Of a stretch of DNA of 64,000 nucleotides, positions 1-64,000 are shown in pieces (the stretch's first letter is position 1; each line of letters opens with the position of its first letter). The stretch is from contig JAVXUO010002326.1 in the NCBI GenBank assembly GCA_033065855.1, positions 1,054,001 to 1,118,000 on the forward strand, given 5' to 3'. The notes beneath the pieces were generated by a model. The model saw only the letters and a program-made list of their open reading frames with translations, did not search any database and had not been told where the DNA came from. The translations under genes were made by a program, and so were the position numbers. Origin of the DNA: Escallonia rubra. Taxonomy: Eukaryota > Streptophyta > Magnoliopsida > Escalloniales > Escalloniaceae.

Positions 1-2470
1 ATGAAGGAGTTGAAGAGGACGAGAGGTTGAAACAACATTTTTGGCTTGAAAAGAAGTTTTTGACTGTTTACCATATTGACAGGCATCACAGATTTTATCC
101 TTGATAAACCTCAAATTTGGTAAGCCTCTGATAAGATCTTTCGAGAAAAGTTTCTTGATTAGATCCATGTGAACATGACCTAATCTACGATGCCACAACC
201 AAATATCATTGTGCTGAACAGAAAGACATACTTCACGGGAATGGTTAGATGCATCAAAAGATAAAGTATATATGTTACCATCTCTTTTACCGATCAGCGT
301 ACTCCCATCCGAGGCATGACTGATAAGACATTTTTCGCCTTCAAACTGAACTTTGTGTCCACTATCGATTAGTTGACTGATACTTATCAAATTAAACTTT
401 AAACCGTCAACTAAGGATACGTTGTCAATAGAAATGGAACCGGAGCCAATTTTACCTTTACCGATGATTTTACCATTTGAGTTGTCTCCAAAAGTAACAA
501 GCCCGCCATTTTTCGGGGTGATGCGAGAGAAAAGAGAACGATCACCTGTCATATGTCTTGAACAACCGCTGTCGAGAATCCATTTGTTGCAGTCTACCTT
601 TGCTTTCAAGCATACCTACAACAGATTATGGTTTCGTTCCTTTAGGTACCCACACTTTCTTGGGTCCTGGAAGATTAGATAAAGAAGATTTTGGCACCCA
701 TACATGTTTCATTTTATTCTTAGTAAAAGAAGGAGATGACTGATTTTTAATAAATTTAAGAGGACAATTTTTAACTAAATGTCCATTTTTGTTACAAACA
801 GTACAGAGAGTGAATGGTGAGCAGGAAACCAAACTTTTGTTAAAGAAATTTTTGTAGTCCTTTTGCTTCTTTGAAGGATCATAACCAATTCCACTTTTCT
901 CAAAGACGCATCTTTGTTTTCCCAAAAGAATATCCAAATTCTCTCTTCCTTGTGTAAATTTTGAAAGAGTATAATTGAGGTCTTCAATCTCCTTTTCTAA
1001 ATTTATTTTTTGTGTAGTCATATCCTCCAGTTGAGATTTTAAAGATTCATTTTCAATTGGAACTTTGATTTCTCTGAGAAAATGGATTTCAGAAGGTTCA
1101 AGAAAATTTTCTTTCTTAAAGGCATTTACATTATTTTCTAAAGAAACATTTTCAGAAATATAAAATTTAATTTTTTCTTGCAAATCTTCCTTTTCACCTT
1201 CCAACTCTTCAACAGTATTTATCAGAGAAAAAGCCTTAATTTTTAGATCTGCATTTTTATTTTTCAACTTTTCATAGTTTTTACTGAGTTCGAGAAAAGC
1301 TGACTTAAGGTCGTTAAAATATTTTTCCGGGGTTACCTTGGGATCATCATCATTTGCCATGAAGCAGAGTTGAGCTACGTCCTCATCCTCGCTTCCTTCC
1401 TTATCGCTTTCATCAGAGTCATCCCAAGTTAGCAGTGCTTTTCTTGATTTGAACTTTTTCTCCTTGAAGTCTCGACTGTTGCTATTGGCCGTCTTGTTTC
1501 TGAGTTGTGGACATTATTTCTTTATATGCCCAGTTCTGCCGCATTCGTAACAGGCGTCAGAATTTTCCCTTACATTCCAATCACTATTATTTCTTTGATG
1601 TGATTGGTTTGTTGGATTTCTCCTGAACATCCCATCTCTCTTGTTTGCGAGAAACTTCTTGAACTTCCGAGTGATGAGAGCCATTTCAGGATCAGAATCA
1701 TCGCTGCTTTCCGTCGGCTCATGAGAAGTCTCAGCTTTAAGAGCTAAGTTCTTCTTCTTGGAGGTGGTTTCTTCTTCGTCATGAATTTTCATCGTAATTT
1801 CATGAGTCATTAAAGAGCCCACCAATTCTTCAAGCTTCAGCACATTCAAGTCCTTCGCCTCTTAAATGGCTGTGAGTTTTGCTTCCCATCTTTTTGGGAG
1901 AGATCTGAGAACTTTTCGGACAACTTCATTTTCTGGGTAAGTTTTACCCAAAAGTCTCAGCCCATTGATAATGAGAGTGAATCTGGAGTACATCTCATTT
2001 ATAGACTCGTGCTCCTTCATCTTGAAGGCCTCGTATTGCTGAACCAACATGTTGATTTTGGTCTCTTTTACCTGATTTGTTCCTTCATGAGTAACCTCCA
2101 ACAATCTCCACATTTCTCTAGCAGTCTCACAAGCTGAGACTCGATTGTACTCATTTATGTCGAGGCCACAACTGATAATGTTCTTGGCTTTATCATCCAT
2201 GGAGAAGAACTGGGCCTCATGATTATCCATTTCAAGAATTCCTTTCGGAATCTTGCTTCCATCCGGTCCATCCTTCATAGGAATTATAGGACCATTTTCA
2301 ACAACATACCATACGTGAATATCCTGCCTCAGAAAGTTCCTCATGCGATTTTTCCAGTAGCTGTAGTTGTCATTTTTCAACAATGGTGGCCTGGTGGTTG
2401 CTGATCCTTCTTCCATAATACGATCTTTTGCTCTTGACGATTAAGTCACAGAAGAATTTCAGAGCACAAG

Positions 2471-2482
2471 GCTCTGATACCA
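2471..2482 (-). other. Primer binding site (initiator tRNA-Met type)
   Basis: The reverse complement reads TGGTATCAGAGC, the standard copia primer site complementary to the 3' end of initiator tRNA-Met. It lies two bases inside the LTR edge and fixes the element's orientation as minus. Confidence 0.9.
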
Positions 2483-2484
2483 CT

Positions 2485-3772
2485 TGTAGGTCCCTAAATA
2501 CACCTAGAGGGGGGTGAATAGGTGTTTGTCAACTTAAATTATGAATTTAAAAATTAAGATTACAACGTAAAGACGGATACAGCAATAACAAGATTAACAC
2601 AGAGATTTATACTGGTTCGGCCCCACCAGCCTACGTCCAGTCCTCAAGCACTCCACACAAGGGAGACCTACTCGAGCCTTTCACTAAACCAGCTAGCTTC
2701 GGGTGCTAGCTCAAACCTCAGTACAATATCCGAAACCCTTCCAAGGTTTCCAACAGATTACAAATGAAAAGAGATTACAATTTGAGTACTATAAACAGGC
2801 TCCTTCTTGAGCAGATTATACAATGAAAGTTTTAAAGCTAAGCCTTCTTAGGTGGGAAGATCTATATTCTTTCAAGAACAAAACCAAGAAGCTTACACAG
2901 AACTTTCTCTAAAAATGAACTCACTCAAAAGATAATTGATAAGAACAAGAGATTGAGATGAGAGAGTTTTTCAGAGTGAAAATTTGCGCGAGAGAAAAAG
3001 GTAATAAATGCTCTAACAGATTCCCTATTTATACAGGAAGGAAATAGAGGACTGTTAGGTAGAAAAGCCAAACGAGAAGGATTCGACTAAAACATTTTAG
3101 CTTCGACTCAAATGTCTTGGCTTCGACTGAAAGTCTTAGCTTCGACTGAAATGTTTTGCTTCGACTAAAAGATTTGACTTCGACTAAAACATTTTGGCTT
3201 CGACTCAAATGTCTTGGCTTCGACTGAAAGTCTTGGCTTCGACTGAAATGTCTTGGCTTCGACTGAAAGTCTTGGCTTCGACTGAAAGTCTTGCCTTCGA
3301 CTGAAATGTTTTGCTTCGACTGAAATGTTTTGCTTCGATTGAAACATTTTGGCTTCGACTCAAAGTCTTGACTTCGACTGAAACACTCAACTGTGACTTA
3401 AAGTCTTAGCTTCGACTAAAAAGTTTTGGTTTCGACTCAAAAACTTGACTTCGACTAAAAACACTTGGCTTCGTTCTTTACTAGAATTTCTGTCAGATCC
3501 TTTAAGAAAGGCTTTTTAAAGAAAAGACTAAACAAGAAAAGATATACTTTTGAGATCTTGAATCTTTCTCTGTGTAGTCCAAAGCTTGAGTCCAAAGTCT
3601 TTGTCATCCATTGTCAAGGTCGTGCAAAGTCTCTGTCAATCTCTGTCATCCATGTCAAGATTATGTCTTTGTTTGATTAAGATAAAACCTGAAATGTTTT
3701 ACCTTTAATAATATTGTCAGATTAAAGTTTAGAAAAGTTAAGTCCGAAATCATCAAAATCAACAAGTCAACA
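2485..3772 (-). repeat. LTR of the SIRE-like copia element
   Basis: The segment begins TGTAGG and ends GTCAACA on the plus strand, giving the TG...CA ends expected of an LTR. It lies two bases from a tRNA-Met-type primer site. Its inner half carries the conserved stretch ACTGGTTCGGCCCCACCAGC (about 2610-2630), common in plant SIRE-type LTRs. The outer half holds a minisatellite (3082-3470). The outer limit at 3772 is inferred from the terminal CA. Confidence 0.75.
3082..3470 (+). repeat. Minisatellite, 19-20 bp unit, about 20 copies, inside the copia LTR
   Basis: About twenty head-to-tail units built on CTTCGACTGAAATGTTTTGG run through the outer half of the LTR. Units alternate between 19 and 20 bp. 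The first half, CTTCGACT, is nearly constant, while the second half varies (AAAGTCTTGG, AAATGTCTTGG, AAACATTTTGG). The regular series opens several long open frames on the minus strand that are products of the repeat, not genes. Confidence 0.95.
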
Positions 3773-3891
3773 TAGCACGCACGATTAAGTCGAGCTGTGC
3801 TTTCACCTTTTAGTTTATTTCAATACAAAAGCTTCACTTCGTAAAATCGGTGAGGTTTTTGTATTTACACGTTTATCTTCCCACTATACTC
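3773..3891 (+). repeat. 119-bp repeat, first copy (identical to 27102-27220)
   Basis: This starts at the base after the copia LTR with TAGCACGCACGATT and ends CCCACTATACTC. It is identical, base for base by eye, to 27102-27220, 23.3 kb away in the same orientation. It is either the flank into which the copia element inserted or an outer piece of the LTR. It is not coding. Confidence 0.85.
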
Positions 3892-3959
3892 TATTAAAAA
3901 ATAAATGCCATTTAATCAAAGTGAATATTAGTGAAAAAAAGATATTTTGTGGTGCAACC

Positions 3960-4536
3960 AGAGATACATCAGGGAAATTCATGACATTGCAGATTATTTT
4001 AAGTGGCAGTGAGAATACGATTCTGGCATATAAGCATGTATGTGAATAATTAAGAAAGACAACAATAACTTATAGCATTCCACAAATAATAAGTTTTCAA
4101 AATCACAACTCAATTACTGCCTAGTGTTCTAACCGGGACAGAATATATGAAAATGGTCAACTCTATTAAGTTCTAGTATGAAATTGCCACAATGCCTTGT
4201 GTGCCACTGCCTACATTGTTTTATACTTCCATGCACCCCGACCCCCACTCTGGCTTTCTATCTGTCAACTTCGTACCTCCCTTTGGTTATAAAATTGACT
4301 CTTGCGTAGGCATAAAGCTAAAGGTTACTTTATAAGCTGTTTTGGATCTAATTCTATGTTATTATTATTATTTTTTTATCATTTTTGGTCATCAAAGTTT
4401 TGTTCTTAAAATTTGATAGTCGTCACTCTAAGAAATAAAGGAATCTATGAAATGGAAGCTATTTTTATGGTCGATCTCATATCTTACGAGTCAGCTAAAA
4501 CTTAAGGGTTGATTTCAAATATGTGCCCTAAAGTAT
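3960..4536 (+). pseudogene. Decayed MBD-like gene copy: upstream repeat and exon-2-like remnant
   Basis: About 3985-4320 matches the region upstream of the MBD-like gene at 50091 (shared phrases AAGTGGCAGTGAGAA, GTTTTCAAAATCACAACTCA, TGCCTTGTGTGCCACTGCC). About 4340-4500 resembles intron 1 and exon 2 of that gene: a GATCTAATTCTA stretch is followed by a decayed version of the TCACAAGAAACAAAAGG...GATCCCATATC coding block. The first exon is absent, in the same way as in the copies at 54.3 kb and at the window's right edge. The copy is cut on the right by the Tat LTR. It cannot encode a protein. Confidence 0.6.
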
Positions 4537-5504
4537 TATAGCGAAATGTCCGGACCCGCGAGAGCTCCCAAGAGGAACTCGGAGTCGCCATCTTATTTTA
4601 TGAAAAATAAGGTAAAACAAGAAAAAACCTAAAAAAAAAAAACTCTAAGATGCCAAACAGGCTTCTAATCTATTGAAAACAGAAATGATGGGTTCGGGAA
4701 ATAAGTTATACGGCGCGAAGGTGTTAGGCACCCACCATACCCTTTTTGTCTCTACTTTTGTTTTTCTTCATCTTTGACCTTTTAACACGTAAATATGCAT
4801 AAGATACACCCTATTTCTAATTCTATATTTTTTTGTTTGAATTCGACAACTGGAGTCAATTGGTCTATGAACACAGTCGGACCAACTGTAATAAAAATTA
4901 TCATAGTTCGACCGGACCCTACAGGATGTGATCTAAACTTTGAATTTTGACACGAATAGAGGATAATAAATTTAGAAGGCTCTTTTGTAAAAGTTGTTTT
5001 GTTGACCGAAATTTGGTCGCGAGGAAGGAAATACACTAGACTTTTCTAGACTATCCTAGAAAGCAAAATAAAACCTCTAGAAGACGATGGCTTAGTGAGT
5101 TTAGAAACACCTTGAGATGAATTCACGATGCAATGTAGTTCACCAAATTATAAAGAGAGTATGAAAATGCTGAAGTTCTCATTAGGAATGATGTATCACT
5201 TCTAGGAAAAAAATATTACAAAAGTTCTAGAGAGACTAGTCCCCTTGAAATGTAACCAATATGTCCTTTTTATAGAGGTTTTAGGCTAACCAGAGTGATA
5301 AAGATAACTTTTGAGTCTGAGATCCTATTAAAGTTAGATATTTGATTGAATTCATATATTGGACAATAGTCAACTAATCGGTCGGCTTTTCCCATAATTT
5401 CAATATTTTTTCTGAATTTTGGGATATTATGTGTCCTTAATTTGCTAATTATCTCTAATTAAACAGGTGTGATGCACCATATTTTTGGGGATTATCTCCA
5501 AATG

Positions 5505-6697
5505 TAAAGATGTCAAAAGGACCGGGCCGCCCCGATCCGGCCCTAACCATGAATAGTGCAGGCCCTAACCCGTAGGGCCTTGGGCCAGGCCTATTTTTTG
5601 GGCATTTTATCCAGGCCCGGCCGGGCCCTAAAAAGCCCGGGTCAGGCCCTAAAAAATGGGTTCGCCAGAAATCGACCCGTTTTTAGGGCCTGGCCCGGGT
5701 TTTTAGGGCTGACCCGGCCCGGGTTTTTAGGGCTGACCCGGCCCGGTTTTTGGCCCGATTTCTGGCTGGACCCTCACTTCCATTTCTAATATATATCTCT
5801 TTTACCTCCCACTTAGACAATCATTAAATGCACACCATAATTGGTGTTATTAAATGATTGCTTCTGTTAACATAATCTAATTCTAATTTTGTCAGTGTTT
5901 GCATTTTAACATGTAAGTTTCTTAGGTTTTCTTTCTCTTTGATATTAATAAAATTATTACATGTATTTGATATTCTTAATTTTTTCTTCTAAACAGTTAC
6001 AAAAGTTTGGGTATTTTGAACAAAAAATGTCACACTCAAACCTCCAAACCTTCTGTTTGGCCTGTTTGAATGCATTTCCCATATGGGATAACAATAAGGT
6101 TCACAAGCGGCTGAATACCAGAAGGGTGGGGGGTTCCAAAAATCTGCTTCAATTTTAAAAATATGATAATTAAATAAGTTTGCTCATAAGAGGAATGCAT
6201 GAAGATTTTAATAAGAAACAACCCATAAGGAATAATTCTTTCTTGGAAACCAATTTCTCAAGTGGCAGAGAGAGACATTTGTTTCTTACACAACAGGTCA
6301 ACCAAAATGCATTGGGATTGAAGCATTCTCGATATAGTAACGAAGTCCCATCTTTATAACTACAGTGGCCAAAATTCTGAATCACGGCTCGCTAATCTCT
6401 TCAACTCGTTAAATATCACGTGTTCCTTATAACGGGCATCGTTGTAACGATAACATTTTTTTGCAGATATTTTATGTAGTAAGATCGTCCATTCGCCGCC
6501 AAGTCAGCTACCGGACACTCACCAATCCCAACTAAATTTTAGCCTGCAAGTAGGTGCACGGGCGTGGACTACCTCTCTTTCACTGCTAATCATTTTTGTT
6601 TTTCTAAATTTACATGCAGTCGGTCTCAAGCTCGAATAACAGGAGGAGAGCCTATTAAAAAATTTATTTCGTGTTAATGTTTTCGCAACACAAAACA

Positions 6698-6743
<46 letters not shown>

Positions 6744-6930
6744 GGCCCAGGCCGACCCTAGGCCCGACCCTAAAATTAGGGCCTAGGGCTTGGGCCTGGA
6801 CAGGGCCTCCATTTCCTAGATTTGGGCCCGGCCTGATTTCCAAGGCCTGAAGCTCTAAATGGCCCGACCCTTTTTCTGGCCCTCTGGGCTTAGGCTGGGT
6901 TGGCCCAAGCCCAGCCCTTTGACACCTTTA
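5505..6930. mobile_element. Non-autonomous hAT DNA transposon, 1426 bp
   Basis: The ends are inverted: TAAAGATGTCAAAAGG on the left and, reverse-complemented on the right, TAAAGGTGTCAAAGGGC. They are followed by GC-rich subterminal repeats of GGCCCGGCCC and TTTTTAGGGC type. The flanks carry an 8-bp target duplication with one mismatch (TCCAAATG at 5497-5504, GCCAAATG at 6931-6938), which is the hAT length. No transposase is present. It sits inside the LTR of the Tat element, so it is younger than that element. Confidence 0.85.
6699..6739. repeat. (AT)n microsatellite
   Basis: An uninterrupted run of about twenty AT dinucleotides lies just inside the right subterminal region of the hAT element. 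Confidence 0.95.
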
Positions 6931-7259
6931 GCCAAATGGTATATAATTCAAGGAGATTCACATTGATCAAAGATTAATCTCAAGATATTTCTGAGTTTTT
7001 TAAGCCATCATAATCTTTTAACATGGACTGAACACACACCGAGCTGGACTAGACCTGACCAAACTGGACTGGACAAAATTGAACTTAATTAAGTAAATTA
7101 GGCTCATTACATTATTAGGCCTAAACCCAGAGTAATAATAAACTTCAATTATCAAAAATCCCAATAATAATAAAAGACTACCAAAATAGGGTGTCTATAG
7201 AGCCCCTCGGTGAGGGAGCTCGCCTATAGAAACAACATATTTTTTGTAATAAAAACACA

Positions 7260-8320
7260 TAAAAGACTATGGACTCTAGACGATTGGTAATGACTCACAG
7301 ACATAAGGTCGAACCTTTGTAAGGTTTTAAATGTATCCTTTGAAGAGTAATCAGACCAACGTAGTTTGGAAAAGATGTCAATCGAAGCTGGAGCCAACAG
7401 TAACAACGATTGGTCATCGAGTGACATTAATCTGGAGTCGGAGTCAATAGTAACGATGATTGGCTGCCAAACAAAGACGTATTCCTAGAATTCGGAGCTA
7501 ATTGTTGGTCGTCCAAGAATACTAAAAACAACTTATGTCTTAGAGTCGGAGCTAACGATAACAACAATGGGTCGTATAAGGCGCATTGTCAAAGGCAGGA
7601 GCCATTGGTAACAAAAAGTGGTCGTCCAAGGATTCTAAAAGGTCATGTCTAAGAGTCAAGGCCAACAGTAACAACAATTGGTCGCTTAGACACAAATGGG
7701 GGTGGGGGATACATCTCAAAGCCAGAGCATATGGGTAACAATAATTGGTCGCTTAATCATAAGGATACATCCCTTGAAGCAGAAGCCAACGGTAACAACA
7801 ATTAGTCATCTACAGATACGAAATAGTACATCTGTTCATTGTCGGAGCCACCCAAAATGATAGTAGTCCAGATATACTAAAAGTTTAACTTTGTCCTTTG
7901 CTGGAGCCACCCAAACAATGTTAGACAAACAGAAGAGGAGTATATGTTGGAGCCACCCAAACGATGGGGTGTAGATATATTTGAGTATATGAATAAGAGT
8001 CGGAGCCAACAACGCATGGAAGTGGTTGGTCACTTAGCCACATAAAAAAGGTGAACCTAAGAGGAGGAGCCAACAATGCGTGAAAGTGGTTGGTTGCTTA
8101 ACCACATTGAAAGGTGAACCTAAGAGCAGGTGCCAACAACGTGTGAAAGTGGCTGGTCGCTTTTAGACATAGGGATTTGTATCGAAGAGGCAGAGCCAAC
8201 ATCGCATGGAAGAGGTTGATCGCTTAGAAATAAAGAAGAAAAGCGTAGGAAGACCAATCAAAGCTGTAGCCAATAATGTCTAATCACAGTTGGTCGTTGA
8301 GAGTTGGACCATATCAATTT
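7260..8320. repeat. Degenerate tandem repeats in the 3' untranslated region of the first Tat element
   Basis: The motif GGAGCCAACAGTAACAACAA, followed by TTGGTCG, recurs roughly every 50-75 bp. The later units change to GGAGCCAACAATGCGTG, followed by AAAGTGGTTGGTCGCTTAG. The array lies between the LTR and the antisense PMD ORF. Hypervariable tandem repeats at this place are known from Tat/Ogre elements and can seed satellites. Confidence 0.8.
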
Positions 8321-8849
8321 ATTCCCTAATTGATAAGGAGACAATGTCACTTCTGGCAACAAAGGATGAGATGTGATACAAGCCTTATACTGTACAACAT
8401 CAATGAATTGAGCAACAAAATCAGAGAATCATTGATTGAACAATCAAAAACTTTCCCTGATTTTAAAAGTGCAAGCACACAAGCATGCAGGCCCATGAAT
8501 ACATAGAGATTTTGGGAGAATTTGAAATTTAAGAACATGCAAACATACGAGTGAAAAAAAATCTCAAACGAGCATATAAATACACAAGAGAATTTTTTGT
8601 AATTTAAACCAAAGTGTTTTTTACATTGGTTTAATGATTTTTTTCTAAAGACACTAGAATCAGACCGATAGTCAGAGGACATGAATAATGAAGATGAAAT
8701 GGCCGGTTAGTCAGGAGACTGAAAGAATTTTAATGGAGAAACCAGAGGGTTTATCATAAATTTTAAATTTTAGAGGGAAAACTGACATGTTTTCCTGTTC
8801 AGATTTTGGACACCAATTTCGTGAATTTAGGGTTTGAATCGTGCTCAAG

Positions 8850-11380
8850 TACCCATTGCCATCATTCCCTTATCTTTTTCACCAAACATAGTCACCTAAT
8901 TCAATCCTATCCCAACTCAAAATTTTCCCCACTCCAAGTATAAAATCTATGAATTCCCCTCTTTCTTCACTATCTTCAACCTATGATCATGGAAAGAGTG
9001 AAACGAGGTCATGAGGAAGGTCCCAAAATGGACAACTTTTGACGTTTTGTTACTCCAGACTAAGTCACAAACGTGAGCAATGTTTTCTTCAACGAATAGG
9101 AATGATTCTTCTTTTCACCATGCATATTATACATAGGTAAGAAATATTTGAGGTTAGGGTTTTGCAATATAGGGTTCCATTTTATATTTTTTTACATGTT
9201 TTGCAAATCCCATGCATGAACCGGTCGGTCTTCTAACTCCCCCCCCCCCCACTTTGATTGCATCCAACCTCTTCCAAAGAATATTAAACTTAAGGGCCTC
9301 CTATTTTGGTGAGGGACTGGTTAAAGAAGGTCAGTGACGTGGTAGAGGAGAGCATTGCTTTGACAAGTTTTGAGTAGTTTCCAAACGGGTTGCACTTCTT
9401 CACCCGTAGCAAAGAACGCTTGTTGACTTTAGCTGAGCATTGGTAAAATTCCACCAACAATTTTCATCTTCTTTTTGGAGAAGTGGCCCTCACCCTGTAT
9501 GATTTCGTAGACATTACGACCATTAGGGTGAGGGGTAGGCCTATATCATGGGCCTACAACCTAGATCAAGACCGCAACCTCGTAGAGAGGTTTCTAGGGT
9601 TTATGTCGTCCTTCAAGAAGAGCGGCTCGAATTTGCTTGCTACCCTTTGCTCACACTAAAGGTATGACATTGAAGGATGTTGATGTTACAATGGTAGATC
9701 AGTATATGAAAGGTTTTCTGCTATATGTGTTGAAGTAGACCCTATTTTGGCAATGAGAACGACTATGTGCAGCTCCGGTGTCCATGGGCACTAGGATATG
9801 TAGGATATGAGGGAGTACGACTGGGGGACTCCGGTGCTGGCTCACTTGTACCATTTTATAGGATCCATTTTTTTAGTTTCATGGGATACAATGAGGTTTG
9901 GGAGTTATGCTTTAATTATCCCATATCTTCCTAGATTTTCTCTGATGCATTGTTTCCTTTCATCATAGATTTGGGCCTTCAAGGTGCTACAACTATGCCT
10001 TCCATAGTTGGCCAAGAGGAAAAAGGCCGAAATGGGCCTTCAAGGTGCTACAACTATATCTGTGAAACTTGCGGGCATAGCGGTCTGGCTTGACCAGTGG
10101 AGATATGCCATGAATGTTTCAATAATCTCACTCAACAGCTCGTAAATTCAATACTTGCCCAACCTTCTTACCTCTCATTATTGTTCTTTATGCAATGCCA
10201 AATTTCTTTGTTTTTCTTTTCGAGTCCAAGAATTGTTCTCCAAATAGGGTACCGAAGGCTTATATGAGGAGGAGATGAGGCTTGCCTAGAGCCAGACCTT
10301 ATTGGTGTGGCTCTCTTATAAGGAGTTCTATATGGGTAACAGGGTGCTTTTCTAGCGCCATTCAGATGTTAAACCTCGGATCCTGGCTGCCGCTCCCCCG
10401 GTAGAGGTGTATAGGACAGACTCTAGGCAGAGGCTTGAGGCAAAGTTTGCTAAGGGGGATATCTGTATCCTCCTTGATGTGGCCGAACATTCCTCAAACT
10501 TATGAGGCGTTCGCATGGGAGGACTTAGTTCCTCCTTTGACCGTAGAGTGGGCAAAATGGATTAGGGATGCTCAGGCCAGGCTAGAGAAAAATAAAAGTG
10601 GATGAGGATGAGATGAGTGCAAAGGGTATCCCCTTCCTCTCTTGGACTGTGCCAGCTTTAAAGTTTGCGAGACTCCCGAGTCAGAGGTGATTCTGAGGCC
10701 AAAGTAGGATGTGGATATGTTGGGGCTGAAAGAGTTAGCCCGAATTGGTTGGACTCTCTTATAAGAAGTTTTATCGATCTTTTTATTTCTTTTCTTTTCC
10801 AAAATTGAATCATAACCTCATGTGTTTGCTTTAGGTCTCGAGTGAATTGCTTAAAGATGCCAACAAGATGATTCATAGCCTCAAGGACATGGTATCAAAC
10901 TTCTATGATACCATGGTGGTCTACGAGCTGATGAAGGAGACAACATACACCTTTACTCCTCCATACACACCACCATCAGAAAGAAGATTTAAGGCCAGGC
11001 TGGAAGAGACTTATTCAGAGTGAGTATATATCATCCTACAGGCTCATGGGGAAGGGGGTCCTACAGTGAAGAAAGGTGGTAGGTCGATACGCAGGCCACT
11101 AGCAGAGTCCTTTCCAAGCCTATATGTAAGTCCGACTCCAAGCCGCCAAGCCACGACTGCTGCTAAGTCAAAAGGGAAGGAAAAACTACCAGTTCGTGAC
11201 TCTACTAGAGTTCAGACTGTCTTTTGGTGAAAGCCGGGACCGGTCTTGATAAAGGAACCTATAGAGGTTGGTGGCACCCATTCGGAATTCGAGGAGGAGT
11301 TGTTGGAAGGAGGTAAGGACGTAGCTTCCTTAAGCGTCGAGCCTAGCTCCAAGAGATCCCTGAAGTGATATCAGAGATTA
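8850..11380 (+). pseudogene. Antisense plant-mobile-domain (PMD) extra ORF of the first Tat element, broken
   Basis: Plus-strand translation of this stretch gives PMD hallmarks in several pieces: a stretch like NNFHLLFGEVALTLYDF (about 9450-9510), the following RVRGRPISWAYN, and DWGTPVLAHLYHF (about 9820-9860). It is transcribed opposite to gag-pol and lies between the integrase and the 3' LTR, where extra ORFs of Tat elements are known to sit. It is a fossil with many breaks (more than five). The first residues and the C-terminal limit are uncertain. Confidence 0.65.
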
Positions 11381-12059
11381 AGTCTAGGAGTTTTATTTGT
11401 AAGGATCTTGATTTGAACATTAAACTATGTTATCTCAAACTTTAGTTTACATTAATTTACAGCGCTTTGCTTTATATATAATTTACATGCCTTGTTGTAA
11501 ATATGTACACACATGTAGCACAAAGGGAAACAGAGAATGGAATGAAAGAAAAAATTGTAGAAGGATTGATTGAGAACGGGTACAACGCCAAAGCGGCCAC
11601 TCGACCATTACCATACCATTTATCATTGTCCGATTTACCAAATAAGTATTTTATCAGGGGAAGAAAGACGAATTCTTACCTTAAATGAAAGAATTTGCCC
11701 GCTCCACACTGATCTCTAGCAGTCTCATGAGAGACATGTAAAATCCCTCTTGGATGGCAGGAAAGGCAATAAGTAGTTATGTGCGAATGTCCATCAAAGC
11801 TGTGAATTCCTTATAAGTAAGGCAAAGTTTATCGAGACTAAACCAGAAGACATAGTCTTGTTAACCCCAAAATTTAGCCGCTCAAAGAATATCATCTTGA
11901 ATGATAAAGGTACGCAAACTCATGATCATTTTAAAAAAAATGTCCATCTAAGTGAATAAGCTCTACTTTGTTGAAAGAGTTAGCAAAAATCAGAATTAAA
12001 TCTTGAAAGCTGTCGAACCATCTCTGTCATTGGCTATGGGGATTTAATTGTTAAAATTG

Positions 12060-12445
12060 AACTCAGTTATCTGATTTTTATAGAAATTGTCAACTAGTCA
12101 GAAAAACCAGATTGTTCTAACAAAACCAGCCGGGTTTCCCTATTTTGCATGTAAGAAAACCTGTTGACTGACCGGCCAATTTGTGATTTCGAAGAAATTC
12201 AAAGAAAGACTTGCTGACTAACCGACCGATTTTGCCTTGAAAAATGTATGTTTTTAAAGAAGAGCCTGCTGACTAACTGGCCAGTTTTGCTCCGACAAAG
12301 AATTGTTTCCAAAATAGGCCAGTTGATCAACCGGGTAGTTCTTCTCAAAAGAAAATTTGTCTAGGGACATTTCCTGATCAACTGGTCGGTTTCGCTAAAA
12401 GATAAAATTTTTCAAAAGGATGCTCTGACCAATCGGCCGGTTAGT
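12060..12445. repeat. Degenerate tandem repeat, about 55 bp, built on a CGGCCGGT-like core
   Basis: About six units each begin with a version of TGACTAACCGACCGATTTTG (for example TGACTGACCGGCCAATTTG, TGATCAACTGGTCGGTTTC, TGACCAATCGGCCGGTTAG) followed by A-rich filler of about 35 bp. The same core appears once in the element's LTR near 5370 (TCAACTAATCGGTCGGCTTT). The array lies between the integrase end and the PMD ORF. Its role is unknown. Confidence 0.7.
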
Positions 12446-12589
12446 AAATGTTATGGGATTTTTAAACCTAGTGCACTGTTTAATTTTCTTTTACCAAGAA
12501 TGTCGTTTCAATTGATGCCATTGGAATAAAAAAAATTATTAAAATTTGACTGCACCTAATGTATCTTTATGGGATGTCTACGTACCTCC

Positions 12590-13767
12590 ACCTAAAGTTT
12601 TACATCAAAATATGTGTACTACGTAGTGTTCTTAAATGAGGATTAGATCATTCGTAGTTCATTTTCAAGTCTATTTTCGAGGTGATATTTCTTCAATAAT
12701 CTAAATTGACAAGTTGGGACAATTCAATCACATCTAAATCGACTAACGGGGCTGCACCTCTCGTCATAATTTGCTTGATCATGTAGGATCCCGATCAATT
12801 AGGCTCGAATTTCCCTCGGGTTTCCAGAGTTGTCCGGTATTCTCATTTTGAACCAAATCTCCTTCTTTCAAACCATGCTCTTTCCCTTGTTCGTTAAATG
12901 ACAGAGCAATTCGTCTTCAATAAACCTATATGTGATAAAGAGCTTTCAATTGCTTTTAATCTACCAATGCTAGCTACTCGAGCGGTTCTGAATCCAATCT
13001 TCCTCAGCTATCTGATTTTGCAACAATAGTCTGAGAGAAGCTATCTTTAATTCCTCCGGCAAGACCCCTGCAATACCATAAACCAATGAATCAGGTATAG
13101 TGCCAGTGGATGTTCGAAATGATGTCCTATAGCTCCAAAGGGCATATGGAAGTTCATCGGGCCATCTACGAGAAAAGCCAACCATTTTGCTTAGGATATG
13201 TTTAATATTCTTGTTGGTGGCTTCTACAGCCCCATTGGTTTGTGGATGATATAGTAATGATTGATGTCGGGTGATGCCATACTCTTCGATCACATCGGTC
13301 ACTTCTCCCTCAAAATGTAGTCCATTACCAGAAATCAACACATACGGAACACCATATCGACTGATAATGTTAGTCCTGGTAAATTGGCCTACCTTCTTAG
13401 CAGTCAAAATGGCATACAATGCAGCTTCCACCTACTTTGTGAAGTAATCTATGGCCACGAGTATAAACTCATGTCCTTTAGATTCTTTGGGACAGATCTT
13501 TTCGAGTATGTCTATTCCCCATACTGAGAAAGGCTAATCTGACATCATATTATAAAACTCCCGAGGGCAAAGGTGTTACAGGTTTGCTTGTACTTGGCAC
13601 TTGTGGCATTTACATGCCGAATCGATGCAGTCTCGCTCCATAATGCTCAAATAGTATCTTTGATGAAGAACTTTTTGAGCTAACATTCGGCCATTCATGT
13701 GGGGTCCACACTCACCTGAGTGTATACTTTCCATAATCTGACCACCTTCTTTCTCAATCACACACAA
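12590..13767 (-). mobile_element. Integrase part of the first Tat element
   Basis: Part of the fossil element at 4537-17002. The N-terminal zinc-binding part (H-H-C-C pattern, with HSGECGPHMNG and CHKCQ near 13590-13720) is followed by the catalytic core with YHPQTNGAVEATNK (about 13220-13260) and a C-terminal tail to about 12590. This is typical Ty3/gypsy integrase in Tat order, downstream of the second RNase H. It is broken. Confidence 0.85.
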
Positions 13768-14130
13768 AAAGGTTCGTAATGCCTTCTATACAGGTTCTGA
13801 TCACACATGATAAACTAGGTAATCCATCTTCACAGAGACATGCAACCTCTCGACGATGCCCCCTCGGGGTATTTACCATTGGGATAAAATTACGCATATC
13901 TATGTACCATGGTTCCTTTGTCTCAACGTCACCCATCGGCTCAACCATAAAGCACTAAGTTGGTCCGTCCCATTTTCTGATGATAAATGGTTCTACTTTT
14001 TACCCTTTGGGTACCTCTGTCATCAACACGAGGGTTGCTAATGTATCAGTGCTGAGGAAGATACTGGAAATCTATGTCCTCAAACTTATCCACAATTTTC
14101 TCCAAATGAGCATGGTAAGCCTGTAATTGC

Positions 14131-14821
14131 TCATCTTGGATGGATGATTAGGGCTGAATCTCCGTATACTGTAACTTCTCTCATACCTAGGCTCAAGGCC
14201 ATTTCCAAGCCGACGATGCGTGCTTCATATTCGGCAGTATTGTTCGTACCATGCCATTTTAGTTTGATGGTTATGGAAGTATGGGCACCCCCTAGAGAGA
14301 TCAGAAGTACTCCTACACCAAATCTTTTATTGTTTGCGGCTTCACCAAAGTACAACTTCCATCTAGTCTCTACCACCATGACACATACATTCTTGTCTGG
14401 AAAGTTTGCTTCCCATTCACTGACATCTTTTGTAGGTCAATCTGTTAACATGTCTGCCTCAGCTTTTAGTTTTTCTAGCTTCTGGTTGAATATGTGAAAT
14501 CAAGTTCGAAAAGTAGCAGGAGCCACTTAGCAGTCCGATTAGATATGGCTGGTTTCTCAAACAGGTACTTCATCGAGTCCATCATAGCCAACAACTTGAT
14601 AAGGTTAGCCAAGACGTAGTGTCGCAGTTTCTGTGTTACCATACTAGCGACACGCATGCCTTCTTTAAAGCATAATAGTTCACTTCTCCTTCAATCAACT
14701 CTTTGATACCATAGTAGACGGCTCTTTCTGTCAACGAGTTTTCTAGATGTTGGGCTAGCATTGCTCTGGCGACTGTGTCGGTTACAGTCAGGTAAAGCAA
14801 CAAAGGGTTATTCGGCGGCAC
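14131..14821 (-). mobile_element. RNase H and second (archaeal-type) RNase H of the first Tat element
   Basis: Part of the fossil element. The region 14636-14821 matches the Ty3/gypsy RNase H start (PPNNPLLLYLTVTD) and 14475-14657 its end. The region 14131-14379 matches the added RNase H domain (WHGTNNTAEYEA motif and YGDSALI). Having both is the mark of the Tat lineage. It is broken. Confidence 0.8.
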
Positions 14822-14829
14822 TAGAGGGG

Positions 14830-16107
14830 TTAATCAAAGGAGTATTTTATTTGCCATTATGTTGTCATGTTCCTATTTTCTTTCCTGAAAGATTGTGGCT
14901 ATCCTCTTCCAAAAGAATAGTCAAGCCAAATTTTCACTTGTCTTTCTTTCCAAAAGTTAGCCTCTCTTTCTGATTTTCTGGACTAATCGCCTAATCACCC
15001 CCCATGCTTTGGATCTTTACCCTTTTTCCCCTTCTTCAGTCAAAACTACACTGAAGAGTCTTCGTGCCAAGTGATAGCATTGGCATTAAGTCGGTCTCCT
15101 CAATGATTATCCTCATTAGCTAGAAGAGTGACAAATCGATCAATTCGATGCTCATCAGAATGTAAAATCCTAATTGGATTTTCGTCAGCATCGAATTTCT
15201 CTTCAAACATTCAGGAGTCAAACCAGGATCATCGAATCTAGATGACTTTAGTCTCCTCTTCTATCTGAGGTCGATGAGAGCCTTGAACCATACTTTGAGA
15301 TGATTTTTGGGAATCCTAGAATGTAAGTCCTAAACCTTCTTGCAAATGGGTCTCTTCTTTAGCCTTTTCGAGAAACATGATCTTTCTGCTGCTTGGAAAG
15401 TTCCAGTTTAGTTCTGCTCGCAATGTGCTCGGTAGCCAGAACTATTTCCTGAATGCGGGGCGACAACCAATTATTATAAGAATCCATCAGTAATGGGGGA
15501 TCAGACGCTATGCCATTATATTCACTCCGGCATCAATGGGACGATGACGGTGTGACTGAGTCTCCCACCCTTTAGAAATGGTTGGAAGAAATGAGTTGTT
15601 GCAAAGAAACGAAATTGTTATAAGACATTGGAGTGATTTGCTCATAACCAGATTGTCAAAGAATGCGACAAGTGAAATAAAAAGATGAGAAGCGCAGTCC
15701 TATGAGGCACATAGAGATGTATTCATGGGTCCGTAGAATAGGTCCGTGAGTCCTCCACTAGTTGCAATTCCAAAGGATATCTTTGAACTCCTTAGTACAT
15801 AAAATCGAGTCCAACCATCAATACCCGAACAACCCTTGAAGAGTAAAGGTCTAGACCTAAATAAGTGAGGATGATACCTCACTTCAGTCGGTTGAGCTCT
15901 TAATCTCATATGATCCAAGAACCACATATAGAGAAGTAAAGGACTACCTTTGAATTCAGCACTAAGGTCTTGGTGCACTTATAGCATTGATGGTCTCGAC
16001 AACCTCTACCAGAACGTTTCCCTAGAGCAATATTTGAGAAACGAGGTCCACTATACTCATATCAGCGATTCGCAGACCCATAATGGTGAGATATTTAGCA
16101 ATGTGTT
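14830..16107 (-). mobile_element. Segment interrupting pol of the first Tat element, with a DUF7745-like stretch
   Basis: The RT part to the right and the RNase H part to the left are separated by about 1.28 kb that is not pol. The segment is bounded by the 7-bp direct repeat AGAGGGG (14823-14829 and 16108-16114). Inside it, the minus strand at 15560-15978 reads like the DUF7745 region of plant retroelement-linked proteins (SPLLLYMWFLDHMR, then GLRFSSFYF, then ILRQSGYEQI). It may be an inserted retroelement-derived sequence. The same segment, with the same flanking repeats, is in the second block at 42828-44105. Confidence 0.4.
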
Positions 16108-16114
16108 AGAGGGG

Positions 16115-16575
16115 ATTCCATTCTTTGGTTGAATTTCTATTCAATAGCTTGAAAATTGGCTCGCAAATCATTGGCAACTGAGATTTGAAACGACTAATAT
16201 ACTGAATCCTTCTTAAAAATCTACAAATCTCTTTCTCATTCTTTGGTGGGAGCATCTCCATTATGGCTTTGACCTTAGCTGCGTCTACATCTATGCCCGC
16301 TTACTAACCAAGAACTCTAACAATTTACTGGCCATAACTCCAAATACACATTTATGGAGGTTGAGCCTCACGTTATATTGCTTCAATCTTTTGAAGTATT
16401 TCCTCAAAATTACACAATGATCCTCTCACTTCTTGGACTTAATAATCATGTCATCTACATATATCGCTACTTCTTTATGGATCATATCTTGGAAAACAGT
16501 AGTAGCGGCTTTTTGGTAGGTAGCTTCGTTGTTTTTCAACCTAGAAGGCATCATTGTATAGCAAAATGTCCCTAA
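16115..16575 (-). mobile_element. Reverse transcriptase part of the first Tat element
   Basis: Part of the fossil element. The catalytic YVDDMIIKS motif is readable near 16440-16470, with the thumb region to the left. Only the C-terminal part of the RT is present; the upstream (right) part, protease and gag are missing. About 16576-17002 is non-coding sequence that is also present in the second block. Confidence 0.75.
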
Positions 16576-17002
16576 TACATATTGTATTAAAAATAATCTT
16601 TTAGTCTACATTTCAAGTTGCAGATGAATTAGGAACGTCTTTCTTTTATTGAAATTTATTAAACCACATCATTGAGTGGCTAAGTTACCAAATAGTTTGT
16701 GATTATCTCACTTTGATGTGTATATTCAGCTAAGTTAATCATGAGCTCTAAATATCTCGTGATTTTGACATAATTATTCCTGCCATAAAGTAGTTTAAAT
16801 TAATAAATTCCTACCTCAGTAACTTAAAAATTTTGAGTTGGAACAAAGGAACGCCTTGCAAGCACAACTCACCATGTAGTAACTATATCATGCTCCATGT
16901 ATGGCAACGAACATGCACAACACGTACTTACTAATGAAGTAAGTCGTTGAGGCCAACGATCACAATTTGATGGCATAAGTCACAAACATCTTTTATTCGT
17001 GA

Positions 17003-17838
17003 TTGGCTACCCGTGGTGTGCTTTTGGCCTGGATGCTTTTTGCGAGTATGTGATAGTTTCCTATAGTTTCGTGCTTGTGCTTACAAAAAAGTGTTCGGTC
17101 TTGAAGACCTTCGCTTTTGAAGATCGGTTTTTTACCTTTTTTTGCTTTAAGTTGTAGAATTGGATTCCTAAAACAAAGAATCAGTTACAAGAGTGGGTTA
17201 TCGCTATAGGTGGCTACACCAAAGGAACAATCCCACTATTCAAAACCTCGCCGAGCTAAAGCCAGTGACTTTAAATCGCCGGTTACAAAGTTGTGCTAAA
17301 AGTTCAGAAGTAACATTATGATAACTCGCCCATATGGATCCATAATACAGTGTGAAAATCTACGTATTTTCTATTGTTTTTATTTTTTGCCCTTGCACTA
17401 TTACACTCGGTTGACACAAAAACAAAAGGTAATTATTAAAGAACTAATATATAAGCAATCTCATGTATCTTCTGAATCCCCTCCATTGTATATTCATGAA
17501 TCTTGGCAATACCATCATCTAAATCCCCTCATTACCAGATACTTGAAACTCATTTCAGTTGTGTATTTGAAGCTCACATCTCATTCCAGTTATGTATTCA
17601 AAGCTCACAGTTGACCTTGAGTGATACTACATGTAATCTTTGAAGTAAGCAAAAAAACTTTACAACTTTCGATCACTTGTGATCGTGTCATCTCGGGTCA
17701 AACACGCAAACACTAGAAACCCAAGCTTAAAAAACCACTAACAAAGACAACGCTTGCTACTGAATTTGCATCATGTACATAAAAGGAAGAGCGATCAAAA
17801 AAGAGAAGCAAAGGAGACCATGTGTGAATTTCCAACGA
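17003..17838. other. Intergenic stretch between the Tat fossil and the Agenet gene
   Basis: No credible coding frame, TIR or LTR was seen. It should hold the 3' UTR and poly(A) region of the minus-strand Agenet gene that ends at 17839. Confidence 0.5.
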
Positions 17839-20800
17839 TCACAATTTGATGGCTCGTATAGAATCACTATCAGAGGCTTCCTGCCTCAATTTCTTCAAAG
17901 TTGAGGTCATGCGATGAGAAGGTGGTTTCTCATTGCAAGGAGTTGACTGCTCTATCTCATTCAGGTCAGGTGTTAAGAAAGCAGGTGTTATCAACGAAAT
18001 GGCCATACCTGTATGTTCCTGGCTATCCGACAAAGGGACTTCAACTTCCTAAAAACAAAAAACACATGCACAACGAGAACAGAATTTATTCGCTGTTAGT
18101 ACCTTCTCCACTCTTAAGGGAGCAACTGAGCTAGTCCAAATACATTACATTCTTTTTTTCTTTTCTTTTTTTTTTCTTTTGGAGCAGTAATAAGATAAAT
18201 CTTTACAACTAACTTGTAGTGTACAGTACACAAAGCCCCTCCCCCTCTCTTCCCGGCGCATGATGTCACAAAGAAAACTAGAAGGAAAACTACTTCAGGT
18301 TGAACCATGCAGTTCTGGAACTTTAGCAAGATGTCAAATATTAAACTACTTGTCGTAAGACATGCAAGTATAGCAAGACCATTTGGAATTAGCTAAGAAG
18401 AACCTTTAAAGTTGCGCACAAACAATACACAATTAAAAATAAGTCAAGTCACTTTCACTTACTGAATGCATAATTGCATATCCTCTGGAGTCATGGGATG
18501 GAATTTTTATGTTCTCGGTGCCCATCAGGTCTAAATATTATGTAGAATCATCGCTCACATATTTCTTAACCAGCTATTATGAGATTGATTAGAATAGCAA
18601 GCCAATAAATTGCAATGTTATTCATTTCATCTAAACATGGCTAAAACTGGACTAAAAAATGCTGGCCTTGGTGTGATATTGATTATTGCCAACCCAAGTA
18701 GTTGTTTGCCTAAGCATACAATGTGGCATTCATCTAGATGGTACTTGGTAGAACTCCACTGACTACGTCACTAAGACAAAATACTATAAAGGATGCCCCA
18801 TAAAAAAATTATCTAACCCGGGCAAAGTATCCAATAAGTTCCACCAGAATATGTCAACCACTGGAAATACAGTCAAATTTGACCAACATGCCTGTCAAAA
18901 GCATTAGAAACTGAACATGACTATGGCGGGTGATCTATCACGTCAGAATAATGCAACATGTTAAACTATTTTATGTCGGGTTCTTTTACTCTTCATTCGC
19001 ATGGCTCTTGAGGAGCAGGTATTGCCCTTTCCTTATCCCTCCCAGCCAGTTTATTTGAAGACGAAGTATCCATCAGGTTATGCTTCCCACAATCCAGTAA
19101 AAAAAAGTGGCCACTTTTTGTCAGGGTTTGAGAAGATGCATTTCATGCACAAGGGAGGGAATGGCATCCTATCAACTTATACCAGAAGTGTCATTTTTCC
19201 ATACACTACATTCACCGACAGCAGGAAAGTAAGGGGCAGATCTGTGGAAGTGTGGAAAAGGAGGAAGGAATGGCACCATTTGAGGCCAGAAAGACCAATA
19301 TGACTGTACAAAAGTAAAAGAATAAGTATGAAAAATTCATACCCGGGAACCAATAAACCATTTTCCATCAATCCAGTCCATGCGAGGCCGTATTTCTGCG
19401 TGACTGAGTTCTTTCTCCAGCTTGGTATGTTTGATAAGGACAACATACCTCCTATCTTCAAGAATTTTGGCAATATTTCCGCTCCACCAACCAAAATCAT
19501 AGAATGCATCTACTTTTTCCAGCAAAACAAATTCTTTATCCTCTAAACGAGGGGGGCAAGGGCGTATATGGTGAGACTCTACTGTTGTTTCAGTTTCATC
19601 GCCAGTTCCTAAGCTCTGATATTCCACCAAGAATGTATTCTTTCCAGTTTCTCTCAGGACAGTTGCAAGGTGCCATGTGTCACGAGAATGTTGACCATCA
19701 AAAGACACTTCTATCGCTGTTCCTGCGCTAAACAAGACTCCAATCGTTCCCTTTCAAGAATCAGAAAAAGAAAACAAAAAAACAAGTATTAGTGATGACG
19801 TTAGAAACATGACTATGAAGCATAAGGGAAGGGATCATCATTGCACATGAAATTAGACGATAAGGTGAATGCATGGACATTCCAATATAAACATTACATT
19901 AGTCGCAGAATGCCACAGAAAGCACGTGGCATAGAAGATAATATTGCTTCGAAGGTATGCTTCATGTTCTATTTCACTTCAAAGCATTATATTGCCTTCG
20001 AAGAGCAACCTGCCAACCTGCATATTAACATGCTAATTGAAACTAATCTATTCTAATATCAGAATAAAAAAAGGCGCATCATTTGTTTCAAGCCTTACAG
20101 AAGTCACAACCTAAGAAACTTTCAAGTATAGTATTAGAGGTTGTAAAAGATGATAAGATGCCTTTTCTAAAAAGAGGTAAGTATGTGTCAACCTTGTTTG
20201 GGTACCATTTCGAAGTATAAAAGAAAATAATCAAATAGGATACAATATATCATATCTTTAATTCAATTTATTTAGGAAAAGCGCAAAAAAAAGGCGCTGC
20301 AGCATACACCAAACAAAATTACCTACAAACGCCTGAAAAGGCTTATCGATTAAACGTCTTCAGCCTAAAACAACAGAGTATGTGAAACAAAAGCTTTAAA
20401 ATTAAAACTAGACAACTCCATGTTGTCAAATGCTCTCATGGTCCTTTCTCAGCCATATGCACCAAATCAAGCAAACAGGAATAAAGTCCCAAATCTTTGA
20501 CCTTCTCCTTTTATACAAAGAACAAACACCTCAAAGTGTCCACCATTTTACAAGGCTTCACCCAAAGAATTCTGAGCAAGCAAACAGCCAATTCACCATC
20601 CCGCTTACACATGTAACGCCAATCAACATGAGTCTTCTCCCTTCTTCTGAAATCATCCCACGTCAATGATGTATTTCTAGCACTTGAAGCAAAAAAGCAA
20701 TTCAAGTGGAGCCAAAGCTGGCAATGGCCTTTCAGTGGAAAGAGGAAGCCTGATTATTGGGAAGAAGAGAGTACGATGACTTTATAGAAAAGCCTCTCTT

Positions 20801-23800
20801 CGAGTTGCCTTTCCAAGTCACCATATGGTTTGACCCTGCTCCACATGAACAGAGTAAAGCAATGACCACAAAACATCTCCCAATATTGGAAAAGCCTTTG
20901 ATACATTGGACAGAAATAGAGCCAACGATTGGACTAAGACAGCAAAGCGTCCTTCCTATGAGCAATAGTGAAAAGAGAAGGAAATGATAAACAAAGGGCC
21001 ACCAAACCCCTAACCAAAACCGATTCATCATACCATCAGTCACAGAAAGGATCTCAAACTCCACAAATTCCCACTTCAGACTCTTGTAAAACCTATGAGA
21101 GAGAAAAGGAGCCCATCAATCTGAACCCTCACGAAATTTTCCAACAATAATAAGTTTCCAAAGAACATATAGCGCCAAAGGCATTTCCAAGCAGATCCAA
21201 GTTAAAAGTTCTCAAACTCAAGTAATGGTAGGGATCTCAATATTAGTCCCAAAAGTTGTATTGCAAAATGACGTGACTCAACATGGTATTGTTTGAAACA
21301 AGTTTTCCATTACGGTGCGCAGTTATTTCAGACTGCCACTGCCATATCATATTGGAATCAATTTTTAGGTCTACGTTGGGACCTTAATCATTACTCAATC
21401 TTAGTCTCCCACCCATCCCTGCCCTGATGCATACGTGAGCCTGATACCAAAAATGGTAGTCCTCGAAGATCCCCCCCACAGGAAATCATATTCCAATCTT
21501 TCGAGCCTCGCCCCGGCAAAAGCAGTAATCACAAAGAGAGAGATGAGATATGTAGGGAAGTTCGATAGTGTGCTTTAAATGAAGGTAAGCCTACCACCTT
21601 ACGAGAGAAACTGCTTCTTCAACCATGCGAGCCTTCTTGCTAAGCGTTCTACCACGGTGCACAAGATGCTGTGTCCTTAACTTAAAGGGAGGCCCAAATA
21701 AGATAACATAAATTTCCTGAGCTTGCACCCCAATAAACAAATTTCAAAAGCATTGAGAGACCCCATGTTATATGAAACTTTAGATACCATTTTTCAACCC
21801 TCAAAACATGTGGGTTGGATTCAGAAGGATTGGTAATAATAATTGTAATCACTAATTTTTTGGGATAAACAACTGTGGTTTTTGTAAAAGGAATCTGAAA
21901 ATGGTAGACAAGTGCAAGCTTTCCATAAACGCGAGACAATGAAAATGCTAGCATAAACAGTCTGAAAGTTTGCAAACTGCCAAACGGAGAAACTCAACTA
22001 AGAATTAATCCACCAATTAATGGTGAGGCCGTTTATGAAACATACAATCACCATCCAATTTATTGATACTAGTGGTATTTTATAAATCTAGCAGGCAATT
22101 GAACCTAGAACCTTTTTAGTTGTTGCAGTAGTGTCAATTGCTCACTGCGATTAGATAAATGGACGGCAAACAAAAAATGTTCAACGCACATCGAGAAGCA
22201 TAAGGGTAAAGCACAAACTGGGTGCTGTTAACTCTTGCAGCCATATATCATCCCAAACCCTACAGATTGTAAACCAAACTCATCACGCTTTAAAGGTAAA
22301 GGCACAAACTTTGTAGGTTTGGTTACCCAAAGAATTAGAAACGGAAAAATTTCCACAGATGACTCGAGATGTGATATATGACACAGTAAACCTAAATCTT
22401 AGCACATAAATTGATTTGACAATAAATCTATTTGTTCTTAATTTTGTTTCATTCGAAATTTTACCATTAATTCCATGGCCAAATATAAATGAATTAAGTT
22501 TTCGAATACCAACAATGTATGTACATGGTAGAAGGGAACTGAAGAACACAAATGCCGTCGTCGTCAACGGAAAAACATTAATTATCATGAAGATAAACAT
22601 GACATCGTACAACGCCAATATGATCTGAATGTTTAAAGAACCAGCACCTCGTCTTAAGTGGGGTTATGCGTCCAGTCGTTACATAATACCAACTCGTCCA
22701 TCTGTTACTTGCACCCCCTAATGGTTGGGCCAAATCCAACGATCACACCATGTGCATCTATAACCACGATGGGCAGCGGTTAAAGTAATGCCAGCGAAAA
22801 ATTGTCCATTATTCTTTCAGCCAAGCTATGTCGTGAAATCCTTCAACAGCAATCACTGCTCTTGCTCTCAATACTCACTCTCGCTCTCACTCACACTCAC
22901 TCAATAGCTTAGGGTCATGAGTTTGCGCTAAGCGATGAAAGACTAATTTGCCCCTTGTTAAAGCCGGCATGTTCACAGGAAGGATAAGACCAGCCCACCA
23001 TGAGCATAGAGAACCTCTATTCGAATTATGGGAAGACTGGCTTACAGCATGAGGATCAGAATAGAGAATCTCGATCGAGTTATGACAAGAGGATGAGACT
23101 AGAGAAGCTCAATTCGAATTATGGCACTAGGGCGGCACTAGGAAGCGGCAGTGGATCATATGAATGCTTGTCCTACTTTTACTCCGTATTAGCAGTCACA
23201 CTAGTAATTGTTTGGTTAGAAAGAGAAATATTTGCAGGGATACAACAACGTATTGGACCTGAATAAGCTGGCCCTTTGGGAATTCTGCAAGCTCTAACAG
23301 ATGGTAAAAAACTACTTTTCAAAGAGAATTTTCTTCCATCTAGAGGAGATGCTCGTTTATTCAGTACCGGACCATGCATAGCAGTCATAACATGTTCATG
23401 GGAGGAAGAAGGAGCCCAGCAGGTATAAGAAGCAAACCCACTCCTTATTCCTAGCCAATGTAGGCCATATCTTATCATCCCTCAATTTTGTTAACTCCAT
23501 CCACCACTACGACTCAATTGCAACACTCTTGAGAGTTGAGAGTTTTTACCCCCATTCCATCAGATTTTCACCTTTGACCTTTTTGCGGATTTTAAAGATT
23601 GAATAGTACTATGTAAACATCAAACTAAAAACAAATAGCAATCATAAATACAATAAGTATCATCTGGCAAGTCCTGGCATAGAGTAAAAACAATGGGCGG
23701 AAGTCAACAACATTTATACGCAGTTACTAAATCTTTCCCAAAAATTTTAAGAAATCCAATCAAAAATAGTAAATTGAACAGAAAGGGACCCTTAACGACA

Positions 23801-24412
23801 TTTTAAAGTCATCAACCGTGATCAGAATAAAGATAGCCACAAAAAAAAAGCCAAACTCAAAAGTAGAAGACAAAAAAGTAATAAAGAAGCACAAACCTGG
23901 TTATGGGGTTGAACCCACTCACGATCGACCCAGCCACGGTGGACCCTCAGATCAGACCGGCGGAACTCGATCTCGTCCGGCGGATTCTTGAAGTAAACCA
24001 CATACCTGGACGCCGAGCCGCCCTCCACCACCTTCGTAACGACGCCGGTCCACCAACCGTCCCGGTGGGCCGCCTCGACGACGTCGTACCGCTCGAACGC
24101 ATATTCGCTGTCGTCGTGCATCGGCAGGGGCCTCACGAACGACCGGCCAACGTACTCCCTCAGGGGCTCCTTCGAGCCCTCGTCGGCCAGCAGAGTCTCG
24201 TACTGCACCAGGAACTTGTCGCTGTTGTCGGAGCTTCGGCGGCGCCGCTTGATGTAGTTTCTCGTGGAGGGCGGCTGGAGGACGGTGGCGACGTACCAGG
24301 CGTCACGGAAGCCGTCGTCGTCGCTGCTGACCTCGACCCGCGAGCCCTTGGGGAATAGTTCCTCGGCCTTGACGCCGCCGCTGCTGGTACTGATACCGGA
24401 GCTCCTCTTCAT
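17839..24412 (-). CDS. Agenet (plant Tudor-like) domain protein, three exons
   Basis: Three exons join in phase 0: 24412-23897 (172 codons), 19750-19343 (136 codons) and 18048-17839 (69 codons plus TGA). Each junction has GT and AG (CAG|GTTTGT, AAAG|GGAACG, CGG|GTATGA, TTTAG|GAAGTT). The predicted protein is 377 residues. It holds four Agenet repeats: two in exon 1 (about residues 20-95, [20 protein letters not shown], and 105-165, ending [10 protein letters not shown]) and two in exon 2 (about 178-240, [12 protein letters not shown], and 245-305, ending [12 protein letters not shown]). Paired Agenet domains are Tudor-like and in plant relatives of the DUF724 group bind modified histones or RNA; the partner here is inferred only. 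The tail, about 70 residues, is Ser/Asp/Lys-rich with no known fold. No DUF724 domain was found; further exons cannot be excluded. The ATG is followed directly by the domain, and an in-frame alternative is not evident. The first exon is much richer in GC than its surroundings. Confidence 0.85.
20505..21150 (-). mobile_element. Remnant of an L1-type LINE (zf-RVT region) in intron 1 of the Agenet gene
   Basis: The minus strand at 20690-20900 encodes [19 protein letters not shown]. Further left, at 20520-20650, it encodes [20 protein letters not shown] then CKRDGELA. Both match the zinc-binding C-terminal part of plant LINE polyproteins (zf-RVT, usual pattern CYMCKR-G-S-DHLLLHC). The second cysteine pair is lost and the frames are interrupted. 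No RT core, endonuclease or poly(A) tail is present, so this is an old scrap. Confidence 0.65.
22981..23172 (+). other. Open stretch upstream of the plastid fragment
   Basis: An open frame from 23000 runs through [19 protein letters not shown] and a second partly similar motif, [19 protein letters not shown], and continues without interruption into the ndhA-derived part, ending at 23266. The internal motif SNYG occurs twice. I do not recognise it. It lies in intron 1 of the Agenet gene on the opposite strand, so it may be chance. Confidence 0.3.
23173..23392 (+). pseudogene. ndhA: Nuclear insertion of plastid DNA: fragment of ndhA exon 1
   Basis: The plus strand encodes [20 protein letters not shown], then [20 protein letters not shown], then [20 protein letters not shown]. 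This is the first exon of plastid NdhA, a membrane subunit of the chloroplast NDH complex, at about residues 25-100. One TAT codon for Tyr is now TAA (23264-23266), and several substitutions and a small deletion near 23200 separate it from the usual plastid sequence. The fragment has no start, no second exon and no plastid flanks. It is a NUPT and not functional. It lies in intron 1 of the Agenet gene, in the opposite orientation. Confidence 0.9.
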
Positions 24413-24537
24413 CGTTTTGGTTTAGGCAGTTGCAAAATTGACAAATTGGGGGAGCGGGGAGACTGTGTAGGGGTACATTGTTGGTGGGTTATGCCGAAAG
24501 TCGTGATTTCTGACTGGTTTTTGGGTTTCGAGTGCGT

Positions 24538-24566
24538 GGAGAGGGAGAGGGAGAGGGAGAGGGGGG
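24538..24566. repeat. GA-rich simple repeat in the 5' flank of the Agenet gene
   Basis: A run of GAGAGG units ends in a G tract. It lies about 125-155 bp upstream of the Agenet ATG. Read in the gene's sense it is a CT-rich patch of the kind common in plant core promoters and 5' UTRs. A regulatory role is inference. Confidence 0.6.
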
Positions 24567-24741
24567 GTGGTGATCAGCACGAAGACCAAAGCTTGCAGCT
24601 GTTCTCCGAGCAGAGCGCCGAGTTATGGAGTGACTCCGTCGAGGAAATGAGTACAGTGACGTCACTGATGGTGATAGAGCACCACGGTTGTGTATGCAAA
24701 TAGTACTGTTGACCGTTGTCCATGAATTTGGATAATGAAAT

Positions 24742-24903
24742 ATACTCCGTCCATCCAAAATCATATTTCTCTCTTTTTTTTTTTTTTTAATCGTCTCTAA
24801 AAAATTGTTCACTTTTAAATTAATAAGATTTTATAAGTACTTTTATAATTTTTTTTATTTTATTTTTTTCTCTAAATTTAACTCTTCACCAACTCATTTT
24901 CTC
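24742..24903. mobile_element. Possible Stowaway-like MITE remnant
   Basis: TACTCCGTCCATCCAAAATC at 24742-24761 resembles the usual Stowaway end CTCCCTCCGTCCCA after its TA target. The AT-rich body that follows fits too. A matching right end was not found; the stretch stops at the copia fragment at 24904. Confidence 0.35.
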
Positions 24904-26545
24904 CTAGGTCTGTGGGGAATCAGCTGCTGAATGCTTGAAGTATGCTGCCAAAAGAGTAGTCACAGGTTTGGAGTTTTCCATACCAAAGCACTGCAGTACT
25001 CGCTCAATGTACTTTTTCTGGGATAAGTACAAAATTCTTGCAGGTCCATCCATCTGAATATGAATCTCCATCTCTAATATCCTCTTTGTTGCACCTAAGT
25101 CTTTCATCTCAAATTCTCTTTTCAAATGTTCTTTCAAACCATTGATATCTGACATTGATGTCAACAATCAACATGTCATCAATATACAATAACAATTATC
25201 AATGAGAACCATCTGTGAACCTCTGGTGATAGATACAACTGTCATAGGCACTCTTTGTATAATCTCTATCTGTCATGAAAGTGTCGAACCACTTATACCA
25301 GTGACTTGGAGATTTCTTTAATCCATAAAAGGATATCTTCAACAAGCAAACATGATCTTTCTTATCCTGGATCACGAACCTCTCTGGCTGACGCATGAAT
25401 ATGTGATATTCTAACTCACCGTGTAAAAAATCTATCTTGACATCTAGTTGTTCTAACTCCAAGTCATACAGCGAAACCATAGTAAGCAACACTCTTATCG
25501 AAGTATATTTTATTGCAGGAAATTTTTTTTCATTATAATCAACACCTTCTCTCTGAGTAAAACCCTTAGCTACCAAGCTTGCTTTATATCTTGCATATTC
25601 CATTCCAGGAACTCCCTATTCTTCTTGTAGACCTATTTGCAACCTTTAATCTTTTGACCCATAGGCAATTTCACCAGTTTCCATGTTTGATTCTTATAAA
25701 GAGATTCCATATCCTCACTCATAGCAACTGTCCACTGCTGATTTCATGCTCTTGATGGCCTTTTTATATGTAACAGGCTCTTCAACCTCAATAGCCTCTG
25801 CCACACTAAGAGTATAAGCAACCATATCCACATCATACTTCTGAGGAGGTCAAAATTCTCTTCTCGATTTGTTTCTGGCAATGATATATGTTGTTCTTGA
25901 GGTACTTCATTTTTCTCGGTAGAATGAGAACCATCTTCCTCATCTGTAAGAATTATAGGTAAAGAGTCTAGAGCTTGAACCTTCAGCTCCACCTTCACCC
26001 TGACACTGTGGTCTTTCCCTGCATCAATCAACTCCTCATTCTTCAAAAGCATCGAAGACTCATCAAAGGTCACATCTCTGTTAATTAAGAACCCGAATGA
26101 CTTAGAATCGGGACACCATAACTGGTTCACTTTTACCCCACTTGCATAGCCTAAGAAAATGCACTTCTTTGCTGTCGGTTCAAGTTTACCATCATTAACA
26201 TGAGCACAAGCAAGACAACCAAATATCCTCAAATTTTCATAATTAGCATGCTTGTGAGACCAAACTTTTACAGGAGTCTTGCAATCAATTGCAACCGATG
26301 GAGACCTATTCACCAAATATGCAGACGTGTTAACAGCTTCTGCCCAAAATTCCTCCGATAACTTGGCATTTGAAAGCATACACCGAGCAGTCTCAATGAG
26401 AGTTCTATTCATCCGCTCTGGAACCCCATTCTGATGTGGCATTTTTCTAACACTGCAATGCATCACTATGCCTTCATTCTTGCAGAACTCAGTGAACTCA
26501 TTCAAACAGAATTCCATGCGATTGTCAGTCCTCAATGGGAGTTTT
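24904..26545 (-). mobile_element. Ty1/copia internal fragment (integrase and RT), no LTRs
   Basis: Read right to left, this fossil starts inside the integrase core (NGVPERMNRTLIETARCML, about 26370-26430), goes through its C-terminal part (GCLACAHV, FLGYA), then an RT start (KASLVAKGFTQREGVDYNE, about 25540-25595), LDVKIDFLHGEL and the later RT region (about 24904-25167). Gag, protease, the RNase H end and both LTRs are absent. It has several breaks. It resembles Tnt1-type (Tork) copia elements. Confidence 0.85.
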
Positions 26546-27101
26546 ATTCATCCAAACATGGTTGAGTCCTCAAACGAAAAACTCAAGCGGAGGGAAAATA
26601 CCGGTGGAAGGCACGTACGTCCCACTGCCTGAGCAAGCGAGCCAACCTCCAAAGGTGATGGCTCGATGACAACATCGGCCAATGACTCGACTTCCACATG
26701 CGGAGAATGACCCAATTCCAAAGAATGATCCGTTGGTAGTAACTGGGATATTGGAGGAGCGTGGCCCAAGGAAGGAGAGTGAGCCAATTTAGTATGAGCT
26801 AAGTCAGAGAGTATAGGTTCTTGAAGCCCAACACGGTTACTTGAAGAAAAGGATCCATATTGGTCCAATATTCCACAACCAGTGGAAATAAAGTTATGAA
26901 ATGAAATAGTATGCAGCGTATGGTCCTGTTTTGCGGTCAGTCCATTAGTATGTCCAATTAAAGTAGGCCCAGTAGTAGGAAGAACATTCTTCAGTCCATT
27001 AGTATGTCCAATTGAAGCCACGCGTGGTAGAACATTCTTCAAATTTTACGCGTCTAGCCCTAGCTTAAATTCTATCTACGTTTGATATAATAATGCAATT
27101 G
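26546..27101 (-). other. Unrecognised open stretch next to the copia fragment
   Basis: A 164-codon open frame (27042-26548) contains a near-duplicate 13-residue motif (IGHTNGLKNVLP, IGHTNGL). It is rich in Pro, Ser, His and Leu, with no known fold. The duplication at the DNA level (AGTCCATTAGTATGTCCAAT, twice, at about 26938 and 26993) shows a short tandem event. It may be part of an unknown retroelement or chance. There is no start context or splice evidence. Confidence 0.3.
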
Positions 27102-27220
27102 TAGCACGCACGATTAAGTCGAGCTGTGCTTTCACCTTTTAGTTTATTTCAATACAAAAGCTTCACTTCGTAAAATCGGTGAGGTTTTTGTATTTACACG
27201 TTTATCTTCCCACTATACTC
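27102..27220 (+). repeat. 119-bp repeat, second copy (identical to 3773-3891)
   Basis: This copy is identical to the sequence next to the copia LTR at 3773. It is preceded here by GATATAATAATGCAATTG and followed by GTCTTCAGTTTAG, neither of which matches the first copy. It therefore marks one true shared edge on the right (…CACTATACTC). Confidence 0.9.
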
Positions 27221-28119
27221 GTCTTCAGTTTAGAGTCCTTTTTTCGGGTGATCCATCATTGACAATGAGCAATTCAAATGAGCGACCCTGAAAATTTATA
27301 AATTTCATTTTATTATCTTCAAGGATACAGGTTAATGGACAATCTTGTTTTCTTCATTAGTAGAGCTCCATTATAGTTGTTTCTCAAGTCAATCAAGCAA
27401 AAACGTACTTTCTTAATGTATCTCTTCTTCCATTTTCAAGTCATATATGAATTGGGATCGTATCTCTTTTATTGAAGTTGTTGCTATCTCATCCTGGCCA
27501 TGCACACTTGGACCTCTGCTATACTGTCTGGCAACCCCGATCGGCCGGCCTGCTCCTGTCACGCTACTCGATCGACCGGCTTCACCGGCCGACGTGCCTA
27601 CCTCGGTTGGCTGCGCACATTTGGACTACCTCGCCGACTCCGCGACCCCCGTCTCTCACGCTCAAGAGCTGACTCTACGAGCCCCATTGCCTGCGTCCTC
27701 GCGCCAACTCTGCGACGTCCGTCATCGGGCTCGAGCGCCAACTCTGCGACACCCATTGATGCGCATGTGCATCGTTCATGCGTCATGTGCCCCTGGCACA
27801 ATGCTTGACTCTACAACACTTTTCGTCGCGCCCGTGCGTCATATCCATGTCAAGTGCCCCGATATTTTACCACTCTGTCGTGCCCACGCTCCGCGCTGTT
27901 TATGCAGTCACGTCCCCTGGCTCTCTGTCACACTATCATGCCGTCAGCACCGCACACAGTCCACTATGCCCATGTGTAATGCCGCTAATACAGTCGTGCC
28001 CCCTGGCATCCTGTCACACTATCACGCCCTCGCGTAGGTCCATCTTTTCACCATACCATGCACACCTTGCCTTGGTCGTGGAACATGCTTCGATCCATTC
28101 TCCAGAGTGTGTAGCATCC
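27221..28119. other. GC-rich stretch with overlapping open frames, no gene recognised
   Basis: About 27500-28040 is much richer in C and G than its surroundings. It carries long open frames in several phases and both strands, with loosely repeated phrases (GCGCCAACTCTGCGAC twice; CCCCTGGC with CTGTCACACTATCA twice). This looks like decayed repeat DNA, possibly the outer or 3' part of the Tat element to its right, and not an exon. Confidence 0.4.
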
Positions 28120-29510
28120 TGAGGGGATAGACGACTCCTCCGGGACACTATCTCCATCAGGGAGCTCTAAGTGCTCCGGTATGAAGACTACCATTTTGCC
28201 AGGTAAATGGCTCCTCCGAGATGTTACCTTGGCCCGTTGGGTAGGCGACTCTTCCGGGACACTACCTTGGCGCGCTCTGAGTGCTCTGGCACAAGGACTC
28301 ACCCGCGGCTAGACCAGGCAAAAAAAGGCCCGGACCCGCGGGTCGATCCGTACCTGGCCAAAAAAACCCCAGTACAGGGACCTATTTTGAAGACCCGTTG
28401 ACAGCAGACCTATACCCGAACCGGACTGTAATTTTCGGGTAAATTCGGGCCGGGTATGATTTACTCGGGCTACCCGTATTTTGTACTATATAACTAAGTG
28501 TTAGGGTTTCTATTTAGATTCACTCATTTTTTTCTTGCACCGCTCTTCCTTCCCTCCCTTCCTCTCTGAACTTTCTCTCTCCCACAGTGCTGCTCTACAT
28601 CTCTCACCCCCAGTGCTGCTCTCATTCTCTCACCCTTGGTACTGCTCTCTCGTGACGGCGCTGCTCTTTCGTGTCGTGACTTGGCTCTCTCCATCGACGA
28701 CCAATCTATGCCAGATACTCTCACGACGTCACTTTCTTTATCGACGACCAAGCTACGCCAGATCCGCCGCAGATCCACCTCCAATGTCTCCGGTGCCACG
28801 TCTATGCCACATCTCCGACGCCACATCTCCGACGCCACATCTCCGATCATGAAAGGGATAGTACAGAACTTACAGCAAAGACCAAAGTGGTCTCCGATCG
28901 ACTTTCTTACGCTTTTTGAGTTTAGCAAATTTTTTTTTCCCCAGATCTATTTGTTATTTGTGTTTATGAAGTATTTTACTACTATGTGCTTATTGTGTTA
29001 TTGTGTTCAGATTGAAAGTGCTTATTGTGTTGGATTTGAGACCTGAGATGATCACTTCCCAAATGAATTGTAGAAATTAAATTAGAAAATGTGTAGTAGT
29101 AAAAAAGAAGGAAAAAGTACTCCAAAAGAATTAGCTCGATGAATATCAGGTAATAAAAAATTTAAAATAATAATAATTAAAAAAATCAAAATAATAATTT
29201 ATCCGCGTGTAATACCCGGCCCACCTTGGTAGGGTACAGGTACTAAAAAGCTCTACCCGAAAAAAACTGGATAAAATTTACCCGTTTGCATGGTCGGGGA
29301 TAGACGACTCCTCCGAGACACTATCTCCGCCAGGGAGCTTTAATTCCCCTTCTGCCAAGTAGATGGCTCCTCCGGGATGCTACCTCGGCCCGTCAGATGG
29401 GCGACTCCTCTGGGACACTACCTTGGTGCGCTCCAAGTGCTCCGGCACAAGGACTCACCTGCAGGATAGGCGACTCCTCCGGGACACTATCTCTGCCAGG
29501 ATGTCTGCAT
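28120..29510. repeat. Tandem repeats based on GACTCCTCCGGGACACTA, split by a hAT-like insertion
   Basis: Units with GACTCCTCCGGGACACTATC, GGCTCCTCCGGGATGCTACC and GTGCTCCGGCACAAGGACTC occur at about 28120-28303 and again at about 29296-29510. The order on the two sides is the same. The array lies left of the antisense PMD ORF of the second Tat element, the same place as the repeats at 7260-8320 in the first. Confidence 0.75.
28312..29295. mobile_element. Non-autonomous hAT-like element, about 984 bp
   Basis: The ends pair as inverted repeats: GACCAGGCAAAAAA on the left and, reverse-complemented on the right, GACCATGCAAACGGG. Subterminal GGCCCGGACCCGCGGGTC-type and TACCCGG repeats resemble other plant hAT elements. 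It interrupts the GACTCCTCC tandem repeats. The expected 8-bp target duplication is only loosely visible (GCGGCTA against GGGGATA), so the edges may be off by a base or two. No transposase is present. Confidence 0.6.
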
Positions 29511-30123
29511 GACTAGCCTACGTGAAATTGTGAAAGCCGCTTATCAATTACTACTGCCAGTCGTCTTATCTTTTGTTGACAACTGTCTAACTCCATGCAT
29601 TCATGCCAATCATTACTGCCAATTGTCTCATTCTTGTTGACAACTTTTCTTTATGTACAATTTCATTCAAATCTCGTTTCCCGCAGAATTAACATCAAAC
29701 TGCCTAATCTTATTGACATCAAATTGCCTAATCTTGTCATATCATTATTGACAATTGGCGGCACCCTCAATAACTGTAACAGTTATGCCAACTTCTTTGA
29801 TGAACGCGCGTCTTCTCAAACACCTTTTCCTGTGTGGTTCTTAGCATTCCACGTGTCTGCACTTCTATTGGTCATGGTAAACATATTTATGTAGCCAATA
29901 TTTACCCCTTGACTCTTGCGACGTATGTAGTCATGCGAGTTAATTCCTGATCCGACTCAACCTCTAGCAGTTTCATCCATTACTCAACCGTTTTGATAAG
30001 GGTAAGTCTAACTCTTCAACTTATTCTAGTTAAACATAACTTGTTTTACCTTCAAGACTTTACTCTTGCTCCTTTCATAACTGAAACCCTTTACCTGTTA
30101 TTCTATTGTAATTCTCAAAAGCC
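29511..30123. other. Non-coding stretch upstream of the antisense PMD ORF
   Basis: An AT-rich segment with a twice-repeated phrase (AATCATTACTGCCAATTGTC, compare AATTACTACTGCCAGTCGTC) and TTGTTGACAACT. It would hold the promoter and leader of the antisense ORF if that ORF was ever expressed. No gene was found. Confidence 0.4.
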
Positions 30124-33100
30124 ATGGGAAAGTGGAAACCCATCTCGAAAGGTGACGAAGGAGATGGAGTTATTTGTCCACACAACCCTCAATGGGGCGT
30201 TGGTGCCTTTATGGCTCCGTTGAACCAATTTACACACGCATTCTGATCCTATCTAAAAAACGCCCAAAATTGATCAATCCTCATATTTTGGATCCTTTTT
30301 TAGGAGCTAACCTCAATCTTTAGAGGGATACTCGATTAATGAATCAGATTAGCTTCTGCAAAGCACACCTTATCTAAATTGGAAAGGCTGGGATGAATCT
30401 AGGCTGTCGATTTTGTCTTGGCCTACCCTTATTCACGCCGATTGGGGTTTATGGGTTTGTCGGCTTCTTATTCCTATCAATGGAGACGACAAGGTATCCA
30501 TGAACTCATTCACATGTCTAAGAATCCTCCTAAGGTGGATCAATGGCTTTTAAGCTCATCTTTTTATTTCTGGTCCATTACTAGCAATCATGCCAATGCA
30601 TTATCCAATTATAACCTTTCTGGCTTATCCTTTGATCTCCTTGTAATTCCCGCGATATTCTGAAACATTTAAATGATGTTTCAAGAAATCGCGTTCTAAA
30701 CACGCAGATACCTCACCCGATTTGAAAGAATTAGCTATCTTATTATGGAAGTGGCTTTCTCCCCATGATTTTTATGTGTTGAGTTTATCTTTGACTAGGA
30801 AATACATGAATTTAGCGTATGCACTTGCACCTCTTTTGCTAGGTAGTCTGTATAGGGCTATGTTCACGATGATGAATAAAAAATTCTACTGGATTCGATG
30901 GCCTTTTCTGGTTAGTCTAAATGTGGCTGCAAACCTATTTCTCAGAGTTCGCGCCTTCGATTCCCCTCCAGCCTACTACTCCTTTCTTTACCTATGGTCA
31001 TTGCCTGTCTTTGGTCAAGATAAGACTTCATTCTTTCATATCTTGCTTTCGTTTCTTTTTTTGCTTTACTCACATCAAACGCTCACACCCATTCTTTTCT
31101 AAAGAATTCGGCCTTGACTGGTTTAGGAGCCTCCGAACTGGCATAGATGAGGGGATGTTTAAAGAATCGCAAGACTTTATGTAGAGAGTGTGGGCCAATT
31201 TCTTATGTGGATGTTTTTATACATGTGGGTGGCCAAATTAGTAGCACGCCTTTTGGGGTATGCAGCTATGAGCGGTATACACCATCTCAGTGGCTAATAA
31301 TTTGGATTGGTTCAAGGGATACCGGTTTCTTAGAGGCCAAAGAAAGGCTCAAAAGGGTGACTCCCAACCATATTCGGGCGATAGACAGGGATGTTGATCG
31401 ATCGAATGATAACTTTGTCATGTCGAACTTTGTGATCCGAACCGCTGAATTAGTTCGCCCCTTTGATGCATGGTATCAATGCAAGGTTTCCAAACTATGC
31501 GATGGCCTCAAGTATGTCGATTGTAGCTCTAGATAATCCAAATCGACTAGGTATCGTATTTTGGCTTTTCAATATTTGTTTATGCTATTATTACTAGTCA
31601 TTTACCATATTTTGACTTTATCAATATAGCCGAAGGAATCAACAATCCTAATACGCCAGGGAAAAGGAGAAAATTTCCTTCTTAGGAGCCTTCTCGACAA
31701 GTGTGGGCCAAGAAAGGAAAAAGAACCAGCTGTCAAGCCTTTACCCGATGAGCCTAAGCCTGATGAAATTACAGATGATCCATCCCAAGAGTCTTCCATA
31801 GAAGAAGACTCTGAGGATGCCATTGATGAAAAAGAAGAAGAAGAAGACAACGTACCTCTCATCCGGAAGGGCAAGAAATCCAAGAGAAGAGGAAGCAAAC
31901 AAGTTAAGCCTTTGGTGAAGCTTCTTTAGATCCTCAATTGACGGAGCCAATATCGACTGTTCCCTTGAGCATGGTTCCTATTGCATACACATCTTCGGCT
32001 ATTGGTAGCATGCTAACATCCTCATCAAGTAAGTAACATCTATCGATTTATGATATCCCATTGATGACGGTTTTTTAAGAAGATTGACCATTGAGTTTGG
32101 CTTTTTCAGTTGATGAGAGTGCTAGGCAGTTAAAAAATTAGCCACTGAAGTAAGGACCCCTGTCGATCTGAGTGGAATGCCAGAAGCAACTGCAGAAGCC
32201 GTTGTTGTTCCAGTTGATACGCATAAAGACCCAATGACAATCCAAACTGGTGTGACAAATACTAAACCTAAAGCCACTTGGAAGAAGAGTATAGCTCATA
32301 AAACCCATTTCAGTACGAGGACTAGGGCTTTAAAGGTATTTTTCTTCTTTTCACAAGTTTATTTATCAGCCGTTTGTCATACCTCTTACCCTCTTCTTAG
32401 GATTTGGGTGGTATTACCATCGATTTGACTCAGAAAAGCACGAGCAAAAAAAAAGGTAACCTCTTCAAGCGATACCAGTTGTACCGATGCCTCCATTGAT
32501 ACACCGACCAATATAGAACCCCTTGGCAACGAGGGTGCTTCAATCATTTCTGGTCATCAATTTTCACCAGCGTCTTAACAGGTGGGTTGATACTTAACGC
32601 TATTGCTTTGTGCCATTTTCGATGGTTCACATCTTGTTTTTAATTTCGGTAGGGCAATGATGAATCTTGGGACATTCAAGGCGATGAGGACTCCAGTGAT
32701 CATCATTCTAACCAATCAGAGAATGTCTCATTAATCATCTCTCATATTCCTAAAGTTCACTCATCAGCTTGAGTTAGTCACTCTCCAGCCGTAAGTCCAA
32801 TCAAGAGCCCAACCATGGTTACTCCAGGTACCGCTCAAACAACTATTGTCTTTACTATGAATGAACTGGTTGTTCTAATGCCCTTGTCAATCACTCCAAG
32901 CTCACCAGTAGTTGCTCAATCAACAGGAAAGACATGAGACACTTCTGCTGCGAATGAGCCGATCCACCCTATACTCGTACCAAATACATCATTTGATCGT
33001 GAGTTATTGCCAGTGATCGATGAAATCAATTAAAAATTTCAACAGCTCCAAGCAGCCATCAGTACCTATTCTTGGCCTTTTACAGAGATGTCATCTTCTA

Positions 33101-33660
33101 CTACAAGCATTGATGTGACTGCTGTGTAGAGCATTTTCAAAAGTCTGCTCAGTCATCGACTTTCGGATGTATTGGCCAATGATGATGCAGTATCGAAGCT
33201 GAATGGTTTGATAGACACCTTAGCTAACAATGCATATATACTAAATAGTGCACAAGCAAAATTAATTACCACTTTGAAGTTACAGATTCTGCTTGTATCT
33301 TTTTCTTGGAAGCAAGGGATGAACATCAAGTCAAGTACCCAAATGGTGGATAAAGACATCGATGCCTTAAACATGAAGATCCAAGAGAAGCATCAAGCCA
33401 GTCTGTAGATTTCAAAGGACATTGAACAAGTCACGTATGAGATAAAGGAACTAGAAGTCAAGATGACTGTTTTGAAGCAAAAGGAGCAAGATTTACTCCA
33501 ACAGCAAGGTGCAGTCTATCAAGAAGCAGTTGATTTGGCTAAAGCTCGGGAGGAACCACTAAAAAAATGAGCAAGGGCTCACTCTCAACTTGCCTTTGCA
33601 GATCAGATCATTTTCAAGGCTGAATCACAATGGAAAGATATACAGACTGCTTTTGATATT
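30124..33660 (+). pseudogene. Antisense plant-mobile-domain extra ORF of the second Tat element, broken
   Basis: It starts with MGKWKPISKGDEGDGVICPH, a start typical of plant PMD proteins, directly after an AT-rich leader. Further on, VQ-like MWLQTYFSEFAP (about 30920-30960) and a YTISVANNLDWFKGY stretch (about 31275-31320) match later PMD segments. The distal part (about 33030-33660) is Gln/Lys/Glu-rich coiled coil, as in many PMD proteins. It lies antisense to pol, between the integrase and the 3' repeats. It is a fossil with many breaks. Introns may be present, but no model is offered. Confidence 0.65.
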
Positions 33661-33899
33661 TGAACTTATTTGCAACTGTCCTGTTTTACATCTTTGTTTA
33701 TCAAAATGATTTCTCCAATTTTTTTATCAGAACAATCTTTTTAGCCGAATCTTGTTCTTTTCTTGACCATTGTTTCAATGTTACAACATCGCTGGTTTTG
33801 TCTTACGTTATATAGCCTTTGACAGGCTAATGCAAACTTTCTTTATCGATTGGTTCGACCCCTTCCTACGTAGAAGGAAAATATATATTTTAAATATCG

Positions 33900-35361
33900 G
33901 CCATTGATTAGTTTGGCATGCAATTGCCCCCTAAGGATTTTAACCAATATGCTCCCTCTTTTAGCACTTTATGCACTTGAAAAGGTCCTTCCTAATTTGG
34001 GGACCATTTTCAAACTTTGGATCTATAGATCCTATTGGGAAAATGGTCTTCCAAACCAAATCCTTTTCCTTAAACGATTTAGGTAAAACTCTTCTATTAT
34101 AGGGCGTGATTATTTTTAGCTTTTGAGCATGCAATCTATCTAGAGCGTCCAATTAATGGTTGTCTAAATCTTTCAACTCGATTGCCATGGCCTCATTGTA
34201 TTCTGTCACAGGAAGATTATTCTGCATAGCCACGCGAAATGACTTGATTGTTATCTCCATTGGCAGCATGAAATCATGCCCAAATGTCAAAGCGTACGAA
34301 GTTAATCCCGTGCTAGACTTTGAAGAAGTTTGAAATGCCCATAGAACTTCTGATAACAATCGATGACATCACTAAGAATGTCTTCAATTGCCCTCTCCAT
34401 GATATGCTTTATCAATTTGTTTGTAGCTTCGACTTGACCATTTGCTTATGTGTAATATAGAGTGAAGTTCAATATTTTGAATTTATATCCCTTAGCAAAC
34501 ACAAGTAATTGGCCCTCGGTAGACTTTGACATGCTTTTAAGAAGTTAATCTTGTGCTAGACTTTGAAGAAGTTCAAAATGCCTATAAAACCTCTGATAAC
34601 AATCGATGCCATTACTAGAAGTGTCTTTAATTGCCCTCTCCATAATATGCTTTATCAATTTTTTATAGCTTCGGTTTGACCATCTCCTTGTGCATAATAT
34701 GGGGTGGAGTTCAATATTTTGAATTTATATTCCTATATTTTGGGGGGGGGGGGGGGGTTAAACAATACCTCTATCAGCCATAATAGTTTGAGGTAATCCA
34801 AATCGATGGATTATATATATATTTTTGATGAATGTGATGACATCATCTTGAATGACTGTCTTCATCGGCTTTGCTTCAGTCCACTTGGTAGAATAATCAG
34901 TCGCGACAATGATAAAACCATATTGCTTAGATAAGTGGGAATGTATCTGGCTTATCAAATCCATAGCCCACCCACGAAAAGGCCATGGTTTTACTATCAA
35001 TTATAAATCTATACAATGCTCTCGAAGGATCGCTCTATGCTTTTGGCAAGCTTGGCACCCCTTTGCATCTGATGCAATCTTCCATTATGGTGGGCCAATA
35101 ATGACCATGTCGTCTAATCATCCATCTCATCTTGACACCTGCTTGATGGGCACCACAAGTACCTTCGTGTACTTCAGCTCTCACTTGCATGGCTTCTTGT
35201 TGTCTTAAACATCTTAACACCAGTCCTTCTGGCATTCGTTTGAACAAATCGTTATTTAGAATAAAATACTTAACTGCTTGTAACTTTATCTTCCTCTCCA
35301 CTCTTGATTGAGGATTCTGTAGAAATTGAATAATGGGAGTTCGCCAATCATCTTGGGCCAA
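33900..35361 (-). mobile_element. Integrase part of the second Tat element
   Basis: Part of the fossil element. The zinc-binding N-terminal part (EVHEGTCGAHQAG, then CIRC) lies at about 35035-35190. The core (PFRGWAMDLISQI and ATDYSTKWTEAKPM) lies at about 34850-34985, and the later region (ALTFGHDFMLPMEI and the C-terminal tail) at about 33960-34360. A run of 16 G bases (34742-34757) lies within it. It is broken. Confidence 0.85.
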
Positions 35362-35366
35362 ATCAA

Positions 35367-38290
35367 TTAGATTAATGGATTAACAATCTCTACTTGCTTA
35401 TATCTGTCACCGATCGATGGCAAGTGTTTTGACACTTTTACCCATTGTTTGCTAACTTCATCCAAGATTCTTAACCATGAAGCCAATTGAGCCATGACAT
35501 TGGCATCCCCATTGCTCAATCTTAGGACATGAGTTATAGTTACATGATCAAACGTTTTTAGCAAATACGAAGCAAAACTGAAATACATTTTCAAACCAGG
35601 AGCATTTCGGTCAATTGTTTTATAACTAGCTGGGAATCTCCAAATATTTGCACAATTGTTATATGCATATCCAACAATATTTCTATACTGATAATCAAAG
35701 CTTCATACTTTGCTTGACTATTAGATCAATTTTTCTCAATTTGAAAAGCAAATTGATGAACATTCTCTATGGGTGAAATTAACACTACCCCAGCTCTGAC
35801 TCCAATACCGATTTTTGATCCGTCGAATATCATTTTCCCAGGGACGATACTGACGTACATTACTTTTCTCTCGATATCATCACTTGGATGATCTGCCGAT
35901 AAATCTACCAATGCTTGTCCTTTCACATCTTTTTGAGGAATGTAGGTTAGGCTGTACTCTATCAAAGCTAGCACCCATTTTCCCACGTAATACCGATCTC
36001 GATAGCATATATTTTCTCAAATCAGTTTGCGCTAATACTAACACATTCAAAGGCAACATATAGTATCGAAGCTTAACTGCAGTAGAATACAAAGTCAAAC
36101 ATAGTTTTTCTACTGTAAAATATTTTTGTTCAGTTACATTTAAGCCTCGACTAAACAACTAAAATGCCTGCTCGAAGCCCTGATTGTTCTCTTGATCCAG
36201 CAAACTGCCAAACGAAGACTCCGCGACTGATACATACAACTTCAATGGCCTTCCGATTCTCAGTGGCATCAAGAGTGGGGGCTTGACCAAGTATTCCTTT
36301 ATCGCCTCAGAATCTTGTTGATGTTTTGCTCCCTAGTGATATTCAGTGTCCTCTTTTGACCCCAACAGTGTTGAGAAAACTTTTGTTTTTCGTGCTAAGT
36401 TGGCAACGAATCTACGTAAGAAATTGACTTGGTCTAAAAAATGCTAAAGCTCTTTCTTGTTTTAAAGAGGTTTAGCGTTTATGATGGCCTTTGCTTTATT
36501 TATATCGATTTCAATTCCATTCTGGTGGACCAAAAATCCTAAAAAATTTCATCTAGAAACTCCGAAAGCACATTTCAAAGGATTCATTATCAAACCATGT
36601 TTTCTCATTCTTATGAAGGCGTCTTCTAGATGCTTTATATGCTCCTAATGATCATCTGACTTAACAATTACGTCATCGATATATACTTCTAGAAATTTAT
36701 CAAAAATACATGAAAGATTAAATTCATTGCCCTTTGCTATGTGGCCTCAGCATTCTTTAGGCCAAAGGGCATTACTACATATTCAAATGTCTCGATCGCT
36801 CCGAGGCATCTAAATGTCATCTTATGAACGTCTTCATTCCTAATGAAAATCTGGTTATACCCAGCATTTCTGTCCATAAACAACATGACCACATGCTTTG
36901 ATACCGAATCAACTAATAAATTAACGACATGCATAGCAAATTGGTCTTTAGGAGTAGCGCTATTTAGATTTCTGAAATCAATGCATACTCTTAGCTTACC
37001 ATTTTTGTTCAACACATGAACTATATTAGACATCCATTCAACATACCTGGCTGGTCAGATGAACCTTACGTTGATCAGCCGCTCGTTTTCCTCTTACAAC
37101 AACAATGTCACTTCATTTGACATCTTCTTGGGTGCCTGTATGAATGGTCTGAATCCTTGTTTGATCGGAAACCTATGTTCCACTGGCCTTCTAACCAAGC
37201 CGAACATCTTCTCATTTCTCCGAGTCAAGCAGTCCTTATAACTCCTAACCAGTTCTATCATCTGCTTTTGTACTTCTTCTGGTAATCAAGAGTGAGTGAA
37301 GATAGGACGTGGACTGACTTTTCTTCCCAAGTTTACTTCCACCAAAGGATCTTGTGTTTATGCTTTCAAATCATCTAACTTCACCGGAGCTAATCTTAGA
37401 TCCTGTAACTAGATTCCATCTAGTCAATCTCCTTCATCATCTTCTATGCATTCCGCCCAATCAATAGAAGACAACTTCGCCAATCTTTTGTCATGGCATA
37501 GATCATCAATTTTTTAAAGGTCGCCATTATTGCGTCATATCCTATCTTATTCTTATCTATGGGATCAACCGTTATCGGTTTTACTTCCTAATTTTTGACA
37601 TCCTCTACACTTCCTTTATTAATGACGGAAATTTTTTCTAACTTCTATTGTTCATCACATTCTTTCCTTTCATAACTATTCATCAACAATTGTTCTCACA
37701 CTTATTTGACAACGACCTTCTGATGCTAGGTCCATGCATTTCTTCTCTTATCTGCACAGTATCTATTACGGACTTTCCAAAATCGATACCTTGACCATAT
37801 ATTACCATCCAATCCTTAGCTAACGTCAATGGCTATATCCCCTGCTGATAGAATTTTGCTTCTATGCAATTCGAATTAGTTAGGAATGGTTTATCGTCTG
37901 CCCAAACCAATTCTGCCACCTTCTTTCCATCATTTTCCTCCCTCTGAAATATCAGCACCTGATGAAGGGAATATGGTATGCAACCATTGATATGGATCCA
38001 ATCCCTTCCAAGTAAACCATTAGAACACTATGAGGCGTCGATGACAAAGAACGATGACATCTTTGTCTTTTTTCCCAATGTGAGTTCTATCAAGACCATA
38101 CATTTTGGCCTTGAGACACCCCCAACAAAATTGGTACCATAACTTCAGATGGGATTGAATCTTTCTCATCTTTGCACAACCTTTTCAACATCCTAGTAGG
38201 CGGAATGTTCACCGCGGCACCATTATCGACCAGAACTCTGATCATCGGTTGATCGTCCATAAATGTGGAAATGAACAGAGGCTTTAAATG
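35367..38290 (-). mobile_element. Protease, RT and RNase H parts of the second Tat element
   Basis: Part of the fossil element. The RT core has GKLRVCIDFRNLNSATPKD and VVMPFGLKNA (36737-37033). The RNase H regions follow at about 35726-36158, including EQKYFTVEKLCLTL and the second RNase H start KMIFDGSKIGIGVRAGVVLI. The protease-like VLVDNGAAVNI lies at about 38210-38245. It is broken. Confidence 0.75.
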
Positions 38291-38889
38291 CCTTGTCCTC
38301 TACGGGTCTGGCCTGGTCATATGACCCGATTCCCATGGTCGATAATCGTGCCTCTATTGGAATGATTCCATTATATTCCATCAAATGTACTCTCTTTCTT
38401 TTCGAGGATAAAACCACTTGGCGTCGGGGCCTTTTCATCCTCTACATCTTTTACATTCTACAGGAACTGCTCTTCTTTTGCCTCAAAGGTGAGAGGCAAA
38501 ATAAATACCATGTTGCAATCAATACTAACCTCATGTTCGCCAAAGAGTAGTTTCCTCTTTACTTCTACTTTCTTATCGTTCATAGCTATCAAACCTTCTT
38601 TTTCTTCATCTTTCTTACTCAAAGCTTCTATATTTGGCTCATTGCCAATCAATGGCTCTTTAACCTACTTGAATTTTCTAACCATGTTGATATCCTTGCC
38701 TAGATTCTTAACCATCACCCCAGGCATCACTTCTCATGTAGGTCTTTGTTGTACACTCTTAGCTATATCCTGACAGTCTGCCCCCTTGTCCACGTCCATT
38801 TCCTTCGCTCGATTTGAGCTTGCTGAATTTCTAACTCTTTCCGCATTGTGGCGGTAAATTTTCTTTAAACTCTCATCCTTTGCATTCTG

Positions 38890-41600
38890 CTCAAATCTTG
38901 ATAAGTTCCTGGATATGAAAACTTCTCCTGACCGACTTTGTGTGCCATTGATTATCGAGTGACACTTTAGGTTTGAGCATTATCGGCTCTCTTTGATACT
39001 CATTCATCATTCTCGGCTCACCTCTTTGGCTGGCCATTATGGAATTTTTGCCTTTGTAGTTCTTGAATATATATATAGGATCAAAGGGCTCAAATCTTGG
39101 TTTCATCATTCTCAAGCCAAAATGTCCTGACCCAACGTTATTTTGATAGATCACCTGATTGGTCATATTCGGTTGTCTGAAGCTCCTACCTGGTTGTTTC
39201 GAGAAATTTTGTTGTTCTTGACTCTTCTTTCGATAACCTTCCTGTAACATCTTCTTTTGGGCTAAATCTATCATCTATTCTTTTTGCCACAATCTTTTTG
39301 AGCACTCGCTTGAAGAACCACAACTTTGACACACTGGTTACCTGACATGCCCGATTTAGATACGGATGTCCCCAGTTTCAACAACAAACTTCTTTTATTG
39401 GAACTAGACTCTTCGTCAGCCCATATGATTCTTTCTTTCTTCTTGCTGTTACATCCAGTGTTTCCGTCCATATAAGAATTGAATCCTTCATCAGCCCGTA
39501 TCACCTTTTTCTCTGTCTTTTTACTACCGATGTTCCTCTCCAATGGTTTCCTTGCTTTAAAATTGCCTTCTTCTGAACTTTTGTCATTGCTCGAACACTC
39601 GATTAGACTATAATCAATCGATACCATGTTGACATCAAACGTTATTAATGGAAAGAGATCACTGTCAACTTCCACCACTTCCTTATCCTTGTCAACAAAC
39701 TTCCAGAGCCCTGCTTCGATTTGATCTTGCACTGCATTACAAAAAATAACAAAATTATTAGTATTGTGACTAATGGTATTGTGCCACATACAAAATTTAG
39801 CTTTCTTATCCTTTGGGGCTCTAAGGGGGCCTTGAAGTTGGATGAACTTAATCTTCAGAAAATAGTCAAAAATATGATCTGCCTGATTAATGTCGAATAA
39901 CTATTTTCGTAATACAGGTGATAAATTCAACTTGTTAGGCTGCTTTAAAGGTAGCTGATAGGACTTCTAACTTAGACCAAAGGCTTGCAAGTGACTGGTT
40001 TCTTTCCGACCAATTCTCCAGCTTCTACTTCCAAATCGATAGGATCTTGAAAATAGGTCCCCATCGATGAACTTTTTCTAACATGCTCCTCTCTTAATAA
40101 CATTTCATATCTAGCCACCCTATAGGATAACTCAAAACGTTTCTGAACTCCCTTCCCTCAAAATTTTTTTGAATCACAAGATCTAGGCCATTAAGAGGTA
40201 GATTTGCCAATTATGACTCTGACATTTGGAAATGGCATTTATTGTTAGAGGCTTTAAAACTTTCTAAGAATTTTTCAGCACTTTCCCCTGAGAATTGTTT
40301 CAATCTAGCCAAATCGGCCGGAACAATTTATGGTTCTATTTTGAAATTTTGTACATGGAAAAAATCTTTCATGTCTCTCAAAGAAAACACTGGTGGTTGA
40401 TTTGCGAACCATAAAAAAGCCACCCCAGTCAGTGAATATTGAAACCATTTTAATTTGACCCACTCGTGTTGGCCTGAATCCCCCCACTGGAAATTAAACT
40501 TTGTGACATACTCGATAGTCGGCTGGTTTCCTTCCCCATGGAAAAGGCTAAACTCTCAAATTTTTACTCCCCTAGGTATTTCATCTGGTCGATCTCATCA
40601 GGGTACGATTTTCTATAAAGAGGCCTATCAATAGTTCTGTACCCTTAACCCGCACCCATTTGGTGAAACTCATAATGAGGTTGGGCTCCAAACCTAAGAC
40701 CCAACTATTCTCTATCACCCTGGCTGTTTGTTCAAGTGATACTAACCACCACCTCAAACATAGGATTTTCAAATCGAGTGGTCCCCTCTTGATTTCTCTT
40801 ATGAGGAGGGGTATACGTATTATCGACTCCCTGACCATTGATGTACTGGCCAACCCCATTCCTAGAAACTCGAATGTTGTTAGACCAAGTTGCAGGGCTC
40901 TTAGACCAATTTATGGTCGTGCCCTTTTTACTTGGCCCCAGATCTCGCTCATCGGCAGGCACAATAATGTACCAACCTGATTTTTATGTGTGGTTTGAAC
41001 TTAACCCAATAGACTATTTTACAACACTCTCAATCCTCATGGGAGAATTATCTATCTCTATCGCGTCAGTTTGATAACTGACATGAGCCTTTCCCTTCTG
41101 CAGCTTTAATACTATTTTAGCACTAGAGGACATCTTCTTTTAGATCTCTTCTGATAGATCTTTAATTATTTTCCTTTCAGAGGCACTCCTTTCTTCTGCC
41201 AATCGTCTCATTTTGTCCACTGTTTTAGAACTGGACTAATCTTGGTTACTAGCTATTTGTTTAAAACAATATTTTGGTTTTGCATGACAATAACAAATTG
41301 GGACATCATAGCCGTAAATGCTTGCATTGATGAACTAATCTGGTTCATCAGTTGGTTCAAAGTCTAACCATTTTGATCGGTAGTAAGCATCTCGACATTA
41401 GGACTTGCACCATTGTTAAAGCTTTCCAAATTGGTACTTCTGGACTTTTAACATTAGTGTTCATGTTACTTCCTAGTCATACCATTAGTGGCTTGAATGT
41501 TTCTTATTTTGCCCAAACTACTACCGTTGTTGGCAGTTTGAGTCTCGGCGCCATTATTAGCGTCATTCAATCTTACAACATTACTATATGTGCTTGGCAT
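38890..41600 (-). mobile_element. Gag region of the second Tat element
   Basis: Part of the fossil element. The region right of the protease has a Gag-like stretch (about 40200-40580, including a WVKLKWFQYSLTGVA-type segment and ADLARLKQFSGESAEKFL) that matches the plant retrotransposon gag family. An ATG at 41600 lies about 20 bases inside the primer site. It is broken. Confidence 0.6.
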
Positions 41601-41620
41601 TGTTTCCCTTTTTAGCTATA

Positions 41621-41642
41621 AGGGTCCCACCAGGAATGCCAA
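41621..41642 (-). other. Probable primer binding site and LTR edge of the second Tat element
   Basis: The minus strand reads ...GCACAAACA then TTGGCATTCCTGGTGGGACC. A TGG start right after a CA end fits a primer site after an LTR. The tRNA was not assigned. Only about 127 bp of the presumed LTR remain before the duplicated block starts at 41770. Confidence 0.45.
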
Positions 41643-41769
41643 TGTTTGTGCTGCTTGGCAAACTTACAATCAATTTGTACACACATGGTATAATCGATTA
41701 ACAATGTAGGATCTTTTTTGCCTCTAAGGCCTAAGGACTTCACTAAAAATGAAAAAAAGGTAATCCTCG

Positions 41770-44700
41770 TCGTAATGCCTTCTATACAGGTTCTGATCAC
41801 ACATGATAAACTAGGTAACCCATCTTCACAGAGACATGCAACCTCTCGACGATGCTCCCTCGGGGTATTTTCCATCTGGGATAAAATTACGCATATCTTT
41901 GTACCATGGTTCCTTTGTCTCAACGTCACACATCGGCTCAACCATAAAGCAATAAGTTGGTCCGTCCCATTTTCCGATGATAAATGGTTCTACTTCTTAC
42001 CCTTGGGGTACCTCTGTCATCAACACGAGGGTTGCTAATGTATCAGTGCCGAGGAAGATACTGGAAATCTATGTCCTCAAACTTATCCACAATCTTCTCC
42101 AAATGAGCATGGTAAGCCTGTAATTGCTTATCTTGGATGGATGATTAGGGCTGAATCTCCGTATACTGTAACTTCTCTCATACCTAGGCTCAAGGCCATT
42201 TCCAAGCCAACGATGCGTGCTTCATATTCGGACGTATTGTTGGTACCATGCCATTTTAGTTTGATGGTTATGGAAGTATGGGCACCCCCTGGAGAGATCA
42301 GAAGTACTCCTACACCAAATCCTTTGTCGTTTGCGGCTTCACCAAAGTACAACTTCCATCTAGTCCCTACCACCATGACACAGACGTTCTTGTCTGGAAA
42401 GTTTTGCTTCCCATTCACTGACATCTTTTGTACGTCAATCTGCTAACATGTCAGCCTCAGCTTTTCATTTTTCTGGCTTCTGGTTGAATATGTGAAATCA
42501 AGTTCAAAAAGTAACAGGAGCCACTTAGCAGTTCGATTAGATAGGGTTGGTTTCTCAAACAGGTACTTCATCGAGTCCATCATAGCCAACAACTTGATAA
42601 GGTTAGCCAAGACGTAGTGTCGCAGTTTCTGTCTTACCATACTAGCGAGACACATGTCTTCTTTAAAGCATAATAGTTCACTTCTCCTTCAATCAACTCT
42701 TTGATACCATAGTAGACGGCTCTTTCTGTCAACGAGTTTTCTAGATGTTGGGCTAGCATTGCTCTAGCGGTTGTGTCGATTACAGTCAGGTAAAGCAACA
42801 GAGGGTTATCCGGTGGCACTAGAGGGGTTAATCAAAGGAGTATTTTATTTGCCATTATGTTGTCATGTTCCTATTTTCTTTCCTGAAAGACTGTGGCTAT
42901 CCTCATCCAAAACAATAGTCAAGCCAAATTTTCACTTGTCTTTCCTTCCAAAAGTCAGCCTCTCTTTCTGATTTTCTGGACTAATCGCCTAATCACCCCC
43001 CATGCTTTGGATCTTTACCCTTTTTCCCCTTCTTCAGTCAAAACTACACTGAAGAGTCTTCGCGCCAAGTGATAGCATTGGCATTAAGTTGGTCTCCTCA
43101 ATGATTATCCTCATTAGCTAGAAGAGTGACAAATTGATCAATTCGATGCTCATTAGAATGTAAAATCCTAATTGGATTTTCGTCAGCATCGAATTTCTCT
43201 TCAAACATTCGGGAGTCGAACCAGGATCATCGAATCCAGATGACTTTAGTCTCCTCTTCTATCTGAGGTCGATGATAGCCTTGAACCATACTTTGAGATG
43301 ATTTTTGGGAATCCTAGAATGTAAGTCCTAAACCTTCTTGCAAATGGGTCTCTTCTTTAGCCTTTTCGAGAAACATGATCTTTCTGCTGCTTGGAAAGTT
43401 CCAGTTTAGTTCTGCTCGCAATCTGCTCGGTAGTCAGAATTTTTTCCTGAATGCGGGACGACAACCAATTATTATAAGAATCCATCAGTACTGAGGGATC
43501 AGACGCTATGCCATTATATTCACTCCGGCATCAATGGGACGATGACGGCGTGACTGAGTCTCCGACCCTTTAGAAATGGTTGGAAGAAATGAGTTGTTGC
43601 AAAGAAACGAAATTGTTGTAAGACATTGGAGTGATTTGCTCATGACCAGATTGCCGAAGAATGCGACAAATGAAATAAAAAGATGAGAATCGCAGTCCTA
43701 TGAGGCACATAGAGAGGTATTCATCGGTCCGTAGAATAGGTCCATGAGTCCTCCACCAGTTGCAATTACAAAGGATATCTTTGAACTCCTTAGTACATAA
43801 AATCGAGTCCAACCATCAATACCCGAACAACCCTCGAAGAGCAAAGGTCTAGACCTAAATAAGTGAGGATGATACTTCACTTCAGTCGGTTCAGCTCTTA
43901 ATCTCATATGATCCAAGAACCACATATAGAGAAGTAAGGGACTACCTTTGAATTCAGCACTAAGGTCTTGGTGCACTTATAGCATTGATGGTCTCGGCAA
44001 CCTCTGCCAGAACCTTTCCCTAGAGCAATATTTGAGAAACGAGGTCCACTATACTCACATCAGCGATTCGCAGACCCATAATGGTGAGATATTTAGCAAT
44101 GTGTTAGAGGGGATTCCATTCTTTGGTTGAATTTCTATTCAATAGCTTGAAAATTGGCTCGCAAATCATTGGCAACTGAGATTTGAAACGACTAATATAC
44201 TGAATCCTTCTTAAAAATCTACAAATCTATTTCTCATTCTTTGGTGGGAGCATCTCCATTATGGCTTTGACCTTAGCTGCGTCTACATCTATGCCCGCTT
44301 ACTAACCAAGAACCCTAACAATTTACCGGCCATAACTCCAAATACACATTTATGGAGGTTGAGCCTCACGTTATATTGCTTCAATCTTTTGAAGTATTTC
44401 CTCAAAATTACACAATGATCCTCACTTCTTGGACTTAATAATCATGCCATCTACATATATCGCTACTTCTTTATGGATCATATCTTGGAAAACAGTAGTA
44501 GCGGCTTTTTGGTAGGTAGCTTCGTTGTTTTTCAACCTAGAAGGCATCATTGTATAGCAAAATGTCCCTAATATATATTGTGTTAAAAATAATATTTTAG
44601 TCTACATTTCAAGTTGCAGATGAATTAGGAACGTCTTTCTTTTATTGAAATTTATTAAACCACATCATAGAGTGGCTAAGTTACCAAATAGTTTGTGATG

Positions 44701-44999
44701 ATCTCACTTTGATGTGTATATTTCAGCTAAGTTAATCATGAGCTCTAAATATCTCGTGATTTTGACGTAATTATTCCTGCCATAAAGTAGTTTAAATTAA
44801 TAAATTCCTACTTCAGTAACTTAAAATTTTTGAGTTGGAACAAAGGAACGCCTTGCAAGCACAACTCACCATGTAGTAACTATATCATGCTCCATGTATG
44901 GCAACGAACATGTACAACACGTAGTTACTAATGAAGTAATTCGTTGAGGCCAACGATCACAATTTGATGGCATAAGTCACAAGCATCTTTTATTCGTGA
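41770..44999. repeat. Large direct repeat, 3.23 kb, second copy (first copy 13774-17002)
   Basis: This is the same composite as the first copy: integrase edge, the two RNase H regions (42128-42819), DUF7745-like segment (42828-44105), RT part (about 44113-44570) and 0.43 kb of non-coding DNA. Here the left edge is an abrupt join: the sequence to the left belongs to the LTR edge of the second Tat element. The right edge joins TTGGGCTTTGCTTG, different from the first copy. It is a fossil of LTR-element origin without its own LTRs. Confidence 0.9.
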
Positions 45000-45357
45000 C
45001 TTGGGCTTTGCTTGTTATATACTAGAAAATCTTGTGTTCCAATTAAACTGGAGTTTACAATTACGTACTTGACCTTTTGTTTTAGGTAAAGAACTTGCAC
45101 CATATAGTTACAATCTATATTTGACACAATAGCTTCATTCAAAAACTCAAGTACCATACAAGAAAACATGTTTGTAGTGACAGAATTTGGTTCCGTCACA
45201 AAAATTCCGTCACCTAACTAACCAATGTTAACTTCTAAAAACTAATGTAAATTTAGCAACCAAATAGTCCGTTGCTAGAAGTTTCAGCGACGAATGTATA
45301 ATTTTGATTTGAAAAATTCGTTTTTAGCTTTAGAGAAAAGACCTAATGTATAATCTA

Positions 45358-46781
45358 GGGATAATATCACTTATATCCCTCACTTTAGGGGTAAATTACA
45401 GCCGAGGACACATGTTTGCGTTTATATCATTTATGTCCGTTAACCAGACAGAATACGAACGGTGTTAAAATTTTGCATGAAATGACATGATTGCCCTTGA
45501 GACCAAATCCATCCTCTCTCTCTTGCCCTTCTCTCTTCTTCCATCACCGTCAACCTCTCTCATTTCTCTCTTTTTCTTTTTTCCTTCCGCTCTCTTCTTC
45601 CCATTCTCCCACTCTCCAACACCTCATTCTCCCACTATATTAAACCCCAATATAATTTAGGCATCACAGCCAGAGTCTTATTTGAACCACTGCCTGTGGG
45701 TACGCAATGTGGAAGATCACCTAGCTCACCGAGTCGCTGCACACTAGCCCCGAGCCCATCATCAGGTCCGCAAACTCGGCTGAGCCCACCCGCCACTCTT
45801 GTCTGTGCTCAAATCCGGCAAGTTACCGATGATGTCAGTCAGGGTCCGCCCTAGATGGATTAGGTTCAGGGAGTCCACGTTTTGGTGAAACGACGATGGT
45901 GTTGCATTGTGGTGGTATGGTGTATCGTTGAATTGCATGTGAACCTTAGCTCCCCTATTGATCAGATTCACCCCTATCCCTCCTTCCCTTCCTCACTCCT
46001 CCATCTCTATGACTTTTCGATGGGACGCAGTGTAGAGAGAGGAGCGAAGATGAGATATTTTGTGGGTTTTAATTTCCACGGCTCACATCCAATTCAACTC
46101 TCACATTTCTAATTTGAAGCGAATATGAGATATTTTGTGGCTTTTCATTTTGGAGTATTAAGTAACATTGATTTGATTGGATTATGGAGATTGGGTGAAG
46201 AGAAGAAGGGGAGTTCATCGCCATCGGAAGAGGTGATTCCGATGGTTCTTTAAATTTTGTTGGTTGAGCCTGACTCCTGCGAAAATGGGTATGGCTGTAT
46301 CGATAGTTATTGGTCAGTGGTATGGCCGTATGGTCGAGTGGTGCATCATCCGCGATGACACCGACTTAATCGCTATCGTCACCAACGTCGCCATAGACGT
46401 CTGCGGCAGTAGCAGAGGCGGCGGTGAGGGGATCTTTTTGCCGCTGTAGTCACCGCTGGACCGATTGTGAACGTGGCTGGTGGCGTGTTTATCGAATCTA
46501 ACGGAGGATGAAACCTCTCTTTCTCTCTCGACGAAGGCCACACAAACAAGCATAAAAGAGATTTCATTGTTTTGACTGGAAAGAAAGAGAGGGTAGTATT
46601 GTCATTTTTAAAATATTGTATTGCTACATCAGCAAAAATCGTTAGTTTGGGTCACGGAACCCTAACGGTGGGCAAATCTGATACAATTTTTTTACATTTT
46701 GGATATGATTACAAATTTTTGAAACCTACGTCTTTGACTGTAATTTATCCCTAAACTGAGGGATATAAGTGATATTATCCC
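45358..46781. mobile_element. Mutator-like (MULE) non-autonomous transposon, 1424 bp
   Basis: Terminal inverted repeats of about 45 bp begin GGGATAATATCACTTATATC at both ends, with two or three mismatches. The flanks carry a perfect 9-bp duplication TATAATCTA (45349-45357 and 46782-46790), the MULE length. The interior has CT-rich and GC-rich parts (about 45480-45600, 46200-46520) but no transposase. It is younger than the CACTA element that hosts it. Confidence 0.95.
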
Positions 46782-47638
46782 TATAATCTATGTGGTAGCT
46801 TTGGAGACCAGCAGTTTTTTTTTTGTGGCTATGGAAGTTTGCTTTGGCACCAATTACAGTACTTTGTTTGACCTTGTTGGGCAGTTGTGGAGTTGAGTGG
46901 AGGTTTGAAGAGATCAATTATTTTAGATAATTTCCATATATGTAATAGTCGGAGGGGAAAAAAAACAAGAAGAAGTCACCGAACCATATTTTTGTATAAT
47001 TGTTTTGTTGTATGTTGTAATATGAATCTGTCACTGTGAATTATTCTGATGTTAATTTAGTGTAATTTATGATGGCGATGTAAAGCCGTCATAGATTAGT
47101 TTTGCAAGAATTTAGAAAGTAGAAATGTTCTCTAGGTTTAGTTATCGATAAGAAGTAAATTACTACTGATTTCTTATTTTTTTAAATGCAATTGTATATT
47201 ATATATAAAAAAATCACGTGATGTTATTTGCCATTTTCTCCTTAGATATTCTATAGCATAATGCATATGCACGCTCACACTCTGAGAATAGTATGGATAT
47301 ATTTATCGTTACTTGACCGTCTCGAATTATCTCTATGTTCTCTGTTTTGTTTACTTGACCGGAATATGTTTTGTAATCTAAATTTGTATTTTGTTCGAGA
47401 ACATGTATGAGTTGATTGGATGATATAATCTTCATATGGTCATTTTTTATGTTGTTGCCTAGTCATTCCATTCTATCACGGTGGTAACAGAAATAGTGAG
47501 CTTGCTTAGATAATGACTCAAGTGTAGTCTAATTAGATTATGTATGGGCATATAGGATCCATGATTCTTCATCATATCATTTATGATGTGAATTTTTAGT
47601 AATTGTTAGTTAAATTTATCTTTTATATGATTGTGCAG

Positions 47639-47722
47639 CCGTCCAGAAATACTGAGGATGATGATGGCAATGATGGTTTGGATGCCAACGAAGAGTATGA
47701 CCTTGATGAGGACGGAAATTAA
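47639..47722 (+). pseudogene. Terminal exon left from a CACTA-borne gene
   Basis: After TTGTGCAG at 47631-47638, a short frame reads PSRNTEDDDGNDGLDANEEY and then DLDEDGN with a stop at 47720-47722. An acidic last exon of this sort is common in the gene carried by plant CACTA elements. The upstream exons are gone, so it is a remnant. Confidence 0.5.
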
Positions 47723-48451
47723 GTGACCAACTAATCCCCTCTCTTTAATTTGATATGTTCAAACATCAACTTACTTTCATGTTCAAGGATGATCGCTACT
47801 TTATGATAGTTTAGGATTTATGTTGGACTTGGTATTTTATGTGTTTGTGGATTTGTGGAGTTTTTGTTAATAGTTTTGTGGAGTTTATGTTGATGAAATT
47901 TGTGGAGCTTGATATGATAATGGATTTTGTGGAGATTGATGTAGTAATGGATTTTGTATGCTTGATGAGTTGATGGATTTGTTGTATACAGGTTTGAGAA
48001 GGAATGAGATTTGAAAAAAAGAGGCTGAACTATACTTCTTTTGTGTTCTACTTTTAGCGACGGTTATGATTTGTCGCTAAATGCATAAAACATTGATAAA
48101 ATTTGCAAATCAAAAGTAGTGGCGAAATTTATGGTAAAAAGGAATTACTGACGGAATAGTTACCTTTCATGTGACGGAATTTTCCGTCACCAATTATTTT
48201 ATACAAAATTTTAAAAAAAAATTAAATATAAAATACCTTTAGTGATGGAAATTTTCTTTCACTAAATGTCTCCATTCCGTCACATGTGGCGCGTGACGGA
48301 ATCGTTAATTTCTGTCACTAACTTTTTAGTGACGAGGTTTTACGCTACGGAATCGTGTGACGGAATTTTCCGTCACTAAAACTTTTTGTGACGAAAATTA
48401 CTTTTTTAGTGACGGAAATTTCCGTCACTAAAACCCTGTTTTCTTGTAGTG

Positions 48452-50090
48452 AAGTGTCGAATACGAATTTTGGAGTAAAAATGATTTTGGGCTGTAACAA
48501 TACAAAATACTCAATTTCTTGTATCTTTTTTATGCTTAGGAGTAAACTATGTTAAAATTTACGCATATATTTGAACGCTGTGATTTGGACAATCCAGTAC
48601 GGTATTGGTCTTTTTGCAAATTTAGATTCTACGAAGACCACGTAATTAGGTCGCATTCTTGAAATCTATTCGTTTAGTAGCACCAGATAACGTAATAATC
48701 TGAAGATTCTCCGATCAGTTGAAACCGGAAGCTATCAAACCGAAAGCTATCAACTCGGTAGAAAATAATTGATGGCTTGTCAATATGAAATGGGGTCCTA
48801 GGTGAACATTGTGGAAACGTTACTTTTATAATTTTTTGATGGTTTGTTACAAATAACTAATGGTTGGTATCGGCTTATCCCTAGAAATGTTAATCTTCCA
48901 TTTTATTGTAAGGTAATCTCTTAAATCTTAACAAGGAATAAAAATAACTGGTGGCCTTCGACAATTTATGCAATATCACAATAGTATAGTTGGTAAGTAA
49001 CTTTTCAAGTAAACTCGCAACTCGCGCACAAATAACGCCTAAGAAAGATCTCTTTCGCTGCATATGTGGTCGCAATAAAGACGTTTCTTCTACCGCACGT
49101 TCTACATACTAACTTTAGACAACACAGTTCTGGTTTAAGTTCCTTTTTCGCGTACTAATTTTTGAAGTTACAATTGTCACCTCAATCTTAATTGTCATGT
49201 TCGGCTAGAAACCAAAAAAACATTATTGCACGTAAGATCGAGTTCGTTATGACAATTTTAGAAACTTCGTAATGAATAATCCAGGTTTCGAACGACTTAT
49301 TTGTCGTACTCTACGCTCGGTGTTCTATTAATAAATACCTTCTTGAATATGTGATTCTAGTTGTATGAGGGATTGTTATGAGGGCTCTATTACATCATGA
49401 GCATGACGCTAGTCATCCTTGACAATATTTTGAAGGTCATTTTTCGTGGTGACCACGTCAATTTCCATGCTTATGGTCTAGTTCACAGCTTAAGCTTTAA
49501 GAGAACAAAATCATATCCATTTTTTAAGGGAAAAACCTTTATGAGCTCGTAAAGAGTTGATGCGCTTGCCGTAATATCACCTAAGGGAAAAAACTTTATG
49601 AGCTCGTAAAGAGTTCTAGATTGTTTTTTATTTGCTGAAAGAATTAAGAGAAAATCCTACCTTCAATTTTAGATCGCAAGAAACTGTAACTGTGGTCTTA
49701 AACACAATGTTTAGTTCTTCATATTGTAAGGATTCGCGAAAGAAGTTCAAGTAATGGTTTGAAATTAATTATGGCAAGTAGTCATGCATGAAAGCTAGTA
49801 ATGTGAAAACAAGTTCACAAATACGTGAATAATAAGAAGACAGAATCCACATTATATTGCGGTAATCCACATAAAGTTTTCAAAATCACATCTCCATTGC
49901 TACCTTTACTACCTACTCGAGACCACCTATTCTGATTTATATCAACTCCGTCCCCCACAACCAGGCATCTCTAACACCTATATATCTCGTCTATCATAAT
50001 TCATTTAGCCCATCATCTATAAGGACGTCCCAATCTACCAACTTCAATAACCACTTCAGTTATTAATTTACTCTCACATCATCTTTAGAA
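48452..50090. other. Upstream region of the MBD-like gene; matches 52.8-53.9 kb
   Basis: About 48990-50040 is similar along its length to about 52860-53800 (shared landmarks GCATATGTGG against CATATGTTGCC, TCGTGGTGACCACG at 49446 and 53262). So the gene and its flank form one unit about 3.8 kb long that is repeated. 48452-48990 shows nothing recognisable. Confidence 0.6.
49978..49985 (+). promoter_or_regulatory. TATA-like box of the MBD-like gene
   Basis: CTATATAT lies 106 bp upstream of the ATG at 50091. The corresponding position in the decayed copy at 60.8 kb has lost it. The assignment is by position and motif only. Confidence 0.45.
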
Positions 50091-52429
50091 ATGGCTTCAT
50101 CTGGTGAGAACAATTCCTCATACTTAACTAGGAACGAGAGTCAACTTAATGTTCCAAATCAACATTCAAGGATTCCCCTCCAAGGGTTTGAAAATGTAAG
50201 TGATCTTGGGTTGGCCTAGAGTTAATGTTGCATTATATATATTGTTGATACCTAAGAGTTTTTTAGATCTAATTCTACGTCGTTTTGTTCTTTTTATCAA
50301 TAAATGTAAAAAATACGTTATAGCCGCCATCACAAGAAACAAAAGGCGAAACCGAAGGCGTTGAGGTGGCAGATCCCATATCGCCGCCATCACAAGAAAC
50401 AAAAGGGGAAACCGAAGGCGTGAAGATGGTTGATCCCATATCCTACATGTTTCCTGAAAATTCGGACATTCAACCAATAATAACGGCTGAGGTAGGAATT
50501 TTCTCCTTTTAAGTTGTTCTCTTTTTTTTTGTGTGGCTAAACATCCTTTATATGATAACCCTAGCTCTAAGAGAGGTAAAAAAAATTAGGGTCAAAGAAC
50601 AGAACTTAAAGGAAACTCAATTAAGTTTTAGGCACAAAAAAGTAATAAAAGTAGTATGAAAACAAGTGATGAATATGATATATTGATGAACTAATGATTT
50701 GTAGCGATAGCATCCTTTTAAGAAGTGGGAAAAAAAAAATCAGCATCAATAACAAGAATGAAGACCTTGAATATATGTGTATCTGTGTAGGGTAGGGCAT
50801 GTGTGTGCGCGCGCGCGCAGGCACTTGAAATATGAATGTAAAACACTTGCATTCACTAATTGGTCTTAACACTACGATTTACACTATAGAATCTATCAAC
50901 ATTGGAGATATTGCCGTTCATGCCAAAGCGAGCCACAAGAGGATCATCAAAGATTCTCGATACTTCGGATGCGATAACAGTTCATCTAGAGCAGTGCTGC
51001 ATTGACTACATAAAAAGGTCGGATAAGGTAATTTCATCCCTCAACCTCTCCCTTGAAACTGTATATTAACTCCCTTTGTATTTAAAATGAAATATGTAGG
51101 ATAGCTTACCATTGTGATGTTTGACAAAATTTTGGATGTTGATACTTAGATTGTATTAGTGTGTTTTATGTTTAGTAGTTAATGCATGGTCACCTAACCT
51201 AGAAGTTAAAACTTGATAACGTAATCTAGAAACGATCCCGAGATGACTATATGTCTCGACGAACCAAGAATCAGAGCACTTTGACATGGAATGAACGACT
51301 AGAAGGATGGGCAATTCAGTTAAGACAACGTTCGAATGGAAGAATCGATAAGGTATGGAAGTTGGATCTCCTTTTTATGTTTTATTTCTTCTTAAAACTC
51401 ATAAATCTAGTACTGCAAAACTTAGTAAAATATTTTCTGCAGTTTTATCTCCACAAGAACTACTGTACACTTCGATCTTTGGTCGACGTTCAAAATTATA
51501 TCGTTTATGGTGTTCATCCGCGTAGACCACAACGTCCCGAGGAAGAAATCCCAAAAGGAGCCTCGTTGGTGAGTTATATTATCCATTAGTTGCTATTCAT
51601 TTTCTTTTTTTATGGTTTTTTCATTTTTGAACTTCAAGACAATGACTATTTAGACAACTAAAATACTTGTACTAACTTGTTTAATACCAAATTCAAATTA
51701 TAAAAAATGTAAAATTCAATCATATACAGCACTAAAAATGATGATAACTCTTCTAGGTTGCTTGAATACCATTTTCAACACCTTTATATGACAAAAAAAA
51801 AATGAGTTTCAGTCGTATATTTGCAAGTAGAATTTGAAAAGGATAGCAGACAATAAAATTCTAAAAACATGAACTGAAGATAGAGTAAATGGTAACTAAA
51901 CGGAGTTTAATGTGCAAGTATCGCGATGTCCTCTATTCACCTAGTACCTAGGCTTATAAAATATCATCAGTTAATCACATTTTAAGAATGTCAACATCGA
52001 AATGAAAAAGCCGTTCATCACTTTATTAAGGTACCAATCTAAACACACTTAAGAAAAAATCTGTGCAAATTTCAAGCTTCTTCAGTGCATAGCTTTAACA
52101 TTACAAGCAAAAGTTTACATGGTTTTGGTTGTACTGGCCAGCAGAGTCTTCAACCAATGACGGGATCAGCACAAGCAGGCTCATCAAAGAGAAAGATAAC
52201 TAATGAGCGTTCAGAAGCTAGTGGTACCTCCCCAGAGCAAGCTCCAAGCTGCCAATATGCAAGCAACAAGGAGTATGTCGAGGCATTTTTGGCCGCGGCA
52301 TATAATAACCTACTTAACCGCGATAACAACACGAAAGATAATTGTGTTGTTCCTTCAAAGACTTGCAATGAAGACATTAAAAGAACGATTAAACAACTCT
52401 TCACTATGGGAAATTCATATGTTCCGTAG
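50091..52429 (+). CDS. Methyl-CpG-binding-domain (MBD)-like protein, six exons
   Basis: The exons are 50091-50195, 50324-50491, 50890-51027, 51230-51352, 51443-51568 and 52142-52429 (35, 56, 46, 41, 42 and 95 codons, then TAG). All five junctions are phase 0 with GT/AG. The last acceptor could be 3 bp further right (52145). The MBD-like region spans exons 4-5: WNERLEGWAIQLRQRSNGRI then DKFYLHKNYCTLRSLVDVQN then YIVYGVHP. The pattern W...GW....R.R..G..DK.Y......RSL..V..Y is that of plant MBD proteins, which read DNA methylation or join chromatin complexes in the nucleus. The loop residues that contact methyl-C in binding members are poorly kept, so methyl binding is uncertain. Exon 2 holds a 20-residue tandem repeat (PPSQETKGETEGVEVADPIS, twice). 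Exon 6 is Ser/Lys-rich with a helix-prone end. This is the only copy in the window with all exons open. Neighbouring copies are decayed. Confidence 0.7.
50324..50443 (+). repeat. 60-bp in-frame tandem duplication in exon 2 of the MBD-like gene
   Basis: Two 60-bp units, each starting CCGCCATCACAAGAAACAAA, encode 20-residue repeats that differ at three codons in the second half. The intron side ends exactly at the first unit. Being a multiple of three, it keeps the frame. Confidence 0.9.
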
Positions 52430-53329
52430 TACAAGATGTTGTAGGAATTGCGGTACACATATTATGAAGTGATTTATGATATTGTTTTCTATTCAAAAAC
52501 TTGAGTTTGAATTGCTAGTGTTATCAAAATTTGTTACGAATAAAATCAAACTTCTTTTGATCCTTTTGAGATTTCAGTGGTGTTGCGTACTTTATGCTAA
52601 CATTCGACATTGCGATAAAGTTGATGAATAGGCTTACTTAGACGATCGCTTTCCATGCTCTACTTTTAGATAAGCTAATAACGAAGACGTCATCGATCAT
52701 TTTTTGTCAATGTCCGGCACAAAATTTTTATCTATTATCTAAAATAACTTGCTAAAAAGTTATAACGGAGTCCTTATTGAAGATCATCAAAATTTTATTT
52801 ATGGTTTGCAGTAAGTATGTACATTTGCATTGATTGCGGCAGATTCCATTTTTTTTAAGATGATCAATTATGATGTGCTCATGTTGACAAATCACTTTGT
52901 TAGTAAACTCCAGCACGAGTAACGTGCATGAAAAAATCCCTTTTATGCTACATATGTTGCCACATGCAAAGCTAGAGTTGCGTTAACAACACATTTTATG
53001 GACTAATTTTAGAATTCTACTTGTGGTTTAAGGTTTTCTTTTCTAGTGAATTGCGTGACTACCATGTCATCCATGCCAGTTGTTAATGTCGAGCAAGGAA
53101 TTTGTGAAGTATTAAACAGTAAATCTCTATGCACTCTTTTTATAAACTTTATTTTGATTAAGAAGGTTTCACACGGATTTTGTGTCCTACACCATACTAA
53201 TTATAATAAATACAATTTTGAGTACGTACTTGTGGTTGTACTAGGGCTTGAGGGCATTGTTTCGTGGTGACCACGACATGGCATGAAATTTTTATAAACT
53301 CGAACTCAAGTTGATTCGTATGCACGAAA
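52430..53329. other. 3' flank of the MBD-like gene and start of the next unit
   Basis: No gene was seen. From about 52850 on, the sequence resembles 48990-49500, so the boundary between repeated units is near 52850. A 74-codon open frame (53046-53270) within it looks like chance. Confidence 0.45.
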
Positions 53330-54660
53330 GTAGCAATTCTTCATTAAATACCCAAAAAGGATCAAGTTTAGCTGTATACATAACTTTCCATTCGTCAAGG
53401 CATTGTCCTATTTCCTTTTTCTTTTTCTTTTTTTTGAGGTAAAAACGAAACTCCTAGTGTATTGACTGAAAATCATTGGGAAAAGTACCGCTGGTCTTAA
53501 ACTGAATGTTTAGTTCATTAATATTGTTATAGTTCATTAAAGATACCTGAAGACAATTCATAAACTGCAAAAGAACCCAAGTCGCAGTGAGAAAACAATT
53601 ATGGCACATAAGCATGCACAGAAGTTAGAAACGTGGAAATTGGTAAGCGTATATGGTTACTAACGAAGAAAGACACGGTTTAACAACAGTTTGAACATTT
53701 GATAAATGCTACAATATGTTTCAAAATCACAACCACATTGTTGCCTAACCGATGAAAATTATTGAAGCTATATTAACTTGCATGCTAAGTGGCTTATGTG
53801 TCACTGGCAATCATGATTTATAAATTCAAGGTTCGATTAAACGATGTGCTCGTAAAGCAGTGACACTAGCATCATAAACAAGTAAGGATGATTTTCCACT
53901 CAACAAGCATTGTCCTATTTTTTTTTTTTTTTTTGTGGGAAGAGAAAAAGAGAAACTCCTTATATTAACTGTCAAATATTTAAAAAAAGATACCTCGGAA
54001 AGTTTAATTTATCATTTTTTGGTATTATTCATAAGAAATACCTCAAGGACATTTGTAAAGTAAAAAAATTATTTTAAGTGTGGTATAGGTAACTATATAT
54101 CAATAATAAAGAAAGACAGAACTCAACGATAGATTATACCCTCAAAGTCTTGAGTTCGAATCCTCATACCGACGGGCCACATATAAATTACAGTTCTGAT
54201 TATTAAAAAAAAATAGATTATACCATTCCACAAATAATAAATTTTCAAAATCACATTTCGATTACAACCAAGTCTTTTAAAGGGAACACAATATAGGTAA
54301 ATGGTACAACGTATAGGAACTCATAGCCGTCAACTTTGACACCCCCATGTTGTTATTAATTACTCTTGGGTATGCATAAAGTTATTGTTTATGTTATGAC
54401 TTATACTGAATCCAATTCTATGTTCTTTTTATCACTTTTCGTCATCAAAGTTTTGTTGATAAAATATTATAATCGTCAACATAAGAAAATAAAAGAGGCT
54501 ATGGAATGGAAGGTGTTCTGGTCATAGATCTCATATCCTACAAGCAAATATATTAGGGAGATGTAGAACAAGCAATGCATGTGTTACAATCATTCACAAT
54601 TGTTTTGCAGTGCTAGCATCATTTTAAGATGTGTCGAGAACATTTCACCATAAATTCGGA
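53330..54660 (+). pseudogene. Decayed MBD-like unit: two upstream subrepeats and exon-2-like remnant
   Basis: Two successive versions of the roughly 0.5 kb upstream subrepeat are seen (about 53385-53810 and 53811-54340; each has GTCCTATTT, a T-rich tract, GAAACTCCTxxTAT, a GCAGTGAG or similar block and TTTCAAAATCACA). Then exon 1 is missing. Intron-1-like sequence (54400-54440) follows, with a decayed exon 2 (about 54465-54545, ending GATCTCATATCCTAC) and the start of intron 2 (to 54660). The copy is cut there by a CACTA end. It cannot encode a protein. Confidence 0.6.
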
Positions 54661-55318
54661 GAGTATACTACAAGAAAAATAACAATTAGCGACGGAAAAA
54701 ATCCGTCGCTAAATATGCTAATTCCGTCAGTAAATCCGTTAGCGACGAAAATTCCGTCGCTAAAGTTTCATCGCTTAAACCCTCGTCGCTAAAGGTTTTA
54801 TCGACGGAATTAGTGCGTCCATCAGTAATGTCTTTGTTATTAGCGGCGGAATTGGTCACACTTTAGCGACGGAATTTCCGTCACTAGAAATATTTTTTAG
54901 TTTTCAAAAAATTAATTTTTTAAAAATAAATAATTGAAATATAAATATATTTTTATGCATTATTAAAAAAATTATCATTAGCAACGGAAATTTCTTCGCC
55001 AATTCCATCGCCAAGTTTAATACAGGACAAATTTTTCGTCGCTAATTCTGTCGCAAAAACCATATTTAGAAGCTAAATAAATTTTTCCATTGCAAAAACC
55101 ATATTTAAGAGCTAAATATTTTTTTCCGTCGTTAATTCTGTCGCAAAAAAAAATGCATATTAAGGAATTTTTCCGTCGCAAAAATCATATTTAGGAGCTA
55201 AAAATTTTGAAAATAGAAATTATTAAATATGCATAATAGATTATACTATTCTTAATTGATGCCACAACTTGTGACAATAATAATCCAACATTTGACAGTG
55301 AACTGAAGATAACAAATA

Positions 55319-56324
55319 GGGCAAATTATATCTATGTCCCTGAGGTTAGGGTATAATTACGTTCAAGGACATTAAGTTTTAAAATGTAACATATCGTGAC
55401 CAAACACTTTTTAAATGTATCAGACATGTCCATCCATCAGGGTTCCGTCCAAAAAGTGTACTTTTTGTATGATGTCATAAATATATATTTTTAAAATGAC
55501 GATACTACCCCTTGTACTGTATATACTGAATATTTTTAAAAAATTTAAATTAAGATTTCATGCCTTAATTTAAAGTCACAATGTATCACCTTGCAAATTT
55601 GCAAATTAGGATTTTGTTGAAACCCTAATTTGCAAATTAGGGTTTTCTTGAAACCCTAATTTGGAAATTTTGATTTCTTCTCTCTCCCATTGCCGGCGAC
55701 CAATCTCCTGCCGGCGTCGCCTCCATCTCCGGCGACGTCGCCCTTCTCCTTCCATCTGTTCTCTCTCCCCGCACGTCGCCCTCTCCGCGGCAGCCCTTTC
55801 CCTCGCCCCACACCGGCAGCGCCTTCTCTCGCCCCATGACGACAGCACCTTTCCTCGCCCCATGACGGCATCCCCTTCCCTCCGCCGACCTAGATCTAAA
55901 ATAAAGAGACGAGAGAGACGACCTTGATCTGAACATGGACATGGTCGCCGCCATCCCCTTCCCTCCGCCAGCCCCTTCCCAACAACCTAGATCTGAAATG
56001 ACGAGACATGAGAGACGACAATATCTGAGGCCCGCGACCTGCCGAACATGCACATGGTCACCGAGCACCTCCGCCGCTGCTGCACCGTCTTCGACGCCCA
56101 CTGTGAAATGAAGAGACGAGAGATGGAGAGAGAGAGGAAAGAGAGAAAAAAAAGATGAAGAAAATGGAATTTTAATTTTATGTTTGGGCAATTCAGTCTT
56201 TTTGTCAAAACCGTTACGTATTTTTATATTCTGTTTGGTCAACGGACATAAGTGTAATTTGTCCAAACTATTATCCTTGCCTGTAATTATACCCTAACCT
56301 CAGGGACAGAGATGTAATTTGCCC
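55319..56324. mobile_element. Mutator-like (MULE) non-autonomous transposon, 1006 bp, with GC-rich cargo
   Basis: The terminal inverted repeats begin GGGCAAATTATATCTATGTC on the left and match the right end (…CAGGGACAGAGATG, TAATTTGCCC). A perfect 9-bp target duplication TAACAAATA flanks it (55310-55318 and 56325-56333). About 55690-56100 is GC-rich, with long open frames on both strands, unlike the AT-rich ends. This is the look of a Pack-MULE cargo, but the source gene was not recognised. The TIR is related to that of the MULE at 45358. Confidence 0.95.
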
Positions 56325-56462
56325 TAACAAATATTCAGCATTTGTTGAATACCACTAAAAGTTAACAATTGAGTTAGTGCATCTAAATCAACCAGTTGCT
56401 TAGTTACCAAAATGAACAAATATCCCAACAAATGTAACGTCAGATCTGGTCACATAAAGCAA

Positions 56463-56531
56463 TCATCCACCAAGCTTATCGAATGTTTCATCATTGTCAT
56501 TCTCAGTAGTATCAGTCGCGGTAACTTTGGC
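56463..56531 (-). pseudogene. Short terminal exon in the second CACTA element
   Basis: After an acceptor (TTTTGTTACAG on the minus strand), the frame reads AKVTATDTTENDNDETFDKL then GG and a stop. It is a small acidic exon like the one at 47639-47722. The call is by analogy. Confidence 0.35.
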
Positions 56532-56654
56532 CTGTAACAAAACAATTAAAGGCATGTTAAAGGATGTGCATCAATGTACTTGCATAACCAAGCCTAACCA
56601 TGAATTCAACCTAAAATCTGTGAGTCAAACATATTGGCAGTTGATATGGTGCTT

Positions 56655-56985
56655 ACATTAAGCCATTGGGCAAAGTGCGTTGGAAAAGAGACTGGGTGAT
56701 CTATATGCAAGGTTCTCCAATGTAAGTAGAGGCAATGTGATTAGGGATTTTGAACAGCTCAGACAAGTAACTACTGTGGGAGAATATTATAATCAATTTG
56801 AAGAATTGAGGGCCCAGGTGGTGGAGGAGTTCAGAATATTGGATGAGAGCTACTTTTTGACGAGCTTTGTGGAAGATTGAGGCTTGGAATCAGAAGTCTT
56901 GTAGAGCAATTTGAGGTTATTACACCGACTAAGGCTATCCACGTGGCAAGGAAAGATAAGATTGCAATTAACAACCTGATTAGCA
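56655..56985 (+). mobile_element. Scrap of a Ty3/gypsy gag
   Basis: The plus strand shows a gag-type stretch: VGEYYNQFEELRAQV and ESYFLTSFVE, followed by a LGIRSLVEQFEVITPTKAI part. This matches the plant retrotransposon gag family. No LTR, primer site or pol is attached. It is a fossil fragment with at least one break. It lies directly upstream of a LINE that is not related to it. Confidence 0.65.
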
Positions 56986-57044
56986 GAGACTTGTACTCAC
57001 TACACCTTCAATCCAAAACATGTGACCACCAACTCCAAACTGTG

Positions 57045-60000
57045 AACATACCTACATACCAAAAACCCATCTCATGGAACAAAGGTCTCGGCACAAACTC
57101 AATTGGCTCCTCGATTGTGGGGAAGCACTCTGGGCACAGAAATCATCCATCCGATGGTTACAGCTGGGGGATAGGAATACTCACTTTTTTCATATATCCA
57201 CAATTACCAGAAGACAACGTAATCGTATTTCTTACTTGGAAGATGATCGGGGAATCGGTCTTCAATCACATACGGACATCGCGAACAGTCTTCGGCAACA
57301 CTTCAAAGGGATTTTTTGCCCTCTATCTCACCCCTCCTCTACTCCTTGGATGTCGAGATCTACCGAAGGACTGACTAAATCACTCACAGCGGACCACATT
57401 GAATGGCTATCCAAACCTTTCACTGCACAGGAGGTTAAACAAGCCCTCTTTGATATTAAACATCTTAAAGCCCCAGGCCCTGACGGCATCCCAGCCATCG
57501 TTTACCAACAGTGTTGGGGTTTTTTGGAAACTCCGATCACCTCTGCAGTCCTCTCTTTTCTCCGATCGGGCTTTCTTCTGAAAGCAGTAAACAAATCTTT
57601 TTTGGTCCTTATTCCAAAGAAACCCAACCCTAAAGTAGCAGCTGACTTTAGACCAATTTCTCTGTGCAATACTATTTACAAAATCATAGGCAAAACTTTA
57701 GCCAATAGAATTAAACCGTTATTGCCTTACCTCATCTCGGAACACCAGAATGCCTTCATTGGAGGCCGTCACATTACAGATAACATCTTTATTGCTCAAG
57801 AGCTAGCCAACAAGATCCGAACAACTCGTACCGGTAAAGCAGTGTATGGGGCCATTAAGATGGATATGAGTAAGGCCTACGACAGAGTTAACTGGGCATA
57901 TCTGGAAACTATCCTCAAGCAATCCAAGTTCCCAGGATTTTTTATCAAGTTAATCATGGCCTGTGTAACTACTGTCTCCTATGAAATTCTACTCAATGGC
58001 TCCCCCATTGAAAGATTCCAACCCACTTGTGGACTTCGTCAGGGAGACCCCCTTTCCCCTTATCTGTTCCTCCTTTGCGCCGAGATGCTTTCATCATCCC
58101 TCCAATTGGCACATGATTCGGGCCATGTCCCGGGTATCAAATTGGGAAGACACTGCCCACCGCTCAACCACTTACTTTTTGCGGATGATATTATGATTTT
58201 CACCAAATTGAACCAAGTCTCTTGCAGTCGCCTGAAACATCTTCTCCGACAATACTGCGAAGTTTCGAGACAACAGATCAATCTTCAAAAATCCTCTCTC
58301 ACCATTAGCCCCAACGCTACCATTGAAGAAGGCAACAATATCAAGGGATGGCTGGGTTTTCAAACCTCGGATTCCTTTGGACAATACCTTGGCACAACAC
58401 TTGATATCATTACTCACAAAAAGCTATATTTTCATACCATCATTGACAAAGTTAAAGCTAGATGTGCAGGATGGAAAGGCAGTCTTCTAAACAAAGCAGG
58501 ACGAGCAACGCTCATATCTTCGGTGCTCACTTCCCTACTCCTATATCACATGCAAATCTGCCTTTTTCCTAGGTACGTTACAAAAAAGCTAAACCAGATC
58601 CTTGGCAGATTCTTTTGGTCCGGTACGGAACTTAAACAAGGTTTACATTGGATCAACTGACCCGCCCTTTGCACTCCAAAAAATGCCGGTGGATTAGGTT
58701 TCAAGGAAACAGGCCTTTTCAACAGATCTCTTCTAGCTAAAACTAGTTGGAGGTTGTGGACGGATCCTCAGTCGCTAATGGCCAAACAATTATTGGGGAA
58801 ATATTGCCATAACTATAACTATAACTTCCTCCTTAGCCCAGATCAGGGCAATTTCTCTTCGGGATGGCGTAGTATCCTCGCCGGTAGAAAATTGCTCAAA
58901 GCCGGACTCAGATGGCAAGTTGGTACAGGGACTCAAATACATATCTGGCAAGATGACTGGATTCCCCATTTTGACGGTAAACCAAGTCTTCCGGATCGAG
59001 GATCTTCTACGCCTCCAGACAAAGTCAGTGACCTTATTACCAATGGCTCATGGGATAAACGCACACTCAAGCAATGGTTCCCTACTTCCCTAATTCCGAA
59101 AATACTGGCTATACATCTCTCTCCGAACCAACTATCTGACCAGTTAGTTTGGAAACATTCATCCAAGGGTACCTTCTTCGTAGCCTCTGCATATGAACAG
59201 GCCCTTTCTACGCATACAACCAACAACCAAAGCGTAGTTTTGGGGCAGATCAGTGGGGAAAATCCTAAAATTTGGCCGATCCTGTGGAAAATCCTAAATT
59301 TCTCCTTTGGCAAGCCCTCTGGGACAGACTTCCCCTTCAAAGCAAACTTTACAGCTTCAAGATATCTGACACGCCGCTGTGCCCTTTATGCCATGAAGAA
59401 CCAGAGACACTAAATCACCTCCTCCTCTCCTGCCCGTTGGTTCGCCCAATTTGGTTTGGTGGCCCTACCGGCTTCAGATCGGATAACATTTCTAGACCCT
59501 TCCGAGAATGGCTCATCGCTTGGCTTATAAAAACTAAAAATAAAAGCAAGCATAAATCACAAACTCTCTCTATAATAACTACTATCTGGTGCATATGGAT
59601 TCATAGAAATCACTGCATTTTTCGATTCAAGGATTTCAATCCCCTCCTTGTTATTACCGACATCACTACCTTACGACACAAAATTCTTCGCTACCAACTT
59701 AATGGTCCTCGCCACCCTCCGTCATCCCCACGCCTTCACATTTTTCATCAAAACCTCTTGACCTGTACCTGCTCACACTTGAACCCTATATCTGTGTTTA
59801 TGTCTGTAACCTTTGATAAAGTTCGCCAAAGATTAGGTATCGGACTCACTTGCAAAACTCATCAGTCTTTTCGTTGTGGCTCAGCAGCCTTCTCTTCTCA
59901 TGCTTCGGACTGGCTTACGGCCCAAGCCAAGAGCCTACTACTCATGACAACCTGGGCTATTTCGAAACACATTACTCACTTGCATCTAATGACTAACTCT

Positions 60001-60408
60001 AGTTTTCTTTTCTCACAGCTAACCAACAGTGATGATGTACCTGACACTGCGACCCCTATTATGTATGATTTTTGTCAAGTAGTTTCTTCCTTGCACCTTT
60101 TCAGTATTGCCATGACAGAACAGAGGCACTTAAAGGAGGCCAGATCACTAACAGCTTTTGCTTGTCATGCCCGCATTCCCGTATACCAGGATTGGGTTCA
60201 TGATTTATGTTGTAACTGATCTGCAGTTCCTTTATTTTGCAGTTGTTTTTTGGACGCCTGTATTCTGTCCCCGTGTTATATATCTCTGTACTTTCTGGCC
60301 TTTATTTACATGACATCCATAGTCATGGTCTATTATGTATAGCCAATTCTGGCTAATCTGTACTCCTAAACTTTATTTCAATGCAATTCTCATCTTATAA
60401 AAAAAAAA
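57045..60408 (+). mobile_element. L1-type LINE, 5' truncated, with RT, zf-RVT and degenerate RNase H-like end
   Basis: ORF2 begins after the endonuclease, at RSRHKLNWLLDCGEALWAQK, a common plant L1 linker. The RT spans about 57440-58300: LIPKKPNPKVAADFRPISLC, MDMSKAYDRVNW, GLRQGDPLSPYLF and the catalytic FADD at about 58175. The frame is open for 528 codons (57074-58660), where TGA interrupts it. The same frame goes on to about 59290, followed by a shift into the frame 59272-60219. That part holds the zinc motif CPLCHEEPETLNHLLLSC and a weak RNase H-like tail. A 3' UTR ends in a short A run (60400-60408). No target duplication was found. It is not functional (one stop, one frameshift, no endonuclease), but the long RT frame points to modest age. 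Confidence 0.9.
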
Positions 60409-60599
60409 CGACCATGAAATCATTTTAGGCCCTACCCACTGCAACCATGAAATCAACATGTGAAATTTGACCTTTCACAATGACCACCCTCGCTGTCACA
60501 ATCATGGGACTGTTAGCACCTAAAATATGTATCAAGTAGAATTTCAAGTCTTGTCCCTGGGGTCAAACCACTAAGACACATGTGGTCACCAAAAATACA

Positions 60600-61265
60600 T
60601 GAAGTGTTACTATATACTTGGCAGTAATCCACGTATATTTTTATAATCACATCTGAGTTACTATATACTTGGCAGTAGCTATTGTGTTATCATTAACCAC
60701 CTCGCCCCACCCTACCCCCCACTCCCGCCCCTCTCCCTAACCTATCGCCTATCGGTATCCATTATAGCCCATTATCTACAACTTAAATAGGCCCCTTCAG
60801 TTGTTATATTATTACTCTCATATCATCTCTATAAATGGTTTTATTCTGCGAGAACAATTCCTCGCCCTTAACAAGGTGGGAGAGTCAACCCAATGTTCCA
60901 AGTGAACATTCAAGGATTCTCCTCCAAGGACTTGAAATGTAAGTGATCTTGGGTAGGCCTAAAGTGGATTTCGCATTACACTATTAAATGTCTAAGAAGT
61001 ATTCAATTCTAGATAGGACTAGGATCCTCTGATGCACAGTAATTTTGTTGTAACTAAAAGTGTCGCTAAATGCATTTTAGCGACGACGAAAGATTGTCAG
61101 TACAGTTTTTAACAACAGCGACAAAAGATTTTTAGTGACAATCAATCTTTTGTCACTAAAACTATTACAACATCTATGATGAGTCCAGCAGATATAAGAT
61201 CATTATCCTTCTAGGTCTAATTCTACATTTATCTGTTCCTTTTATCAACAGATTTTAATTCATTA
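60600..61265 (+). pseudogene. Decayed MBD-like copy keeping exon 1
   Basis: 60640-60830 matches the promoter side of the gene at 50091. 60835-60945 matches exon 1: GAGAACAATTCCTCGCCCTT, GAGAGTCAACCCAATGTTCC and AACATTCAAGGATTCTCCTC, then a kept donor AAATGTAAGTGATCTTGGGT. The equivalent of the start is ATGGTTTTATTCTG, and a TGA (60905-60907) closes the frame early. Intron 1 goes on to 61010, is interrupted by a small MITE-like insertion, and resumes at about 61214 to 61260. No exon 2 follows. Confidence 0.65.
61012..61212. mobile_element. Small MITE-like insertion in intron 1 of the decayed MBD-like copy
   Basis: Compared with intron 1 at 50.2 kb, about 200 bp are extra here. Their halves are loosely inverted: TTGTTGTAACTAAAAGTG on the left and, from the right, GTTGTAATAGTTTTAGTGAC. 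They carry AGCGAC and TTTTGTCACTAA subterminal motifs like the CACTA elements nearby. The family and target site are not settled. Confidence 0.4.
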
Positions 61266-61860
61266 ATTTTGCTATCGTGTATGAGAGATACCTCGAGTGA
61301 GTTCATGAAATTTTGACAATAATTTATGGTTTAATGTGAAAACAATTACGGCAGATAAACAAGTACAGAAGTTGGCAGGACGAAAACGTACAAGCATAAA
61401 TGGAAATAACGAAGAAAGACATGATTTGACTTTAAAATATAGCATCCCACAATTGGGTAAGTTTTCAAAATCGCAACTCAATTACTGCCTAACCTTATAA
61501 GGGGAACACAATATATGGACACTCTTAAAACTCTAATAAATTTCATGCTAAAATTGCTTTAATGCCTCGTCTCCCATTGCCTATGCTGATTTATAACCTC
61601 AAAGTCAGACTGAATCATGTGCCTGTAAAGCAGTGATTCTCACGACTTACTAACTAATAAGGATCAACTTCAGCCGCATTGAGATATTGTCCTAGTTTTC
61701 TTTTTCCTTTTTCTTTTTCTAACAGAAAAGAAAAAGAGAAGCTTTAAGTATTAACTGGAAACCATTATGCAGAAGTACCTCTGGTCTTGAAGAGAATTTT
61801 AATTCATCATTTTATTCATAAGAGATACGTGAAAGAAATTAATGACATAGAAAAAGATTT
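61266..61860. repeat. Upstream subrepeats of the MBD-like family
   Basis: Two partial copies (about 61290-61590 and 61591-61860) of the same roughly 0.5 kb upstream subrepeat are joined head to tail. Landmarks are TTTTCAAAATCGCAACTCAA, CTGATTTATAA, TGTAAAGCAGTGA, ATTGTCCTAGTTTT and AAAGAGAAGCTTTAAGTATT. No coding part. Confidence 0.6.
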
Positions 61861-61863
61861 TAA

Positions 61864-63331
61864 GAGCCCGTTTGGGATTGATTAAAAAAATCAGATTCGG
61901 CTTAAATCTTAATTAGTTTTCAAAATCTGATTTAATTAGAATCAGTTTACTGTTTGGCAAAAGTAATTGTAAACTATATTAAGATCAGTTTGGATAAAAA
62001 GTACTTAAATCAGTTTCACTATGACAAAATGACCATAGAAGACACTCAATAAACAATTTTATAATATTCAAACAACGTTAACATAACTTTTATTCTTAAG
62101 TAACTATAATGCCTAAATAAATTATTAAAACAATTATTTTCACGCACTTACAAAAGTTGTTACTTTTTATTTTAAATTAAAACACAAACAATCTCATGTT
62201 GTTGCTTATAGTACGATAACATCCCCAAATTAAAAATAAAGTTTATCTTAAGCAAAAAAAAAAGATTATCTAGCGGTAGGAAAAGAGTTTAGCAATAAAA
62301 GAAGAGATAAACTCCAGAAACTATCTATGATAATTAATTAAGGGGTATGAGAGGTTTTTTGTGAAAAACTCCAGAAACTATCTATGGTAAATTAGAAGGT
62401 CAAACCTGATTATGTAAAAAAATTATTATTTCATAATCCTCACTTTTGATCATAATCCTCACTTTTGAGGATTATGAATTAAATCAGATTTCCTAAGAGA
62501 AGAGATAAACTCCAGAAACTGTTTGTTATTGATTATGAAAAGCAGATTCCAGCTTAAATCTGAATCAGTTTTCAAAATCAGATTTAATCTACTTTAAACA
62601 GAATCAGTTTGTTGTTTGGCAAAATAATCTGTAAACTAGTTTAAAGTTACAAAAAGTGTTTGGATAGAAGGTGATTAAATCAATTTTGATATGACAAAAT
62701 GACCATAAAGGACAGTATATAAATAAAGTTTTTAATATCCATTTAGTGAAGTAATGTTAACATAACTTTCAATTGAAAATAACTACAATATACGAAAAAA
62801 TTATCGAAGAAGCTATTTTCAACCATTTACAAAAATTGTTACTCCTTATTCTGAATTAAAAATACCAACAATCTCGCATTAGTGCTTATAGTACGATAAC
62901 TTCCCCAAATTATAAATAAAGTCTATCTTAAAAGTCACACCCAATAATTAGTTGAAAGAGTATGAAATGTCTTTTTGTGAAAAACATGGGGATAGGATGG
63001 TAAATTAAAAGGTGAAACCTGATTATGGAAAAAGTGATTATTTTATAATCCTCACTTTTCAGGATTATGGATTTAATCAATTTTTAGCCAGATTAAATCT
63101 CATAATCTTTTTTGCCAAACACTCGCACACCTAATTTAATCTATATTAAATCAGGTTTGACCATCCCATAATCAATCACAAACACCCTCTAAATCTCTTA
63201 ATCTCTTTTGCCAAACACCCACAAACCTGATTTAAACCTGATTTAATCTAGATTAAATCAGGTTTGACCATCCCATAATCAATCCCATTAAATCAGGTTT
63301 GATCATCCCATAATCAATCACAAACACCCTC
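61864..63331. mobile_element. Tourist-like (PIF/Harbinger) MITE, two joined copies, 1468 bp
   Basis: The outer ends are GAGCCCGTTTGGGATTGATT and, reverse-complemented, GAGGGTGTTTGTGATTGATT, flanked by TAA (61861-61863 and 63332-63334). TWA target sites and such TIRs fit Tourist elements. Inside, the same body occurs twice: 61885-62240 resembles 62520-62930 (CAGCTTAAATCTGAATCAGT type, then TATGACAAAATGACCATA). So it is a tandem or nested dimer. The paralogous unit at 3985 has the unbroken sequence TTTTAAGTGGCAGTGAG, which is the empty site with a single TAA. Confidence 0.85.
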
Positions 63332-64000
63332 TAAGTGGCAGTGAGAAGATAATTCTCGTGAATGAGCATGCATAGGAGTTGGTAGCAAGAAAATAGGTAA
63401 AGCATTTCCATAAGTGAAAGTTTGCAAAAACATAACTCAATCACGACACATATAAATGCCTTGTGTGCTACGACTTATCCTGATTTATAAGTATAAAGTC
63501 GGATTAAGTGATGTGCTCATAAACTAGTGATACTTGCCACATAATAAATTTTTTTGTGGAAAAAGAAAAGGAGAAACAATTCCCGAGAATGTTTAATTCA
63601 TCGTTTCTTGTATCATTCCTGAGAGATGCCTCCATCAAATTGAAAATGATTTAAGTAGTAGTGGGAACACAATTGCATCGGAGTAGCACGCAGAGAAGTT
63701 CGTAGAGTTAAAATAGGTGAATAATGAAGAAAGAAAAAGGTCAAAAACAAATTTCACAAATGCTAAGTTTTCACAATCACAACTTGATTACTGTCTGATC
63801 TTATTACAGGAATAGAATGAATGAAAACTGGTAAACTCTGTTAACTTCCATGCTAAAATTGCTTCAAAACCTTGTTTCTGCCTATCTTGATTTATGCCAC
63901 AACCCACCCCACCCTCCCTAGCCCATTTATCATATAGGAACTCCTCCTATTTGCCAACTTTGATACCACCCTTTGGTTATTAATTTACTCTTGGGTAGGC
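63332..64000. repeat. Further upstream subrepeats of the MBD-like family, cut by the window edge
   Basis: 63332-63480 completes the subrepeat split by the MITE. A second one (about 63481-63990) follows, with AAAGTCGGATTAAGTGATGT, GGAAAAAGAAAAGGAGAAAC, TTTTCACAATCACAACTTG and the promoter-side phrase CCCTTTGGTTATTAATTTAC. The last bases, TCTTGGGTAGGC, show the exon-1-deleted join, as at 4310 and 54370. Confidence 0.6.

Follow-up and report, generated by a model that had tools for sequence, protein, structure and literature searches.

An apparently old cluster of diverged MBD-like genes in Escallonia rubra, with two probably coding copies

Pieces of one MBD-like gene recur along the window analysed here, a stretch of 64,000 nucleotides of Escallonia rubra contig C1881, and raise the questions of whether any copy still codes for a protein, whether that protein belongs to the MBD family, and how the copies came about. 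The reading that we consider likely is that of a small cluster of old standing, made up of diverged plant MBD-like genes and extending over about 240 kb, in which two copies, A and B, are probably coding and the other copies are remnants. Positions 874001-1138000 of the contig were read directly, and the rest of it was covered by a whole-genome search.

Gene A lies at 50091-52429 of the window, on the forward strand like all window features given below; its six exons join into an uninterrupted 315-residue reading, and the predicted junctions are all GT-AG and phase 0. Paralogue B lies on this contig too, 214 kb upstream (C1881:889779-892145); it is likewise open in all six exons, and its five introns are predicted to be GT-AG and phase 0. 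At the protein level, exon 1 of A (50091-50195, 35 codons) is 71% identical to its counterpart in B; exon 2 (50324-50491, 56 codons) contains about 60 bp that are tandemly duplicated in frame, a duplication absent in B (50319-50382 versus 50379-50442, 89%); and exon 3 (50890-51027, 46 codons) is 75% identical to B over 44 residues. The MBD-like domain is divided between exon 4 (51230-51352, 41 codons), which holds its first half with the W, the first arginine finger, and the Asp, and exon 5 (51443-51568, 42 codons), which holds the second half with FY and the second arginine finger in LRS. Exon 6 (52142-52429, 95 codons and the stop), for which 52145 is an equally good alternative start, shows 51% identity to B over 88 columns.

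The similarity of A and B continues into their flanks. The 5' flank of A (49449-50090) is 66-70% identical to C1881:889141-889775 on the B side and, some 110 bp ahead of the ATG, contains a TATA-like CCTATATATCTC that B retains; all four of its whole-genome matches are on the contig of the window and none on other contigs. The 3' flank (52430-53200) is piecewise common to B and to a further copy, C, recognized by its frameshifted exon 6 at C1881:879379-879668. The repeat unit was placed at 49.0-52.85 kb in the preliminary description, but the similarity to B covers 49449 to about 53200 of the window instead. The description of one open six-exon copy among decayed ones is correct within the window, but A is not single, since B is a second open copy outside it.

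A and B have open readings, and their frames have been maintained. The per-exon length differences between them (0, 63, 0, 3, 0, and 6 nt) are each a multiple of three; 34 of the 45 intron indels are not. Indels per 100 aligned bases amount to 0.68 in exons versus 3.34 in introns (alignment scores 1/-1/-4/-1), and the exon rate is between one-fifth and one-third of that in introns; under three scorings, 2, 16, and 6 exon gaps have lengths other than multiples of three, and the per-exon sums are multiples of three. Neutral mutation of the A coding sequence at 0.13 per site produced a mean of 4.9 stops and left 0.8% of 1000 runs stop-free; no stops occur in A or B. Both are thus probably still protein-coding. 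However, it is conceivable, if unlikely, that A and B have become pseudogenes or are close to it, coding until recently and drifting now, which would account for an omega near 1 and for the many broken neighbours. Indeed, the overall omega for A versus B, 0.875, does not depart significantly from 1 (LRT p 0.51), their exon identity of 79-82% at the nucleotide level is little above the 74-78% of introns, and all other copies found are broken; a recent loss of constraint is possible for the pair because, with neutral mutation at 0.05 substitutions per site, 11% of runs kept a stop-free frame. Such drift is harder to reconcile with two copies that have neither a stop nor a net frameshift, that have intact splice-site dinucleotides, and whose exons are so much poorer in indels than their introns.

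Under the preferred reading, in which A and B are probably coding, the protein itself evolves with little visible restraint. By parts, omega is 1.32 for exons 4-5 (p 0.53), 0.87 for exons 1-3 (p 0.67), and 0.70 for exon 6 (p 0.26). Since omega is not different from 1, nothing points positively to purifying selection acting on the protein of A and B, and because amino acids diverge about as fast as silent sites, relaxed or diversifying selection is indicated rather than strong conservation.

The MBD-like region assigned to exons 4-5 in the preliminary description is backed by both profile comparison and intron position. A distant relative, D (locus L050), was found on another contig at C3140:277300-280300, with 33% identity over exons 4-5. 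The possibility left in that description, that no profile of the MBD family would hit, is borne out for one model and not for another: with the limit set at E 10, Pfam PF01429 (MBD) matched none of A, B, and D, in a scan whose filters drop most matches above E about 0.1, and a small profile built here does match. The Pfam MBD controls from this genome, L013 and L010, pass, and a whole-genome search with the Pfam MBD model identified 10 places, eight of them above cut-off and none on C1881 or C3140. An NCBIfam scan of A found no MBD. The A+B+D profile, compared by hhalign with a five-sequence MBD profile of hand-chosen members (AtMBD5, AtMBD6, human MBD2, and two MBDs of this genome), had a probability of 96.3 and a score of 44.8, with at most 20.1 in 300 column shuffles; a four-sequence MBD profile scored 40.3 versus at most 22.1 for shuffles and 7.5 when reversed, and single members gave 80-88%. 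No MBD was found among solved structures, either by sequence search with exons 4-5 of A or with the A+B profile, for which one unrelated chain appeared at E 1.6. AlphaFold2 modelling of the open frame 51230-51586, read through intron 4, yielded one long helix (pTM 0.39), a model of no use for judging the three-stranded sheet and helix expected of an MBD. A weak match on C1195 (E 1.4) was the second in its search.

We regard it as improbable that exons 4-5 encode some other small fold whose likeness to MBD is accidental. The silence of the Pfam MBD model would agree with such a fold, as would the sole Pfam hint near the region, DUF5352, which was obtained for A (E 0.0028, below its cut-off) and not for B or D; but the profile-profile score is twice the best of the 300 shuffles, the predicted intron site and phase are identical to those of a canonical MBD gene of this genome, and the W, the first Arg, the Asp, and the second Arg, that is, both arginine fingers included, stand in register in A, B, and D. 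By eye, D resembles A and B in its exon 3/4, 4/5, and 5/6 splits, all in phase 0, and differs in an extra exon 7 and a different C-terminal part. The exon layout is therefore kept within this genome in both paralogue B and D; a second copy of D was looked for and not found. As A, B, and D share the domain intron and are all missed by a Pfam-type search, counts of plant MBD genes made in that way may be too low.

All five places in the window where the gene was initially seen to recur match parts of unit A or paralogue B on the forward strand, the strongest match in the self-comparison having E 8.7e-46. Some of them match the unit directly over 32-86 bp only, with E values of roughly 1e-4 to 1e-6 when the search was confined to each place; their link to the unit is firmer through other pieces, which are mutually about 63-80% identical. 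The decayed unit at 3960-4837 comprises 5' flank, an intron 1-to-exon 2 remnant, and an intron 1 piece (4789-4837); within 3960-4536 the direct match to the 5' flank is 32 bp, and 4264-4490 matches 54329-54544, a stretch that in turn resembles B from intron 1 into exon 2. The decayed next unit after A (53349-54652) consists of 3' flank, 5' flank, and remnants of intron 1-exon 2 (54395-54544) and intron 2 (54567-54652), and includes a dispersed short repeat. A third unit (60622-61258) retains 5' flank, an open exon 1 (about 60835-60942), and an intron 1 split by about 200 bp; in these parts 60600-61265 is 81-83% identical to the unit over 207-228 columns. Two decayed 5' flank pieces follow, one at 61254-61864 with direct matches of 32 and 86 columns and the other at 63332-64000 with 73 columns; the latter extends past the window to C1881:1118234 by match to other pieces and is succeeded by an exon 5-intron 5 relic at C1881:1118708-1118969. 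Further flank pieces lie on C1881 near 881, 886, 894, and 900 kb, those near 886 kb being partly inverted.

That the unit is a transposon or a transposon-borne gene, its copies being insertions and not tandem duplicates, is very improbable and was set aside, for although the repeated pieces have transposons around them, another contig is 82% identical to 53287-53756, and the flank pieces near 886 kb include inverted ones, the 5' flank has no match on any other contig, exon matches too are confined to C1881, the window pieces are all on one strand, and 3' flank followed by the 5' flank of the next unit is seen in four places. The proposed burst of MBD-like genes is not supported: identities between units are mostly 63-87% (differences of about 13-37%), so the cluster is old and its duplications staggered, and this divergence speaks against a recent burst. 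The involvement of transposons was supported, transposon-like sequence being found between units. Judged from the sequences, this appears to be an old birth-and-death cluster rather than a burst; the cluster would have arisen by tandem duplication and later been fragmented by deletions and by insertions, including those of transposons. The family label is presumably PTHR34067, under which a literature search was without result. No cluster of such kind was found in the accessible portions of general papers on the MBD family, including PMC8811898 and PMC9125323.

Transcribed and spliced as predicted, A and B would most likely encode a small nuclear protein with flexible ends, whose middle portion of about 45 residues, encoded partly in exon 4 and partly in exon 5, may adopt an MBD fold contacting DNA. 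Some animal chromatin proteins have been argued to evolve under conflict with transposons. Here, a locus-restricted family resembling methylation readers, open yet diversifying in the manner of an arms race against transposons or the repeats of heterochromatin, seems rather doubtful; the idea draws on the highest point estimate of omega, that of the putatively DNA-contacting exons 4-5, which is not significant, and on the repeated breakage of the cluster by transposons. A pair that has kept its frames while its amino acids change roughly as fast as its silent sites is a handy test case for whether plant chromatin readers are in conflict with transposons.

The arginine fingers and the Asp of methyl-CpG recognition are named here after PMC8811898. 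AtMBD5 and AtMBD6 have both fingers and the Asp in common with A and B, in a GW/DW...R...DKFY...RS..(D/E)V register, at about 32% identity over 41 columns; unlike those proteins, A and B have no Pfam MBD match. The site of AtMBD6 Y104 is occupied by Phe instead of Tyr in A, B, and D, as it also is in AtMBD5, where, according to PMC8811898, this is taken to lower affinity. The L1 loop, from the first arginine finger to the Asp, has five residues in A and B versus nine in AtMBD6; PMC8811898 describes residues in this loop as missing also from all the other AtMBDs except AtMBD5 and AtMBD8. Given the change of Tyr to Phe and a loop four residues shorter than in AtMBD6, any binding of methylated CpG by A and B is probably weak or changed. 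The canonical MBD gene L013 of the same genome (C1791) has a similarly short L1 loop and a predicted phase-0 intron at the same codon of the domain, after (V/I)DK and before (F/Y)Y; in contrast to A and B, its spliced product passes Pfam MBD with 46 bits. Overall, the genes of this cluster would represent a diverged variant of the known MBD family.

The six-exon MBD-like gene A is read on the forward strand of the window, which covers C1881:1054001-1118000, with exons at 50091-50195, 50324-50491, 50890-51027, 51230-51352, 51443-51568, and 52142-52429; joined as predicted, they read as 315 codons closed by a stop, and each of the five junctions is GT-AG in phase 0. Within exon 2, about 60 bp are duplicated in tandem and in frame (89% in self-comparison), and a TATA-like sequence, CCTATATATCTC, found about 110 bp upstream of the ATG, is retained in the paralogue B. 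The latter, 214 kb upstream on the same contig, C1881 (C1881:889779-892145), has six exons as in A, 297 codons uninterrupted by a stop, and five predicted phase-0 GT-AG introns. Intron 4 of A (51353-51442) is 90 bp long and open in frame, so that its retention would insert 30 residues into the domain; the counterpart in B contains stops. In whole-genome searches (566 Mb, 3222 contigs; E up to 1), the proteins of A and B each had 15 matches, those of A to itself counted, all of them on C1881; only the best candidates were scored, and therefore very diverged copies may escape. A further copy, C (C1881:879379-879668), is an exon 6 spread over two frames, for which no other exon was found among the scored candidates. 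It sits in 1.9 kb comprising intron 5, exon 6, and the 3' flank, 85% identical to B.

A and B differ at approximately 18-21% of exon positions and 22-26% of intron positions. With the scoring 1/-1/-4/-1, the 885 aligned exon bases contain six gaps, of which two are not multiples of three and both belong to the 63-nt length difference of exon 2, whereas 34 of the 45 gaps in 1347 intron bases are not multiples of three. The length differences in exons 1-6 are 0, 63, 0, 3, 0, and 6 nt. Of the exon gaps placed under two other scorings, 16 of 21 and 6 of 10 are not multiples of three, yet the non-triplet gaps sum to multiples of three in each exon, and the exon gap rate is still about one third of the intron rate. 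When neutral mutation of the coding sequence was simulated (1000 runs), 0.8% of runs were stop-free at 0.13 per site, half the observed divergence, 1.8% at 0.10, and 11% at 0.05. The gap pattern and these simulations suggest that A and B were probably held open through much of their separate history; the constraint might have been lost recently. Substitution rates were estimated as dN 0.234 and dS 0.324 by NG86, 0.220 and 0.312 by LWL85, and 0.259 and 0.244 by YN00. The maximum-likelihood omega, fitted without the first 60 nt of A exon 2, is 0.875, and omega 1 is not rejected (p 0.51); by part, it is 0.87 in exons 1-3 (p 0.67), 1.32 in exons 4-5 (p 0.53), and 0.70 in exon 6 (p 0.26), the tests being low-powered for a single pair of 294 codons. 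The odd feature of this pair is that the frames are maintained despite an omega near 1.

The preliminary description listed repeats of the unit (gene A with its flanks) at 3960-4536, 53330-54660, 60600-61265, 61266-61860, and 63332-64000. All five were confirmed, some matching the unit directly over 32-86 columns only and otherwise via one another. A 3' flank followed by another unit's 5' flank occurs after C (to 881.2 kb of C1881), after B (893.2-894.6 kb), at 900.1-900.8 kb, and after A (53.35-54.4 kb of the window), and this recurring order looks like an old tandem array. The units at 53.3-54.65 and 4.0-4.5 kb retain intron 1 and an eroded exon 2, exon 1 is still open in the 60.6 kb unit, and the 63.3 kb unit extends beyond the window end, with an exon 5-intron 5 relic farther on (C1881:1118708-1118969). 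The units are mostly only 63-87% identical to one another, which argues against the burst of MBD-like genes proposed earlier. No match to the A 5' flank was found on other contigs in a genome search that skipped very common words. As judged from sequence, the cluster is old and confined to this locus, with diverged MBD-like genes, two copies of which are probably coding. Positions 53287-53756 of the 53.3 kb block are 82% identical to C1389:1110144-1110580, closer than to the local units.

Between the 54.65 kb and 60.6 kb units lies a LINE-type element (57026-60219) with RVT_1 and zf-RVT domains in two frames and a stop at 58660. At the unit end, near 54.67 kb, the sequence resembles the terminus of a CACTA element. 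A dispersed short repeat at 54140-54213 (34 of 45 matches listed, the best 40 of 157 candidates scored) includes GTTCGAATCC, presumably a B-box motif like that of a tRNA-derived SINE. The retroelements of the window are of plant type; Copia-type gag and retroviral SH3-like pieces lie on the reverse strand at 1862-2440 and 25744-26547. Segments 13774-17006 and 41770-45004 form a 3.2-kb direct repeat with 96.6% identity and a spacing of 28 kb; they may be long terminal repeats or copies of a duplicated element, and inspection of their ends established no clear terminal motif. A perfect 119-bp repeat joins 3773-3891 and 27102-27220, its first copy adjoining the 4.0 kb flank piece.

The proposed MBD assignment stood in profile-profile comparison but not in the Pfam search. 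PF01429 has no match in the proteins of A, B, or D, a distant relative on contig C3140, and these are absent from its ten places in the genome (eight over the cut-off), while two genes taken from this genome as controls scored 46 and 48 bits. The Pfam scan gave a weak match of DUF5352 to A (E 0.0028, below the cut-off) and none to B and D. When A, B, and D were combined into one profile, it matched a small, hand-picked profile of four sequences (AtMBD5, AtMBD6, human MBD2, and L010, an MBD gene of this genome) at 95.4% with score 40.3, compared with at most 22.1 in 300 column shuffles and 7.5 for the reversed profile; with a fifth sequence, the canonical gene L013, the values rose to 96.3% and 44.8 (300 shuffles, at most 20.1). 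Intron 4 interrupts the domain between DK and FY in phase 0, and the predicted intron of L013 (donor gtgctt, acceptor ttgcag) falls in phase 0 after VDK and before YY. In L012 and L014, two other MBD-matching loci, the match starts at the same place, after cag, and upstream exons were not found. D is split at this domain site too, and the common intron site may be taken as an independent sign of MBD relationship. Traced from a weak match (E 0.43), D shows by eye, in the 3 kb examined (C3140:277300-280300), exon 3-, 4-, 5-, and 6-like stretches in the order of A with phase-0 junctions; the exon 5-like stretch, FYRHLKTGTLFRSFAEVKRFIKY, ends in a GTGAGT donor as in A and B. D is 33% identical to A in exons 4-5, and a search with it returned D itself (two exons) and B at E 0.24.

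The MBD genes of this genome are similar to Arabidopsis MBD5 and MBD6, which together with the plant-type retroelements points to a flowering plant. According to the AtMBD6 report (PMC8811898), R92 and R115 lie in two arginine-finger motifs, D102 and Y104 are further key residues, and the L1 loop is flexible; apart from AtMBD5 and AtMBD8, the remaining MBDs of Arabidopsis likewise have some of this loop's residues missing. Set against these residues, A, B, and D have both arginines and the aspartate in register. The loop from the first arginine to the aspartate, nine residues long in AtMBD6, has only five in A and B, and Y104 is replaced by phenylalanine in all three. Because of this phenylalanine and the short L1 loop, methyl-DNA binding by these proteins would likely be weak or altered; the same phenylalanine occupies the Y104 position in AtMBD5.
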